Shown here: one piece after another, positions 1 to 64,000 of the stretch
How the letters are laid out: each line of letters begins with the position of its first letter
How positions within the stretch are numbered: position 1 is the stretch's first letter
NCBI RefSeq assembly: GCF_013365535.1
Contig: NZ_CP053590.1
Location: 474,001-538,000, forward strand
Direction of reading: 5' to 3'
Length of the DNA stretch: 64,000 bases
Source of the DNA: Aquimarina sp. TRL1
Lineage (GTDB): Bacteria > Bacteroidota > Bacteroidia > Flavobacteriales > Flavobacteriaceae
Position numbers and translations under genes: made by a program
The notes under the pieces: model-generated
Databases searched by the model: none
What the model was told of the DNA's origin: nothing
Seen by the model: the letters and a program-made list of their open reading frames with translations, nothing else

Positions 1-455
1 GTCTTTCCTTTATTATCTTCTATTTGTTTTACTCTTAATAATTTTTGCAAGATCAAATCAGTTAAAGAGCTTACTCGCATATCCCTCCAGGCTTCTCCAT
101 AATCATGATTTTTATTCATCATCAGTTCTTTAGTGATCCCTACATGCTTATCATATAACTTTTCTGCTTCGCCTGGTGATAAATCTGGTTGGTCTGCTAT
201 TCCTTTTTCTACCTGCACCAATGCCATCACACTATAGTTGATAATTCCGATAAATTCAGAAATTTCTCCTTCATCTACTTTTCTTACAGCATTCTCCTGT
301 AGACTTCTGATGCGCTGTGCCTTGATAAAAATCTGATCTGTCAATGAAGGTAATCGCAGGATTCTCCATGCACTTCCGTAATCTTTCATCTTTTTTACAA
401 ACAAATCTCGACATTGATGTATAATCTTGTCGTATTGTATAGATGTATCTTGCAT
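1..455 (-). CDS. DUF1599 domain protein (partial, C-terminus beyond window)
   Basis: Reading leftward from an ATG at 455 the frame stays open to the window edge, giving about 151 residues beginning MQDTSIQYDKIIHQCRDLF. It contains two copies of a DYGxAWR motif (DYGSAWR near residue 25, DYGEAWR near residue 125), the hallmark of the DUF1599 (nucleotide-modification-associated domain 1) family, in which the unit is duplicated. Its biochemical role is not established. It is divergent from folP, with about 100 bp between the starts. I recall DUF1599 genes next to folP in other Bacteroidota, which supports the call. The C-terminal end is missing only because the window stops. Confidence 0.85.
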   Translation of the reverse strand, partial: MQDTSIQYDKIIHQCRDLFVKKMKDYGSAWRILRLPSLTDQIFIKAQRIRSLQENAVRKVDEGEISEFIGIINYSVMALVQVEKGIADQPDLSPGEAEKLYDKHVGITKELMMNKNHDYGEAWRDMRVSSLTDLILQKLLRVKQIEDNKGK

Positions 456-559
456 AAAACTATTGAATTTTGTGTAAATTTCGCGCTATTATAGCAATTA
501 AAAAAATCATCATACAAGTTTAATTAATTCTATCGGATTCAAACGCATAACAAGTAACC

Positions 560-1390
560 ATGACTATCAACTGCAAAGGCACACTTATCGATCTTTCTTC
601 TCCAAAAGTAATGGGAATCTTAAACCTCACTCCTGATTCTTTCTATGACGGAGGATTTTATAAAAATGAAACACTGATTCTTAAACAAGTAGAAAAATTA
701 TTAAACGAAGGAGCTAGTTTTATTGATCTTGGCGCATATTCTTCCAGACCAGATGCTACTCATATATCGATTGAAGAAGAGAAAAAAAGAATACTTCCTA
801 TTATCGCATTACTGCTCAAAAAATTTCCTGAAGTACTGTTGTCTATCGATACTTTTAGAAGTGAAATTGCTCGACTAAGTATTGAAGCCGGAGCAGCGAT
901 TATTAATGATATCTCAGCTGGAAACCTGGATAATCAAATGTTAAAAACAATAGGAAACCTTCAGGTTCCATATATTATGATGCATATGAAAGGAACTCCT
1001 CAGACTATGAAGTCTTTGAATCAATATAATGACATGATCAAGGAAATTCAGTTTTATTTTTCAGAACGGGTTGCTGCTGCCAGAAAAGAAGGTATTCATG
1101 ATCTTATTATTGATCCCGGGTTTGGATTCGCTAAGAACCCACATCAAAACTTCTCTCTACTCAATCAATTAGAGTTATTACACACACAAGGATTACCTAT
1201 TCTCGCAGGGGTTTCCAGAAAATCAATGATCTACAAAACACTGAACATATCTCCCAGCGAAGCATTAAACGGAACAACATGTTTGCATACGATCTCCTTA
1301 TTAAAAGGAGCATCCATTCTGAGGGTACATGATGTAAAAGAAGCTATGGAATGTATTGCCCTGACAAATATGCTCCAGCAAAAAGATTAA
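560..1390 (+). CDS. folP: Dihydropteroate synthase
   Basis: This enzyme condenses 6-hydroxymethyl-dihydropterin pyrophosphate with p-aminobenzoate to form dihydropteroate in cytoplasmic folate synthesis, and is the sulfonamide target. The 276-residue protein has the family signatures in order: MGILNLTPDSFYDGG (about 18-32), the GASFIDLGAYSSRP pterin loop, SIDTF, INDISAG, MHMKGTPQTM, DPGFGFAK and GVSRKS near the C-terminus. Length and TIM-barrel motif spacing are normal. The ATG at 560 puts the first motif at the expected distance. It is divergent from the DUF1599 gene; downstream the accessory RiPP island separates it from cdaA. Confidence 0.97.
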   Translation: MTINCKGTLIDLSSPKVMGILNLTPDSFYDGGFYKNETLILKQVEKLLNEGASFIDLGAYSSRPDATHISIEEEKKRILPIIALLLKKFPEVLLSIDTFRSEIARLSIEAGAAIINDISAGNLDNQMLKTIGNLQVPYIMMHMKGTPQTMKSLNQYNDMIKEIQFYFSERVAAARKEGIHDLIIDPGFGFAKNPHQNFSLLNQLELLHTQGLPILAGVSRKSMIYKTLNISPSEALNGTTCLHTISLLKGASILRVHDVKEAMECIALTNMLQQKD

Positions 1391-1763
1391 TACGTTACTA
1401 ATCAACTGAATACGATTCTTTCATAAATCAATACTACTATATAGATACCTATCTTTATGGCAGGTCGTCTCATGTCCTGAAACAATATACGGTCTAAGAA
1501 AGTGTTTTACAATTTCTACAATTGAACGTATTTATGAAGCAACTCCTCTCATACAAGTACATGAGATATATTTCAGGAAATGAATATTAATTTCGAACTC
1601 TCTTTCTGAACATTTAAATCTTGACTCATTGAGCAAAAAAATCAAAGAAACCGGGTAATATTCTTCTTATTCCCACACTGTATTGTTAGAACGATAAGCC
1701 TCGAAAAAGCATAATCAACTATCATCGTATTAAAATGTATGTTTACACAATACCTATACTCCA
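1391..1763 (+). other. Intergenic region, no gene seen
   Basis: This 373-bp AT-rich gap lies between folP and the membrane LuxR gene. I find no convincing reading frame, tRNA or terminator after folP, and no exact TAnnTTTG promoter element. It contains a short inverted repeat (CTCAT...ATGAG around 1546-1565) of unknown meaning. It marks the left border of the accessory island. Confidence 0.5.
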
Positions 1764-3326
1764 ATGAATGGATTGATCAGAACACTTATATCACTTCTTC
1801 TTTTATCTTTTATTTCAAGCTGCACAAAGACCAATAGTGATCTCACTGATATTAGTTTTTCATACTGCTCTTATTCAGATAATTCAAATCAATATACGAT
1901 CAAAACTATAGAGAAAATTCCTTTTCATATATCGGAGAAGGTAAATATTCATTTTTTTAAAGGGACAATATGGATAGCCTTAAAAATAACAAATCATAGC
2001 CCAAGCAGAAAAACGCTTATTATACATAATAATGACAGAATAAATCGGAATTACAAATTCTATAAACTCGACTCGACGATAAACCAATTGCATTCTTTAA
2101 ACACTATCAAAGACATCCAATATAACGACGATCGTTTTTTTAATTTTTCGAAACCCAATTTCAGGATTGTTCTGGAACCTCATGAGCAAGGAACTTACTA
2201 TATACAAACCAGCAATAATGGAAAAGTAGTTCGGGCAACTCCTTACATAACATCCCTACAGGAATTTATCAAGATTATATATTGGGATACTATTGAAAAT
2301 ATTTTCTTCTATGGGATGATGTTCATTATCTTTTGTATTACTATTTTTTACTGGATTATATTGAAAAAAAAGCTCTATTTATTCTATACTTTATACATTC
2401 TATTCACCTGTTTTCTTTATATAGGTTTTGACGGTTATTTATACGGTCATGACCTTCCCATCATTATAGTTGAGCATTTAATTTTTGTTTTTTACAAGTG
2501 TAGTATTTTTTTTCTCATCATATTTAGTGCCCATTTTTTAGGAATCAAAAAAACATATCCGCAGTTTTATTTATATCTAAAATGCTATACTGTAATCGTG
2601 ATAACAGGATTGTTAATCTATCAATTACTTTTTTGCTCTACTCAAATAGGAAAAATACATATCGTTGAATATGGATTTGGGGTGGGGTGGTTATTACTAC
2701 TATTATCAATGATTATTAAAACTGCACAGAAACAAAAGCAAGAAACAATACAATATGTATTAGCCATGTCATTTGCCTTATTTTTTGTTAGTATCGGAAT
2801 CCTTAATATCTGCATCGTTTCCGATGTAACAGGCAATACTTTTTTTAAAATTGGAACCACCTTTGAGTTTATAATTTTCACCTATTCCACAGCACATATC
2901 TTGGGTAAGAAAAGCAACAAAATAAAGCAGTATATCCGACATCAAAGTATTTTGGAAAACTCCAATATCAAGCTACAATCAAAACTTTATCAGGTCAACA
3001 ACACCAAAATTAAAAAAACCGATTTTTTGAATATTTTTAAGTTACTCGAGTCTAATCTCACAAATGAAGGAGAATGGGCAAGTTTTAAACAAAAGTTTCA
3101 GGAATTAAACCCTCATTTTTTGTCTAATTTATATGAGAAGCATCCAGAATTATCCAAAAATGAAATCAGATTACTCACACTCGTAAAAATAGGGTTTACT
3201 CAAAAAGAGATTTCGAATATGTTGTTTATCACAGAGGGAAGTGTAAAAAAAGCAAAGCAACGGGTAAGAAAAAAAATTGCTATCAGTACTAATGTTACCC
3301 TATCAAACTATTTATCGATTTTTTAG
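1764..3326 (+). CDS. Membrane-anchored 7TM (7TMR-DISM) protein with LuxR-type HTH
   Basis: The 520-residue protein starts with a lipoprotein-like signal (SFISSC, Cys about 20). An extracellular region to about residue 165 resembles a 7TMR-DISM sensory domain. Hydrophobic helices follow from about 175 to 380, then a short coiled segment. A LuxR/GerE-like helix-turn-helix lies at about 460-515 (ELSKNEIRLLTLVKIGFTQ, followed by ISNMLFITEGSVKKAKQRVRKK). The architecture implies a one-component regulator that senses outside the cell and acts on DNA while membrane-bound; the ligand is unknown. It precedes the precursor peptide gene on the same strand, so it is the natural candidate regulator of the RiPP island. 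That role is inferred from position only. Confidence 0.85.
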   Translation: MNGLIRTLISLLLLSFISSCTKTNSDLTDISFSYCSYSDNSNQYTIKTIEKIPFHISEKVNIHFFKGTIWIALKITNHSPSRKTLIIHNNDRINRNYKFYKLDSTINQLHSLNTIKDIQYNDDRFFNFSKPNFRIVLEPHEQGTYYIQTSNNGKVVRATPYITSLQEFIKIIYWDTIENIFFYGMMFIIFCITIFYWIILKKKLYLFYTLYILFTCFLYIGFDGYLYGHDLPIIIVEHLIFVFYKCSIFFLIIFSAHFLGIKKTYPQFYLYLKCYTVIVITGLLIYQLLFCSTQIGKIHIVEYGFGVGWLLLLLSMIIKTAQKQKQETIQYVLAMSFALFFVSIGILNICIVSDVTGNTFFKIGTTFEFIIFTYSTAHILGKKSNKIKQYIRHQSILENSNIKLQSKLYQVNNTKIKKTDFLNIFKLLESNLTNEGEWASFKQKFQELNPHFLSNLYEKHPELSKNEIRLLTLVKIGFTQKEISNMLFITEGSVKKAKQRVRKKIAISTNVTLSNYLSIF

Positions 3327-3375
3327 CATTCTATCATCACTCCTCCTAAAAAAACCTCTTATTTTTAAAGTATTA

Positions 3376-3404
3376 CCCCTATTGTCCCCTCTTTTGTCTC
3401 CCCT
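3376..3404 (+). repeat. Triple CCCCT-box cluster upstream of gwsA
   Basis: Three CCCCT boxes (3376-3380, 3386-3390, 3400-3404) stand out in otherwise AT-rich DNA. The last two belong to a longer imperfect direct repeat, TTGTCCCCT and TTGTCTCCCCT. They lie about 30-60 bp upstream of a -7-like element and 150-180 bp before the gwsA start. They could be operator sites for the adjacent LuxR-type regulator. Low-complexity pyrimidine sequence is the alternative. Confidence 0.3.
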
Positions 3405-3434
3405 GTAAAAAGCATATTTACTCTGCTTTCTTTA

Positions 3435-3442
3435 TAATTTTG
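3435..3442 (+). promoter_or_regulatory. Candidate -7 element for gwsA
   Basis: TAATTTTG matches the Bacteroidota -7 consensus TAnnTTTG exactly. It implies a leader of about 105 nt for the precursor peptide gene. No TTG lies at the usual -33 spacing, so an activator may be required, or the match may be chance. Confidence 0.35.
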
Positions 3443-3555
3443 ATCTCACTGGAATTCTAGTAAAAATATTATCAAACAAAAAACTGATAATCTATTGAGG
3501 CAGCCGAAAATCATATAGAGTAGGCATCACCATTTTTTTTATAATCAAACAATTC

Positions 3556-3804
3556 ATGAAAAAATTAGATTCGTTTACATCAAAAAAACTCGTCTTAGAT
3601 ATGAATAATATCCAGGGAGGATTATCTCCTGCAGCAGCAGCTAGACGTAATATCAGACATTGGATATCTAGAACGGATGTGGGGCATGGACCATCAAATG
3701 ACTGGCCCGGACACGGGAACCTTGGATGGCTTTCCGGAACCCCTGCTAATCAAGCTCTTCCCGACAATGATCCCTTTGGAAACATATCGTTGGATACTAA
3801 TTAA
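3556..3804 (+). CDS. gwsA: Grasp-with-SPASM RiPP precursor peptide
   Basis: This 82-residue peptide has a two-part structure. The leader MKKLDSFTSKKLVLDMNNIQGG is lysine-rich and ends in a Gly-Gly site (21-22), typical of Bacteroidota precursors cleaved by C39-type peptidases. The core (23-82) is rich in Gly, Asn, Asp, Pro, Trp and His, with HWISRTD at 35-41 and NDWPGHG at 48-54. The core contains five Asp (41, 49, 70, 72, 80) and eight Ser/Thr but no Lys and no Glu. It is followed by a strong hairpin and then the ATP-grasp and SPASM genes, so assignment as the modified peptide rests on leader form and context. I do not recognise the core sequence. Confidence 0.85.
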   Translation: MKKLDSFTSKKLVLDMNNIQGGLSPAAAARRNIRHWISRTDVGHGPSNDWPGHGNLGWLSGTPANQALPDNDPFGNISLDTN

Positions 3805-3810
3805 GAAAAA

Positions 3811-3841
3811 GCCTTCCCTGATTTCTTTGATCAGGGAAGGC
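3811..3841 (+). terminator. Perfect 12-bp hairpin between gwsA and gwsG
   Basis: GCCTTCCCTGAT (3811-3822) pairs perfectly with ATCAGGGAAGGC (3830-3841) across a 7-nt loop. It begins 6 nt after the gwsA stop and is followed by CTCTAAAATA rather than a T-run. It therefore looks like a leaky terminator or a 3' stabiliser for the precursor message, allowing more precursor than enzyme to be made. Confidence 0.75.
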
Positions 3842-3861
3842 CTCTAAAATATAGATAACCG

Positions 3862-4905
3862 ATGAAAATAGGAATATTACTAAGTCAACAAGGAGATCCC
3901 TGCGGTCATGAAATATATCAATGGATCATATCTTTTGGGCATACCCCTGTAGCTATCTATGAAAAAGAAATATTAGAAAATGAAGCGCTTTTCCTTCATA
4001 TATCGACTACTTCATTTGAGTTTCAGATTACAGATCTCCATGGAAATACATTTGATTTTACTGAAATAGATTTCTTTTTTCAAAGGACCTGGTCCTCTGA
4101 AAGAATAAAAACAACCAACAATGTGATAATTTCTGAAGAAGACAGTTTTAAATCTATAGAAATAACAGCTATCAGAGATTTTATTTTGAGATGGCTAAAG
4201 CAGCAAAAAAAACTCATAGGTTATAGTAGTCATCTTTCCAAAAACAAGCTAAGTCAGTTGTTAGTTGCCAGAAATTCAGGGTTTAAAATACCTCAAACTA
4301 TCATAACCAAAAAAAAGAAAGACCTTCTATCTATATTTAAGAAAAAACAAATTGTTACCAAATCTATCCAAACAGAGTATATCAGTAAAGAGTCAGATGG
4401 GTATCGCACCAATTATTCAACAATTATAGATATTAACGATCTACCTGAGGAGTTTTTCCCTGCACTTTTTCAATCCAAAATAGAAAAAATATTAGAGTTA
4501 AGAATTTTTTATTTTTTGGGGGAATTTTATAGTGTAGCGATGAAACCAAATCGTAATGAGAAAGAAGTAGATATTCGCAAACTTTTGGCTAGCGACAGAA
4601 CTATCAATTACCCTTATCAGCTCCCCAAAAAAATCGAAGGCTGCATAACTCTTTTAATGAAAACATTGGAGTTAGACATGGGATCATTAGATGTCATTCT
4701 TGATGTCGATCAAAATTATGTATTTCTAGAAGTTAATCCCCATGGACAAATAAGCATGGTTTCACAAGGTTATGGATACCCGCAGGTAGCAGAAAATATC
4801 GCAACGGCATTAACAAATAAAAACGGGCATTTCCAAAATGAAAAAATCAACAGTAATCATCGCACAAAACACGTCCGAACCCTTCAAAAAAATAAGAGTT
4901 TATGA
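3862..4905 (+). CDS. gwsG: Grasp-with-SPASM system ATP-grasp peptide maturase
   Basis: This 347-residue ATP-grasp ligase belongs to the graspetide/microviridin-type group, which activates side-chain carboxylates with ATP and joins them to Ser/Thr hydroxyls or Lys amines. Visible marks are an N-terminal pre-ATP-grasp region with FFFQRTW (about 73-79), central Lys-rich ATP-binding strands (IVTKSIQTEYI), ELRIFYFLGEFYSVAMKP, and the metal/ATP site LDMGSLDVILD...FLEVNPHGQISM near 275-310. The ATG at 3862 gives a normal start (MKIGILLSQQGDPCGHEI). After NIATAL the protein carries an extra tail of roughly 25 basic residues that overlaps a second reading frame. It lies 57 bp after gwsA and 75 bp before gwsS, consistent with one operon. 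Confidence 0.88.
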   Translation: MKIGILLSQQGDPCGHEIYQWIISFGHTPVAIYEKEILENEALFLHISTTSFEFQITDLHGNTFDFTEIDFFFQRTWSSERIKTTNNVIISEEDSFKSIEITAIRDFILRWLKQQKKLIGYSSHLSKNKLSQLLVARNSGFKIPQTIITKKKKDLLSIFKKKQIVTKSIQTEYISKESDGYRTNYSTIIDINDLPEEFFPALFQSKIEKILELRIFYFLGEFYSVAMKPNRNEKEVDIRKLLASDRTINYPYQLPKKIEGCITLLMKTLELDMGSLDVILDVDQNYVFLEVNPHGQISMVSQGYGYPQVAENIATALTNKNGHFQNEKINSNHRTKHVRTLQKNKSL

Positions 4906-4987
4906 CAGAAGAATTTATCATAAGGGACTAAAAACATCCGCTTTTAGCTCTTCCAGATTTTATAAAAACATATCGCAATATGGTTAG
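4838..4987 (+). CDS. Small overlapping ORF (49 aa), unknown
   Basis: An ATG at 4838, inside the 3' end of gwsG but in another frame, opens a 49-codon frame (starts MKKSTVIIAQNTSEPF, ends SRFYKNISQYG). It bridges the gwsG-gwsS gap and stops 8 nt inside gwsS. The product is basic and Ser/Tyr-rich, without a Gly-Gly leader or signal peptide. It could be a translational-coupling leader, a small product, or chance; no family is recognised. Confidence 0.25.
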   Translation: MKKSTVIIAQNTSEPFKKIRVYDRRIYHKGLKTSAFSSSRFYKNISQYG

Positions 4988-6008
4988 TCAATGTACTCGA
5001 TTTGCAATTACCGAAGGGTTCAGCAGAGAAATACTTATTAATTACGAAAAGGAAATTCAAGCCACTCCAAAAGGTTTTAGTAAATACCTCATAAACAAAG
5101 AGAAAGGAAACAAAGAATATGATAAATTCATAAGTGACAATGCTTTATATTCAATTCACCCAAAAGCAAATGGATATGTATGGAATTCATTCAGTTTTAT
5201 TACAAATCTTATCATTGATATTTCAGTTAATACCATAGATACTCCCATATCCCCAATACTAAACGAATTATTAGTTGAAGCAATTGAAATACGATATCTG
5301 ATAAGAAGTCAAAAAAAACTGGAACAGTATCTAACTAAAATTTCTGGAGTCAGTTTAAGAACCATTCATATTGTCATTAAGGATATGGAAGTTGATGAAA
5401 AATACCTAAGTCGGCTATTCTCGCACCCACTGATTAAAAACATTGCATTACCAATAAGTTTTAAAAAATCTTTAACCTTAGACGTAATACATAAAGATAT
5501 GAGCCAAGGCATCAGTTTTTATGATCCAGAAGAAAAAAGTCTGATTAATCTACATATCACTCCTAGCTACGAATTAGTATCAGAATCTAAAGAATACCAT
5601 ACTTATTTTAATCGCAAATTATACATCAGCAGTTCATGTCAGGTAAAAAATGCTCCAGAGAGTACCGAAGAATTTGCTGATATTCGATTGATTGACTGTA
5701 AAGAATTAAAAACTATAGTACAAAGCATTGCTTTTCAAAAATACTGGAGGGTTACCAAAGATAACTGTGATGTATGCAGTGACTGTGAGTTTAGGAATAT
5801 TTGTGTAGATCGCAGAATTCCCAAACAAAGAGAAGAACGATGGTATCATGAGAAAGAATGCAACTACAATCCATATATCAATAAATGGAAAGGAGAAACT
5901 GGATATGTATCTTTGCAGACAACAGGAATTATCAGTTCTGCCAAAACATTTCGTATTGATTCAGATAATGTAGCATATTTAAATCGAATACTCTGGGAAG
6001 AAATATAA
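4980..6008 (+). CDS. gwsS: Grasp-with-SPASM system SPASM-domain peptide maturase
   Basis: The 342-residue protein has a C-terminal SPASM-like Cys cluster, C263-x2-C266-x2-C269-x5-C275 (CDVCSDCEFRNIC), plus C294. It lacks the CxxxCxxC radical-SAM motif, which is the defining feature of the GwsS family: a SPASM protein paired with an ATP-grasp enzyme rather than a radical-SAM enzyme. The segment KLYISSSCQVKNAPES (213-228) matches the usual region before the SPASM cysteines. The N-terminus SQCTRFAITEGFSREIL resembles family N-termini, supporting the ATG at 4980; the frame is open only back to 4932. It probably binds precursor or assists GwsG; its exact chemistry is not established. Confidence 0.85.
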   Translation: MVSQCTRFAITEGFSREILINYEKEIQATPKGFSKYLINKEKGNKEYDKFISDNALYSIHPKANGYVWNSFSFITNLIIDISVNTIDTPISPILNELLVEAIEIRYLIRSQKKLEQYLTKISGVSLRTIHIVIKDMEVDEKYLSRLFSHPLIKNIALPISFKKSLTLDVIHKDMSQGISFYDPEEKSLINLHITPSYELVSESKEYHTYFNRKLYISSSCQVKNAPESTEEFADIRLIDCKELKTIVQSIAFQKYWRVTKDNCDVCSDCEFRNICVDRRIPKQREERWYHEKECNYNPYINKWKGETGYVSLQTTGIISSAKTFRIDSDNVAYLNRILWEEI

Positions 6009-6182
6009 CGGTTATCATACTATTATGGAAGCCCTCCTTACCTACCTCAACAAAAATAAAGAATACAGTTAAATCCCCCTAACCGACACTTTATACATTA
6101 TTATTTTGAACATCGTCTTTTATTAGAAGTTTTTGAAATCTAAGTTCCCTAATTTTTCTATTTTTACAAAAAAAGGGGTGCT

Positions 6183-6959
6183 TTGGATTTAATAAACCTT
6201 AGATTTTTAGATGTTTTAGACATTGTACTAGTTGCATTTCTGCTCTACTACGTATACAAACTCGTAAAGGGAACTGCTGCGATCAATATTTTTATAGGGA
6301 TTGTTATTATTTATCTGGTATGGAAATTAACGCAGTTCCTCGATATGGAAATGTTAAGTAGTGTACTAGGAGAGTTCATTGGTGTAGGAATGTTTGCTCT
6401 GATTGTTGTATTTCAGCAAGAGATCCGGAAATTCCTTTTGATGATCGGTTCTACAAATTTCGGTAGAAGGCGAAAGTTTTTAAAACAACTAAAGTTTGTA
6501 CGGGACAGCTCTGAGGAAATCGATACCGATGTTGCTTCAATTATTAAAGCCTGTAATAATATGGGAGTTTCCTATACCGGGGCGTTAATTATCCTCAAAA
6601 GAAACACTTCTCTTGATTTTGTAAAAAGCTCTGGTGATGCAATGGATATACAGGTAAACACTCCAATTATAGAAAGTATATTTTATAAAAACAGCACTCT
6701 ACACGATGGTGCTATGATCATTGAAGATAATAAAATAGTTGCCACACGAGTTATTTTGCCTGTTACAAATGAACGAGACATCCCTCTTCGTTTTGGTCTC
6801 AGACATCGGGCTGCCATTGGGGTGTCTGAAAAAACAGATGCACTGGCATTGGTAGTCAGTGAGGAAACCGGACGAATTTCTTATATTAAAAATGGAAATT
6901 TTGTAGCATTTAAAGACATGTCAGAATTATCAAAAAAAATAAAACAGGATCTTTCATAA
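6183..6959 (+). CDS. cdaA: Diadenylate cyclase CdaA
   Basis: This membrane enzyme makes cyclic di-AMP from two ATP. The 258-residue protein has N-terminal hydrophobic helices (about 10-45 and 58-78) and a DisA_N/DAC domain with the catalytic DGA (175-177, in TLHDGAMII) and RHR (208-210, in RHRAAIG). The start is a TTG at 6183 (reads MDLINLRFLDVLDIVLVA) preceded by AAAAAAAGGGGTGC, one of the few purine-rich ribosome sites here. No in-frame ATG precedes the first helix. In related genomes I expect it next to folP; here the RiPP island separates them. It is convergent with the LytTR gene. Confidence 0.95.
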   Translation: MDLINLRFLDVLDIVLVAFLLYYVYKLVKGTAAINIFIGIVIIYLVWKLTQFLDMEMLSSVLGEFIGVGMFALIVVFQQEIRKFLLMIGSTNFGRRRKFLKQLKFVRDSSEEIDTDVASIIKACNNMGVSYTGALIILKRNTSLDFVKSSGDAMDIQVNTPIIESIFYKNSTLHDGAMIIEDNKIVATRVILPVTNERDIPLRFGLRHRAAIGVSEKTDALALVVSEETGRISYIKNGNFVAFKDMSELSKKIKQDLS

Positions 6960-7054
6960 ATCTCTATTATATAAGTTTCCTCAAACTCATTTCCGAACGA
7001 ATTTGGTCAATAGTAGCCTGTTTTATTTTCTTTTAATCTTCAATAAACTGGGGT

Positions 7055-7732
7055 TTATTCTTTGATCCGTTTGAAAAATTCAGAGATATAGGTTTTTCCG
7101 ATAGATATCGCATGATCTTTAATTAAGATTCTATTTCCTTCCACTTTTTCTATTTTGTTAAAATTCACAATATAAGATCGATGTACCCGGACAAAACCAT
7201 CAGGCTTTAACTTTTCTTCCCAGTTATTCATACTATCCTGAATCAATATCTTTATTCCATCTCCCACAATAGATACATAATCTACTTCGGCCTTTATATA
7301 ATCGATATCTGTTTTTCGTATTTTATGAAATGTTTTATCTGCATACACAAAAATCTCCGGGTTTTCCTGAGATCGTTCTTCTGGCGCAATTGCTTTTTGT
7401 ATTCTGTGCACTGCTTTTAGAAAACGACTATACGAAAAAGGTTTTAGCAAATAATCTTCTACCGCTTCTTCAAAAGCATCTATGGCATAATCCCGATATG
7501 CTGTCGTAATAATCACTCTGGGTTTTTCATCCAGACTTTTTAGAAAGTCAAGTCCATTGATTTCTGGCAACTGCATATCTAAAAATAAAAAATCAGCTTC
7601 CTTCATTACTGACAACGGAAGATCTGTTGCTGATTCGTACACCCCGATACATTCTACATACGAAGTCCTCTCTATAAAATTAGTAAGCAACTGCTGTGCT
7701 GGCAATTCATCTTCTATTATAATACATTTCAT
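7055..7732 (-). CDS. LytTR family response regulator
   Basis: This 225-residue regulator has a receiver domain (about 1-120) with acidic residues CIIIEDE, the phospho-acceptor Asp in LFLDMQLPEINGLDFL, TTAY and LLKPF. A C-terminal LytTR DNA-binding domain (about 125-220) includes FHKIRKTDIDYIKAEVDYVSI, FVRVHRSYIVNFNKI and ISIGKTY. It would be phosphorylated by the kinase encoded just upstream and bind paired direct repeats. It is the third gene of the OMP-kinase-regulator unit, 73 bp after the kinase. Confidence 0.95.
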   Translation of the reverse strand: MKCIIIEDELPAQQLLTNFIERTSYVECIGVYESATDLPLSVMKEADFLFLDMQLPEINGLDFLKSLDEKPRVIITTAYRDYAIDAFEEAVEDYLLKPFSYSRFLKAVHRIQKAIAPEERSQENPEIFVYADKTFHKIRKTDIDYIKAEVDYVSIVGDGIKILIQDSMNNWEEKLKPDGFVRVHRSYIVNFNKIEKVEGNRILIKDHAISIGKTYISEFFKRIKE

Positions 7733-7805
7733 ATGTTCACACTGTTATAGCAATACGTATCTCAAATACGTCAAAAAAACTGCTTTTTATACAATCTTAA
7801 TCTTA

Positions 7806-8825
7806 TTACTTATTCATTAAATCTACAGTTAGCGTTACCTTAAAAATATTATTCTCTGTTGCTATTATCAATTCATGAGCTTCAGGATATAATAAGGTTA
7901 ATCGTTTCTTTGTATTAGTCAGCCCAATACCACTGCTTTTCCAGATCGTCTCCTGATTATCAGAATATTTTGAATCATATTGATTTTCTACATAGAGATG
8001 CAATTTCTTTTCTTTAAGTTTAATATCTATGATCAACGGAATTTTTTTACCTTTTGCTACACTTGAATATTTAAATGCATTCTCTATAAACGGAATGAGA
8101 AGTAATGGAGGGATCTTTTGTGAAAGATCATCCGTAGTACTCTTAAAATTAATTTCTATTTTATCTGCTAGTCTTGCTTTTTGCAAAGAGATATAGTCTT
8201 CTATAAAAGTAATCTCTTTACTTAATTCCACTCTGTTCTTACCTCCTTCATGCAACATATAATGTAGATTGTCTGACAACTTTAAGATTTTATCCGGCAA
8301 CCCTTCATCTTTTAGTAAGGCGTTAGAATACAACATATTCAATGTATTGAAAAGAAAGTGAGGATTCACCTGTGCTTTTAAGCCATTAAGTTCCGCATTG
8401 ATCCGATTTCTTTCGCTTTTCTCTAAAGCTCTTTGATTCATAATATTTTTCTTAAATCCCCAAAATGCTAAAAAGAATATATTTACAAACAGGTATTCTG
8501 CCAGTCTGCTAAAAAAGCAAATCCTTATATGACAATACATACATGAGATAACACTCCAATAACAACTAACATACACCATTAACAACATTAAAATCACCCA
8601 CACAAGAATAACAAAAGTCCTATTAGAAACTTTTTTAAATATAAAATAAGCCAGGTACACACTCGAACTAATAAATAAAAGCTCAATTCCTTCTTTTTCT
8701 ACATCAAAATGATAGTGATCCTCCCAACCTTTCTCCATCACTGGATAGAAAAAATAAATCACCCAGAATGCTATATGAAATATAATCTCTAATTCCCTGA
8801 TATTTTTGTACTTCATAAAATCCAT
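7806..8825 (-). CDS. LytS-type sensor histidine kinase
   Basis: This 339-residue kinase has four hydrophobic segments in the first 130 residues. A His_kinase domain follows with the phospho-acceptor motif LKAQVNPHFLFNTLN (about 160-175), then an HATPase region with PPLLLIPFIENAFKYS (N-box) and SSGIGLTNTKKRLTLLYP (G-box). It has no periplasmic sensor domain, so it probably senses a membrane or intramembrane cue. It follows the outer-membrane protein gene by 17 bp and precedes the LytTR gene, so the three are probably one operon with a shared signal. Confidence 0.94.
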   Translation of the reverse strand: MDFMKYKNIRELEIIFHIAFWVIYFFYPVMEKGWEDHYHFDVEKEGIELLFISSSVYLAYFIFKKVSNRTFVILVWVILMLLMVYVSCYWSVISCMYCHIRICFFSRLAEYLFVNIFFLAFWGFKKNIMNQRALEKSERNRINAELNGLKAQVNPHFLFNTLNMLYSNALLKDEGLPDKILKLSDNLHYMLHEGGKNRVELSKEITFIEDYISLQKARLADKIEINFKSTTDDLSQKIPPLLLIPFIENAFKYSSVAKGKKIPLIIDIKLKEKKLHLYVENQYDSKYSDNQETIWKSSGIGLTNTKKRLTLLYPEAHELIIATENNIFKVTLTVDLMNK

Positions 8826-8842
8826 GTCATAAATTTACATCT

Positions 8843-11149
8843 TTAATCCATTACCCCACTTTCATACTGCTTTTGTTTTTTATTTCTCTTTTTTATATCA
8901 CCACTTCTGAAATTATAGGTACAAGAAAATGACACTATTCTGGATAAGGGTTTATAATTAGAATTTTCATAAAACCCCGAGCCAAAACTTCTGTTCCTAT
9001 AACGACGTTGATTAAATACATCATCTAAGGTGACATTCAGATTCATTCGCCCATCTAACATCTTATACCTCACCCCTGCACTTACATAATTCACCTGTCT
9101 GGACGTCGAATAGAACCCTTTACTCTCTCCTTGATAATTCCACGTAGCATTTGCCCTAAGTTTTTTTGACAACTTTATCTGATTTCTAAATGTAATATTA
9201 TAATTCTCTCTATAATCATTAAAGAATTCTTCTGCTACCGTTGCATCATTGCGGCTCTCTTCTCTATTATAATTAAAGCTCAAATCATTATCCAGCCATT
9301 TGGTTGGATTAAGTCTCATGCTTAGACTCCCTCCATACCCTTCAGTTTTTCCAATATTATCCACAGTTGTAACAGTCACTCCCTCTTCGTTTAGAAAACG
9401 AATGGTCTGTATGAAGTTTTTCTTTAGTCTAAAATACACTGATGGATAGACTTCTATAATCCCTTTTTTAAACTGATATGACAATTCCATATTATCAGAA
9501 AATTCAGGTTCCAAATCAGGGTTCCCTACAAAAACTGCATACTGATTCCCCTGGGTTGTAAGTGGGTTTAATTGTCTTAGACCCGGTCTGGATGTTCTCT
9601 TGTTATACCCAAAAGCAATCGTGTGGTAATCATTATATGTATAACTCAGATGAAGAGAAGGAAATACATTAAAAAAATTGTTTTTTATTCGGGTGTTTTG
9701 CAATACAAAATCTCCAGTATTCTTATAATCTTCTGCCCGCAAACCTCCCTGAATATCAACATTATACAATTTCGTTGTTAAAATTACATAAGCTGCATGT
9801 GTTTCCTGATCGTTTATTAATTGATTTACATTTTCTAATACTCCTAATTCATTCTCTTCATCACTTTTACTATCCAGTCGCTGAAACTCCCACAAGTATC
9901 CTGCCTCCAACTTTAATTCATCGTTAATCGGTACATTATAATCTCCGGAAACATTCGATATGAACACATTATTTATTATCTGATTATCTGCAATTATTCC
10001 TTCTGGAACAATCGTATTCCTCAAGTCATTTTTATTATCAGAAAGTTTTGCATCAATTTCGAAAAAATGTTCTTGATTATTAAAGAAATGTCTATAATTG
10101 AATCCGTAATTCAATGTTTTATGAATATGAGGATTCAGAGTTCGTTGAGACGTAACTTCTTCTCCTCTTTCTTCTATAAAATTAGTATTGATATCATGAG
10201 AATTATCTGTAAAATCTACCCCTAAAGAAAACTCATTATTTTTATTCGGAAACCAATCAAGTCCTGTATTAAACCGGAAAACATCTCCATTAAAATCAAA
10301 ATGATTTTTTTGTTCAAAAGGATTTTCTCCTATTCTCTCCTGCAGTCCATCACCTTCAAAAAGCAATTTTCTGTATGAACCTCCTACTTTATAATTCACT
10401 TTTTCCTTTCCATACCCTAATGACACTCCCGCATTATAACCGCCTAGTGTATTTCCTCCGATATCAGCATTGAAATTTACTCCTTTTTGAACTTTCTTAT
10501 TCGTAATGATATTGATAATTCCTGTTAGCCCATTTGCTCTATATTTAGCCGATGGAGAAGTAATCACCTCTACTTTATTTATTTCATTAGCAGGTATCTG
10601 CCGTAACAATTCATTAACACTCAACGGAGAAGGTTTCCCATTAACTAGCACATTTACATTCTGACTCCCTCTTAATGAAATATTACCATTCTGATCTGTA
10701 CTGATATCCGATAATTGTTCCAAAACCTGAGAGGCACTACCTCCTGCTGCCAATATATCTTTCCCTACATTGATAACTTTTTTATCTATCAGTTGCGTCA
10801 CTGTTGTTTTTTCTCCTACTACCACCACTTCATCTAAGGACGATACTTCTGCTAACAGGGTAATATCTTTCTTTAATGCTCCTTTTACCTCTACATTCAA
10901 AGAAAATTTTTGATAGCCCATAAACTCTATTTCGAGCATATATCTTCCCGCTTCAATTTCTAAAAAATAATTTCCATCGTCATCAGTAATTCCTCCTTTT
11001 AAGAACGCTCCTGTTTCTTTTTTTAACACAACAGTAGCATAAGGAATTGGAGCCTGTGTTTCACTATCCTTAACAACACCAGAAATACTTTGAGAACAAA
11101 CAAATTGACTCCACAAAATCGACATAATCAACAATAATAACCGTATCAT
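8843..11149 (-). CDS. TonB-dependent-receptor-like outer membrane beta-barrel protein
   Basis: The 768-residue protein has a signal peptide (MIRLLLLIMSILWSQFVCSQ) and a carboxypeptidase-D-like beta-sandwich (ISGVVKDSETQAPIPYATVVL, about 22-105). A plug-like domain follows (DILAAGGSASQVLEQL, ISLRGSQNVNVLVNGKP, INKVEVITSPSAKYRANG). The barrel resembles the 'outer membrane beta-barrel protein' family (OMP_b-brl_3), ending LSRIVSFSCTYNFRSGDIKK. The last 15 residues after that are charged (KKRNKKQKQYESGVMD). It is first in an operon with a kinase and a LytTR regulator, and a direct repeat upstream suggests feedback by that regulator. Substrate unknown. Confidence 0.9.
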   Translation of the reverse strand: MIRLLLLIMSILWSQFVCSQSISGVVKDSETQAPIPYATVVLKKETGAFLKGGITDDDGNYFLEIEAGRYMLEIEFMGYQKFSLNVEVKGALKKDITLLAEVSSLDEVVVVGEKTTVTQLIDKKVINVGKDILAAGGSASQVLEQLSDISTDQNGNISLRGSQNVNVLVNGKPSPLSVNELLRQIPANEINKVEVITSPSAKYRANGLTGIINIITNKKVQKGVNFNADIGGNTLGGYNAGVSLGYGKEKVNYKVGGSYRKLLFEGDGLQERIGENPFEQKNHFDFNGDVFRFNTGLDWFPNKNNEFSLGVDFTDNSHDINTNFIEERGEEVTSQRTLNPHIHKTLNYGFNYRHFFNNQEHFFEIDAKLSDNKNDLRNTIVPEGIIADNQIINNVFISNVSGDYNVPINDELKLEAGYLWEFQRLDSKSDEENELGVLENVNQLINDQETHAAYVILTTKLYNVDIQGGLRAEDYKNTGDFVLQNTRIKNNFFNVFPSLHLSYTYNDYHTIAFGYNKRTSRPGLRQLNPLTTQGNQYAVFVGNPDLEPEFSDNMELSYQFKKGIIEVYPSVYFRLKKNFIQTIRFLNEEGVTVTTVDNIGKTEGYGGSLSMRLNPTKWLDNDLSFNYNREESRNDATVAEEFFNDYRENYNITFRNQIKLSKKLRANATWNYQGESKGFYSTSRQVNYVSAGVRYKMLDGRMNLNVTLDDVFNQRRYRNRSFGSGFYENSNYKPLSRIVSFSCTYNFRSGDIKKRNKKQKQYESGVMD

Positions 11150-11213
11150 AACTTATAATCCTTTACGTTTTTGACACGAAAATATGCCATACATACAGCT
11201 ATGATTAATTATA

Positions 11214-11242
11214 TCTGTGAAAGTAACAATATTGTCTGTGAA
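11214..11242 (-). promoter_or_regulatory. Direct repeat with 21-bp period, candidate LytTR operator
   Basis: TCTGTGAA occurs at 11214-11221 and again at 11235-11242, a period of 21 bp (13-bp spacer), with a perfect ACAATATTGT palindrome at 11226-11235 between and touching the copies. LytTR regulators typically bind two short direct repeats on the same DNA face about two turns apart. The repeats lie 65-93 bp upstream of the outer-membrane protein start, the right place for autoregulation. The match to LytTR geometry is what supports it; the base sequence itself is not diagnostic. Confidence 0.5.
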
Positions 11243-11263
11243 CGCTTTTTTACACTTATTACA

Positions 11264-13027
11264 CTAAAGTTCTGATGTCGCAAATTGAACTTCGTATAGG
11301 TTTCGGTAGTACCCCTTCTCCAAACGCAGTAACTCTGAATGATTTCCTTGTTCTACGATTTCACCCTGATCCATAACGATGATTGTATCAGCATTTTTTA
11401 TTGTAGCTAGTCGATGTGCAATTACAATAGAAGTTCTTCCTTTAGTTATTTTATCTGTTGCTTCTTGTATTAACTGCTCACTATAGGAGTCCACAGAAGA
11501 GGTCGCTTCATCTAATATGAGAATAGATGGATTCGCTACATAAGCTCTCAAAAAAGAAATTAATTGTCGTTGTCCGGAAGAAAGCATTGCTCCTCTTTCT
11601 TTGACATTATAATCATATCCTCCGGGAAGGCTTTCTATAAACGCATGAATACCTATTTCTTTAGCTGCCTTATAGACTTGTTCTTTTGTTATATCTGGAT
11701 TATCTAGTGTTATATTATTCATCACCGTATCTGCAAACAGAAACACATCCTGAAGTACAACACCTATGTATTTTCTTATTTTCTTTAGTTCCAGTGTTTT
11801 TATATCAACCTGATCGATAGAAATAACCCCGCTATCTATTTCATAGAATCTATTCAACAAATTGATAATGGTTGATTTACCGGCACCTGTTGCTCCTACA
11901 ATCGCTACAGTTTCACCTGCCTTAACATCAAATGAAATTCCTTTTAGTACTTCTTCATTCGCTACATAGCTAAACCGAACATTAGAAAATTCAATATTGC
12001 CTTTTACCGTTTTCAATACTCCTGTTCCTGAATCCTCTATCACTGCATTTGTATCTAATACCCCGAACACTCTTTCCGCTGCCACCATTCCCATCTGTAA
12101 GGTATTAAACTTATCAGCTATTTGCCTTAATGGTCTGAAAAGCATTTGAGAGAGTTCTATAAATGCCACGACTACTCCAAGCGTCAGTTCTTCTCCATAG
12201 GCTGCTTTTAACCCTCCGAACCATACAATTAATCCTATAGTAATTGAACTTGCCATTTCTGCAATAGGAAAAAAGATAGAGTTATACCAAACGGTTTTAA
12301 TCCATGCTTTTTTATGTTTATCATTAATCTCTTTAAATCTTCTATACTCCGTCTTTTCTCTCACAAAAAGTTGTACGATCTTCATTCCTGAAATTCGCTC
12401 CTGCACAAAAGAATTGAGATTAGAAACCTGTGTTCTTACTTCTTCGAAAGCAGCCTTCATCTTTTTCTGAAAAACCCGAGTAGCATACAAGACCAATGGC
12501 AATACTACAAAAACCAATAAAGTAAGCTTCCAACTTTTGGAAAGCATAAAACCAATAATCACCAACATCTTCAGAAGGTCACTAATAATTACAAAAAGTC
12601 CTTCACTAAAGATACTGGCAATTGTTTCTATATCACTAACTGCTCTTGTAACCAGCCTACCTACTGAAGAGGTATCATAATATTGTTTCTTAAAACGCAA
12701 CATATGATCGAACAGCCGTACCCGGATATCTCTCACTACCACTTGCCCTAACCAATTAGCAAAATAGATAAACAACAACTGAAATAACACCTCTAGCAGT
12801 AAAACTCCCAAGATGATCGTTATATAATAAACAAGTAACTCCCTATCCTTAGGGATGATCGCCATATCAATTGCCTTTTGCAGAAAATTAGGTCTCAAAA
12901 CCGCAAATACAGAAAGTAATATCGCTGCTACCCCTACAAAATAAAATGTAATTTTATATGGGTCTGTGTAACCAATCAGCCTTCTAAACAATTTAATATC
13001 AAACGCTTTACCCGTTTTTTTCGCCAT
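11264..13027 (-). CDS. ABC transporter, fused permease and ATPase (MsbA-like half-transporter)
   Basis: This 587-residue half-size exporter has six membrane helices in about 20-300. The nucleotide-binding domain has Walker A GATGAGKS (378-385), the Q-loop VVLQDVF, signature LSSGQ (482-486), Walker B with D-loop ILILDEATSSVD (about 502-512) and H-loop IVIAHRL. It functions as a dimer moving lipids, drugs or peptides; the substrate cannot be told from sequence. Its ATG lies 20 bp inside the 3' end of truA, so the two are translationally linked. It could be one half of a heterodimer, but no partner is adjacent. Confidence 0.93.
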   Translation of the reverse strand: MAKKTGKAFDIKLFRRLIGYTDPYKITFYFVGVAAILLSVFAVLRPNFLQKAIDMAIIPKDRELLVYYITIILGVLLLEVLFQLLFIYFANWLGQVVVRDIRVRLFDHMLRFKKQYYDTSSVGRLVTRAVSDIETIASIFSEGLFVIISDLLKMLVIIGFMLSKSWKLTLLVFVVLPLVLYATRVFQKKMKAAFEEVRTQVSNLNSFVQERISGMKIVQLFVREKTEYRRFKEINDKHKKAWIKTVWYNSIFFPIAEMASSITIGLIVWFGGLKAAYGEELTLGVVVAFIELSQMLFRPLRQIADKFNTLQMGMVAAERVFGVLDTNAVIEDSGTGVLKTVKGNIEFSNVRFSYVANEEVLKGISFDVKAGETVAIVGATGAGKSTIINLLNRFYEIDSGVISIDQVDIKTLELKKIRKYIGVVLQDVFLFADTVMNNITLDNPDITKEQVYKAAKEIGIHAFIESLPGGYDYNVKERGAMLSSGQRQLISFLRAYVANPSILILDEATSSVDSYSEQLIQEATDKITKGRTSIVIAHRLATIKNADTIIVMDQGEIVEQGNHSELLRLEKGYYRNLYEVQFATSEL

Positions 13028-13769
13028 TCAAATAAATATTTTGAGGATACTTAACTTCAGTAAGAAACAGTCCCTGAGCCGGTACAGAATAACCCGCATT
13101 ACTTCTGTTTTCACTTTCAATTATAACTTCCAAATCACATAGTTCCAGTTTCCCTTCACCTATTTCAATCAGTGTTCCCACAATTGCTCTAACCATATTC
13201 CTCAGAAACCGATTCGCACTAATCATAAAAACCATACGATCTCCTTTCGTCTTCCATTCTGCATTTGTTATAGTACAATTATACGTTTTTACATCTGTTT
13301 TAGACTTACTAAAACATTTAAAGTTGGTATAGTTTAACAACATTTTGGCAGCCCTGTTCATCTTATCTAAATCCAGTTCCTTTTTCACATAATAACTTGT
13401 ACCTGTTCCAAAAGGGTCTTTCCTTACATTTACAAAATACTCATAAGACCTGCTCAGAGCATCAAATCTCGCATGCGCATCATCAGTAACTCTATCCACA
13501 CTATGTATCGCAATATCAACAGGCAACAACGAATTCAACTTATAGGTAAGTAACTCTTCATCTATTGAAGTTATTACATCAAAGTGTGCCATTATTTTTC
13601 GGGCATGAACTCCTGCATCCGTTCTACCTGCTCCTACAATCTCTATATGAGTCCTGAGTAAAGTAGAAAGTGCTGTCTCTAAAACTTCCTGTACCGATAT
13701 GGCATTGGGCTGACGTTGCCATCCATGATAATTTGTCCCTTTATAAGATAACTCTATAAAATATCTCAA
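13008..13769 (-). CDS. truA: tRNA pseudouridine(38-40) synthase
   Basis: TruA converts uridines 38-40 of the tRNA anticodon arm to pseudouridine. The catalytic segment GAGRTDAGVHARK contains the essential Asp. Other family marks are YFIELSYKGTNYHGWQRQPN at the N-terminus and RFLRNMVRAIVGTLIEIG near the C-terminus. I place the start at TTG 13769 (reads MRYFIELSYKG, 253 residues, the usual length). An in-frame ATG at 13841 would add 24 non-homologous residues, lies upstream of a consensus -7 element, and would overlap the region before the divergent phosphoesterase. It overlaps the ABC transporter by 20 bp. Confidence 0.93.
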   Translation of the reverse strand: MRYFIELSYKGTNYHGWQRQPNAISVQEVLETALSTLLRTHIEIVGAGRTDAGVHARKIMAHFDVITSIDEELLTYKLNSLLPVDIAIHSVDRVTDDAHARFDALSRSYEYFVNVRKDPFGTGTSYYVKKELDLDKMNRAAKMLLNYTNFKCFSKSKTDVKTYNCTITNAEWKTKGDRMVFMISANRFLRNMVRAIVGTLIEIGEGKLELCDLEVIIESENRSNAGYSVPAQGLFLTEVKYPQNIYLNGEKNG

Positions 13770-13801
13770 AGCATTATAGTATTTTTGCGATAAAACAAGC
13801 A

Positions 13802-13829
13802 CAAATATACTTTTTCTAATTGAGTCAAA
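13802..13829 (-). promoter_or_regulatory. Promoter for truA-ABC transporter
   Basis: On the minus strand TTTG (13826-13829) is followed after 16 bp by TATATTTG (13802-13809), an exact TAnnTTTG. The spacing is a little short. The implied leader is about 25 nt to the TTG start at 13769, which supports that start over the upstream ATG. Confidence 0.55.
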
Positions 13830-13885
13830 GATTTTTTTCAATCAGCTTCTCAAACAGAAATAACATATATTCATATCAAACCGCT

Positions 13886-14380
13886 GTGAAAAAAATATTA
13901 CTCTTAAGTGACACACATAGTTATATAGACGATCGAATTCTCCATTATGCAAAAGAGGCTGATGAAGTATGGCATGCCGGAGACATTGGCGACCTCAAGG
14001 TTACTGACGCAATAGAAGCTATTACTCCCCTCAGAGCTGTATATGGAAATATAGATGACGATACAATCAGACGAACATTTCCTTTAGATCAGCATTTCAA
14101 CTGTGAAGGCGTATCTGTATGGATTACTCATATTGGAGGATATCCTCCTAAATACAACAAGATGACACGGGACAAAATTCGCCAAAACCCTCCTCACTTA
14201 TTTATATGTGGTCATTCCCACATATTAAAAGTAATTCCTGACAATAAAATAGGAACCTTACACATGAATCCAGGAGCAGCCGGTAAACACGGATTTCATA
14301 AAATGAGAACAATGCTACGCTTCACATTAGATAAAGGCAAAATTGAAAACCTAGAAGTTATTGAACTTGGAAAAAAATAA
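13886..14380 (+). CDS. Metallophosphoesterase, YfcE/MJ0936 family
   Basis: This 164-residue phosphodiesterase has all calcineurin-like metal-site motifs: LLLSDTHSYID, VWHAGDIGDL, YGNIDDD, ITHIGGYPP and FICGHSHI. Length fits the YfcE/MJ0936 family. The start is GTG at 13886 (MKKILLLSDTHS), which puts the first metal motif at residues 8-10. A frame reaching back to ATG 13820 would add 22 unrelated residues. The natural substrate is not known. It is divergent from truA and convergent with the DUF4293 gene. Confidence 0.88.
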   Translation: MKKILLLSDTHSYIDDRILHYAKEADEVWHAGDIGDLKVTDAIEAITPLRAVYGNIDDDTIRRTFPLDQHFNCEGVSVWITHIGGYPPKYNKMTRDKIRQNPPHLFICGHSHILKVIPDNKIGTLHMNPGAAGKHGFHKMRTMLRFTLDKGKIENLEVIELGKK

Positions 14381-14386
14381 TATAAA

Positions 14387-14419
14387 AAAAACTCGAAGTT
14401 GGCATACTTCGAGTTTTTT
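14387..14419. terminator. Bidirectional terminator
   Basis: AAAAACTCGAAGT and ACTTCGAGTTTTT form a 13-bp stem with a 6-nt loop (TGGCAT), with A-runs on the left and T-runs on the right. It sits between the convergent phosphoesterase and DUF4293 genes and can stop both. Confidence 0.85.
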
Positions 14420-14448
14420 AACGCACTAATACTACTAAGATTTTAGGT

Positions 14449-14859
14449 TCATCGTAATCGATCTACAGATTTTACAAGATGCTCATCCTTTTTGATAGCT
14501 TTATTCGCTATCACTAATAAAACGATAGAAATGATAGGAATAAGCATCCCAATACCTTTCTCAGAAACTACAGTTTCTCCAGATACATTTAGAGACCAAT
14601 AAACGAATAGTCCTAGTAAAATAAAGTTTAATAAGATATTGATACGCCCCAAAACAAATTGAAGCTTTCTATTTTTAAACATAAAGATAGCAATTACCGC
14701 TATCAACGCTATTACACTATAAATTCCGAGAAGGAAAGGGCTTTGAATCACATGTAACTCTTGTCCTTCTACTCCAAATCCATATGATAAAAAATTACTC
14801 ACCCCTGCTGACAAAATCGCAACAAACAGTAAATAAACACTTTGAACTCTTTGAATCAT
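14449..14859 (-). CDS. DUF4293 family membrane protein
   Basis: This 136-residue protein has four hydrophobic segments and begins MIQRVQSVYLLFVAILSAG, the usual N-terminus of DUF4293 proteins in Flavobacteria. I use the ATG at 14859. An upstream in-frame ATG would add 35 unrelated residues and would begin upstream of a consensus -7 element at 14885-14892. The function is unknown. It is divergent from rho, a neighbourhood I recall from related genomes. Confidence 0.85.
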   Translation of the reverse strand: MIQRVQSVYLLFVAILSAGVSNFLSYGFGVEGQELHVIQSPFLLGIYSVIALIAVIAIFMFKNRKLQFVLGRINILLNFILLGLFVYWSLNVSGETVVSEKGIGMLIPIISIVLLVIANKAIKKDEHLVKSVDRLR

Positions 14860-14884
14860 TAATATAATGTAATTACGTAAAATG

Positions 14885-14892
14885 CAAAAATA
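14885..14892 (-). promoter_or_regulatory. Candidate -7 element for the DUF4293 gene
   Basis: On the minus strand TATTTTTG is an exact TAnnTTTG, giving a leader of about 20 nt before the ATG at 14859. No TTG lies at the -33 position. Confidence 0.4.
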
Positions 14893-15074
14893 AGAGTTTC
14901 TTTTTATAAATATGTTTAAATTATTAAAAATAAAGTCGTATAATTGCACCACAAATCGTAACACCTTAGAACAAGGTCATTTATCTTCTAAATAAAATTT
15001 TCCCGTAAATTCTTCTTTAGAAAGTTTAAAATTCATTACCAAAAAAAAAGCGTAACTATTTTTATAAGTTTATA

Positions 15075-16775
15075 ATGTTAGAAATTTCTGAATTAAAAGC
15101 AAAAAAGCTTCCTGATTTGCAGGAAATTGCAAAAAACCTCAATGTCCCCAAATTTCGCACATTGAAAAAACTAGACTTAGTTTATCAAATACTTGACCAT
15201 CAAGCAGCAAACCCAGAAAAAATAAAATCTGCTACCCTTCCTAAAAAAGAAGAATCCTCTTCTAAAGCAGAAGCTAAGCCTACTGAAAAACCTGCTAGAC
15301 CAAGAAGAACACGAACAAAAAAGACCGAGGACACAGCTGTCAATAAAACCAACAAACCTGTTTCTCAAAAAAACACAGAAACAGCCCCTGTTCAAAACAA
15401 AGAAGAAAAAGCTCCTGTTAAAAAGGACAATAAAAAACCTACTTCTTCCAAGGAAACCAAAAGAACTCCAACAAATAAAGAGGAGAAAAAAAATACACCC
15501 TCTCACAATAAAGAGGAGAAAAAAGACAACAATCGCCCAAAAAATAATAACAATAATGGCGATAAGCAGCAAAATAAGAACAGGAACAACAACCACAACA
15601 ACAAGAAAGAAAACGGAAATCACGACAACAGGAACAGATACAAAGAACCTGATTTCGAATTTGATGCAATCATAACCAGTGAAGGTGTTTTAGACATCAT
15701 GCAAGATGGATATGGTTTTTTAAGATCAAGTGATTACAATTACCTTTCTTCTCCTGATGACATCTACGTATCACAATCTCAGATTCGACTTTTCGGTCTA
15801 AAAACAGGAGACACTGTATTAGGACAAGTACGCCCTCCCAAAGAAGGTGAAAAATACTTTCCTTTAATTAAAGTAAACAAAATAAACGGACTAGATCCTC
15901 AGGTAGTAAGAGACCGTGTTTCTTTCGAGCATCTAACTCCACTTTTTCCTCAGGAAAAATTTAATATTGCAGAAAAACAAAGCACAATTTCCACCAGAAT
16001 CATGGATCTTTTTGCCCCTATTGGAAAAGGTCAAAGAGGAATGATTGTATCTCAACCAAAAACTGGTAAAACAATGCTTCTTAAAGACGTAGCCAATGCA
16101 ATTGCTGCAAATCACCCAGAAGTATACCAAATGATTCTTCTGATAGATGAAAGACCAGAAGAAGTTACAGATATGCAGCGAAATGTAAAAGGAGAAGTGA
16201 TCGCCTCTACATTTGACAAAGAAGCTATTGAACACGTAAAAGTAGCAAACATTGTATTAGAAAAAGCAAAACGATTAGTAGAGTGTGGTCATGATGTGGT
16301 TATTCTATTAGACTCTATCACACGATTAGCCAGAGCATACAACACCGTACAACCACCAAGTGGTAAAATATTAAGTGGTGGGGTTGACGCCAATGCTCTA
16401 CACAAACCAAAAAGGTTCTTTGGTGCCGCTCGTAATATAGAAGGAGGAGGATCTCTTTCGATTATTGCCACAGCACTAACAGAAACAGGATCTAAAATGG
16501 ACGAAGTTATCTTTGAAGAATTCAAAGGTACCGGTAACATGGAACTTCAATTAGATAGACGCATTGCTAACAGAAGAATATTCCCGGCTATTGATCTTAT
16601 CTCTAGTAGCACAAGAAGAGATGATATTCTACTTGACGACACCACTATTCAAAGAATGTGGATCATGAGAAAGTACTTAGCAGACATGAACCCTGTAGAA
16701 GCTATGGAGTTCATTAACGATCGTTTCAAACAAACCAGAAATAATGACGAATTCCTCATATCAATGAATGGTTAA
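15075..16775 (+). CDS. rho: Transcription termination factor Rho
   Basis: Rho is the hexameric RNA-dependent ATPase that ends transcription. The 566-residue protein has a Rho_N helical domain (1-45) and an unusually long, charged Lys/Asn/Pro/Thr insert (about 50-192). A cold-shock-like RNA-binding domain follows (about 198-270, [19 protein letters not shown]). The ATPase core has Walker A SQPKTGKT (about 326-333), [13 protein letters not shown], Walker [17 protein letters not shown] (about 408-423), and the Q/R-loop region [16 protein letters not shown]. The insert is typical of Bacteroidota Rho and is likely disordered. It is divergent from the DUF4293 gene and followed by a strong terminator. 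Confidence 0.97.
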
Positions 16776-16797
16776 AAAGTCTAAATAACAATATTTT

Positions 16798-16830
16798 AAA
16801 GCGATCATCTTTTCGGTGATCGCTTTTTTT
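16798..16830 (+). terminator. Rho-independent terminator after rho
   Basis: AAAGCGATCA pairs with TGATCGCTTT (10 bp, 9-nt loop) and runs into a T-tract, 22 bp after the rho stop. Confidence 0.85.
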
Positions 16831-16898
16831 TATTTCTTTAAAAGAAAGTTTTCAGCAACAAACAAGACTAAGATTAACAAACTCTAAAAAAACATATC

Positions 16899-17561
16899 AT
16901 GAAATTTCAGTTATACCTTATATATGTATATACTATATTAATAGTAAGCTGCAAAGGAAACAGCCAAGACAAAACTCCTCCAGCTCCCCAAAAAGAAATT
17001 CAACCAAAAGAAGTTATCAGTAAAGACGGCTTTAAAAGAGCCTATTTCGCAAGTGGTTGTTTCTGGTGTGTAGAAGCAATCTATGAAAATACTAAAGGCG
17101 TTAAAGAAGCCATTTCAGGCTACTCTGGAGGACACACAAAAAACCCTACTTACGAATCAAGCAACACAGGACGTACGGGGCACGCCGAAGCTGTCGAAGT
17201 CATATACAACCCTAAAATCATTTCTTTTGAAAAATTAATTGATATTTATTTTGCCACACAAAACCCAACACAAGTAAACGGACAAGGTCCCGATCACGGC
17301 TCTCAATACAGATCAATTATTTTTTACCAAAACAAAGAACAAAAAGATATTATACACCAAAAGAAAACAGCATTATCAAAAAAAATAAATCGTAAAATAG
17401 CTGCAGAAATCCTTCCTTTTCAAAAATTTTGGATCGCTGAAGACTATCACCAAGATTACGAAAAAAAGCATCCTTACAATAGATATATACTGAATGTTTC
17501 TGTCCCAAGATTAAAGAAATTACAAAATAAATTTCCTGATTTAGTAAAGAAAAGACATTAA
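16899..17561 (+). CDS. msrA: Peptide-methionine (S)-S-oxide reductase, lipoprotein form
   Basis: MsrA reduces methionine-S-sulfoxide in proteins. The catalytic motif GCFWC is present (YFASGCFWCVEAIYE), followed by GYSGGHTKNPTYE, GHAEAVEV and QGPDHGSQYRSIIFY, all conserved. The 220-residue protein is longer than cytosolic MsrA because it starts with a signal peptide and lipobox (ILIVSC) and then a Pro/Lys linker. It is therefore probably lipid-anchored and protects envelope proteins. No msrB lies next to it. It is a stand-alone gene after the rho terminator. Confidence 0.94.
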   Translation: MKFQLYLIYVYTILIVSCKGNSQDKTPPAPQKEIQPKEVISKDGFKRAYFASGCFWCVEAIYENTKGVKEAISGYSGGHTKNPTYESSNTGRTGHAEAVEVIYNPKIISFEKLIDIYFATQNPTQVNGQGPDHGSQYRSIIFYQNKEQKDIIHQKKTALSKKINRKIAAEILPFQKFWIAEDYHQDYEKKHPYNRYILNVSVPRLKKLQNKFPDLVKKRH

Positions 17562-17992
17562 AAAAAAAGCTGAAATTTTACGTTTTGCAAAAAGTTCAAA
17601 AACATGAAACAGAACCGACAACCTTGCAATATTTTCTGTTAAAAATCCGATGTAATACAACAAAACATCGTCAAAAAACACAAAAATAGACTTACAAAAA
17701 ATAAGTTTTAACTAAAATAAAGTGCAACTTCTTTGGCTTTTTAATATTTATTTGATACATTTGTTAGTGTGTTAATAGATTTCTTTTCAGAACTTTGACT
17801 TAAAAAGTTAAAGTTTTACTTGAATTCTTTATCGCAAACACCTTATAATCAACAAGTTATATTTTGACGGTTATAAGTGTTAAAAATTAAAATTTAGAAC
17901 TAAAATTAAGAATAGATAGAAAATAAATACTCAGAAAAGCCCAATCTACTAAGTATTTTATTGAATTTTTGAAACCCGTAAATACAGAAGTT
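17562..17992 (+). other. Long intergenic region and 5' leader of the SH3 gene
   Basis: This 431-bp gap holds no gene I can support. It contains a consensus promoter at 17732-17763 and thus a leader of about 220 nt. Within the leader an ACACCTTATAA / TTATAAGTGT inverted repeat (17838-17880) can form a 10-bp stem with one bulge. Confidence 0.5.
17732..17763 (+). promoter_or_regulatory. Consensus Bacteroidota promoter for the SH3-domain gene
   Basis: TTTG (17732-17735), exactly 20 bp, then TACATTTG (17756-17763) fits the TTTG-N20-TAnnTTTG vegetative promoter fully. Transcription should start near 17770. Confidence 0.75.
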
Positions 17993-19150
17993 ATGAAATC
18001 ATTTTTTACATTTATCTTACTCGCGGTGATAACTTTTCCTACCGTAACTAATGCACAGATGTCTGAACGATATCTAATGTCTGCAGCAAAATTACAAGTT
18101 CATAGTGGACCTGGTCGTAACTATAACATAATTGCAGAAGTTCCTCAAGGAACACAAGTATATGTAATCAGCTCTGAATATGGAGACTGGAGTACTGTAC
18201 AACACAAAAATATTAACGGATTTGTCTTAACGAAATTACTTACAGAAGACAGCCGTATTGCAGAAGCAGAAAGAGCTGCCAAGGAAGCTGAAGCTAAAAA
18301 GAGAGCTGCTCAAGCTGCTGTAGCAAAAGCAATTGCAGATGCAGAAGCTGCAAAAAAGGCTGCTGAAGAAGCTGCTAGAAGAGCTATTGCAGATGCTGAG
18401 CGCTTAAAAAGAGCTGCAGAAGCAAATGCTGCCTTAGCTATCGCTGATGCTGAAGCTGCAAAAAGAAATAAAATGACTGCTGCCGAAAGAGCCAGAGCAG
18501 AAGCTGAAGAAACAAGAAGAGCTGTTGAAAAAGCAAATCAAAGAGCACTTAATAGCGATGTAGCTTCTACTCCTATTGAGTCTACTACTCCTTCTTACGG
18601 ATCTAACAGAAACAGAGCTACATCTGCCCCTATAGCAGTAAGCAAAGAAAATAAGTTTGTAGGATGGAAGAAGAAAACATATAAATCTGGAGCAACTCCT
18701 AAATCATTTGAGAAATTCAAGCCTTCTTTTAACTACAAATTAGATAACTATCTAAAAATAAATGTAGGTAAAAACACAGATGTAGTTATCAAGTTATACA
18801 AAATGGGTAAAACTGAAAAAGATGACAAATGTATCCGTGTTACATATATCAAAAACAGCTCTACTCAGTACATAAGAAACATCCCTGAAGGAGAGTACTA
18901 TGTAAAAATTGCTTATGGTAAAGAGTGGATGGAAACTGTTAAAGGAGGAAAGCCATATGGACAATTTACTCAAAATGCTCTTTATGAAAAAGGTGAAGAC
19001 ATCTTAAACTTTAACCCTATTAAAACTGACAAAGGGATCAATGTTCCTTCTTACACACTATCTTTAGATCTATTATCTAATGGAACTCTAGGATATGGAG
19101 ATGGTAAAGGAGATGACAACATTACTCCTGATAGTTTTAACGACTTTTAA
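17993..19150 (+). CDS. Secreted SH3-domain protein with Ala/Glu-rich helical repeat
   Basis: The 385-residue protein (ATG 17993; an in-frame TTG at 17969 would put 8 residues before the signal peptide) has a signal peptide MKSFFTFILLAVITFPTVTNA. A bacterial SH3 domain follows (about 25-80: LQVHSGPGRNYNIIAEVPQGTQV...GDWSTVQHKNINGFV). Next comes an alpha-helical Ala/Glu/Lys/Arg-rich stretch (about 85-185) with a roughly 18-residue repeat starting AIADAE three times. After a Ser/Thr-rich linker there is a C-terminal domain of about 170 residues that I do not recognise. The SH3 part suggests peptidoglycan contact; the helix may span the periplasm. It has its own consensus promoter and a strong terminator. 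Confidence 0.8.
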   Translation: MKSFFTFILLAVITFPTVTNAQMSERYLMSAAKLQVHSGPGRNYNIIAEVPQGTQVYVISSEYGDWSTVQHKNINGFVLTKLLTEDSRIAEAERAAKEAEAKKRAAQAAVAKAIADAEAAKKAAEEAARRAIADAERLKRAAEANAALAIADAEAAKRNKMTAAERARAEAEETRRAVEKANQRALNSDVASTPIESTTPSYGSNRNRATSAPIAVSKENKFVGWKKKTYKSGATPKSFEKFKPSFNYKLDNYLKINVGKNTDVVIKLYKMGKTEKDDKCIRVTYIKNSSTQYIRNIPEGEYYVKIAYGKEWMETVKGGKPYGQFTQNALYEKGEDILNFNPIKTDKGINVPSYTLSLDLLSNGTLGYGDGKGDDNITPDSFNDF

Positions 19151-19191
19151 GAGTCTCCTCTCAATAAAAAACATAGATTTCATAACATAAT

Positions 19192-19222
19192 AAAAAGAGC
19201 ACTGCTTTGCAGTGCTCTTTTT
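19192..19222 (+). terminator. Terminator after the SH3-domain gene
   Basis: AAAAAGAGCACTGC and GCAGTGCTCTTTTT form a perfect 14-bp stem with a TTT loop and a following T-rich run. Confidence 0.9.
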
Positions 19223-19537
19223 ATTTAACACAATTTTCTTCCCCCTTCCTCTATTCACGAACAACCTTTCCTATAAAACATTCTCTTCTTTCACCTAATA
19301 ATACCAAACCCAAACAATGTTTAGCTTTTCTACAAAACAATAAAGTTTTCAGAAAGTTCCTCTTATCAAAGAGAGATATTTTTTATTCAAAATACTCTTA
19401 TACGCACAAAATCAGTACTACTCTATACACTCTAAACAAATATTTCGTATTAAAAAACCTCTGATATGATATTCATATCAGAGGTTTTAATATCGTTAAC
19501 TATCCTGTAAAGAACTATCTACTTTATAGACTACAAT
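19223..19537. other. Intergenic region between convergent genes
   Basis: 315 bp between the SH3-domain gene and folD. Apart from the folD terminator at 19454-19488 I see nothing. An open 85-codon frame here has no family features, no promoter, and runs through the terminator. Confidence 0.5.
19454..19488 (-). terminator. Terminator after folD
   Basis: AAAACCTCTGATATGA and its exact complement TCATATCAGAGGTTTT make a 16-bp stem with a 3-nt loop, and a T-run follows on the minus strand. It lies 50 bp beyond the folD stop. Confidence 0.85.
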
Positions 19538-20431
19538 TTATTTCTTTTTACCATTTGCCTCATGTCTCTCCCTAGCCAATAATGTATTTTTTAACAGCAT
19601 CGCAATAGTCATTGGTCCTACTCCTCCTGGTACAGGTGTAATATGAGATACTTTCTTACTCACATTTTCATAATCAACATCTCCCACAATTCTATATCCT
19701 TTTTCTGTAGATTCATCAGGCACTCTTGTAATTCCAACATCAATCACTACTGCATCATCTTTCACCATTTCCGCTTTTAAGAAATTAGGCACTCCTAAGG
19801 CCGAAATAACAATATCTGCCTGAGATATAATCTGAGTAATGTTTTTGGTATGACTATGCGTTAAAGTCACTGTGGAGTTTCCAGGCCACCCTCTTCTCCC
19901 CATCAAAATACTCATAGGACGCCCTACAATATGACTTCTCCCTATCACTACAGTATGTTTTCCTTTTGTATCAACTTCATAACGCTCCAAAAGCTCTAAT
20001 ATCCCAAAAGGAGTTGCTGGAATAAAACTAGACATATCCAATGCCATTTTACCAAAATTCGTTGGGTGAAAACCATCCACATCTTTATCAGGATCTATAG
20101 CTAAAAGTACTTTTTGAGTATTAATCTGTGGCGGTAATGGCAATTGAACAATAAATCCATCAATATTATCATCTTCATTCAATTCGGCAATCTTAGACAG
20201 CAATTCTATTTCACTAGTTGTACTAGGCATTTTCACCAAAGTAGATTCAAACCCCACGCGCTCACATGCCCGTACTTTACTCCCGACATATGTAAGACTT
20301 GCCCCGTCATTACCAACTATAACAGCTGCTAAATGAGGCACTTTTTCTCCTCTTTTTTTTATTTTCTTTACTTCAGCTGCAATTTCGTCTTTGATGTCAT
20401 TACTGACTTTTTTTCCATCCAGGATTTCCAT
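19538..20431 (-). CDS. folD: Bifunctional methylenetetrahydrofolate dehydrogenase/cyclohydrolase
   Basis: FolD interconverts 5,10-methylene-, methenyl- and 10-formyl-tetrahydrofolate using NADP. The 297-residue protein has the catalytic Lys in TYVGSKVRACERVG and the substrate loop VQLPLPPQI. It also has DVDGFHPTNFG, VVIGRSHIVGRPMS (Rossmann nucleotide site) and the C-terminal signature PVPGGVGPMTIAMLLKNT. Length is normal. It follows ffh by 40 bp on the same strand and is probably cotranscribed with it. Confidence 0.97.
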   Translation of the reverse strand: MEILDGKKVSNDIKDEIAAEVKKIKKRGEKVPHLAAVIVGNDGASLTYVGSKVRACERVGFESTLVKMPSTTSEIELLSKIAELNEDDNIDGFIVQLPLPPQINTQKVLLAIDPDKDVDGFHPTNFGKMALDMSSFIPATPFGILELLERYEVDTKGKHTVVIGRSHIVGRPMSILMGRRGWPGNSTVTLTHSHTKNITQIISQADIVISALGVPNFLKAEMVKDDAVVIDVGITRVPDESTEKGYRIVGDVDYENVSKKVSHITPVPGGVGPMTIAMLLKNTLLARERHEANGKKK

Positions 20432-20471
20432 AAACCTACTTTATTCTAAAAAAATTATGTGTTGAATCTTA

Positions 20472-21800
20472 TTATTTCATTTTATTCATCATCTGCATCA
20501 TACGTTTGCCTCCGCCTCCTTGCATCATTTTCATCATCTTACTCATCTGGTCAAATTGTTTCAACAATTGATTTACCTGCTGAATTGATGTTCCAGAACC
20601 TTTTCCTATTCTTTTCTTTCTACTTGCATTTATTATTTGAGGTTTTGCTCGCTCTCCCGGTGTCATAGAATGAATAATTGCTTCAATATGCTTAAAAGCA
20701 TCATCATCAATATCCACATTCTTCATCATTTTTCCTGCTCCAGGGATCATTCCAATCAGATCCTTCATATTCCCCATCTTTTTTACCTGTTGGATTTGTT
20801 TAAGAAAGTCATCAAACCCGAATTGATTTTTAGCAATCTTTTTCTGAAGTTTTCTAGCTTCCTCTTCATCAAATTGCTCCTGTGCTCTTTCTACAAGAGA
20901 CACAACATCTCCCATTCCTAGAATACGATCTGCCATACGAGAAGGATAGAACACATCAATAGCTTCCATCTTTTCTCCTGTACCTATAAATTTAATAGGC
21001 TTGTTAACGACCGATTTAATAGAAATAGCCGCTCCTCCCCGGGTATCCCCATCTAGTTTTGTAAGGATTACTCCATCAAAATTAAGAACATCGTTGAAAG
21101 CTTTTGCTGTATTCACTGCATCTTGTCCTGTCATAGAATCCACTACAAACAAAGTCTCATGTGGTGTGATTGCTTTATGGATATTAGCGATCTCTGTCAT
21201 CATTTCTTCATCAATCGCTAATCGCCCTGCTGTATCAATAATCACTACATTAAATCCATTCTCTTCAGCGTGAGCTACCCCTGCTTTTGCAATAGCAACA
21301 GCATCCGTATTCCCTCTATCACTAAATACCTCTACATCTATCTGTTCTCCTACTACATGTAACTGATCAATTGCCGCTGGTCGGTAAATATCACATGCTA
21401 CTAATAAAACCTTCTTTGTTTTCTTCGTTTTAAGATAATTAGCAAGTTTTCCTGAAAAAGTCGTTTTTCCTGATCCTTGCAATCCGGACATCAAAATTAC
21501 AGATGGCTTCCCTGATAAATTAACTCCTGCAGCATCACCTCCCATCAAAGCTGTCAGCTCATCTTTGACTAGTTTCACCATTAATTGCCCGGGCTTCAGG
21601 CTTTTTAATACATCTTGCCCCAAGGCTTTTTCTTTTACTTTAGAAGTAAAATCTTTTGCTATTTTATAGTTAACATCCGCATCAACTAATGCTCTACGAA
21701 CTTCTTTTAATGTTTCTGCTACGTTAATTTCTGTAATCTGACCGTGGCCTTTAAGAATATGTAACGCCTTATCTAACTTATCACTTAAATTATCAAACAT
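20472..21800 (-). CDS. ffh: Signal recognition particle protein (SRP54)
   Basis: Ffh binds signal sequences and SRP RNA and, with FtsY, delivers nascent membrane proteins to SecY. The 442-residue protein shows the N domain (1-85), then the GTPase G domain with GLQGSGKTTFSGKLA, DIYRPAAIDQL, IDTAGRLAID and TKLDGDTRGGAAISI. The Met-rich M domain ends in MMKMMQGGGGKRMMQMMNKM. All signatures are intact. A -7 element lies about 53 bp upstream of the start, and folD follows downstream. Confidence 0.97.
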   Translation of the reverse strand: MFDNLSDKLDKALHILKGHGQITEINVAETLKEVRRALVDADVNYKIAKDFTSKVKEKALGQDVLKSLKPGQLMVKLVKDELTALMGGDAAGVNLSGKPSVILMSGLQGSGKTTFSGKLANYLKTKKTKKVLLVACDIYRPAAIDQLHVVGEQIDVEVFSDRGNTDAVAIAKAGVAHAEENGFNVVIIDTAGRLAIDEEMMTEIANIHKAITPHETLFVVDSMTGQDAVNTAKAFNDVLNFDGVILTKLDGDTRGGAAISIKSVVNKPIKFIGTGEKMEAIDVFYPSRMADRILGMGDVVSLVERAQEQFDEEEARKLQKKIAKNQFGFDDFLKQIQQVKKMGNMKDLIGMIPGAGKMMKNVDIDDDAFKHIEAIIHSMTPGERAKPQIINASRKKRIGKGSGTSIQQVNQLLKQFDQMSKMMKMMQGGGGKRMMQMMNKMK

Positions 21801-21852
21801 ATGCTTTCTTAATGTTTTGGATCTCTACTATTAGCAGCAGAGTAGAAAAATG

Positions 21853-21860
21853 CAAATTTA
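21853..21860 (-). promoter_or_regulatory. Candidate -7 element for ffh-folD
   Basis: On the minus strand TAAATTTG is an exact TAnnTTTG, implying a leader of about 45 nt. No clear -33 TTG is seen. Confidence 0.4.
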
Positions 21861-21980
21861 AGGATTTGAAGTGTATTTATAAAGAGGGTTTCATTATTAT
21901 CTTGTTTTTTAAACTTCTATAAAAAACCAGGTATTTTATTTCTGTTTTCTAGAATTTATCAAGCTATTTTTCTCAAAAAC

Positions 21981-22019
21981 AAAAAAGCCACCTGTATAAA
22001 ACACAAGTGACTTTTTTTT
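21981..22019 (-). terminator. Terminator after argS
   Basis: On the minus strand AAAAAGTCACTTGT pairs with ACAGGTGGCTTTTT (two G-U pairs) and is followed by T residues, about 23 bp beyond the argS stop. Confidence 0.7.
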
Positions 22020-22041
22020 ATTAGCATTACGATGCTGAGTC

Positions 22042-23820
22042 TTACATCCTGGAAGGAACATTAATTCCCAGCAAAGCAAAAGAAGACTTAATCGTTTCTC
22101 CTACTAAATTTGAGAGTTTTACTCTAAATTTTTTCTCTTCTTCAGTGGTCGCCCCAAAAATGGACACATTCTGAAAAAATGAGTTATAACTTTTTACCAA
22201 ATCATATGCATAATTCGCCACCAATGCCGGACTCATTTCCTTAGCAGCATTCTGAATTACTTCTGGAAATTGCTCCAATTGCTTGATAACCTCTCTCTCT
22301 TTTGGATGAAGAATCACTGCTGTTTCTGATCCTTTCCAATCAAAATCTGCTTTCCTAAGAATTGCTTGTATTCTGGCATATGTATATTGTATAAAAGGTC
22401 CTGTATTCCCCTGAAAGTCTACAGACTCTTCGGGATTAAAAAGAATTCGCTTTCTCGGATCTACTTTTAAGATATAATACTTTAATGCGCCAAGACCTAT
22501 AGTATTGTACACTTCTCTTTTCTCTTCTTCACTATAACCATCTAATTTCCCTAGCTCTTTTGATATTTCTCCGGCAGTGGTTGCCATTTCTTTTATCAAA
22601 TCATCGGCATCTACCACAGTCCCTTCTCTACTTTTCATCTTCCCACTAGGCAGATCAACCATTCCATAGCTTAGGTGATGTAAGTTTGAAGCCCAATCAT
22701 ACCCTAGCTTTCTAAGAATTAAAAACAACACTTTGAAATGATAATCTTGCTCATTCCCTACCGTGTAAATCATTCCTCCAACATCGGTATTATCTTTTAC
22801 CCTTTGGATCGCCGTTCCTATATCCTGCGTCATATATACAGCTGTTCCATCGCTTCTTAGCACCAATTTTTCATCCAAGCCTTCATCTGTCAAATCACAC
22901 CATACAGACCCATCTTCTTTCTTAAAAAATACGCCTTTAGAGAGCCCTTCTTCTATATTATCTTTTCCTAACAAATAGGTATTACTCTCATAATAATAGC
23001 TATCAAAATCAACCCCTAACGCCGTGTATGTTGTTTCAAATCCATCATAAACCCATTGATTCATTGTTTTCCACAAAGCAACTACTTCTTCATCTCCTGC
23101 CTCCCATTTTCTAAGCATTTCCTGCGCTTCCAGGAAAATAGGAGCCTCTTTTTTAGCCTCTTCTTCTGTTTTTCCTGATTCGACTAATTCAGCTATTTGT
23201 TTTTTATACTCCTGATCAAATTTCACATAGTAGTTTCCTACCAATTTATCCCCTTTTAATCCCGAAGTTTCTGGGGTTTCCCCATTAGCAAATTGCTTCC
23301 AGGCGATCATCGATTTGCAAATATGGATTCCTCTATCATTAATGATTTGAGTTTTATACACTTTTTTACCACTCGCCTTAATAATCTCAGCAACACTATA
23401 CCCTAATAAGTTATTTCGTATATGCCCTAAGTGCAATGGCTTATTTGTATTCGGGGAGGAATATTCCACCATAACCGCCTTATCTCCAGGAGTCGGTTCT
23501 ACATATCCATAATTGGTTTCTTTTTCTATATCAGCAATAAGGCTGAGATAATATGCATCTGACACTACCAGGTTCAAAAATCCTTTTACAACATTAAAAG
23601 CACTGATTTCTTCCACCGTGCGAACAAGATACTCTCCTATAGCTTCTCCTATCTGAACAGGATTACCTTTTACAACCCTTAACATTGGAAATACTACTAC
23701 TGTAATATCTCCTTCAAATTCTTTTCGGGTTGCTTGAAATTCAACAGTCTCTAAAGTAGCTTTATAAAGCTCTAGCACTGCTGCTTGTACGTGTTTTGAA
23801 ATCGTTTGTTGTAAAGTCAT
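22042..23820 (-). CDS. argS: Arginyl-tRNA synthetase
   Basis: This class I synthetase charges tRNA-Arg. The 592-residue protein has the N-terminal Add-1 domain, then the HIGH-type motif in YSSPNTNKPLHLGHIRNN, the KMSKS-equivalent loop SGKMKSREGTVVDADDL, and the DALR anticodon-binding domain (GPFIQYTYARIQAILRKA to the C-terminus LLGINVPSRM). I start it at ATG 23820 (MTLQQTISKHVQAAVLELY), where homology begins. A frame from 23895 would add 25 residues unlike the family. A strong terminator follows. Confidence 0.96.
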   Translation of the reverse strand: MTLQQTISKHVQAAVLELYKATLETVEFQATRKEFEGDITVVVFPMLRVVKGNPVQIGEAIGEYLVRTVEEISAFNVVKGFLNLVVSDAYYLSLIADIEKETNYGYVEPTPGDKAVMVEYSSPNTNKPLHLGHIRNNLLGYSVAEIIKASGKKVYKTQIINDRGIHICKSMIAWKQFANGETPETSGLKGDKLVGNYYVKFDQEYKKQIAELVESGKTEEEAKKEAPIFLEAQEMLRKWEAGDEEVVALWKTMNQWVYDGFETTYTALGVDFDSYYYESNTYLLGKDNIEEGLSKGVFFKKEDGSVWCDLTDEGLDEKLVLRSDGTAVYMTQDIGTAIQRVKDNTDVGGMIYTVGNEQDYHFKVLFLILRKLGYDWASNLHHLSYGMVDLPSGKMKSREGTVVDADDLIKEMATTAGEISKELGKLDGYSEEEKREVYNTIGLGALKYYILKVDPRKRILFNPEESVDFQGNTGPFIQYTYARIQAILRKADFDWKGSETAVILHPKEREVIKQLEQFPEVIQNAAKEMSPALVANYAYDLVKSYNSFFQNVSIFGATTEEEKKFRVKLSNLVGETIKSSFALLGINVPSRM

Positions 23821-23968
23821 TTTATAAGCCTTTCTGACATTAAAGATTTTATCTTTTGGCAACCGATTTATGGCATCTTTTCTTTCTAAACTCATACAAA
23901 AGTTCCCTTTTCATCCGCATAGAATACTACGATTTCCACAAAATCAATCTTGCCTTATAATGAAGCTG

Positions 23969-23976
23969 CAAAGATA
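23969..23976 (-). promoter_or_regulatory. Candidate -7 element for argS
   Basis: On the minus strand TATCTTTG is an exact TAnnTTTG, about 150 nt before the argS start used here. No -33 TTG is apparent. Confidence 0.35.
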
Positions 23977-24041
23977 ATAGATTTCCGACGTACTTTTAAC
24001 CTTTGCTCATCATTTCCATACTTCATAACAGAACTCCATAA

Positions 24042-24075
24042 AAAAAGCGATATGTTGATTTACATATCGCTTTTT
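24042..24075 (-). terminator. Terminator after the Rrf2 gene
   Basis: AAAAAGCGATATGT and ACATATCGCTTTTT form a perfect 14-bp stem with a 6-nt loop. It ends the arginase-ctlX-Rrf2 unit on the minus strand, 20 bp after the Rrf2 stop. Confidence 0.85.
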
Positions 24076-24094
24076 GCTTAGTTATATTATTACA

Positions 24095-24511
24095 TTATTC
24101 CTGATCTACAAAATCAGAAAGAACTTTATTTTCTAACACCCGAAGAGTATTATCTCTAACTTCGATCATAAGTCCATGAACTGTACAGGCATCTTCATCC
24201 GGACAATCATCGCATTTTTCATAAAAATTAAGACTTACACAGGGCAACATCGCTATGGGACCTTCCAACACTCTAATAATGGAAGCCATTGTGATATCTT
24301 CTGCTTTTTTTAGCAAATAATATCCTCCACCCTTACCTTTTTTAGAACCTAAAATTCCATTTTTACGCAGTGTCAGCAGGATACTCTCTAAAAATTTTTG
24401 AGATATATTTTCATTTTTGGCTATCTCAGAGATCAAGACTGGTTTATCAGACTTCTTTCTGGCTATATAGGTCAATGCCTTTAAGCCATATTTTGTTTTT
24501 TTAGAAAGCAT
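24095..24511 (-). CDS. Rrf2 family transcriptional regulator
   Basis: This 138-residue winged-helix regulator begins MLSKKTKYGLKALTYIARK, with the recognition helix in ISQKFLESILLTLRKNGILGSKKGKGGGYYL. A Cys cluster of four (CVSLNFYEKCDDCPDEDAC) matches Rrf2 members that carry an Fe-S cluster, such as IscR or NsrR relatives, although spacing differs among subfamilies. It follows ctlX by 13 bp in the same operon, so it may respond to redox or nitric oxide while linked to arginine/citrulline metabolism. Its targets are unknown. Confidence 0.9.
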   Translation of the reverse strand: MLSKKTKYGLKALTYIARKKSDKPVLISEIAKNENISQKFLESILLTLRKNGILGSKKGKGGGYYLLKKAEDITMASIIRVLEGPIAMLPCVSLNFYEKCDDCPDEDACTVHGLMIEVRDNTLRVLENKVLSDFVDQE

Positions 24512-24524
24512 ACAATCAATTCAA

Positions 24525-25463
24525 TTACTTCTTTGGCAGAAAAACTTCTGCCATCATGCACCTTGCACTTCCCCCTCCTAATGTTTCTATAGTAGTTAGG
24601 TCACTATGTAAAATTAAGCAATGCTTTTCTATTTTAAAAATCTGTTCTTTTGTCAGACTATTATATGCAGAAGAGGACATCACCAAATACCTTTTATCCT
24701 CTTCTCCAACCACTTGAAGCATATTTCCTGCAAATTGATGTACCTGCGCTTCCGTAATTGCGATAACTTCTTTTCCGTCTTCTTTCAAATGTTTCAAAAC
24801 ATTCTTTCGTTCTTTTTTATCATCGATACTGTCCAAACAGACAATTGCCAATGTTTCTCCTACTCCCATCATCACATTCGTATGATAAATAGGCAGCCTT
24901 TCTCCTGCTACAGTCTGATATGCTGTAAAAATAACTGGAGTATATTCAAAATCTTCACAGAATTCAATAAACAATTCTTCATCTGCTCTAGGAGATAATG
25001 CACAATACGCCTTTCTGTGTTTTCTGTCTAAAATCAGACTTCCGGTTCCTTCTAAAAAGATATTTTCTTCTTCTGCCAACGTATAATCAATCACATTCTT
25101 GATTTCAAAACCAGCATCTTCGACGGCTTCCAACACCTCTTGACGTCTTTCTTTTCGTCTATTCTCAGCAAACATCGGGTATAAGCCAATATCTCCATTC
25201 TCATGAAATGAGACCCAGTTATTAGGGAATACAGCATCTGGTGTATCATGAGCGGGATCATCATTCACAACAATCACATGAACTCCAACTTTCTTTAATG
25301 CTTCAACAAAAGCATCAAATTCTTGCTGTGCTTTGCTATTAGCAGTTGCTGCCAATATGCCACCGTCTTCCTGATAATAATTATTAACCGCCGTTTGCTC
25401 ATTCATCCTGAATTGAACAGGGCGGATCATCACAATAGTATTAGTTACTTGCTTTTCCAACAT
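24525..25463 (-). CDS. ctlX: Citrulline hydrolase-like amidinotransferase-family protein (CtlX)
   Basis: The 312-residue protein has the pentein (guanidino-group-modifying) fold: VMIRPVQFRMNEQTAVNN at the start, DAVFPNNWVSFHENG, EGTGSLILDR, HTNVMMGVGETLAIVCLDS, and the C-terminal catalytic Cys in LGGGSARCMMAEVFLP. This pattern fits CtlX, named for citrulline utilisation, and is related to arginine deiminase and dimethylarginine hydrolase. Directly upstream is an arginase-family gene (7 bp), so the pair probably degrades arginine or citrulline to ornithine. Substrate specificity should be treated as provisional. Confidence 0.85.
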   Translation of the reverse strand: MLEKQVTNTIVMIRPVQFRMNEQTAVNNYYQEDGGILAATANSKAQQEFDAFVEALKKVGVHVIVVNDDPAHDTPDAVFPNNWVSFHENGDIGLYPMFAENRRKERRQEVLEAVEDAGFEIKNVIDYTLAEEENIFLEGTGSLILDRKHRKAYCALSPRADEELFIEFCEDFEYTPVIFTAYQTVAGERLPIYHTNVMMGVGETLAIVCLDSIDDKKERKNVLKHLKEDGKEVIAITEAQVHQFAGNMLQVVGEEDKRYLVMSSSAYNSLTKEQIFKIEKHCLILHSDLTTIETLGGGSARCMMAEVFLPKK

Positions 25464-25470
25464 CTTTATC

Positions 25471-26433
25471 TTAACTCAACATTTTTTCGGTAATGGTTGC
25501 TGTTGCAGCTTTCAACACATCAAAGGCTGCTTCTGCCATTCTGTTTCCTTTATTATCCAGCGTAGGATTCACTTCTACTACTTCAAAACAAACTACTTTC
25601 TTCGTTTCTATAAATTGCTGAATAATATAAATAGCTTCTTCTATATCAAACCCCTTGGAAACCGGTGTTCCAGTTCCTTTGGATATCAAATCACAATCCA
25701 TACTATCCACATCAAACGACACATAAACGACATCACAGGCATCTAATCGCTCAATTGCTTCCTTCACGCATTGTTCAAACCCCCGGTATCGCATTTCTGC
25801 AACAGAATAGTTTTTAATTTCATTTTTTGCAATTAACCCCTCTTCCGGTTCTTCTGTATCTCTTACGCCAAAATACACAACATGCTCATGTTTTACCTTC
25901 TGCCCTTCGATTCCAATATTTTTCATTTTATCCCACAAGCCAACGGTTTCTTCTGACACATCATTAATCTTGAAATCCAGGTTATCATCTGCAAGTGCAG
26001 CTGCTAATGGCATTCCATGAATGTTTCCCGAAGGAGAGGTGTAAGGAGAATGAACGTCTGCATGCGCATCTACCCATACAACTCCGATTGTTTTTTCGGG
26101 ATGAGCTGCTTTTATACCACTAATGGTACCTAAAGCAGATGAATGATCTCCTGATAATACTACAGGGTATGTATTATTTTTTAGACTATTTTCCACACTA
26201 TTACTCAATCGCGTACATACATTAACAACACTTCCTATTCGCTTTGCGAATGAGTTATTCACCTTATTATAAATTGTTTCATTTTCTGTTTCTACATTTT
26301 CGTATGCATACAGATTAAAATAATCATCGTTTTTATTAATTGCGGCAATCTCAATTGCATCAATCCCTAAATCAGACCCTCTTGTACCTGCTCCTATATC
26401 TGATCTATTTTTAATTAACTTGATTTCTTTCAT
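25471..26433 (-). CDS. Arginase family protein
   Basis: This binuclear manganese hydrolase of the ureohydrolase family cleaves arginine to ornithine and urea. Metal motifs are present: SGDHSSALGT, WVDAHADVHSP and SFDVDSMD, with EVVEVNPTLD near the C-terminus. The 320-residue length fits arginase. Agmatinase or formimidoylglutamase remain possible, but the adjacent ctlX favours arginine. It is the first gene of an operon with ctlX and an Rrf2 regulator. A -7 element is found about 28 bp upstream. Confidence 0.88.
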   Translation of the reverse strand: MKEIKLIKNRSDIGAGTRGSDLGIDAIEIAAINKNDDYFNLYAYENVETENETIYNKVNNSFAKRIGSVVNVCTRLSNSVENSLKNNTYPVVLSGDHSSALGTISGIKAAHPEKTIGVVWVDAHADVHSPYTSPSGNIHGMPLAAALADDNLDFKINDVSEETVGLWDKMKNIGIEGQKVKHEHVVYFGVRDTEEPEEGLIAKNEIKNYSVAEMRYRGFEQCVKEAIERLDACDVVYVSFDVDSMDCDLISKGTGTPVSKGFDIEEAIYIIQQFIETKKVVCFEVVEVNPTLDNKGNRMAEAAFDVLKAATATITEKMLS

Positions 26434-26460
26434 TATTTTCTACCAATTATTAATAGTTTT

Positions 26461-26468
26461 CAAAAATA
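26461..26468 (-). promoter_or_regulatory. Candidate -7 element for arginase-ctlX-Rrf2
   Basis: On the minus strand TATTTTTG is an exact TAnnTTTG, leaving a leader of about 20 nt. A TTG lies only 14 bp upstream, too close for a standard -33. Confidence 0.4.
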
Positions 26469-26527
26469 CTCAAGATTTAAAACAATCTTTATACGAATTT
26501 CACAAATTTCAAAAACATATAAAAAAA

Positions 26528-26568
26528 AGAAAAGCCTTACTTCTATATTACATAGGTAAGGCTTTTCT
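26528..26568 (-). terminator. Terminator after gltA
   Basis: AGAAAAGCCTTAC and GTAAGGCTTTTCT (13-bp stem, 15-nt loop) are followed on the minus strand by a run of eight or more T, 20 bp beyond gltA. Confidence 0.8.
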
Positions 26569-26587
26569 CTATATGATTTTTAAAATC

Positions 26588-27874
26588 TTATCTTTTTTCC
26601 AGATCGACAAACTCTCTATAGTTCTCTCCTACATATATTTGTCTCGGTCTTCCGATTGGCTCTTTGCGTAATCGCATTTCTCTCCATTGTGCTATCCATC
26701 CTGGTAATCTACCCAATGCAAACATCACAGTAAACATTTCTGTAGGAATTCCTAATGCTCTGTATATAATTCCTGAGTAGAAATCTACATTAGGGTACAG
26801 TTTTCTTTTCACGAAGTATTCATCTTCCAGCGCTACTGAAGCCAAGCCTTTAGCTATATCTAATACCGGATCTTCAATTCCTAAATCTCCTAAAACTTCT
26901 TCTGCAGATTTTTTAATAATTTTTGCTCTTGGATCAAAGTTTTTATACACTCTGTGTCCGAATCCCATCAATCGGAATGGATCTTCTTTATCTTTTGCTT
27001 TAGCGATATACTTTGCCGTATCTCCACCATCTGCTTTGATTGCCTCCAACATTTCGATTACCGCCTGATTAGCTCCTCCATGCAAAGGCCCCCATAAAGC
27101 TGAGATTCCTGCTGATAAAGAAGCAAACAAACCTGCATGCGATGATCCTACAATTCGTACAGTGGAAGTAGAACAGTTTTGTTCATGATCAGCATGTAAA
27201 ATAAGTAATTTGTCCAGTGCATCATTTACTATGCTATTTGCTTCGTATGCTTTATTAGGTCTAGAGAACATCATTTTGCATAAATTCTCTACATACCCTA
27301 ATGAATTATCTCCATAATCTAACGGAAGACTTTTTCTCTTCCTCATAGTCCATGCTGCCAAAACAGGGAATTTCCCCATGATCTTAACAATAGCGTTATA
27401 CATTGCTTCTTCTGAATCTACATCTACAGATCCCGGATTGAAGGCTATCAGCGCACTTGTCAAAGAAGAAAGCACTCCCATTGGGTGCGCACTTTTAGGG
27501 AAACCATCCAGTATCTTCTTCATATCTTCATCTACATGAGACTCTTCTTTGATATCTTTATCGAATTTCTCTAGTTGTTCTTTGGTTGGCAACTCTCCAA
27601 ATATAAGAAGATACGCTACCTCTAAGAAGTCTGCTTTTTCTGCTAATTCTTCTATAGAATACCCTCTATATCTCAAAATACCTTTCTCTCCATCTAAGAA
27701 AGTAATCGCGCTTTCACAACTTCCAGTATTTTTATATCCTGGATCAATAGTGGTAACTCCTCCGGTAGCTCCCCGAAGTACTTTTATATCGATTCCTAAT
27801 TCGTTCTCAGTTCCTTCTATAATAGGGAATTCATACCTATTACCATCTATTTCTAACGTTGCTTTTTTTGACAT
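26588..27874 (-). CDS. gltA: Citrate synthase
   Basis: This enzyme condenses oxaloacetate and acetyl-CoA to citrate at the entry of the TCA cycle. The 428-residue protein is a type II, NADH-sensitive-length form. It shows GILRYRGYSIEELAE, catalytic His in LHADHEQNCSTSTVR, GPLHGGANQAVIEML, MGFGHRVYKNFDPRA and the catalytic Asp region NVDFYSGIIYRALGIP. All are intact. It follows eno on the same strand, each gene having its own terminator. Confidence 0.97.
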   Translation of the reverse strand: MSKKATLEIDGNRYEFPIIEGTENELGIDIKVLRGATGGVTTIDPGYKNTGSCESAITFLDGEKGILRYRGYSIEELAEKADFLEVAYLLIFGELPTKEQLEKFDKDIKEESHVDEDMKKILDGFPKSAHPMGVLSSLTSALIAFNPGSVDVDSEEAMYNAIVKIMGKFPVLAAWTMRKRKSLPLDYGDNSLGYVENLCKMMFSRPNKAYEANSIVNDALDKLLILHADHEQNCSTSTVRIVGSSHAGLFASLSAGISALWGPLHGGANQAVIEMLEAIKADGGDTAKYIAKAKDKEDPFRLMGFGHRVYKNFDPRAKIIKKSAEEVLGDLGIEDPVLDIAKGLASVALEDEYFVKRKLYPNVDFYSGIIYRALGIPTEMFTVMFALGRLPGWIAQWREMRLRKEPIGRPRQIYVGENYREFVDLEKR

Positions 27875-28043
27875 ATGATTATTCAGAATTTTCTATTAAA
27901 AAGTGTTGCTAATTTACAAAATATAGTCTTAATTTTTACTTAATACGATCATGATTTTTGCGCAAAAAACTCTTTTTTTTAAGTACAAATCAATTTTATT
28001 ATTTTTTTATTATTTCCTGGATTCTTCTTCTTACAAAAACAAA

Positions 28044-28071
28044 AAAAGAGGATGCCTACACATCCTCTTTT
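28044..28071 (-). terminator. Terminator after eno
   Basis: AAAAGAGGATG and CATCCTCTTTT make an 11-bp stem with a 6-nt loop; on the minus strand a T-tract follows, 24 bp after the eno stop. Confidence 0.8.
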
Positions 28072-28094
28072 CTATTTCATTATTACAAAGCAAA

Positions 28095-29417
<1,323 letters not shown>

Positions 29418-29601
29418 TTATTTTTTGACAGTTATAATTATTTGCAATATACAAAACCGGTATATTCTGACCGTATTTAACAGTCATCTAATTTACTGCA
29501 TTAATCCCTTTAAACACTGTAAAGTTATCAACTACAACGTTATCGGTAACACATTATCATTTTAGGCTTTACAAATTGAAAATAAAGGAAAAATACCCCT
29601 A

Positions 29602-30708
29602 TTATTTTGTCTTTTTTATATTTTCTATGAATTGATCAAATAAATAAACAGAATCATTTGGTCCTGGACTTGCTTCCGGGTGATACTGTACTGAGAAACA
29701 GTTTTTATTTTTCATTCTGATTCCAGCTACTGTATCGTCATTTAAATGCAAATGCGTCACCTCTATTTCTTCATTTTTTTCTGCTTCTTCTCTATTAATA
29801 GCAAACCCGTGATTCTGAGATGTGATTTCTCCTTTACCTGTAAGCAAATTCTTCACCGGGTGATTGATTCCTCTATGCCCGTTATGCATTTTATATGTAC
29901 TAATCCCATTAGCTAATGCAATAACCTGATGTCCAAGACATATTCCAAACAAAGGCAAATCTCTCTTAATAATTTCTTTGGCAGTATTAATTGCCTCTTC
30001 TAATGGTTCAGGGTCTCCAGGACCATTAGATAAGAAATATCCATCAGGATTCCATTCACTTAATTCTTCGAAAGTACTATTATATGGAAACACTTTGATA
30101 TACGCTCCTCTTTTTGCAAGATTTCTAAGTATATTCTTCTTAATTCCTAGATCTAACGCTGATACTTTATAAGGTGCTTCAGGATCTCCAAAGAAATAAG
30201 GCTCTTTTGTTGATACTTTAGACGCCAGTTCCAAACCGTTCATATCCGGAACTGCTGCTAATTTTTCTTTTAATGCATCTACATCGTCTACTTCTGTAGA
30301 AATAACAGCATTCATTGTTCCATTATCTCTGATATAACTAACCAATGCTCTTGTATCCACATCAGAAATAGCCAATAAATTATTTGCTTCAAGAAATTCC
30401 TGTAAAGACGAATCCGCTGATACTCTAGAATACTCATAGCTAAAGTTCTTAACGATTAATCCTGCTATTTTTACAGAGTCTGACTCAACTTCTTCTTCAT
30501 TGGTTCCATAATTACCAATATGCGCATTAGTTGTCACCATCAATTGCCCATAGTAAGATGGGTCGGTAAAAATCTCCTGATATCCTGTCATACCAGTATT
30601 AAAACATACTTCACCAAAAGCGCTTCCTTCTTTTCCTACTGCTTTTCCGTAGAAAATTGTTCCGTCTGCTAATAAAAGAATTGCCTTTTTACGAGATTGA
30701 TATTTCAT
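29602..30708 (-). CDS. carA: Carbamoyl-phosphate synthase small subunit
   Basis: CarA hydrolyses glutamine to feed ammonia to CarB for pyrimidine and arginine synthesis. The 368-residue protein has the N-terminal CPSase domain (KAILLLADGTIFYGKAVG, FNTGMTGYQEIFTDPSYYGQ) and a class I glutamine amidotransferase domain. The latter has the nucleophile Cys in LFGICLGHQVIALA and the His/Glu pair in QYHPEASPGP. carB is not in this window, so the subunits are encoded apart. It follows rplQ, separated by the ribosomal terminator. Confidence 0.97.
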   Translation of the reverse strand: MKYQSRKKAILLLADGTIFYGKAVGKEGSAFGEVCFNTGMTGYQEIFTDPSYYGQLMVTTNAHIGNYGTNEEEVESDSVKIAGLIVKNFSYEYSRVSADSSLQEFLEANNLLAISDVDTRALVSYIRDNGTMNAVISTEVDDVDALKEKLAAVPDMNGLELASKVSTKEPYFFGDPEAPYKVSALDLGIKKNILRNLAKRGAYIKVFPYNSTFEELSEWNPDGYFLSNGPGDPEPLEEAINTAKEIIKRDLPLFGICLGHQVIALANGISTYKMHNGHRGINHPVKNLLTGKGEITSQNHGFAINREEAEKNEEIEVTHLHLNDDTVAGIRMKNKNCFSVQYHPEASPGPNDSVYLFDQFIENIKKTK

Positions 30709-30782
30709 CCTAAATTTACTTTTTTCAAAAAATCCCCACTACTGCGGAAATGAACCTATTTATTATTTATTTACTCAAAAAA

Positions 30783-30811
30783 AAAGGATAAACGTTAAAC
30801 GCCTATCCTTT
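30783..30811 (-). terminator. Terminator at the end of the ribosomal cluster
   Basis: On the minus strand AAAGGATA and TATCCTTT form an 8-bp stem, followed by an uninterrupted T-run, 29 bp beyond rplQ and before carA. Confidence 0.75.
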
Positions 30812-30839
30812 ATAATTATGTGTGTTTCACACTTTTCAT

Positions 30840-31313
30840 TTATTCTTCTTCAGAGCTATTAGTTTCAGCTACTGGTGCTGCTGGTGCAGTACTAGCTTTT
30901 CTTCTACCTCTTCTAGTAGATTTTTTCTTCGCTGGCTTATTAGCATTGTACAACTCATTATAATCAACAAGTTCTATCATTGCCATATCAGCGTTATCTC
31001 CTAAACGATTTCCCAGTTTAATAATTCTGGTGTACCCTCCAGGTCGATCTCCTACTTTAGCAGCTACCTCACGGAACAATTCTGTTACCGCATACTTGTT
31101 ACGCAATCTAGAGAAAACAATACGTCTGTTATGTGTAGTATCTTCTTTAGATTTTGTTACTAAAGGCTCTACAAATTGTTTTAATGCTTTTGCCTTTGCT
31201 ACTGTAGTGTTGATTCTTTTATGTTCAATTAGGGAACATGCCATATTCGCAAGCATAGACTTACGGTGTGCAGTTTTTCTTCCTAAGTGATTGAATTTTT
31301 TTCCGTGTCTCAT
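30840..31313 (-). CDS. rplQ: 50S ribosomal protein L17
   Basis: The 157-residue protein starts [17 protein letters not shown], the universal L17 N-terminus, with [19 protein letters not shown] and [18 protein letters not shown]-terminal basic Ala/Ser/Glu tail of about 35 residues is typical of Bacteroidota and absent in E. coli. It is the last gene of the alpha block, 60 bp after rpoA, and is followed by a terminator. Confidence 0.97.
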
Positions 31314-31373
31314 GACATTTAATTTTAATCATCATCTTGCTACAACCCTCTTTGGGGAGCAAAATATGACTGA

Positions 31374-32366
31374 TTAGTCTTTATCTAATTTATATTTTGA
31401 AAGATCCATACCAAAGTTAAGCCCTTTAACATTTACTAGTTCTTCTAGTTCTGTCAAAGATTTCTTACCGAAGTTACGGAACTTCATTAAATCGTTTTTA
31501 TTATACGATACTAAGTCACCCAAAGTATCAACTTCTGCTGCTTTCAAACAGTTAAGAGCTCGCACAGAAAGATCCATATCTATTAACTTAGTTTTTAATA
31601 GCTGTCTCATATGCAATGATTCCTCATCATATGTTTCTGTTTGTGCAATCTCATCAGCTTCTAAGGTAATACGCTCATCAGAGAACAACATAAAGTGATG
31701 GATCAATATTTTTGCTGCTTCTGTCAACGCTTCTTTTGGATGTATTGATCCGTCTGTTACGATTTCAAAAACAAGTTTTTCGTAATCCGTTTTTTGTTCT
31801 ACACGATAGTTTTCTATACTATATTTTACATTCTTTATAGGCGTATAAATTGAATCTGTAAAAATAGTCCCTATTGGTGCATTTGCCTTCTTATTCTCTT
31901 CAGCAGGAACATACCCTCTTCCTTTCTCAATAGAAATTTCGAGATTAAGTGCTACTTTTTTATCCATATTACAGATTACCAAATCTGGGTTTAACACCTG
32001 AAATCCGGATATAAATTTTTGAAAATCTCCAGCAGTTAATTGCTCTTGCCCTGATACAGAGATTGTCACTGATTCATTATCTACATCTTCGATTTGACGT
32101 TTAAAACGTACTTGTTTAAGATTAAGGATAATTTCAGTAACATCTTCTACTACTCCTGATATAGTAGAAAACTCATGATCTACTCCTTCAATTTTTAAAG
32201 AAGTAATAGCGAATCCCTCTAAAGAAGATAACAAAACTCTACGTAAAGCGTTACCAACTGTTAATCCGTACCCTGGTTCTAATGGTCTGAATTCAAACTT
32301 ACCATCGAACTCAGTAGAGTCTATCATGATAACTTTATCGGGCTTCTGAAAATTTAATATTGCCAT
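31374..32366 (-). CDS. rpoA: RNA polymerase subunit alpha
   Basis: The 330-residue protein has the N-terminal assembly domain ([21 protein letters not shown]) and the C-terminal domain for UP-element and activator contact (about 255-320, [21 protein letters not shown], followed by [15 protein letters not shown]). Length is normal. It follows rpsD by 23 bp within the alpha block. Confidence 0.98.
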
Positions 32367-32389
32367 GTTATTGTTTCTTCTATGAGTTA

Positions 32390-32995
32390 TTACTTAGAAT
32401 ATAATTCGACTATAAACTGTTCGTTTATGTTTTCTGGAATCTGAATTCTAGACGGAACAGCTACAAATGTACCTGTTTTTGTATCATTATTGAATGTAAT
32501 CCACTCATATACGCTACTGTTAGCTGCTAATGAATTCTGGATTACTTCTAGTGATTTTGATTTTTCTCTAACTCCTACTACATCTCCTGCTTTTAATCTG
32601 TATGAAGGAATATTTACTAATTCTCCATTAACAGTGATGTGTCTGTGCGATACTAATTGTCTCGCTCCTCTTCTTGAGTTAGACAATCCCATTCTGTACA
32701 CTACATTATCTAATCTGGATTCACAAAGCTGAAGTAAAACCTCCCCTGTAATTCCTTGAGAACGGGTTGCTTTTTCGAACATGTTACGGAACTGGCGTTC
32801 TAAAATTCCGTATGTATATTTAGCTTTTTGCTTTTCCATTAACTGGATTGCATATTCACTTTTCTTTCCTCTTCGTCTGTTATTTCCGTGCTGACCTGGA
32901 GGATAATTTCTTTTTTCGAAAGATTTGTCATCTCCGAATATCGCTTGACCAAATTTTCGAGCGATTTTAGTTTTTGGACCAGTATATCTTGCCAT
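32390..32995 (-). CDS. rpsD: 30S ribosomal protein S4
   Basis: The 201-residue primary 16S rRNA-binding protein begins [17 protein letters not shown] and has an S4 RNA-binding domain ([31 protein letters not shown]). It has the zinc-free N-terminal form, without a CxxC knuckle. In other bacteria S4 represses its own mRNA; the 115-bp gap before this gene could hold such a site. Confidence 0.97.
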
Positions 32996-33110
32996 TACTA
33001 TTGATTTAATTAATGAGGTGATTATGAATTAAGGTCTCTTTCCTTCGATAACCAGCTTTCCTCTTTTTTGATTTACGTTATCTTAATTGTTATTGTCCTA
33101 GTCAAAAGAA
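32996..33110 (-). promoter_or_regulatory. Candidate rpsD leader
   Basis: This is one of the longer gaps inside the spc-alpha block, where most neighbours are under 30 bp apart. On the transcribed strand it contains AAGG-AAAGAGA-CCTT and a TTAAT...ATTAA pairing next to the rpsD start. A structured S4 target is possible; the stems are weak. Confidence 0.25.
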
Positions 33111-33494
33111 TTATACTCTTCTTCTTTTTGGAGGACGACATCCATTATGCGGCATTGGTGTTACATCGATTATTTCTGTAACTTCAATTCCTGCATTATG
33201 TAAAGAACGGATAGCAGATTCTCTACCATTTCCAGGTCCTTTTACATATACTTTAACTTTTTTCAATCCAGCTTCGATTGCTACTTTAGAAGCATCTTCA
33301 GCTGCTAATTGTGCTGCATATGGAGTGTTCTTTTTAGAACCTCTAAATCCCATTTTACCAGCTGAAGACCATGAAATCACGTCTCCTTTTTTGTTTGTTA
33401 AAGATATAATAATATTGTTAAAAGAAGCAGTAACGTGTGCTTCTCCAACAGCTTCAACAATTACTTTACGTTTTTTTGAAGTTGACTTTGCCAT
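33111..33494 (-). CDS. rpsK: 30S ribosomal protein S11
   Basis: The 127-residue S11 contains [42 protein letters not shown] and the C-terminal [16 protein letters not shown]. It forms the 30S platform near the mRNA exit. It follows rpsM by 8 bp. Confidence 0.98.
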
Positions 33495-33502
33495 ACTACT
33501 TA

Positions 33503-33877
33503 TTATTTAGTTGCTTTTTTCTTGTTAGCAACTGTTTTTCTTCTTCCTTTACGTGTTCTAGAGTTATTCTTAGTACGTTGTCCTCTTAAAGGTAACCCAG
33601 CTCTGTGACGGATTCCTCTATAACAACCGATATCCATCAAACGCTTGATGTTAAGCTGTACTTCTGAACGTAATTCTCCTTCAATGGTATAGGCTCCTAC
33701 AGCTTCACGAATACGACCTATTTGGTCATCATTCCAGTCAGAAACTTTTATACTCTCATCTACTTTGGCAGTTTCTAAAATTTCTTTAGCTCTACTTCTA
33801 CCAATTCCGAAGATATAGGTTAATGCTATAACTCCTCGCTTTTGTTTAGGTATATCTACCCCTGCAATTCTTGCCAT
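33503..33877 (-). CDS. rpsM: 30S ribosomal protein S13
   Basis: The 124-residue S13 begins [20 protein letters not shown], has the helix-hairpin region [13 protein letters not shown] and the basic tail [17 protein letters not shown]. It contacts the P-site tRNA and bridges to the 50S. It starts 2 bp after the rpmJ stop. Confidence 0.98.
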
Positions 33878-33879
33878 AA

Positions 33880-33996
33880 TTACCCTTGTCTTTGTTTAAA
33901 TCTAGGATTCTTTTTATTAATTACGTAAAGTCGGCCTTTTCTACGCACAATCTTGCACTCGGCACTTCTCTTTTTTAATGATGCTCTAACTTTCAT
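33880..33996 (-). CDS. rpmJ: 50S ribosomal protein L36 (zinc-free form)
   Basis: A 38-residue frame from ATG 33996 reads [20 protein letters not shown] and ends NPRFKQRQG, the L36 sequence. Only one of the usual zinc ligands remains (Cys14), and the others are replaced by Ser, Asn and Phe, so it is the zinc-independent (C-minus) variant. It lies between infA and rpsM in the expected order. Confidence 0.95.
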
Positions 33997-34011
33997 CTCT
34001 TTGGTTTTAAT

Positions 34012-34042
34012 TCCCAAAATGTAACCGGGTTACATTTTGGGA
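34012..34042. repeat. 31-bp near-perfect palindrome between infA and rpmJ
   Basis: TCCCAAAATGTAACC, one central G, then the exact complement GGTTACATTTTGGGA: 15-bp arms in a 119-bp gap. No T-run follows on either strand, so it is not a standard terminator. It could be an RNA hairpin for processing or control of rpmJ and the downstream genes, or a protein-binding operator. Confidence 0.8.
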
Positions 34043-34115
34043 TATATCATTAACAAGATTTTTTCAGTTTGCAAAAGTATAGAAAAAATCTTAATTAACT
34101 AATATTAAAATTATA

Positions 34116-34331
34116 TTAGTATCTATATGTGATACGAGCCTTTGATAAATCGTATGGACTCATCTCTAATTTCACCTTATCTCCAGGTAATAATTTTATA
34201 TAATGCATACGCATCTTACCTGATATATGAGCTGTCACTACGTGACCATTTTCTAATTCCACTCGAAACATCGCATTTGATAACGCTTCGATAATACTAC
34301 CATCTTGCTCTATTGCTGGTTGCTTTGCCAT
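34116..34331 (-). CDS. infA: Translation initiation factor IF-1
   Basis: The 71-residue OB-fold factor reads [20 protein letters not shown], with [20 protein letters not shown] and [13 protein letters not shown]. It binds the 30S A site during initiation. It starts one base after secY, so the genes are tightly coupled; adk and map, often found here in other phyla, are absent. Confidence 0.98.
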
Positions 34332-34332
34332 A

Positions 34333-35673
34333 TTATGCTACTGCTTTACGGTTTTTTCCAGTTTTCATTAATCCATCATAATGTCTATTCAACAAATATG
34401 AGTTTACTTGCTGTACTGTGTCTATTGCTACTCCTACCATAATTAACAGAGAAGTACCTCCAAAGAACAATGCCCATCCTTGCTGCACATCTAATAATTT
34501 CACTGCTATTGCAGGAAAAATTGCTATCAATGCTAAAAATATAGAACCTGGCAATGTAATCTGAGACATAATTCTATCTAGATATTCTGATGTTTCACTT
34601 CCTGGTCTGATTCCTGGTATAAATCCTCCACTACGTTTTAGATCATCTGCCATTTTATTGGTCGGAACGGTAATCGCCGTATAGAAGTAGGTAAACACTA
34701 TAATTAATAATGCGAATACCAGATTATACCAAAATCCAAAGATATCTGTAAAGGCAGCTGCAACTCCTTGAGCAGCTTCTGAATCAGAAACTTTTCCTGC
34801 TACCAGAGCAGGTAAGAACATAATTGCCTGTGCAAATATAATTGGCATTACTCCAGATGCATTTAGCTTTAAAGGAATATACTGTCTAGAACCAAATACG
34901 TTCTTCTCATATCCTCCACTTGCTGTTCTTCTTGCATACTGTACCGGTATCTGACGCACTGCCATTACCAGTAAGATAGAAGCTAAAATAATCACAAACC
35001 AGATAACCAATTCTATCAATACCATAATCATTCCTCCTCCGTCTCCAGAAACTCTAGAAAAGAAGTTTTGTACAAATGATTGTGGTAAGGTAGCAATAAT
35101 ACCTACCATAATCAGTAATGAGATTCCATTACCGATTCCTTTATCAGTAATTCTCTCCCCTAACCACATTGCAAAAATACATCCGGTAGTTAAGATGATC
35201 ACAGATGATACAACAAAAATCGTTTGGTTTGGTAATACAAAAGCGGACCCCGGTAATGTCGCAAAAAGGTTATAAATATAACCAGGACCTTGCACCAAAG
35301 TAATAGCAATTGTCAACCAACGTGTGATTTGATTGATCTTCTTTCTTCCACTTTCCCCTTCTTTTTGTAATTTCTGAAGATATGGTATTGCGATACCCAT
35401 CAACTGAACTACAATAGAAGCGGAGATATACGGCATGATCCCCAGAGCAAATACAGATGCATTCGAAAATGCTCCTCCAGTAAATGCATTTAGGAGACCT
35501 AATAATCCCTTATCTGTTTGTGTAGCTAAATTTGCTAATTGAGATGCATCTATACCAGGTAGTACAACTTGCGCACCAAAACGATACACTAAAAGCAATC
35601 CTAATGTAATTAAGATTCTATTTTTTAGCTCTTCGATTTTCCATATGTTTTTTATTGTATCAATAAATTTCAT
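34333..35673 (-). CDS. secY: Protein translocase subunit SecY
   Basis: The 446-residue channel protein has ten hydrophobic helices. Family marks include [18 protein letters not shown] near TM1, [37 protein letters not shown] and [20 protein letters not shown]. It exports unfolded proteins with SecA and inserts SRP-delivered membrane proteins. It sits between rplO (10 bp) and infA (1 bp). Confidence 0.98.
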
Positions 35674-35683
35674 GAGTTCTCTT

Positions 35684-36136
35684 TTATAAGGTTACTGCTT
35701 CACCTCCAGCTGCTTCGATAGCAGCTTTAGCTGTCGCTGTGAATTTATGCGCCGATACTTTTAGTTTCGCTTTTAGCTCACCTCTACCTAGTATTTTTAC
35801 CAAGTCTGTTTTTCTAGCAAGTCTAGTAGCTAACAATACGTCAAGATCAACTGTATCAGTAATTTTACCAGCGTCCACTAACTTCTGTAAAGTATCTAAG
35901 TTTACACCTTGATACTCTTTTCTATTAATATTTTTGAAACCAAACTTAGGTACACGTCTTTGAAGAGGCATCTGTCCACCTTCAAATCCTATTTTTCTAG
36001 AATAACCAGAACGAGACTTCGCTCCTTTATGACCACGAGCAGAAGTTCCTCCTTTTCCAGATCCTTGACCACGTCCTAATCGTTTAGAGTTATTCTTTAC
36101 CGAACCTGCAGCAGGTTTTAAATTACTTAAATCCAT
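35684..36136 (-). CDS. rplO: 50S ribosomal protein L15
   Basis: The 150-residue L15 begins MDLSNLKPAAGSVKNNSKRL and has the Gly/Arg-rich GRGQGSGKGGTSARGHKG tract plus FEGGQMPLQRRVPKFGF. It is a late-assembly 23S rRNA protein. The rpmD stop is about 9 bp upstream. Confidence 0.98.
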   Translation of the reverse strand: MDLSNLKPAAGSVKNNSKRLGRGQGSGKGGTSARGHKGAKSRSGYSRKIGFEGGQMPLQRRVPKFGFKNINRKEYQGVNLDTLQKLVDAGKITDTVDLDVLLATRLARKTDLVKILGRGELKAKLKVSAHKFTATAKAAIEAAGGEAVTL

Positions 36137-36145
36137 GTGCTTTTA

Positions 36146-36325
36146 TTATTTTGTTTCTACTGAAACTAAATGTTTAACTTTATTTACCATCCCAAGGATA
36201 TTAGGAGTATCTTCATGCTCCACAACCTGACCAATCTTTTTAAGACCTAAAGCCTCCAGCGTTCTTTTTTGTCTCTGGGTGCGATTAATCTCACTTCTTA
36301 CTTTAGTTATTTTAATCTTTGCCAT
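36146..36325 (-). CDS. rpmD: 50S ribosomal protein L30
   Basis: A 59-residue frame from ATG 36325 to the TAA at 36146-36148 reads MAKIKITKVRSEINRTQRQK, then TLEALGLKKIGQVVEHEDTPNI and GMVNKVKHLV. This is L30, and its position between rpsE and rplO is as expected. Confidence 0.95.
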   Translation of the reverse strand: MAKIKITKVRSEINRTQRQKRTLEALGLKKIGQVVEHEDTPNILGMVNKVKHLVSVETK

Positions 36326-36336
36326 CGTTCCTAATT

Positions 36337-36861
36337 TTATCCTTTAAACACTTTTTCTAGTGAAACACCACGTTGAGCAGCTACTTGTTGCGGACTACGC
36401 AATTGTAACAATGCATCAAAAGTTGCTTTCACCACGTTATGTGGGTTAGACGATCCTTGGTTTTTAGAAAGCACATCATGCACTCCAACAGATTCTAATA
36501 CAGCACGGATTGCTCCACCTGCAATAACTCCTGTACCCGTAGCAGCCGGCATAAGTAGTACTCTCGCACCACCGTATTTACCTTTTTGCTCATGAGGCAA
36601 GGTTCCTTTTTGTAATGGAATACGTACTAGGTTTTTCTTAGCATCTTCTACTGCTTTTGCAATAGCTTCTGCTACTTCTTTAGATTTCCCCAGACCGTGT
36701 CCTACTACACCGTTTTCATCTCCTACAACTACAATAGCAGAGAAACCAAATGCTCTACCTCCTTTTGTTACTTTAGTAACACGTTGTACACCAACTAAAC
36801 GATCTTTTAATTCAAGTCCACTTGGTTTTACTAATTCTGCGTTTTTATATTTCTGATACAT
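36337..36861 (-). CDS. rpsE: 30S ribosomal protein S5
   Basis: The 174-residue S5 has [38 protein letters not shown] and [19 protein letters not shown], affecting decoding accuracy. It follows rplR by 6 bp. Confidence 0.98.
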
Positions 36862-36867
36862 AATTTC

Positions 36868-37224
36868 TTAGAATTTTAATCCTGCTTCTCTAGCTCCTTC
36901 TGCTAATGACTTAACTCTACCATGATACAAGTAACCACCTCTATCAAATGATACTGTTTCTACACCAGCACTTTTTGCTTTTTCTGCAAGGGTTTTTCCA
37001 ACCAAGTTCGCTTTTTCAATTTTATTTCCAGATGCCGAAGCAATGTCTTTATCTCTAGAAGAAGCTGTTGCAAGGGTTACTCCTGTAACATCATTTATGA
37101 TCTGTGCATAAATCTCTTTATTACTTCTGTATACAGATAATCTAGGACGTTGTTCTGTTCCGTTTACTTTACCACGGATTCGCTTTCTTATCTTTAATCT
37201 TCTTAAATCTTTTGAGAATGCCAT
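36868..37224 (-). CDS. rplR: 50S ribosomal protein L18
   Basis: The 118-residue 5S rRNA-binding L18 has [39 protein letters not shown] and the C-terminal [20 protein letters not shown]. It follows rplF by 10 bp. Confidence 0.98.
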
Positions 37225-37234
37225 ACCTTAGTTA

Positions 37235-37780
37235 TTATGCAGATTTACCTGCTTTTCTTCTTAATTGCTCTCCTACAAACTTAATTCCTTTTCCTTTGTA
37301 TGGTTCTGGCTTACGGAAGCTTCTTATTTTTGCTGCCACCTGACCTACAAGTTGTTTGTCATGAGATGTTAATTTTACAATAGGGTTTTTACCTTTTTCA
37401 GATATTGTCTCCACTTTTACTTCTGGAGCCAAATTTAAAACGATGTTATGAGAGAATCCCAAAGCCAAATCTAATTTCTGACCTTGATTAGATGCTCTAT
37501 ACCCTACTCCAACTAATTCTAGTTCTTTGGTAAACCCTTTAGAAACACCTTCTACCATATTGTTAATCAAAGCTCTGTACAATCCGTGCTTTGCTTTATG
37601 GCTTTTAGCATCACTAGGTCTTTCTACCACAACTTGACCTTCTTCAACTTTTACATTGATATTATCCTCAATAGTCTGAGAAAGCTCTCCTAATTTTCCT
37701 TTAACAGTAACAACATTACCTGTCACATCTACAGTGACACCAGACGGAATAGTTACTGGATTTTTTCCTATTCTTGACAT
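37235..37780 (-). CDS. rplF: 50S ribosomal protein L6
   Basis: The 181-residue L6 has the duplicated L6 fold, begins MSRIGKNPVTIPSGVTV and ends with the signature PEPYKGKGIKFVGEQLRRKAG. It lies near the factor-binding site of the 50S. Confidence 0.98.
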   Translation of the reverse strand: MSRIGKNPVTIPSGVTVDVTGNVVTVKGKLGELSQTIEDNINVKVEEGQVVVERPSDAKSHKAKHGLYRALINNMVEGVSKGFTKELELVGVGYRASNQGQKLDLALGFSHNIVLNLAPEVKVETISEKGKNPIVKLTSHDKQLVGQVAAKIRSFRKPEPYKGKGIKFVGEQLRRKAGKSA

Positions 37781-37801
37781 TTCTTTTTGTCTTTTATACT
37801 G

Positions 37802-38200
37802 TTAATATACGTAACAAAGTACCTCTCCTCCAACATTCTCTTGTTTTGCCTGTTTTCCAGTCATCACACCACGAGAAGTTGAAACAATAGCAATACCTAA
37901 TCCATTAAGAATTCTTGGAATATCATTAGATCCTGCATATTTACGTAAACCAGGCTTACTGATTCTTTGTAATTCTTTAATCACAGGATCTTTTGTATAC
38001 TTATCGTATTTTAATGCAATCTTGATAGTACCTTGTGTTGTATTATCTTCAAATTTATAACTTAAAATATATCCTTGATCGAATAATATTTTAGTGATCT
38101 CTTTTTTAACCTTAGATGCAGGGATCTCAACTACTCTGTGCTGAGCTCTGTTTGCATTTCGAATTCTGGTTAAATAATCTGCAATAGGATCTGTATTCAT
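37802..38200 (-). CDS. rpsH: 30S ribosomal protein S8
   Basis: The 132-residue S8 begins MNTDPIADYLTRIRNANRA and ends STSRGVMTGKQAKQENVGGE. It binds helix 21 of 16S rRNA and in E. coli represses spc-operon translation by binding an mRNA mimic. Here a long hairpin lies immediately upstream. Confidence 0.98.
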   Translation of the reverse strand: MNTDPIADYLTRIRNANRAQHRVVEIPASKVKKEITKILFDQGYILSYKFEDNTTQGTIKIALKYDKYTKDPVIKELQRISKPGLRKYAGSNDIPRILNGLGIAIVSTSRGVMTGKQAKQENVGGEVLCYVY

Positions 38201-38213
38201 TATATATAGTTTA

Positions 38214-38252
38214 TGGTATCGGTTTTCGATCCTAGGATCGAACCTGATACCA
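38214..38252 (-). promoter_or_regulatory. Long hairpin before rpsH, candidate S8 control site
   Basis: TGGTATC/GATACCA, GGTT/AACC and CGATCC/GGATCG pair in register, giving a roughly 17-bp interrupted stem with small bulges across 39 bp. It fills the 69-bp gap between rpsN and rpsH, ends 14 bp before the S8 start and has no T-run. Bulged helices are what S8 recognises; the link is inferred. Confidence 0.5.
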
Positions 38253-38269
38253 ATTTATTCACTTTGTTT

Positions 38270-38539
38270 TTACCAACTAGCTTTTGTTACTCCAGGAATT
38301 AATCCTTTGTTAGCCATTTCTCTAAAAGTTACACGAGAAATACCAAACTGACGCATGTACCCTTTTGGTCTTCCAGTTAGTTTACAACGATTGTGCATTC
38401 TAATTGGAGAAGCATTTTTTGGTAACTTCTGTAATGCTTCGTAATCTCCAGCTTCTTTTAAAGCTTTACGTTTTTCAGCATACTTAGCTACTGTCTTTGC
38501 TCTTTTTACCTCACGGGCTTTCATTGATTCTTTAGCCAT
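38270..38539 (-). CDS. rpsN: 30S ribosomal protein S14 (long, zinc-free form)
   Basis: The 89-residue S14 has [20 protein letters not shown] and [20 protein letters not shown]. It is the long form without a CxxC zinc knuckle. It starts 2 bp after rplE. Confidence 0.98.
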
Positions 38540-38541
38540 AA

Positions 38542-39093
38542 TTAATTCTTTTTAAAAGGTAATCCTAGTTGGGTTAACAATGATTTTGCTTCTTTATCTG
38601 TCTTTGCAGATGTTTCAAAAGTAATGTTCAATCCTGAGATTTTATTCACTTTATCAATATCTATTTCTGGAAAGATAATTTGCTCAGTAATTCCTAACGA
38701 ATAGTTTCCTCTTCCGTCAAATCCTGTAGCTTTTATTCCGTTAAAATCTCTAACTCGTGGCAAAGCACTTGTTATAAAACGATCTAAAAACTCATACATG
38801 TTTTCTCCTCTTAACGTAACTTTTGCACCAATTGGCATTCCTTTACGCAATTTAAAAGAAGCAACATCTTTTTTAGAAATAGTAGCTACTGCTTTTTGAC
38901 CAGTGATCATCGTTAATTCATCAACTGCGTGATCAATTAATTTTTTATCTGCTACAGCTGCTCCAATTCCTCTACTTAAAACTATTTTTTTAAGCTTAGG
39001 AATTTCCATTACGTTACCATAGCTGTACTCTTCTTTAAGAGCAGACATTACTCTGTCTTTATACTCTTGTTTTAATCTTGGTATATAAGCCAT
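38542..39093 (-). CDS. rplE: 50S ribosomal protein L5
   Basis: The 183-residue 5S rRNA-binding L5 has [36 protein letters not shown] and the C-terminal [19 protein letters not shown]. It starts 2 bp after rplX. Confidence 0.98.
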
Positions 39094-39095
39094 AA

Positions 39096-39407
39096 CTATA
39101 TTACTTCATTAGATTTTTTAGAAAATCTCACTTTCTTATCTCCTTCTACTCTATACCCAACTCTCGTTGCTTCTCCTTTAGAAGTTAACAATGATAAGTT
39201 AGAAATATGAATAGGAGCTTCTTGTTTCACTATTCCTCCTTGTGGATTAGCTGCGCTTGGTTTCTTGTGTTTAGACACAAGATTTACACCTTCCACAATC
39301 GCTTTGTTCTTATCTTTTAATACTTTTTGTACTTTCCCTTCCTGACCTTTATTGTCTCCGGCAATTACACGTACAGTATCTCCTGATTTTATTTTTAGCT
39401 TTGTCAT
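39096..39407 (-). CDS. rplX: 50S ribosomal protein L24
   Basis: The 103-residue L24 has a KOW motif ([20 protein letters not shown]) and [20 protein letters not shown]. It starts 50S assembly at the 5' end of 23S rRNA. It follows rplN by 13 bp. Confidence 0.98.
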
Positions 39408-39420
39408 TTTGCTACAATAA

Positions 39421-39789
39421 TTAAAGCACTTCTGGCGCTAATGAAACAATCTTCATGAATTGCTTATCACGAAGTTCTCTTGCCACAGGACCAAAAACAC
39501 GTGTTCCTCTCATTTCTCCTGCAGGGTTTAATAACACACATGCATTATCATCGAAACGGATATAAGAACCATCTGGTCTGCGAACCTCTTTTTTAGTACG
39601 AACTACAACTGCAGTAGAAACGGCTCCTTTTTTAATGTTTCCATTTGGAGTTGCTTCTTTAACACTGACAACTATCTTGTCCCCTACAGAGGCGTATCTT
39701 CTTTTTGTACCACCTAAAACACGGATAACCAAAACTTCTTTTGCTCCTGTGTTATCGGCTACTTTTAATCTAGACTCTTGTTGTACCAT
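39421..39789 (-). CDS. rplN: 50S ribosomal protein L14
   Basis: The 122-residue L14 reads [20 protein letters not shown], with [20 protein letters not shown] and [20 protein letters not shown]. It bridges to 16S rRNA. It starts 2 bp after rpsQ. Confidence 0.98.
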
Positions 39790-39791
39790 AA

Positions 39792-40049
39792 TTACTTCGC
39801 TCTTTCAATTACTTCTACTAATCTCCAACATTTAGTTTTACTTAAAGGACGTGTTTCCATGATCCTTACCGTATCACCAATATTACAGTCGTTTTTCTCG
39901 TCGTGTGCTACGTATTTTTTCGTTTTTAACACGAACTTTCCGTACATCGGGTGTTTTACTTTTTTAACTTCAGAAACCACGATAGATTTCTCCATTTTAT
40001 TACTTGTAACGACTCCGATACGTTCTTTTCTTAAATTTCTTTTTTCCAT
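39792..40049 (-). CDS. rpsQ: 30S ribosomal protein S17
   Basis: The 85-residue OB-fold S17 has [40 protein letters not shown] and [16 protein letters not shown]. It follows rpmC by 12 bp. Confidence 0.98.
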
Positions 40050-40061
40050 CTTTCAGCAGAA

Positions 40062-40256
40062 TTAACCGTTTAATTCTCTTTTTGTTAGCTCTGTAGCAAT
40101 TCTAGCTATAGATCTTCTTACTTTACGAATTTGTAAAGGGTTCTCTAAAGGCGACATTGCATGAGCCATTCTTAAATCTGAATACTCTCTTTGAGATTTA
40201 CTAAGTTGCTCTTGTAATTCAGCTGTAGACAATTCTTTAACTTCTGATTGTTTCAT
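40062..40256 (-). CDS. rpmC: 50S ribosomal protein L29
   Basis: The 64-residue helical-hairpin L29 reads MKQSEVKELSTAELQEQLSK, with NPLQIRKVRRSIARIATELT. It lies at the polypeptide exit. It follows rplP by 13 bp. Confidence 0.97.
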   Translation of the reverse strand: MKQSEVKELSTAELQEQLSKSQREYSDLRMAHAMSPLENPLQIRKVRRSIARIATELTKRELNG

Positions 40257-40269
40257 AGTTTCTCAAATA

Positions 40270-40689
40270 TTAAGCTTTATAATCTCTAGCTACGATAAAC
40301 TTAGTTTTAACAGGTAATTTTTGAGCTGCTAAACGCAAAGCTTCTTTTGCCACATCATATGGCACTCCGCTTATCTCAAATAATATTCTTCCTGGCTTCA
40401 CTACTGCTGCCCAGTATTCTACTGCTCCTTTTCCTTTACCCATACGTACCTCTAATGGTTTTTTAGTAATAGGCTTGTCTGGAAAAATTTTAATCCAAAG
40501 GGATCCTTCCCTTTTCATATAACGTGTAGCAGAAATACGAGCTGCTTCTATTTGTCTCGCAGTAACGAAATTTGAATCTAGTGATTTAATTCCGAAGGTT
40601 CCGTTAGAAAGTTGGTGTCCACGATTAGACAGTCCTTTCATACGACCTTTTTGTTGTTTACGGAATTTTGTTCTTTTAGGCTGTAACAT
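40270..40689 (-). CDS. rplP: 50S ribosomal protein L16
   Basis: The 139-residue L16 begins [19 protein letters not shown] and has [20 protein letters not shown] and [15 protein letters not shown]. It helps shape the A site of the 50S. It follows rpsC by 20 bp. Confidence 0.98.
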
Positions 40690-40709
40690 TGTTAATTTAC
40701 TTTAAAAAA

Positions 40710-41432
40710 TTACTTTCTACGGCGTGATTTCTTATCACCTCCTCTTGAGGATCTGTCACCTTTTCCTTGTTTTTTGGATAAACCAACTAAAGGAGAAAGC
40801 TCTCTTTTACCATATACTTCGCCTTTCATGATCCATACTTTAATCCCAAGTCTACCGTAAGTAGTATGAGCTTCTACTAAAGCATAATCGATGTCAGCTC
40901 TAAATGTAGATAAAGGAATTCGACCTTCTTTATACGCTTCTGAACGTGCCATTTCCGCACCATTCAAACGTCCTGAAATCTGAATTTTGATCCCTTCTGC
41001 ATTCATTCTTATTGCAGCCGCAATAGCCATTTTTATCGCACGACGGTAAGAAATACGTCCTTCTATCTGTCTAGCAATACTTGACCCTACTAAGAATGCA
41101 TCAAGTTCTGGTCTCTTGATTTCAAAAATATTGATCTGAACTTCTTTTTCTGTAATCTTCTTAAGCTCTTCTTTCAACTTGTCTACCTCTTGTCCACCTT
41201 TTCCGATAATAATACCAGGTCTGGCAGTAGTGATAGTAACGGTTACAAGTTTAAGCGTACGCTCAATAATCACTCTTGATACACTAGCTTTTGATAAACG
41301 TGCGTGTACATACTTTCTAATCTTATCGTCTTCGGCTAACTTATCACCGTAGTCATTACCTCCATACCAGTTGGACTCCCATCCTCTGATGATACCAAGG
41401 CGATTTCCGATTGGATTTGTCTTCTGTCCCAT
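40710..41432 (-). CDS. rpsC: 30S ribosomal protein S3
   Basis: The 240-residue S3 has [20 protein letters not shown], a KH domain ([20 protein letters not shown]) and the C-terminal [20 protein letters not shown]. It ends in a basic tail [16 protein letters not shown]. It contributes to mRNA entry. It starts 8 bp after rplV. Confidence 0.98.
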
Positions 41433-41440
41433 ACTATTTA

Positions 41441-41851
41441 TTAATTGCTTTGTGTATTATTGTTTGCTGCAACCACGATTGTCACGTGGTTAGAGCGTTT
41501 TCTTATTCTGTGTGCACGACCTTGTGGTGCAGGACGCAATCTTTTCAGCATGCTTCCTCCATCTACACGGATCTCTTTTACAATAAGCTCAGCATCTTCA
41601 ATGCTAGCGTCTTCATTTTTCGCCTGCCAGTTAGCTATTGCAGAAAGCAATAACTTTTCTAAACGACGTGATGCTTCTTTAGGATTAAATCTAAGAATAT
41701 GAAGCGCTCTTTCAACTTTTTCACCACGAACTAAATCTGCAACTAATCGCATCTTTCTAGGTGACGTAGGGCAGTTATTAAGTTTAGCGAAAGCAATTTG
41801 CTTTCTCTCTTCCTTAAATCTTTCTGCCATTTCTCTTTTACGAACTCCCAT
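41441..41851 (-). CDS. rplV: 50S ribosomal protein L22
   Basis: The 136-residue L22 has [20 protein letters not shown], the exit-tunnel hairpin [20 protein letters not shown] and [10 protein letters not shown]. The N-terminus could begin at Met1 or at Met8 ([11 protein letters not shown]); I keep the longer form. It starts 8 bp after rpsS. Confidence 0.97.
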
Positions 41852-41859
41852 AGCTTAAA

Positions 41860-42138
41860 TTATTTTTTACCTTTATTTTTAGCACCAGCATGTCCTCTAA
41901 ATGAACGTGTTGGCGAAAATTCTCCTAGTTTATGACCTACCATATTCTCTGTAACATATACAGGTACGAACTGGCGTCCGTTGTGTACTGCAATTGTCTG
42001 CCCTACAAAATCAGGAGTAATCATAGAAGCTCTAGACCATGTTTTGATCACCGTCTTTTTATTTGCTTCTACATTTGCAGCTACCTTTTTCTCTAATTTA
42101 TAGTGAACGTAAGGTCCTTTTTTTAATGAACGTGCCAT
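41860..42138 (-). CDS. rpsS: 30S ribosomal protein S19
   Basis: The 92-residue S19 begins [19 protein letters not shown] and has [20 protein letters not shown] and [14 protein letters not shown]. It sits in the 30S head with S13. It follows rplB by 6 bp. Confidence 0.98.
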
Positions 42139-42144
42139 ATCTTA

Positions 42145-42969
42145 TTATTTCTTTCTACGTTCTACAATATACTTATTACTCGCTTTTGTTTTAGAACGGG
42201 TTCTATATCCTTTAGAAGGTAACCCTTTTCTAGAACGTGGATGACCTCCAGATGAACGTCCTTCTCCACCACCCATTGGATGATCTACCGGGTTCATCGC
42301 TACTGGTCTTGTTCTTGGACGACGTCCTAACCATCTGCTTCTACCAGCTTTACCACCAACTATTAACTGATGATCACTGTTAGAAACCGCTCCAATAGTA
42401 GCCATACAACGTACTAAAATCATACGTACTTCTCCAGAAGGTAATTTTACCGTAGCAAACTTACCATCTCTAGCCATAAGCTGAGCAAATGAACCTGCAC
42501 TACGTGCCATTACAGCACCTTGTCCAGGATGTAATTCGATACAAGAAATGATTGTTCCTAATGGAATATCACTCAACGGCATTGCATTTCCAATTTCAGG
42601 AGCAACATTGCTTCCAGAAACGATGTTTTGTCCAACTTGCAATCCATTCTGAGCAATAACATAACGCTTTTCACCATCTTGGTAGTTTAAAAGCGCAATA
42701 AATGCAGTTCTGTTTGGATCGTATTCGATTGTAGCAACAGTAGCAGGAACTCCCTGCTTATCACGCTTAAAATCGATAATACGATACCTTTTTTTATGAC
42801 CTCCACCTTTGTAGCGGATTGTCATTTTTCCTTGACTGTTTCTACCTCCAGATCTTTTTTTCGGAGCTAACAAGCTTTTTTCCGGCTTATCAGTAGTAAT
42901 GGCGTCAAATCCATTAACTACTCTAAAACGCTGACCTGGGGTAATTGGTTTTAATTTTCTTACTGACAT
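42145..42969 (-). CDS. rplB: 50S ribosomal protein L2
   Basis: The 274-residue L2 has [40 protein letters not shown] and [20 protein letters not shown], including the conserved His near the peptidyl-transferase centre. It follows rplW by 9 bp. Confidence 0.98.
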
Positions 42970-42978
42970 CTTCTAGTC

Positions 42979-43269
42979 TTAAAGATTACTATATAAATCA
43001 ATTACTTCACCTTCCGCCACCTGTACAATTGCTTTTTTAATAGCGCTTGTTTTACCAGTGATCATACCCGTTTTTGTATAACGAGTCTTACGATCCGGGC
43101 GAACATTAATAGTACGAACTTTAGTAACAGAAACTCCATAAGCAGCTTCTACTGCCTTTCTAATTTCTACCTTATTCGCATTTCTATCTACTACAAATCC
43201 ATAACGATTATACAATTCGCTATCTGCAGTAGCCTTTTCCGTAATAATAGGTTTTATTAAAATACTCAT
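42979..43269 (-). CDS. rplW: 50S ribosomal protein L23
   Basis: The 96-residue L23 has LIKPIITEKATADSELYNRY and FVVDRNANKVEIRKAVEAAY. It lies at the tunnel exit, where SRP and trigger factor dock. It follows rplD by 5 bp. Confidence 0.98.
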   Translation of the reverse strand: MSILIKPIITEKATADSELYNRYGFVVDRNANKVEIRKAVEAAYGVSVTKVRTINVRPDRKTRYTKTGMITGKTSAIKKAIVQVAEGEVIDLYSNL

Positions 43270-43274
43270 GGCTT

Positions 43275-43904
43275 CTATTTACTTAAATTCGTTTCAATTC
43301 CTTTCAAAGAACCTTCTAGAAGCACAACACTATTCGCATTAAGTATTTTATAAGTACTTAATTCAGAGTTAGTTACAACTTCAGAACGTTTTAAATTACG
43401 TGACGACAAATATACATTATTATTTGACTCACCCAACACAAACAACGACTTTTTACCTTCTAATCCTAAAGACTTTAGCACTGCTGTAAAATTCTTTGTT
43501 TTAACAGTATCAAAAGTAAAATCCTCAATTACCGTAATCGCTTTCTCATTTGCTTTAATAGATAAAGCAGATCTCCTAGCTAATCTTTTTAAATTTTTAT
43601 TTAACTTAAAAGAATAATTACGTGGTCTAGGACCAAAGATTCTACCTCCTCCTCTAAAAACAGGAGATTTAATACTACCAGCACGAGCTGTACCCGTACC
43701 TTTTTGTTTCTTAATTTTTCTTGTACTTCCTGCGATCTCAGCACGCTCTTTAGACTTATGCGTACCTTGACGTTGATTCGCCAAGTATTGCTTAACATCT
43801 AAGTACACAGCATGATCATTAGGCTCTATACCAAAAACAGCATCAGAAAGGTTCACCTTTCTCCCTGTTTCTTTTCCATTAATATCAACAACTGCTACTT
43901 CCAT
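43275..43904 (-). CDS. rplD: 50S ribosomal protein L4
   Basis: The 209-residue L4 starts at ATG 43904 ([20 protein letters not shown]); earlier codons belong to the rplC tail in another frame. It has [20 protein letters not shown] and [19 protein letters not shown]. Its ATG overlaps the rplC stop by one base. In E. coli L4 represses the S10 operon through the leader; a leader with attenuator features lies one gene upstream here. Confidence 0.97.
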
Positions 43905-44521
43905 TACTTTTGAATTGTTACATAAGCGTTTTTGTGTCCAGGCACACATCCCTTAACCACAAGTAGATTCTTCTCCGGAACTACTTTTAACACTCGTAAG
44001 TTTTGAACTTTTACTTTATCTCCACCCATTCTTCCTGCCATACGCATTCCTTTGAATACTCTTGCAGGATAAGATGCAGCTCCAATAGACCCAGGAGCTC
44101 TCAGACGGTTATGTTGTCCGTGAGTTGCTTGTCCAACTCCACCAAAACCATGTCTTTTAACAACTCCCTGAAATCCTTTACCTTTAGAAGTACCTGAAAC
44201 ATCTACAAACTCTCCTTCTGTGAAGTGTTCTACTGTTATCGTATCTCCTAATTTAACACCTTCCTCAAAACCTTTGAATTCAACAACTTTTCGCTTAGCA
44301 ACTGTTCCTGCTTTCTTAAAATGACCTAAAGCCGCTTTAGAAGCATTCTTGTCTGCTTTGTCATCGAAACCTAACTGAACAGCCTCATAACCATCCACAT
44401 CATTGGTTCTGACTTGGGTAACAACGCATGGTCCAGCTTCGATTACTGTACATGGAATATTCTTTCCATTTTCATCGAAAATGCTGGTCATACCGATCTT
44501 TTTTCCTATTAACCCAGACAT
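43904..44521 (-). CDS. rplC: 50S ribosomal protein L3
   Basis: The 205-residue L3 begins [20 protein letters not shown] and has [20 protein letters not shown] with [14 protein letters not shown]. It nucleates 50S assembly. It is separated from rpsJ by 220 bp that hold a candidate promoter and attenuator. Three AATTAAT-type repeats stand just before the start codon. Confidence 0.98.
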
Positions 44522-44561
44522 ATTTATTAATTATTAATTATTAATTGTTTCCTTTTTCTGC

Positions 44562-44608
44562 AAAAAAACACAGGGTCAAAATACTTCAACCCTGCTTGAA
44601 TGTATTTT
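44562..44608 (-). promoter_or_regulatory. Candidate attenuator upstream of rplC
   Basis: On the transcribed (minus) strand two mutually exclusive hairpins can form. Hairpin A (44578-44608) pairs AAAATAC-A-TTCAA with TTGAAGTATTTT around a 6-nt loop. Hairpin B (44571-44594) pairs CAGGGT with ACCCTG and is followed by TGTTTTTTT (44562-44570), like an intrinsic terminator. A uses the bases that form the loop and part of the stem of B, so A would act as antiterminator. Confidence 0.55.
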
Positions 44609-44675
44609 TTTACCGTTTTTCCCTCGCTCGAAGCTCAGGACATGTAATTCAAAAGTCTTATTTTGAAATTTCGTG

Positions 44676-44683
44676 CAAAATTA
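44676..44683 (-). promoter_or_regulatory. Candidate internal promoter (-7) before rplC
   Basis: On the minus strand TAATTTTG is an exact TAnnTTTG in the unusually long rpsJ-rplC gap. It would give a leader of about 150 nt that includes both alternative hairpins. No -33 TTG is found at 17-23 bp; a TTG lies about 30 bp away. Confidence 0.4.
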
Positions 44684-44741
44684 ACGAATTCTTTTAAATA
44701 ACTTAAACTTTATCAAATTATTTTACTGAATTCAATTTTTA

Positions 44742-45047
44742 TCACACTTTAATTTCTACTTCAACTCCACTTGGCAATTCCAACTTCATCAACGCGTCAA
44801 TAGTCTTTGAAGATGAACTATAAATATCCAAAAGCCTCTTATAAGAACTTAATTGAAATTGCTCTCTAGATTTTTTATTAACGTGCGGAGAACGCAACAC
44901 TGTAAAAATCTTCTTATGTGTTGGTAATGGTATCGGTCCAGTTACTACTGCACCAGTACTTTTTACAGTCTTTACGATTTTTTCAGCAGACTTATCTACC
45001 AAGTTATGATCGTAAGATTTTAGTTTTATTCTAATTTTTTGACTCAT
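44742..45047 (-). CDS. rpsJ: 30S ribosomal protein S10
   Basis: The 101-residue S10 (also NusE) reads [20 protein letters not shown], with [20 protein letters not shown] and [14 protein letters not shown]. It joins the 30S head and antitermination complexes. It follows fusA by 11 bp, so here it belongs to the str block and not to the S10 block downstream. Confidence 0.98.
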
Positions 45048-45058
45048 TTCTGTAATAA

Positions 45059-47185
45059 TTAAGCATTAACTCCTTTTGAAGCTGCTATCACTTCTTCTGA
45101 AATATTTGAAGGAGTCTCCGCATAGTGAGAAAATTCCATAGTAGAAGTAGCTCTACCCGATGACAAGGTTCTTAATGATGTAACATATCCGAACATTTCT
45201 GAAAGAGGCACATTCGCTCTAACAACTTTAGATCCCGCTCTGTCACTCATATCATTAACCTGACCACGACGACGGTTAAGATCTCCAACAATATCACCCA
45301 TGTTTTCTTCTGGAGTAAGCACCTCTAACTTCATTATCGGCTCCATAATCACAGCTCCAGCAGCTTTAGCAGCAGCTTTAAACCCTAGTTTTGCAGCTAA
45401 CTCGAACGACAACTGATCAGAATCCACATCGTGATACGATCCATCCTTTAAAGTCACCTTTAAAGCATCTATTTCATACCCCGCTAATGGTCCATTCACC
45501 ATTGCCATCTTAAATCCTTTCTCTACAGAAGGAATAAATTCTTTCGGTACATTACCTCCTTTAATCTCAGAAACAAATTCAAGTCCAGTTTTACCTTCTT
45601 CAGCCGGCTCAATAGTAAACACGATATCCGCAAATTTACCACGTCCACCAGACTGCTTTTTATACACCTCTCTATGGTCAGCCGCCCTTGTAATTGCTTC
45701 TTTGTATTCCACCTGAGGTTGACCTTCATTAACTTCAACTTTAAACTCACGCTTCAAACGATCCACAATAATATCCAAATGCAACTCTCCCATACCAGAA
45801 ATAATTGTCTGACCTGAAGCTTCATCTGTTCTCACCGTAAACGTAGGATCTTCTTCTGCTAATTTCGCCAAAGCCATTCCTAACTTATCTACATCTGCCT
45901 TTGTTTTTGGCTCAACTGCAATACCAATTACCGGATCAGGGAAGTCCATAGACTCTAGTACAATTCTGTTTTTCTCATCAGATAATGTATCTCCTGTTTT
46001 TATATCCTTAAATCCTACTGCTGCACCAATATCTCCAGCTTCTATATATTCAATTGCGTTTTGCTTATTAGAATGCATCTGATAAATACGAGAAATACGT
46101 TCTTTTTTACCAGAACGGTTATTCATCACATAAGAACCAGCATCCAATCTTCCTGAATACGCACGGAAGAATGCCAAACGTCCTACAAAAGGATCTGTAG
46201 CAATCTTAAATGCCAATGCAGAAAACGGCTCTTTTACATCTGGCTTACGACTAATTTCTTCTCCTGAATCTGGATCCGTCCCTACAATCGCATCTTTATC
46301 GACTGGAGAAGGCAAATAACGACAAACTGCATCCAGCAAGAACTGAACCCCTTTGTTTTTAAATGCAGACCCACACACCATAGGAATAATAGACATATCC
46401 ATTACAGCAGCACGAAGTGCAGCATGCACCTCTTCTTCTGTAATAGAATCCTCATCTTCCATATATTTTTCAAGAAGATTCTCATCATAAGCAGCAACTT
46501 CTTCTATAAGCTTACCTCGAAGTTCTCTTGCTTCTTCTTTTAAATCCTCAGGAATATCAATCACATCAAAGGTAGCCCCTTGAGTCTCATCATGCCATAC
46601 AATTGCACGATTCTTTACTAAATCAACAATTCCTTTAAAATCAGCTTCTTCTCCGATATTTAATACAATTGGCACCGCATTAGAACCTAACATCTCCTTA
46701 ACCTGATTACAAACTGCTAAGAAGTTCGATCCCTGACGATCCATTTTGTTTACAAACCCCATTCTAGGAACTTTGTAATTATCAGCCAATCTCCAGTTAG
46801 TCTCCGACTGAGGCTCCACCCCATCCACAGCACTAAACAAGAAAACTAACCCATCTAAAACACGTAATGACCTATTTACCTCTACAGTAAAATCAACGTG
46901 TCCCGGAGTATCAATAATATTAAAATGATACCCTTTAGCATCTGCTGTAGGCTTACCATTTTCCGTTGGAAACTGCCATGTACAAGTAGTAGCCGCAGAG
47001 GTAATTGTAATTCCTCGCTCCTGCTCTTGCTCCATCCAGTCCATTGTAGCTGCACCATCATGCACCTCACCAATCTTGTGACTTACTCCAGTATAATAAA
47101 GTATACGCTCAGTAGTCGTAGTCTTTCCTGCATCAATATGTGCAGCAATTCCTATATTTCTAGTATATTTTAAATCTCTAGCCAT
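45059..47185 (-). CDS. fusA: Elongation factor G
   Basis: EF-G is the translocation GTPase. The 708-residue protein has G1 [15 protein letters not shown], the switch I region with [12 protein letters not shown]3 DTPGHVDF and G4 NKMDR. Domains II-V end in [20 protein letters not shown]. Length is normal. It follows rpsG by 12 bp; tuf does not follow it as in many bacteria, rpsJ does. Confidence 0.98.
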
Positions 47186-47197
47186 TTCTGTTCGTGA

Positions 47198-47674
47198 TTA
47201 AAATCTAAAGTGTGAGAATGCTTTATTTGCTTCAGCCATCTTATGAGTATCAACTCTTTTCTTAACTGCAGCTCCTTCTTCTTTTTCTGCCGCAAGAATT
47301 TCAGCAGCTAACTTACGAGCCATTGATTTCTCATTTCTCTTACGCGCATATAAGATTAACCATTTCATCGCAGTTGATATCTTGCGATCTGGTCTAATTG
47401 GGTTAGGAATTTGAAAAGTTGCCCCTCCAACTCTACGACTACGCACTTCAACGTGCGGCATAACATTAGACAATGCATCTTTCCAGATTTCTAAAGCTGT
47501 TTTTTCGTCATTTTGTTTCTTCTCGTCTACAATATCAATTGCATCGTAGAATAACTTAAATGCCACAGATTTCTTACCATCCCACATCATCATATTAACA
47601 AATCGAGTTACTAACTGATCATTAAAACGTGGATCTGGTAAAATTGGCCTTTTTTTAGCCTTTCTTTTTCTCAT
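47198..47674 (-). CDS. rpsG: 30S ribosomal protein S7
   Basis: The 158-residue S7 begins [20 protein letters not shown] and has [20 protein letters not shown] and [20 protein letters not shown], ending NKAFSHFRF. It is the primary assembly protein of the 30S head. It follows rpsL by 28 bp. Confidence 0.98.
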
Positions 47675-47702
47675 GTCTTCTTCTTAAAAGTTTTTTCTAA
47701 AA

Positions 47703-48077
47703 TTACTTCTTAGGGCGTTTTGCACCATACTTAGATCTACGTTGCGTTCTTCCTTCAACACCAGCGGTGTCCAAAGCTCCACGAACAATATGATATCTAA
47801 CTCCTGGTAAATCTTTTACCCTTCCACCTCTAACTAATACTATCGAGTGCTCCTGGAGGTTGTGACCTTCACCACCGATGTATGCATTGACCTCTTTTCC
47901 ATTTGTTAACCTAACACGCGCTACCTTACGCATAGCAGAGTTTGGTTTTTTTGGTGTAGTGGTATACACACGAGTACATACACCGCGACGTTGCGGGCAC
48001 GAATCCAAAGCAGCCGATTTACTCTTCTTAGTTATTTTGGCTCTACCTTTTCGTACTAATTGTGAAATTGTTGGCAT
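47703..48077 (-). CDS. rpsL: 30S ribosomal protein S12
   Basis: The 124-residue S12 begins [20 protein letters not shown] and has the decoding loops [20 protein letters not shown] and [16 protein letters not shown]. The Lys at the classic streptomycin position (TPKKPNSA) is the sensitive type. It is the first gene of the ribosomal cluster, about 45 nt after the predicted transcription start. Confidence 0.98.
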
Positions 48078-48130
48078 AATTTGCTTTACACTATTATTAA
48101 AATTTTTTATTCCCTTTAATAAAAGGGCTG

Positions 48131-48161
48131 CAAATGTATAAATATTTTAGACCAAATCAAA
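48131..48161 (-). promoter_or_regulatory. Consensus promoter of the str-ribosomal cluster
   Basis: On the minus strand TTTG (48158-48161), 19 bp, then TACATTTG (48131-48138) fits the Bacteroidota vegetative promoter. The predicted transcript begins near 48124, right at a small CCCTTT-AATA-AAAGGG hairpin (48112-48127, read either way), and reaches the rpsL ATG after about 45 nt. Confidence 0.7.
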
Positions 48162-48585
48162 TCCTAATTCATTAATTTTCAATCATATTAAATTAAACCT
48201 CTCCTTATCACACTCATAAACCTTTATTTCAGCCACAAATTACATCAGTTATCTTCCTGACCTCCAAAATCTTCTAAATCATCTAATTTCATTTTTAAAC
48301 AACCATCAACAAACCCACCTAGCCTTCTTCCCTGAAGCAAACCTAACACTACTGCTAACCGATAATAAATCCCTCCACAAAACCTACTAATTACAACCTC
48401 ATTACAATGACTCAGTGACTCTAATAAGGTAAGACATACACAAAAAACACATTCAAAAAAACAACACCTCCTCATCACTTCAATCACCGTTTAAACGATA
48501 CATAAATTTAAAGTTAATTTTAACATAAAAACAAAAAATAACTCAAGTAAAAACACTAAAAAAAACACATCTTTCATTCATAAAC

Positions 48586-48616
48586 TTGTTTTATTGAATT
48601 ATTTTAATCAATTTTA
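48586..48616 (+). promoter_or_regulatory. Promoter of SusCD operon 1 (shared design)
   Basis: TTG (48586-48588), 20 bp, CAATTTTA (48609-48616), then GAGC and GGCTAATT (48621-48628). The same arrangement with the same 20-bp spacing precedes the other two SusC genes. The -7 box departs from TAnnTTTG at its first and last bases. Confidence 0.6.
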
Positions 48617-48643
48617 GAGCGGCTAATTCAAATAAAAACAATA

Positions 48644-51600
48644 ATGAAACAAACAAGTAAGCAAATTTTAATGCTGTTTACGGTATTGATTGTGCAGTTA
48701 ACTTTTGCACAAGAAAAAACAGTCACAGGTATTGTAACTGACCAAAGCGGAGTCCCCCTCCCTGGTGTAAACATCTTAATTCAAGGAACAAATTCCGGAA
48801 CCCAAACAGACTTTGATGGAAAATATTCTATAAACACCAATAAAGGTGCAACTTTATTATTTCGTTATATTGGTTTCGCTAATGAAACTATACTTATTAG
48901 CGAACAATCTACAATCAATGTATCTCTCAGAGAAGATGCCGCTGTTCTTGAAGAAGTTGTTGTTACAGCTCAAGGAATACAGAGAGAAAGAAAATCTTTA
49001 GGATATTCAGTCAGTACAGTTCAATCCGAAGAAATCCAACAACAATCCCAGGCAGACCTAGGAAGAATACTTCAGGGAAAAGCAGCAGGAATAAACATTA
49101 CAGCAACTAATGGGGTTTCTGGTTCAGGTACCAATTTCATCATTAGAGGTTACAACTCTATATCAGGAAGCAACCAACCATTATTTATTGTTGATGGAGT
49201 CCCATTTGACGGAGGAGCAAATGAACAAACTGCTTTTTTCGACGGGGTTACTGAATCTAGTAGATTTCTTGACCTAGACCCCAACTCTATAACTGACGTA
49301 AAAGTCCTTAAAGGACTTAGTGCCACTGTACTTTACGGAGAAAGAGGAAGTAATGGAGTAGTCTTAATAACAACAAAAGGAGGCAGCTCTAAAGCTACAA
49401 ATAAAAAACTTGAAGTTACTGTCACAAGCTCTTATTATGTAAATGAAGCGATCCTTCCTAAATTTCAAAAAGATTATGGAGGTGGATTCCACCAAGGATT
49501 TGGTTTTTTCTTTAGTAACTGGGGTCCAAATTTCAACAACCAGAATCCCGCTCCATATGGTTCTTCTTTTAGAGGTATTGCTTCTGACGGAACCGTATTA
49601 GTAGAACACCCTCTTGGTCGATTAGCTGATGAATCTTTAAAAGCAGATTTTCTTGATATTGTAGACACTAACTACAGATACAAAAACTACAATAGTGTAA
49701 AGAACTTTTTCAGATCTGGAGGAGTTTCTGATAACTCTATCAACTTAAGAGGTGGAAACGAAAAAGCCACTTATAACGTTGGCCTCAGCAAACTAGAGGA
49801 CAAAGGGTTTACTCCAGGCAACAAACTATCCAGAATAAACTTATCAGTTGGAGGTAATGCCGAACTTTCTAATAACATAAAAGTTGGTGGAACTATAAAC
49901 TACTCTAACACCGCATACAAAACCCCTCCTATTGCAGCCTCTACAGGAAGCGGAACAATAGGCGATGGATCCTCTGTCTTTGGTGATGTTTTATACACCC
50001 CAAGAAGTGTTGATTTACTAGGACTTCCTTTCCAAACATCAGACGGAAGAAGTGTCTATTACAGATCCGGAAACGACATCCAAAACCCCTTATGGACTGT
50101 TCACAATGCAAAAACAACACAAGATACCGAACGCATATTTGGTAATTTCAGATTTAATTATAAACTAAACGATAATCTTGCATTAGCATATCAATTAGGT
50201 CTTGATACCTATACTGAATTTGGCTCATATGGTCAAAACAAAGGAGGAGTTGACGGAAACCAAACTGGTATTTACAGAACAACACAATCCAAAAATAAAA
50301 TATGGAATCACAACTTAACCTTGAACTACAACAAAGACCTAAACGAAGATCTTAACTTACAATTCATTGTAGGAGGTCAATCAAGGCGAGATGTTTTCCA
50401 ACGAGATGGCGTAGAAAGCACACAACAACTTGCATTTGGTGTTCTTGAACATTACAACTTTGTAAACCACACCACAGTTAACAGCTTCAGTAACAATCCA
50501 ATAGCATTTTTATCAGAAGAAAATCAAGTCGGACTATATGCTGATGCCACCTTAGGCTACAAAGGAGCGTTATTTTTAAATTTCGCAGCAAGAAATGACT
50601 GGACCTCGACTTTAGAGACTGACAACTTTAGTATTTTTTACCCTGCCGCAAGTATCTCTTTTGTGCCTACTGATTTTTTCGATTCAATATCCAACAATGA
50701 CATCCTAAGTTATCTCAAACTTAGACTTGGATACGGAACATCTGCAGGTTTCCCTGCTCCTTATGGAACGAGAAACACATTAGCATTAACATCTAGAGCT
50801 TTTGTTGACAGAGAAGGGAACGTAATATCAGGAAACTCGGTATCTAACAGATTAGGAAACCCTAACCTAAAACCCGAAACCATCTCGGAGATTGAAGCCG
50901 GTATGGACGCTCAGTTCTTCAATAACAAATTCTCCTTAAATGTAAGTGTATACAAAAAAGAATCTAAAGATCTTATAACAGACCAATCTCTTGATCCTGC
51001 AAGCGGCTTTACCGTAACAAGAGTAAATGCAGGATCATTAGAAAACAAAGGAATAGAAGTTGACTTTAACATCAAAGCCTTAAGACTTGAAAATTTTGAA
51101 TGGACTTTAGGAGGAAACTTTTTCGCTGATCAAAATGAAATAACCAAATTACCAGAAGGGACAGACCAAATTGCCCTAACTAGTTCAATAGCAGGTAGAG
51201 CAGCTAATTATGCCATAGTTGGTCAACCATATGGTATATTACAGGGAACAGCAATCCAAAGAGATGCTAACGGCAATAAAATTGTTGATGCTAACGGAGA
51301 ATACCTAGCTACAAACGATATTCAAATATTAGGAGACCCTAACCCTGACTGGACCATGGGAATCACTAACACTTTTAAGTTTTTCAAAAATTTCACATTA
51401 TACACCAATATACTTTATAGACATGGTGGAGATATTGCTTCCCAAACAGCATCTACTCTTCTAGGACGAGGAACTGTTGGTTTCCCAATTGATAGAACCG
51501 CAACCTATATTCTTCCTGGAGTAAAACAAGATGGATCTCCTAATGATATTCAAGTAACAGCAACTACAATTGGATTTAACACCATAGGGTTTGGACCTAA

Positions 51601-51874
51601 TGAATTACAAATCTATGATGGTACAACTATTCGACTTAATGAAGTTAGTCTTTCATACGACATGCCGAATCAATATTTAAAAAAGACTCCTTTCGGAAAC
51701 CTTTCTATAACACTTAGAGGAAACAACCTTTGGTACAAAGCTGTTAACTTCCCTGATGATGTTCGTTTCGATACAAACGCACTAAGTACAGGTGTTGGGA
51801 ACGGACAAGGTATTGATTTCATTACCGGACCGAGTGCAAGAAGATATGGAATCAGCGTAAGAGCTACTTTTTAA
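48644..51874 (+). CDS. SusC/RagA-family TonB-linked outer membrane protein (operon 1)
   Basis: This 1076-residue TonB-dependent transporter has a signal peptide (MKQTSKQILMLFTVLIVQLTFAQ) and a carboxypeptidase-D-like domain (about 26-112, VTGIVTDQSGVPLPGVNILI). The linker AAVLEEVVVTAQG and a plug follow (about 120-240, GRILQGKAAGINITATNGVS, PLFIVDGVPFDGG, ILKGLSATVLYGERGSNGVV). The 22-strand barrel ends GPSARRYGISVRATF. It would form the channel under the SusD-like lid encoded 18 bp downstream. No STN domain is present, so no sigma/anti-sigma control is expected. Substrate unknown. Confidence 0.94.
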   Translation: MKQTSKQILMLFTVLIVQLTFAQEKTVTGIVTDQSGVPLPGVNILIQGTNSGTQTDFDGKYSINTNKGATLLFRYIGFANETILISEQSTINVSLREDAAVLEEVVVTAQGIQRERKSLGYSVSTVQSEEIQQQSQADLGRILQGKAAGINITATNGVSGSGTNFIIRGYNSISGSNQPLFIVDGVPFDGGANEQTAFFDGVTESSRFLDLDPNSITDVKVLKGLSATVLYGERGSNGVVLITTKGGSSKATNKKLEVTVTSSYYVNEAILPKFQKDYGGGFHQGFGFFFSNWGPNFNNQNPAPYGSSFRGIASDGTVLVEHPLGRLADESLKADFLDIVDTNYRYKNYNSVKNFFRSGGVSDNSINLRGGNEKATYNVGLSKLEDKGFTPGNKLSRINLSVGGNAELSNNIKVGGTINYSNTAYKTPPIAASTGSGTIGDGSSVFGDVLYTPRSVDLLGLPFQTSDGRSVYYRSGNDIQNPLWTVHNAKTTQDTERIFGNFRFNYKLNDNLALAYQLGLDTYTEFGSYGQNKGGVDGNQTGIYRTTQSKNKIWNHNLTLNYNKDLNEDLNLQFIVGGQSRRDVFQRDGVESTQQLAFGVLEHYNFVNHTTVNSFSNNPIAFLSEENQVGLYADATLGYKGALFLNFAARNDWTSTLETDNFSIFYPAASISFVPTDFFDSISNNDILSYLKLRLGYGTSAGFPAPYGTRNTLALTSRAFVDREGNVISGNSVSNRLGNPNLKPETISEIEAGMDAQFFNNKFSLNVSVYKKESKDLITDQSLDPASGFTVTRVNAGSLENKGIEVDFNIKALRLENFEWTLGGNFFADQNEITKLPEGTDQIALTSSIAGRAANYAIVGQPYGILQGTAIQRDANGNKIVDANGEYLATNDIQILGDPNPDWTMGITNTFKFFKNFTLYTNILYRHGGDIASQTASTLLGRGTVGFPIDRTATYILPGVKQDGSPNDIQVTATTIGFNTIGFGPNELQIYDGTTIRLNEVSLSYDMPNQYLKKTPFGNLSITLRGNNLWYKAVNFPDDVRFDTNALSTGVGNGQGIDFITGPSARRYGISVRATF

Positions 51875-51892
51875 CTTTAAATTTGATATAAA

Positions 51893-53602
51893 ATGTTAAA
51901 AAAACAAATAAAAAAAATAACCAAAGGAATAACTTTTTTATCCTTTGCTCTCATAATTAGCTCATGCGAGACAACTGAGCTAGAAATATTAGACGACCCT
52001 AACGCTTTAACACCAAATCAAGCGGACATAGATTTATTCCTTAACTCAGCAGAAATAGAACTTTCTACAATATTCGATCGCGAAGGGTTATCCGAATTAG
52101 GTATGGAAGTAACCAGGATCCTACATGGTTTTGGTCCAACCTACAACAATGCATATGCTCCAAGTACAACTAATAACCTTTGGACAATATCGTATGCAGG
52201 AATTTTAGCCGACCTTAGAGCAATTAGACCTATAGCCGAGGAAGGTCAATTATATACTCATGTAGGTATTTCTCAAACACTAGAAGCTTATGTAATAATG
52301 GCATTAGTAGATTATTTTGGCGATATCCCATACTCCGAAGCTTTAAACGGAGCCGAATTCCCTAACCCTAAACTAGACAACGGATCTGATGTCTATAAAG
52401 AAGCAGAAAAGCTATTAAACGAAGCTTTAGTAAATTTCACTAAAGAAGAACTAAGAAAACCTTCTTCAGATCTTTTCTACGGAGGTGACAAATCCAAATG
52501 GATAAAGTTCACCAATACTGTAAAACTAAAGTTACATTTACAAACAAGACTCGTAGACTCAGAAGCAGGCTCAAAAATAAACGCACTGATCTCTGAAGGA
52601 AATCTTATTCTGGATGCCGCAGATGATTTTGTCTTTAAATATTCTGCCACAGATGCAAACCCAGACAGTAGACACCCATTATTTGGTCGTAATTTTGATG
52701 CTGCTGCTGATGTTTCTGACTACATGTCTAACTCCTACATGGTACTTCTTAAAAACGATTATATTTCCGGAGACCCAAGAACCAGGTACTACTTCTATAG
52801 ACAATCTCTTGATTTTACGACTGACCCAAATGAAAATGAATGTGTTACAATCGCCAGACCTACACATTATTCTTCAGAGGACACATACTGTAACCCTGGT
52901 GATGGTTATTGGGGTAGAGATCATTTTGACAATGACGGAATTCCACCAGACGGAGGTAAAAGAACAACATGGGGAGTTTACCCTGTTGGAGGGCAATTTG
53001 ACTACAACCAAGGAGAAGCCGTTAGCGGAAGACAAATTGGTCTAAAAGGAGCCGGAATTGCTCCAATACTACTATCTTCATTCACTAATTTCATGTTAGC
53101 GGAAGCATCTTTAAAATCCGGTGTTAGCGGAGATCCTAAAAGCTATCTTGAAGCCGGAATCAGACAATCTATAAACAAAGTAATTGAATTAGGTAGCACT
53201 ACCCCTGAAATGGAAATAGAATTGGTTGCTGATGACCCTGACACTCCAGAAAATGAAAGAAAAACTGTTAGAGAGATATACGGCTCATCAAGTGCTGATA
53301 TCGATTTATACATAGAAAAAGTATTAGAGCGATACGATAGCTTATCTGGTGACGACAGATTAGAACTTGTAGTAATTGAATACTTCAAAGCTTTATTTGG
53401 AAATGGATTAGAAGCCTATAACACATACAGAAGAACAGGCTTTCCTTCTAACCTACAACCTGCACTTGAGCCACAACCGGGAGAATTCATTAATTCTTTT
53501 TTCTACCCTGAAGAGCTATTCCAACAAAATTCAAATGTCGACCAAAAACCTAATCAAGCAGTTAGAGTATTTTGGGCAGAAGGAGGTCCAACAGTTGATT
53601 AA
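51893..53602 (+). CDS. SusD/RagB-family nutrient-binding lipoprotein (operon 1)
   Basis: This 569-residue surface lipoprotein has the lipobox ALIISSC followed by acidic residues (ETTELEILDD), the export pattern for the cell surface in Bacteroidota. The SusD-like-2 type is suggested by TLEAYVIMALVDYFGDIPYSEAL (TPR region; positions about 125-150) and the C-terminal YFKALFGNGLEAYNTYRRTGFP. It is longer than usual for its type. It pairs with the SusC of this operon as the substrate-capturing lid. Confidence 0.92.
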   Translation: MLKKQIKKITKGITFLSFALIISSCETTELEILDDPNALTPNQADIDLFLNSAEIELSTIFDREGLSELGMEVTRILHGFGPTYNNAYAPSTTNNLWTISYAGILADLRAIRPIAEEGQLYTHVGISQTLEAYVIMALVDYFGDIPYSEALNGAEFPNPKLDNGSDVYKEAEKLLNEALVNFTKEELRKPSSDLFYGGDKSKWIKFTNTVKLKLHLQTRLVDSEAGSKINALISEGNLILDAADDFVFKYSATDANPDSRHPLFGRNFDAAADVSDYMSNSYMVLLKNDYISGDPRTRYYFYRQSLDFTTDPNENECVTIARPTHYSSEDTYCNPGDGYWGRDHFDNDGIPPDGGKRTTWGVYPVGGQFDYNQGEAVSGRQIGLKGAGIAPILLSSFTNFMLAEASLKSGVSGDPKSYLEAGIRQSINKVIELGSTTPEMEIELVADDPDTPENERKTVREIYGSSSADIDLYIEKVLERYDSLSGDDRLELVVIEYFKALFGNGLEAYNTYRRTGFPSNLQPALEPQPGEFINSFFYPEELFQQNSNVDQKPNQAVRVFWAEGGPTVD

Positions 53603-53615
53603 AAAAAGAAAAATC

Positions 53616-54626
53616 ATGAAAAACATATATAAATATCTCTTCATAGCAATAAGCATAGTAATCATTACCAGCTGTGAAGATGAAGACAAAAATCCATTCC
53701 CGGCAAACGAACTTGATTCTTCTGCCGTATTAAGAACCTTAAACATAATTAACACTGAAGTAGACATAAACAATATTTCAGCGTCAAATATCTCCATTGA
53801 AGTAGAAGCAGATGACTTTCTAAATAATAGTCGTTTTGAATCAGTTGATGTATTTGTTTCATTTGTTGACGCATTTGTTGACAAAGACGGAGACCTGACT
53901 CCAACGCCAGATGATGATGATGACATTAGCAAAGAAGATGTCTTAGTAAGAAACATTCCTGCTTCCGAATTCTCAGCTGGTGATAATGGAAAACCAAAAA
54001 AAGTAATATCGGTAGCAGCCAGTGAAGCAATCGATCTTTTAGGTCTCAATTCTGAAATACCAAAAATAGATGGAGGAGATATCTTCAGAATTCGTCTAGC
54101 TATCAAACTAAACAATGGTGATATTTACACTAGCACCAATCTTAATACAAATGTTGCAGGAGGGTTATTTTTCAATTCCCCTTTTAGATATGATGGTAAC
54201 GTTGTTTGTGGCTACCCAGAAACATTTTTAGTAGGAAAATATCAGTTAGAATGGATATCAGGAGTTTTCCCTGCTTTTGGAGTCTCTCAATCCTTTATAG
54301 ACGAAGAAGTTGAAATCACAGCATCCTCAGGAACCGCTAGACAAATAAAAGCAGTTACTTATTTAAAAGAATTTGCTTTTTCTGGACCATTAAATTTCAA
54401 CCTCATATGTGGTAAAATCATCCTTCCAAAACAAGACTCCCCCGGTGGAGTTGGCTGTGGTGGAGGTAACATTATGTTAGAAACAGATGGACAACTTAAC
54501 GCCGGAGCTTTTGATGTAGACGGTGTAGATGACAGTGAGTTTACAATGAAATTTATTGATGCTGTTAATGATGGGGGATGCGGCGCATCTCCTTATGAAG
54601 TAGAACTAAAGTTTACAAAAATCTAA
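53616..54626 (+). CDS. Surface lipoprotein of unknown family, third gene of SusCD operon 1
   Basis: The 336-residue protein (ATG 53616, 13 bp after SusD; upstream in-frame Met codons lie inside SusD) begins with a lipoprotein signal (AISIVIITSC) followed by EDEDKNPFP, an acidic surface-export pattern. An N-terminal beta-rich half includes an Asp-rich run (DKDGDLTPTPDDDDDI, calcium-site-like). The C-terminal half (from about CGYPETFLVGKYQLEWISGV) has several Cys and Gly residues and ends in beta-strands. I do not recognise the family. Position suggests an accessory substrate-binding protein in the way SusE/F serve SusCD. Operons 2 and, as far as visible, 3 lack an equivalent. Confidence 0.75.
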   Translation: MKNIYKYLFIAISIVIITSCEDEDKNPFPANELDSSAVLRTLNIINTEVDINNISASNISIEVEADDFLNNSRFESVDVFVSFVDAFVDKDGDLTPTPDDDDDISKEDVLVRNIPASEFSAGDNGKPKKVISVAASEAIDLLGLNSEIPKIDGGDIFRIRLAIKLNNGDIYTSTNLNTNVAGGLFFNSPFRYDGNVVCGYPETFLVGKYQLEWISGVFPAFGVSQSFIDEEVEITASSGTARQIKAVTYLKEFAFSGPLNFNLICGKIILPKQDSPGGVGCGGGNIMLETDGQLNAGAFDVDGVDDSEFTMKFIDAVNDGGCGASPYEVELKFTKI

Positions 54627-54682
54627 ACCCAAGTAAACAAACACAGTATTTCTGAATTGTTATTTTTAGCCAATTCGCAAAT

Positions 54683-54720
54683 AAAAAAACCGTCTAAAAA
54701 AACTTTTAGACGGTTTTTTT
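54683..54720 (+). terminator. Terminator of SusCD operon 1
   Basis: AAAAAAACCGTCTAAAA and TTTTAGACGGTTTTTTT form a 17-bp stem with a 4-nt loop and T-run, 56 bp after the lipoprotein stop. Confidence 0.9.
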
Positions 54721-55314
54721 ATTTACAAATTTTCTTTTCAGGAGTTCAACTCATAACATCTAAACAAAAACTTAAACTATAAAAACCCATAAATTCTTCT
54801 CAAACACGAATTTCATTTAATAATACACATCTCAAATACACCTAATCTATCAACCACACAAAGCAATACTCCTCTTTATTACGAAATGAATTCTCTCGAA
54901 GTTTCAAATCAAATTTCTTAGCTTGTAAAACACAATATCAAGCTACATCTTTTGAAATCACAAAAACAAAAAAGCCTCTCTAAATAACAACACCTCACTA
55001 TACAACACATATAATTTACTCTATTTAGTTTTCTAATTATAGAATTTTATCAACATTACATATGAAACAAACTTATTAACATATTTAACAAATAGTTTAC
55101 CTGTTTTAAAAACGCTTTCAACTCAATATCATCAATGGAATTCAGCACTTTTTAGCAAATAAAAAACTAAGAAAAATCTTCCTTATAATTAGTTAAAAAA
55201 AACACACTATGTCTTAAATTTTAAAAACATAATTAATAAATTATTACAAATTTAACTTGTTTAATTAGATTCTTTTATTGATTTTTAGCACGGCTAATTC
55301 AAATAAAAACAATA
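54721..55314 (+). other. AT-rich intergenic region between SusCD operons 1 and 2
   Basis: About 590 bp with no supportable gene. It contains the operon 2 promoter near its right end (55257-55287). The rest is very AT-rich, without repeats long enough to note. Confidence 0.5.
55257..55287 (+). promoter_or_regulatory. Promoter of SusCD operon 2 (shared design)
   Basis: TTG (55257-55259), 20 bp, GATTTTTA (55280-55287), then GCAC and GGCTAATT (55292-55299). From 55291 to 55352 the sequence is identical over 62 nt to 48620-48681 before and into the first SusC gene. Confidence 0.6.
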
Positions 55315-58300
55315 ATGAAACAAACAAGTAAGCAAATTTTAATGCTGTTTACAGCATTAATTGTGCAATTGACTTTTGCGCAAGAAAAAACAATTACTGG
55401 TACTGTCACAGACAGTAATAACATGCCTTTACCTGGTGTAAACATTCTTATCAGAGGTACAAATACTGGAACACAATCTGACTTTGACGGAAACTACTCC
55501 ATTCAAGCAAACAAGGGATCTGTTTTAGTATACAAATATCTAGGATTTTCTACTAAAGAAGTAGCTGTTGGAGACAACCCAACTATCAATGTCAAATTAG
55601 CGGAAGATGCTGCTGAGCTTGAAGAAGTGGTGGTAACTGCTCGAGGACTAAAAGCAAAACCTCGTTCTTTAAGTTACGCTATAGCAACCGTTGGAGATGA
55701 CGAGATAGAAAACACTGGAGAAGTAAACCTAGTAAGTTCTTTAACAGCAAAAGCTCCTGGAGTATCTGTAGTATCTTCTTCTGGTTCTGTTGGAGCCTCA
55801 GCTAACATCAGAATACGTGGTAACACTTCTATTTTAAGAAACAACTCTCCTCTTTTTATTGTTGACGGAGTCCCAATTGACAACTCAAGTGTAGGAAACG
55901 GAACAGGAGGAGCAGACAATTCTAACAGAGCTATTGACATCAACCAAAATGACATCGAAAGCATTTCGATTCTTAAAGGAATTGCGGCTCAAACATTATA
56001 TGGTTTACGTGCTGCAAATGGAGTTGTAATAATCAATACAAAAAAAGGACGATCAGGAAGCCCGACAGTTTCAATTAATACAACTGTTCAAATGAGTGAA
56101 ATTACTCAGGTTCCAGATTTACAGAGAGAATTTGCTCAAGGAAATAATGGTGTCTACTCAGGTCCAGAATCTCAAGCAGGATCAAGTTGGGGACCTAGAG
56201 TCTCAACATTAGAATATAATGGCGACACATCCTATCCGTATCATAGATTTGGAGCGTTAGTCCCTGCTGGCACTGGAAATGGGCGTGCAGCAGAAACATA
56301 TGACCATTATGATTTCTTTGTCAAAGGACTCCTAACCGACCTAAACGCCTCTGTAAGAGGAGGAACAGAAAACATCAAATACTATATCTCTGCAGGAAAA
56401 CTTGATCAAACAGGGGTTTCTCCTCGAGAAAACTTTGCTAAAAAATCTTTCAGATCAGACATCACTGCTAATCTTTCTCAAAATTTTGAAATTTCCGCAA
56501 GTGGAGCTTTTGTTAACTCAGGAGGTCAAAGAGTACAAAGAGGATCAAATATATCTGGTATTATGTTAGGTCTTCTTAGAACAACTCCTACTTTTGATAA
56601 TGGAAATGGCTTAAAAGGAAAAGCTGCAGCTGACGAACTTTCTGTTTACCAACTTTCTGATGGAACGCAAAGAAGTTATAGAGCGGGAGTTTACGACAAC
56701 CCATATTGGACAGTTGCAAAAAACCCTTCTATAGACGATGTTAACAGATTTACAGGAAGGTTATCTCTTGAATACAGACCTTACGAATGGTTAACTTTAC
56801 AAGGGAGATACGCCTATGATAGATATAGTGATATCAGAAAAAATTCAAGAGATATTTTCTCTGCTGGTAGTAGAGCCGGTCGTGTCATTGATGACAATAT
56901 CTTTAATGAAGATATCACCACTAACTTTATGGCCTTATTCAACAAAAATTTATCTGAAAAAATTACATTTAACGGATTGGTTGGTTACGAACATTATAGC
57001 ACAGACTATCTTAGAAGAACAGCACAAGGTGATGGTCTAACTATTCCTGGTTTCTTTGACCTATCTAACACATCCACTCAAATCAACACTAATCAAGTAT
57101 TTAAAAAAGAATTAGATGCTGTATACGCAGATGCTAAATTTGGTTTCAACGAAATACTTTTCTTAAACGCCTCCTTAAGAAATGATTGGTCTTCCACACT
57201 TCCTACTGATAATAATGACTTTTTATCTTACAGTACAGGATTAAGCTTTGTGTTCTCAGAGCTATTTGAAAACGAAATCCTTAACTACGGAAAACTAAGA
57301 GCTTCTTATGGTAAAACTGGTAACGATGCACCTATTTATTCTACTAAGACCTTTTACCAACCAGGAGTTGCTTCAGGTGATGGCTTCATTTTAGGAGGAA
57401 ACAATAATTTCCCTGCTTTTGGGGTAGTTGCCTTAGAAAGAGCTGGTCGTTCAGGAAGTAATCAAATTACTCCTGAAAAAACGACAGAATACGAAATAGG
57501 AGGAGAATTAAAATTTTTCAATTCCAGAATTGGATTAGATATCACATATTATGACAAGACTACAGTCGATCAAGTATTCTCTGTTGATGCAGCACCTTCG
57601 ACAGGATTCACTGGTCGCACTTCAAATGCAGGTAAAATAGAAAATAAAGGATTTGAAATTGGAGCTAACTTTACTCCTGTAAGAACGGATAACTTTTCTT
57701 GGGATCTAAATATTAACTGGACATCATACGAATCAAAGGTTATTGAATTAGCTCCAGGAGTTGAATCATTTACCTTAGAAGGATTCACTTCTACATCATC
57801 AAGAGTTCTTCCAGGTGAATCATACGGAGCCATCTTTGGAAGTAAATACTTAAGAGATGACAATAACAATATCCTAATAGACGATAATGGACTTCCGATA
57901 GTCGATCCTGAATCTGGAATTATAGGAGATCCAATACCTGATTGGCAAATGGGTATTAAAAATACATTCTCATACAAAAATTTATCTATCGGCTTTTTAT
58001 TTGACATAAAACAAGGAGGTGATATGTGGTGTGGTACTTGTGGAATATTAGACTTCTTCGGAGTATCTCAAAAAACAGGAGACCAAAGAGAAATCACAAA
58101 TTTTGTGTACGACGGAATTGTACAATCAACTGGGCAAAGAAATACTCAGGAAGTAGCGTTGGCTGATAACACAACCGGAGTTAATGTGTGGACAAGAAAT
58201 GGTTTCGGGGGTATTGGAGAAGATAGCGTTTTTGACACATCTTGGGTACGTTTAAGAGAAGCTTCTCTAACTTATAATTTTGGGGAAAAACTAACTAAAG

Positions 58301-58479
58301 CAACACCTATTTCTTCTGGATCAATAACCTTTTCTGGAAGAAACTTATGGCTTAGCACAGATTACCCGGGAGTTGACCCTGAAACAAATTTAACAGGTGA
58401 TTCTAATGGTATTGGTTTAGATTACTTTAACCAGCCAAACACAAGAAGCTATGCTGTTTCTCTTAAACTTAATTTCTAA
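55315..58479 (+). CDS. SusC/RagA-family TonB-linked outer membrane protein (operon 2)
   Basis: This 1054-residue transporter has the same architecture as the operon 1 protein: a nearly identical signal peptide (MKQTSKQILMLFTALIVQLT), a carboxypeptidase-like domain (ITGTVTDSNNMPLPGVNILI), LEEVVVTARG and a plug (NIRIRGNTSILRNNSPLFIV, ILKGIAAQTLYGLRAANGVV). The barrel ends NTRSYAVSLKLNF. The barrel sequence differs greatly from operon 1, implying a different substrate. A CGTC motif (DMWCGTCGILDFF) in a late barrel loop is unusual for these proteins. SusD follows by 11 bp. Confidence 0.94.
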   Translation: MKQTSKQILMLFTALIVQLTFAQEKTITGTVTDSNNMPLPGVNILIRGTNTGTQSDFDGNYSIQANKGSVLVYKYLGFSTKEVAVGDNPTINVKLAEDAAELEEVVVTARGLKAKPRSLSYAIATVGDDEIENTGEVNLVSSLTAKAPGVSVVSSSGSVGASANIRIRGNTSILRNNSPLFIVDGVPIDNSSVGNGTGGADNSNRAIDINQNDIESISILKGIAAQTLYGLRAANGVVIINTKKGRSGSPTVSINTTVQMSEITQVPDLQREFAQGNNGVYSGPESQAGSSWGPRVSTLEYNGDTSYPYHRFGALVPAGTGNGRAAETYDHYDFFVKGLLTDLNASVRGGTENIKYYISAGKLDQTGVSPRENFAKKSFRSDITANLSQNFEISASGAFVNSGGQRVQRGSNISGIMLGLLRTTPTFDNGNGLKGKAAADELSVYQLSDGTQRSYRAGVYDNPYWTVAKNPSIDDVNRFTGRLSLEYRPYEWLTLQGRYAYDRYSDIRKNSRDIFSAGSRAGRVIDDNIFNEDITTNFMALFNKNLSEKITFNGLVGYEHYSTDYLRRTAQGDGLTIPGFFDLSNTSTQINTNQVFKKELDAVYADAKFGFNEILFLNASLRNDWSSTLPTDNNDFLSYSTGLSFVFSELFENEILNYGKLRASYGKTGNDAPIYSTKTFYQPGVASGDGFILGGNNNFPAFGVVALERAGRSGSNQITPEKTTEYEIGGELKFFNSRIGLDITYYDKTTVDQVFSVDAAPSTGFTGRTSNAGKIENKGFEIGANFTPVRTDNFSWDLNINWTSYESKVIELAPGVESFTLEGFTSTSSRVLPGESYGAIFGSKYLRDDNNNILIDDNGLPIVDPESGIIGDPIPDWQMGIKNTFSYKNLSIGFLFDIKQGGDMWCGTCGILDFFGVSQKTGDQREITNFVYDGIVQSTGQRNTQEVALADNTTGVNVWTRNGFGGIGEDSVFDTSWVRLREASLTYNFGEKLTKATPISSGSITFSGRNLWLSTDYPGVDPETNLTGDSNGIGLDYFNQPNTRSYAVSLKLNF

Positions 58480-58490
58480 ACAAAGTAAAA

Positions 58491-59879
58491 ATGAAAAGAA
58501 TATTCAACATATATAAAGCTTTTATTCTCCTGATAGCATCAAGTATCGTTTTGATATCATGTGAATATAATAGTACCGATGTAGACCCAACCAGACCAAA
58601 TGGTGATATTGTCCCTGTAAAAGCTATAATGCCAATAATGCAGACTCAATCACACAGAAACATAACTGCTGGTCTGGGGCGTTTATCCGGGATTGTAATG
58701 CAACAATGGAATGGAATTGACGCACAACAAGAAGGATACACCCGATATGTAATTGACGAAAATGATTCTAATGCATTTTGGGGTACTGGAATTTACGCTG
58801 GTTCTATGAGAGATTGTATCGACATTTTAAGTAAAACTTCAGACACAGAAGGTGTAAACAGTAGAGGGGTTGCTAAAATTTATCTAGCTGCTAATCTAGG
58901 AATGGTTACCAATTCATGGGGGGACGCTCCTTTTTCTGAAGCTTTCTTAGGGGAAGACAACTTATTTCCTAAATATGACACCCAAGAATCAATTTATGCA
59001 AATATTATTCAATTACTTGATGAAGCTGAAGCAGATTTAAATGCTACTGATCCATTAGGAAGTATTCAAGGTAGTTTAATAACATTAGACAACGCTGGAT
59101 GGATCAAAGTAGCGAACGCACTAAAAGCTCGTTATCTTATTCAATTAACAAAGAGAGACTCTCAGGCAGCTACGAAAGCGTTAGCCGCTATATCGAAAGC
59201 AATGGCAAGTAATACTGAACAAGCTGTATTCCCGTTTGGAAACAATCAAAACGAAGGTAACCCACTTGCTTCTTTTGGTATCCTGAGACCTAAAACAATG
59301 GGAATCGATCCGTATTTCGACAACTTAATGACTGGCGATCCCAGATATGACTTATATATAAATTCATCTGGATCTGTCCCTTTATTTGATGGATCCGAAG
59401 ATCTTTTTTGGGCTCAGTACGACTCTCCCGGTTTACTAATAAGCTATGCTGAACAAAAGTTTATAGAAGCAGAAGCTCTAGAACGTACTGGTGGAGACGG
59501 AACTTCAGCATTAATAGAAGCGGTTACTGCTAACATGGAATATATTGGCGTTGACGCTGCAGATATAGCAACATATACAGGAGCATTGTCCTTAGGGGGA
59601 TCTTTAGAAGCTGACATTGAAGCTATTATTCTAGAAAAATATAAAGCTTTATATGGAAACACACCTATCGAAGTTTGGAATGACTACCGAAGAACTGGTT
59701 ACCCCAACTTAACACCTAATCCTAATGGCTCTAATGGTTTTAACCCTTCTGGAGTAATTCCTAGAAGATGGTTATACCCTATTTCTGAGAGAGTTTCTAA
59801 CCCAAATTCATTTCAAGCTGCTCTAGACGCTCAAGGAGGTCATCTACTAGATGTTGATATTTGGGCATTCAAAGATTGA
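58491..59879 (+). CDS. SusD/RagB-family nutrient-binding lipoprotein (operon 2)
   Basis: This 462-residue lipoprotein has the lipobox IVLISC followed by EYNSTDVDP. SusD-like-2 family segments are GVAKIYLAANLGMVTNSWGD, APFSEAF, KVANALKARYLIQLTKRDSQ and the C-terminal LEKYKALYGNTPIEVWNDYR, RTGYPNL. It should cap the SusC encoded just upstream. It is followed by a terminator. Confidence 0.92.
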   Translation: MKRIFNIYKAFILLIASSIVLISCEYNSTDVDPTRPNGDIVPVKAIMPIMQTQSHRNITAGLGRLSGIVMQQWNGIDAQQEGYTRYVIDENDSNAFWGTGIYAGSMRDCIDILSKTSDTEGVNSRGVAKIYLAANLGMVTNSWGDAPFSEAFLGEDNLFPKYDTQESIYANIIQLLDEAEADLNATDPLGSIQGSLITLDNAGWIKVANALKARYLIQLTKRDSQAATKALAAISKAMASNTEQAVFPFGNNQNEGNPLASFGILRPKTMGIDPYFDNLMTGDPRYDLYINSSGSVPLFDGSEDLFWAQYDSPGLLISYAEQKFIEAEALERTGGDGTSALIEAVTANMEYIGVDAADIATYTGALSLGGSLEADIEAIILEKYKALYGNTPIEVWNDYRRTGYPNLTPNPNGSNGFNPSGVIPRRWLYPISERVSNPNSFQAALDAQGGHLLDVDIWAFKD

Positions 59880-59900
59880 TTTAAAAAATATTTTTTTTCG

Positions 59901-59929
59901 ACAAGCCTTAGAAATTTTCTAAGGCTTGT
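59901..59929 (+). terminator. Terminator of SusCD operon 2
   Basis: ACAAGCCTTAGA and TCTAAGGCTTGT form a perfect 12-bp stem (5-nt loop) followed by T-rich sequence, 21 bp after the SusD stop. Confidence 0.8.
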
Positions 59930-60113
59930 TTATTTTCAATCATCATATTATTCCCAAAAAACAGAAACGAACTATCACACAAAACTTTAGTCTCAAAAAT
60001 TACGTTATAACCGTATAATTAAAAATTGAAATACTTCTTTTTAGAACCATTCGATTTTTAACATATTATCGATACAAATCCACTGTTCATCTATAAATTT
60101 TATGAACTAAAAA

Positions 60114-60144
60114 TTGTTTTATAACATTTTTCTTTCCAAATTTG
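60114..60144 (+). promoter_or_regulatory. Promoter of SusCD operon 3 (shared design)
   Basis: TTG (60114-60116), 20 bp, CAAATTTG (60137-60144), then GCGCT and GGCTAATT (60150-60157). Spacing and the GGCTAATT box match the other two operons although the surrounding sequence has diverged. Confidence 0.6.
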
Positions 60145-60172
60145 GCGCTGGCTAATTAAAACAATTCGTAAA

Positions 60173-63100
60173 ATGAGAACAAAATTCAGTGGAATTTTAA
60201 CGCTACTGTTAGCGTTTGTTGTGCAATTAACTTTTGCGCAAGAGAAGACTGTCACAGGAACAGTGACAGACAATAGTGGGCTCCCACTTCCTGGAGTAAA
60301 CATCCTTATCAAAGGAACCAATAACGGAACTCAAACTGATTTTGATGGAAACTATTCTATCAACGCTTCAAAAGGAGCGATAATATCTTATAGTTATGTA
60401 GGTTTCGTTACAAAAGAGATCGTTATAGACAATAACGATAGAATTAACGTATCATTACAAGAAGATGCTGCAGAATTAGAAGAGGTAGTAATTGTAGGAT
60501 TTGGTAAAAAATCCAAAACAACCACTACTACAGCTATTTCTACTGTAGCAGCTGATGACATTGAAGACATGGTACCTTCAACTAGTATTGACAACATGCT
60601 TCAAGGTAAAGCTGCCGGTGTTCAGGTAACTGCTCAAAACGGTCGTCCAGGTCAAGCTGCATTTATCCAAATTCGAGGTACTGGTTCTGTTACTGCACAA
60701 ACTACCCCATTATACATTGTCGATGGAATACCTTTGGATGACGACAACGTTAATAACATTAACCCTAATGACATTGAATCTTTTTCCATCTTAAAAGATG
60801 CAGCTAGTTCCGCTCTTTATGGTTCTAGAGCTGCAAATGGGGTTGTTATAATCACAACAAAAAGTGGAAGATCCGGAGATGCTAGAATTACATTTAGATC
60901 TTCTATAGGATCTGCTACAAGAATTCAAGATCCCTATGACATGATGGATGCTTCACAAAAGCTTGAGATAGAAAGACAATATGCTGCACTAGGAATTAAT
61001 AATGCATTAAATCTTCCTGGAGCTTCCTCTTCTCCTGAAGAATTAGCTAGATTAAGATCTTTTGATACTAATTGGGAGGATGAATTATTAAGAAACAGTT
61101 TTATTCAATCCAATTCTGTGTCTGTTTCTGGGGGATCTGAAAAACTAAACTTCTTCCTTTCTCTAGGATATGATAAAAACACAGGTATCATTGACAGAAT
61201 TAAAGGTTTTGAAAGAATATCTACAAGATTAAACACCTCGTATCAAGCTAAAGACTGGTTAAAACTAGGAGTAAATGTTGCTGTAAGTAGAAACACAACA
61301 GACCGACCACGAGACCGTAACAATGTACAGAATCCTTTTAGAGGTATGTACACGTACCGCCCTTATGAAACTCTGTACGAAAGAAATGACGACGGAAGTT
61401 TTGTATATGATGAATTAGGAAATAAAGTATACAACTACACTCATACAGGTTTCCCTATTGCACTAGCTCTACAAACTGAGCCTGAAAACAACAGGAACTT
61501 ACTTACTTTAGGAAACATTTCTGCTGAAATGAAATTATCAAACAATTTCACGAATACATTTAAAACAGGTATAACAAACAGAAGATTCAACAGAACTAGT
61601 GCTTCTATCGCTGGTGGTGTTTTACAAGGATACGTAGGAAGCGCTCAATTCCCAGGAACACAAAGAGACAATCAACGAATCACATTTGAATATAATGTCT
61701 CTAACATATTTACATACACAAACACTTTTGGAGAAGCTCATAACTTCGATGTATCTTTTCTTTCTGAGTTTTACCAAAGAACAATTACTGACTTAAATGT
61801 AGCTAGTAGAGGGTTCCCTACTCCTGACATTCGCCTACAAGAAGTTGCTGCAGAACAAACTGATGGTACAACTAACAAGTTTCAAAATGCTATTTTTGGT
61901 TTAGGTCTTTTAGCTAACTATAACTACGACCAAAAGTATATTGTATCTGCGTCTATTAGACGAGATGGATCTACAAGATTTGGACCAGAGAATAAATACG
62001 GGTATTTTTATAGTGGTAGTGTAGCATGGAATATCGCTAAGGAAAACTTTTTAGCTAATTCGAATTTAGTAGACGACTTAAAACTTAGAGTATCATATGG
62101 TACTTCAGGAAATGACAACATTGGAGACTTTAGATACTTAGATTTATTGGCATTCGACCAAACATATAATGGTTTAACTACTGCAATTCCAATTGGAGCT
62201 GGAAATCCTGATATCAAATGGGAATCTCAAAATCAACTTGATATCGGTGTTGAATTTGGACTATGGAACAACCGTATTACTGGAGCTTTTGACTACTACA
62301 TAAAAAACTCTAGCGACCTTCTTCTTGACAGACCTATATCTGCGACAATTGGAGATAATGATAACACTATCCTTTCTAATATTGGAGAAATTGAAAACCG
62401 AGGTTTTGAATTAGGAATTAATGCCGATGTTATCAGAAACGAAAACTTCAAATGGACTGTAGGAGGTACAATAAGTCTTATTGATAACGAAGTTAAAAAG
62501 CTTGTTAATGGTCAAGATATAATTAGAGGTAACACGATCCTTAGAGAAGGAGAAGAAATCAACTCTCATTTCTTAGTAAGATATGCAGGAGTAGACCCTC
62601 AAAATGGACAACCTTTATTTTTAACTAAAGAAGGTGAAGTTACTACAGAGTACAACGCAAGTGATGCTGTAATCATAAAAGACAAATCACCTGCCGCTGA
62701 TTTTGAAGGAGGTTTCTACACTGATTTTCAATACAAAGGATTTGGTATTAGAGGAGACTTTACTTTCAAAGGAGGAAACTACATCAGAAACATCCAAAGA
62801 AGTGTTGTTCTTGACCCTAATAACATTGGAGACAACTTAAGTGCAGATGCATTCAACTACTGGAAAAACCCAGGAGATCAAAATGTATTACCAAGCCCTC
62901 TTTATGCCAACACCTCGAATCAAATCTCAACTAGATTTTTACAAAAAGGAGATTTCGTAAGACTTCGTAGTTTAACATTATCATACGATTTCTCTAAGAA
63001 AGCATTAGATAAGTCACCTTTCTCTAACTTTAGAGTATACGCACAAGGACAAAATCTTCTTACTTTTACAGATTATGAAGGAGATCCTGAAATTGGTTTA

Positions 63101-63214
63101 GGCTCTGCTGAAAACCTTCAACCAGGGGATGCTAACTTCGTTCCTGGAGCATTTTCATTATTTAGCTACCCTCAAACGAAGTCGTATATAATAGGAATTG
63201 AAGTTGGATTCTAA
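60173..63214 (+). CDS. SusC/RagA-family TonB-linked outer membrane protein (operon 3)
   Basis: This 1013-residue transporter has a signal peptide (MRTKFSGILTLLLAFVVQLT) and a carboxypeptidase-like domain (VTGTVTDNSGLPLPGVNILI). The linker ELEEVVIVGFGKKSKTTTT and a plug follow (MLQGKAAGVQVTAQNGRPGQ, IQIRGTGSVTAQTTPLYIVD, ILKDAASSALYGSRAANGVV). This plug is closer to the classical SusC type (KDAAS and SRAANGV) than those of operons 1 and 2. The barrel ends YPQTKSYIIGIEVGF. Its SusD partner starts 10 bp downstream. Confidence 0.94.
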   Translation: MRTKFSGILTLLLAFVVQLTFAQEKTVTGTVTDNSGLPLPGVNILIKGTNNGTQTDFDGNYSINASKGAIISYSYVGFVTKEIVIDNNDRINVSLQEDAAELEEVVIVGFGKKSKTTTTTAISTVAADDIEDMVPSTSIDNMLQGKAAGVQVTAQNGRPGQAAFIQIRGTGSVTAQTTPLYIVDGIPLDDDNVNNINPNDIESFSILKDAASSALYGSRAANGVVIITTKSGRSGDARITFRSSIGSATRIQDPYDMMDASQKLEIERQYAALGINNALNLPGASSSPEELARLRSFDTNWEDELLRNSFIQSNSVSVSGGSEKLNFFLSLGYDKNTGIIDRIKGFERISTRLNTSYQAKDWLKLGVNVAVSRNTTDRPRDRNNVQNPFRGMYTYRPYETLYERNDDGSFVYDELGNKVYNYTHTGFPIALALQTEPENNRNLLTLGNISAEMKLSNNFTNTFKTGITNRRFNRTSASIAGGVLQGYVGSAQFPGTQRDNQRITFEYNVSNIFTYTNTFGEAHNFDVSFLSEFYQRTITDLNVASRGFPTPDIRLQEVAAEQTDGTTNKFQNAIFGLGLLANYNYDQKYIVSASIRRDGSTRFGPENKYGYFYSGSVAWNIAKENFLANSNLVDDLKLRVSYGTSGNDNIGDFRYLDLLAFDQTYNGLTTAIPIGAGNPDIKWESQNQLDIGVEFGLWNNRITGAFDYYIKNSSDLLLDRPISATIGDNDNTILSNIGEIENRGFELGINADVIRNENFKWTVGGTISLIDNEVKKLVNGQDIIRGNTILREGEEINSHFLVRYAGVDPQNGQPLFLTKEGEVTTEYNASDAVIIKDKSPAADFEGGFYTDFQYKGFGIRGDFTFKGGNYIRNIQRSVVLDPNNIGDNLSADAFNYWKNPGDQNVLPSPLYANTSNQISTRFLQKGDFVRLRSLTLSYDFSKKALDKSPFSNFRVYAQGQNLLTFTDYEGDPEIGLGSAENLQPGDANFVPGAFSLFSYPQTKSYIIGIEVGF

Positions 63215-63224
63215 AAAAACAAAA

Positions 63225-64000
63225 ATGAAAAAACACTTTTTAATATATAAACTTTTATTAGTACTTATCATTACGGGATGTAATGATGAAATAGAGGATA
63301 TACAGCCCTTTACTCAAGGTAATCCTAGTACATTTTTCAAAGACATTCAATCATTTCAAAATGGAGTTGATGGAGCTTACAACAAACTAAGGTCTTACTA
63401 TCAAGATCCTGCTCGTGGATTACAAGGTATTCCTGATATCTTATCTGATAACGTTGTGCTAGCACAAACAGGAAGACGTTCTAATGAGGTTTTCTATGAC
63501 TACAGATATAACCCTAATACTGAATTAGCATCTTCTTGGATATTTAACCAAGGATATGAAGCTGTTGGAGCTGCAAATCTTGTAATTGGTCAAATAGATA
63601 ACTTACCTGATGGGGATGAGAAAAGAAATATTCATGGTCAAGCATTAGCTGCAAGAGCCTTAGCTCACTTTGACATTGTTAGACTTCATGCTAAAATTCC
63701 AACCCAAAGTGCTGATGCTAATAGCTCACTAGGTATTCCTTATATAAAAGTTGAAGATGGAGATACAGGAAATCCTTTAGCAACTCCTGCAAGAGAAACC
63801 GTAGCATCTAACTATCAAGAAATCATTGAAGATTTAGAAAAAGCAGCTTCTTTAATTAGTAGTGAAACAGTAGAAGGTAGATTAAACAAAAACTCTGTTT
63901 ATGGATTACTTTCTAAAGTATACCTTTACAATGGAGATTATCAGTTGGCTATCAATGCTGCAGACAAAGTAACAACTCCATTAGCTACTGCAGCAGAATT
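63225..64000 (+). CDS. SusD/RagB-family lipoprotein (operon 3, partial, C-terminus beyond window)
   Basis: An ATG at 63225 opens a frame that runs to the window edge (about 258 residues seen). It has a lipobox (VLIITGC) followed by NDEIED, an acidic surface-export signal. Classical SusD features follow: FFKDIQSFQNGVDGAYNKLR, HGQALAARALAHFDIVRLHA, SLGIPYIKV, YQEIIEDLEKAASLI and NKNSVYGLLSKVYLYNGDYQ (TPR-like helices). Unlike the other two it resembles the classical SusD/RagB group, matching the more classical plug of its SusC. Confidence 0.92.
   Translation, partial: MKKHFLIYKLLLVLIITGCNDEIEDIQPFTQGNPSTFFKDIQSFQNGVDGAYNKLRSYYQDPARGLQGIPDILSDNVVLAQTGRRSNEVFYDYRYNPNTELASSWIFNQGYEAVGAANLVIGQIDNLPDGDEKRNIHGQALAARALAHFDIVRLHAKIPTQSADANSSLGIPYIKVEDGDTGNPLATPARETVASNYQEIIEDLEKAASLISSETVEGRLNKNSVYGLLSKVYLYNGDYQLAINAADKVTTPLATAAE

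Follow-up and report, generated by a model that had tools for sequence, protein, structure and literature searches.

Gene content of the folP–cdaA interval

The window analysed here, i.e., the whole stretch of 64,000 nucleotides, carries on a single strand (+) and in this order folP, a membrane regulator gene, gwsA, gwsG, a small gene, gwsS and cdaA. The left flank is a dihydropteroate synthase gene (folP, 560..1390; TIGR01496, 293.9 bits for a cut-off of 162.6), while the right flank is a diadenylate cyclase gene (cdaA, 6183..6959), which lies above the gathering thresholds of PF02457 and PF19293 and scores 185.2 bits with TIGR00159, i.e., under the cut-off of 188.8. The regulator (1764..3326, 520 aa) combines 7TMR-DISM extracellular and membrane domains with a LuxR-type helix-turn-helix, all above the Pfam gathering thresholds (PF07695: 58.8, PF07696: 31.1 and GerE, PF00196: 25.0 bits). 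It was considered as a constant component of gws loci and rejected as such, as nothing similar was found at an E-value of 1e-4 in the other gws loci of our set. Behind it, the open reading frames of the precursor, the ligase and the SPASM protein follow one another within the folP–cdaA interval, just as the original prediction had placed them. Four features had escaped that prediction: the small fourth gene, a second gws pair in the same genome, the fact that no transporter lies close by and the missing site for one of the SPASM clusters.

The precursor gene gwsA (3556..3804) encodes 82 aa, with a leader that starts with MKKL and ends with a double glycine at residues 21–22, followed by a core of 60 aa devoid of cysteine and containing Ser, Thr and Asp. 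GwsA has no family match in NCBIfam and Pfam at an E-value of 1, and its single weak match in the 65 other genomes of the genus (E = 0.007), which falls within a frame of 493 aa, was taken as chance. A hairpin of 13 pairs with a loop of 5 nt (3811..3841) occupies the gap between gwsA and gwsG; the folding energy of the segment 3790–3870 is −26.3 kcal/mol vs. a mean of −11.6 (sd 2.7) in shuffled sequences, none of 200 shuffles being equally low. Hairpins of this type can lift the output of a precursor gene relative to that of its enzymes. A scan for sigma-70 promoters was discarded (16 promoter-like sites vs. 23.7 in shuffles).

The small gene (4838..4987, 49 aa) shares 68 nt with gwsG and 8 nt with gwsS. 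Small ORFs of at least 40 aa between gwsG and gwsS were detected in 105 of 125 gws pairs (including that of the window), by a rule that overlooks some, as three of the 20 misses (L063, L078 and L080) do have such an ORF. When the 353 ORFs of 30–130 aa in the window were searched with a profile built from 103 others, 4838–4987 came out on top (E = 1.3e-4; runner-up: 0.033). One Pro and one Lys are at least 90% conserved across an alignment of 52 rows, the latter within a C-terminal FYKxIS stretch, and the window protein carries both. According to the accessible part of PMC8939145, an “LPL” family of small proteins is always encoded immediately 5′ of the SPASM gene, and its motif resembles a leader motif missing from these precursors. 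The gene at 4838–4987 is indeed located directly upstream of gwsS, but the position of the LPL motif reads E-P-F instead of L-P-L, with the conserved Pro present. No NCBIfam model matches the small protein, and its predicted structure is of low confidence (pLDDT 68, pTM 0.23) and thus uninformative.

A divergent grasp-with-SPASM locus and its insertion

The ligase gene gwsG (3862..4905, 347 aa) encodes an ATP-grasp protein resembling graspetide synthetases. Among the five families listed, its best match is TIGR04192 (E = 4e-50), the equivalog model for the ATP-grasp protein of the grasp-with-SPASM system, though its 170.9 bits lie under the curated cut-off of 230; TIGR04192, TIGR04185, TIGR04187 and TIGR04184 all match below their cut-offs, with E-values from 4e-50 to 4e-23. 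GwsG is related to known synthetases of solved structure over residues 125–321 (7m4s: E = 6e-19; 5ig9: 2e-16; CdnC, 7mgv: 3e-14), AMdnB being among those matched (E = 6e-19). It retains all 23 invariant columns of the GwsG alignment, and deviates at otherwise conserved places, e.g., AMKPN in place of AIFSQ. At the site of the DFR motif of graspetide synthetases, so named in the available text of PMC13097080, D237 and R239 do not vary among 11 sequences; D-I-R is the reading in the window protein.

The SPASM gene gwsS (4980..6008, 342 aa) shows the same trend: its best family among the three listed is TIGR04193 (E = 1e-24), the equivalog model for the SPASM protein of the grasp-with-SPASM system, with 87.4 bits for a curated cut-off of 175. 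The assignment to the grasp-with-SPASM class, as proposed originally, thus stands as far as best-matching families and gene order are concerned, but not at the level of the curated cut-offs, under which both proteins fall. Judging from these scores, GwsG and GwsS are divergent relatives rather than equivalogs. With its precursor, ATP-grasp ligase, small LPL-like gene and SPASM gene ordered on one strand, a double-glycine leader starting with MKKL and a host within Bacteroidota, the locus is best read as a graspetide system of a divergent grasp-with-SPASM kind, i.e., of a cluster class that is already known (“branch 5” of PMC8939145 and probably group 14 of PMC13097080, going by the accessible parts of both). 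It differs from that class in its scores under both cut-offs, in its cysteine-free core, in a SPASM protein with ligands for cluster II only, in having no transporter close by and in its insertion between folP and cdaA.

To situate this insertion, we read the surroundings of cdaA, which is present in all 66 genomes of the genus. Among the 65 other genomes, folP was found in the stretch read in 58; in 57 of these it lies 29–681 nt from cdaA (as measured between alignment ends), and in the other one the distance is 1,435 nt and includes an unrelated ORF; in a 59th genome, folP is about 2.5 kb away from cdaA. No folP was seen in the remaining six, five of which have stretches meeting a contig edge, while the last one (G425) has none within 7.5 kb. 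In the window, the interval reaches 4,792 nt. The expectation that folP and cdaA are normally close neighbours was therefore borne out (57 of 65 genomes), and queries with the regulator and the gws genes yielded no match at an E-value of 1e-3 in the folP–cdaA intervals of the other genus genomes. As the block is missing from these intervals, its entry between folP and cdaA in the line leading to the window genome, likewise anticipated, is well supported; the converse situation, in which the same genes would lie here in all relatives, was not encountered across the 65 other genomes. The regulator, gwsG and gwsS have a G+C content of 0.30–0.33, gwsA of 0.43, and folP and cdaA of 0.35–0.36. A search for marks of mobile elements over 1300–6300 gave as its longest direct pair one of 29 nt with 72% identity, located well within the block, and no entry route was found. 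In the GwsS tree, the nearest rows to the window sequence are from Brumimicrobium (Crocinitomicaceae) and another marine Flavobacteriales contig (support of 85, not starred), and its end branch is long (1.25). Such a placement fits a transfer between families, without being proof of it.

The same genome holds a second gws pair (G000:C1:1162301-1164430), in which both proteins are over the cut-offs (315.4 and 180.9 bits) and in which GwsS likewise lacks the cluster I cysteines. No C39 transporter was detected near the window block, and the four C39 matches in the whole genome are all distant. Two of these fall within open frames roughly 737 aa long: one adjoins three ORFs with double-glycine leaders, while the other adjoins an ORF that is HlyD-like by resemblance, with no such leader ORF passing our filter. 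If the count is restricted to distinct clusters flanked by 5 kb on either side, 14 of 21 without cluster I have a C39 transporter nearby vs. 35 of 44 with it. It is possible that a C39 peptidase transporter encoded elsewhere acts in trans, cutting at the double glycine and exporting the product.

The missing transporter might instead mean that the cluster, once arrived, lost its transporter and now drifts without any function. The compressed overlap of gwsG, the small gene and gwsS, the long GwsS branch, the scores of both enzymes under the cut-offs and the fact that no close relative was found in any of the 65 other genus genomes would all agree with such a decay. Yet the four genes are all open, 347 and 342 stop-free codons being, by our estimate, very rare by chance at such a base composition, and the invariant columns of GwsG, the cluster II cysteines (see below) and the two conserved residues of the small protein are all retained. 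We thus consider decay to be quite improbable.

Fold and cysteine clusters of GwsS

The structure predicted for GwsS (pLDDT 90.7) comprises an RRE-like part (residues 8–53; three strands and two helices), a partial barrel (about 72–258) and a SPASM remnant (about 259–310). When this model was used as a query, the best 20 rows of the structure search were all radical SAM enzymes, the alignments to CteB and TigE starting at residue 7–8. By this model, GwsS is folded like the radical SAM-SPASM maturases of peptides (CteB, SuiB, PqqE and anSME), with an RRE-like N-terminus as in CteB and TigE. The accessible part of PMC12710340, which deals with RREs, has nothing on SPASM proteins or graspetides. 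In sequence-based searches, a GwsS profile run against solved structures had a best E-value of 0.006 and retrieved no radical SAM enzyme, nor did one SPASM piece searched in the same way retrieve a radical SAM relative. Foldseek alone placed SuiB on top (E = 2.8e-4), although the TM-scores are around 0.3 and the rmsd is large. Among six GwsS tried with the Pfam SPASM model, only L068 is over the cut-off, two (L005 and L152) are listed under it for the second half of the model only, and three (L079, L062 and the window protein) are not listed.

What sets the window GwsS apart from these maturases is the lack of the SAM cluster motif CX3CX2C, of the cluster I ligands and of any apparent site for SAM chemistry. 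The absence of the radical SAM motif, noted from the start for the window protein, extends to the whole family, as CX3CX2C occurs in none of 125 frames of at least 300 aa. The SPASM motif is given in the available text of PMC6231123 as CX9-15GX4C-gap-CX2CX5CX3C-gap-C, with Cys255, 261, 276 and 330 as the ligands of AuxI (cluster I) in anSME; in solved maturases, AuxI is described there as the cluster nearer the active site. For AhbD, AuxI was assigned to C223, C256, C274 and C324 and AuxII (cluster II) to C312, C315, C321 and C342 (PMC10452713, accessible part). Canonical GwsS proteins show the SPASM cysteine layout, L068 matching positions 4–67 of the 67 of the Pfam model, and it is from this layout, rather than from a solved GwsS, that the names AuxI and AuxII are transferred. 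The window GwsS departs from the seven-cysteine, two-cluster motif: its AuxI columns read Y, A and R, while its AuxII columns are all cysteines (C266, C269, C275 and C294; 5775..5861), so that four of seven motif positions are Cys.

This pattern recurs in the family. In 149 sequences (<95% identity), the three AuxI motif columns are all Cys in 100, none in 47 and mixed in two, hence all-or-none in 147; rows for which one or more of the seven cysteine columns held a gap had been removed beforehand (11 of 193). The upstream fourth AuxI column (CGxI) follows suit, with Cys in 99 of the 100 keepers of cluster I (and one gap), vs. two Cys, 14 other residues and 31 gaps in the 47 sequences lacking it. 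Cys fills every one of the four AuxII columns in 148 of the 149 sequences; some of the loci were found by two patterns, one of which includes the CX2C of cluster II, so that this part is biased towards retention and was counted apart. With only identical rows thinned (152 sequences), the AuxI columns are all-or-none in 150 vs. 53.5 expected if columns were independent, an expectation that takes no account of relatedness, and in 54 of 54 once the pattern-fetched loci are left out. Finally, a hold-out, fetched by profile from a phylum sample only once the idea was in place, is all-or-none in 17 of 17 sequences; these stem from 34 new loci, from which 15 weak TIGR04193 matches (E = 1.5e-7 or weaker) were excluded by a threshold of 1e-15, while two of the 19 passing loci had gaps.

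On a quick GwsS tree of 128 rows, computed without the cysteine columns, the AuxI state changes three times vs. a mean of about 33 after shuffling, and at least two of these changes are backed by starred branches; one lone exception (L174_123) is flagged as a long branch. Loss of the AuxI block (its gain being less probable) has thus occurred on more than one occasion. One locus of Brumimicrobium (L152) even has a pair of each kind, with and without cluster I, side by side. Cysteines in the core were considered as a reason for keeping cluster I and found no support: candidate cores, which were picked by regular expression and found for 49 of 87 clusters with cluster I and 16 of 37 without, contain Cys in 47 of 60 vs. 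16 of 21 cases, at least one of the latter 21 (in L152) being a transporter fragment. These frequencies argue weakly against cluster I binding or joining a sulfur of the core.

Such data bear on the view that GwsS is a redox tailoring enzyme, the cluster or clusters of which would relay the electrons needed to form a C-S, C-C or C-O bond within the core, the radical being generated by another protein or through a SAM-free route. In its accessible part, PMC8939145 counts these proteins among the radical SAM enzymes and suggests that they may form such bonds; the fold of radical enzymes and the near-universal AuxII cysteines, as expected of a working cluster, are in line with it. Against it stand the lack of the SAM cluster motif in all 125 frames, the loss of the whole of cluster I, nearer the active site in solved maturases, from 47 of 149 sequences, and the equal frequency of Cys cores with and without cluster I, so that we deem this role unlikely. 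SAM radical chemistry itself is unlikely, because the maturase fold comes without a SAM site in any member seen and the cluster near the former active site can be lost as a whole.

A possible role for GwsS in graspetide synthesis

We favour, with a probability of roughly 55%, the reading that the window holds a divergent graspetide cluster inserted between folP and cdaA, in which GwsS is a non-catalytic partner that holds the peptide for GwsG. The genes and their order, the predicted fold, the cysteine pattern and the insertion are results of the analysis, the biochemical steps that follow being inferred throughout. Briefly, GwsG would use ATP to activate the carboxylates of Asp residues in the GwsA core, closing ester or amide rings with Ser or Thr. 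GwsS, presumably a former radical SAM-SPASM maturase reduced to its RRE-like N-terminus, a partial barrel and the cysteines of cluster II, would most likely perform no radical chemistry but bind the leader and present the core to GwsG, cluster II serving as a structural pin. The small protein would assist, perhaps as a leader-like activator of GwsG. GwsS has kept its fold, together with the N-terminal part and the distal cluster, and we read it as a leader-binding partner of GwsG. Counting against this reading are the strict retention of cluster II, which could equally mean a role in electron transfer, the scores under both cut-offs, the deviations of GwsG, the lack of a C39 transporter nearby, the radical SAM view of PMC8939145 (in its accessible part) and the sequence searches of solved structures, which returned no radical SAM relative.

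A precedent for a partner-dependent graspetide ligase exists in the rosaritide synthetase MirB, which is inactive without MirC, a protein whose N-domain weakly resembles an RRE and which is described as SurA-like rather than as a SPASM protein (PMC13097080, available text); a similar need of GwsG for a partner would be by analogy. One might also imagine that GwsS senses oxygen or redox state through its iron-sulfur cluster and thereby gates ring closure, beside the membrane regulator, as one cluster is kept without the catalytic parts and a 7TMR-LuxR regulator adjoins. We hold this to be highly improbable, given that the RRE-like part and the barrel are retained and that no similar regulator was found near the other gws loci of our set; moreover, we know of no case of a SPASM sensor.

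Extending the partner reading to the family is more tentative, and we regard it as a possibility at rather long odds. GwsS proteins would then be radical SAM maturases that have lost their activity and now serve ATP-grasp ligases as leader-binding subunits for delivery, with the role of the leader split in two: GwsS would read the leader, while the LPL-like protein would supply the activating motif in trans to GwsG. The branch without cluster I, including the window protein, would be an end stage, in which a single structural iron-sulfur cluster is left of the radical machinery. SPASM domains with AuxII only are not new as such, having been inferred earlier from sequence by the authors studying AhbD of non-methanogenic archaea, in which AuxII alone would be conserved, without the cysteines for cluster I (PMC10452713, accessible part). 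The window GwsS is alike in this respect, but AhbD is a radical SAM heme synthase, whereas GwsS is devoid of the SAM cluster motif and belongs to a peptide pathway. In our literature search, outside of which most subscription papers fell, we found nothing on the AuxI split in GwsS or on a purified grasp-with-SPASM product.

A main survey of this peptide class of Bacteroidota still counts its SPASM protein among the radical SAM enzymes (PMC8939145, as far as accessible). With one cluster losing its ligands all-or-none and the other keeping them, nature supplies variants by which a structural function can be told from a catalytic one. Should GwsS act as a delivery partner, all four genes would be required to make these peptides in a laboratory host.

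Start of gwsS and other loci in the window

Upstream of the gwsS start at 4980, a further ATG in the same frame overlaps the stop codon of gwsG (window 4902–4979), while a TAA at 4929–4931 interrupts the frame between the two ATGs; the upstream one is possibly a former start. Next to cdaA, the opposite strand carries ORFs that by eye resemble a response regulator, a histidine kinase and a TonB-type receptor (window 7055–11149). Farther along, at 48644–58479, lie two TonB-dependent receptors, with a SusD-like gene after the first of them; these are ordinary uptake loci.

The folP–cdaA interval and regulator- and GwsS-like fragments in genome G404

In G404, another genome of the genus, the folP–cdaA interval (1,435 nt) contains a 390-aa ORF of a different kind (L124 252–1424), which is a second insertion at this spot, unrelated to the block of the window. 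The same genome holds two fragments on separate contigs, both of which are perhaps relics: one resembles the N-terminus of the window's regulator (L265 6577–6879; 44% over 101 aa), the other GwsS (L266 7239–7433; 38% over 65 aa).

Other peptide loci in the window's genome

The second gws pair of the genome adjoins two opposite-strand frames (L005 8767–15676), which by eye are an ABC-transporter-like ORF of 551 aa and an NRPS-like frame of 1,747 aa. Elsewhere (L272 5312–9897), a C39 peptidase transporter has an HlyD-like ORF and three small GG-leader ORFs next to it, and this locus is a further peptide cluster of the genome.

Tandem gws pairs in Brumimicrobium

Two gws pairs lie in tandem on a single Brumimicrobium contig (L152 6597–12269). 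The ligands of auxiliary cluster I (the cluster I cysteines) are absent from the first GwsS and present in the second, which makes this locus a natural side-by-side comparison of GwsS with and without these cysteines.
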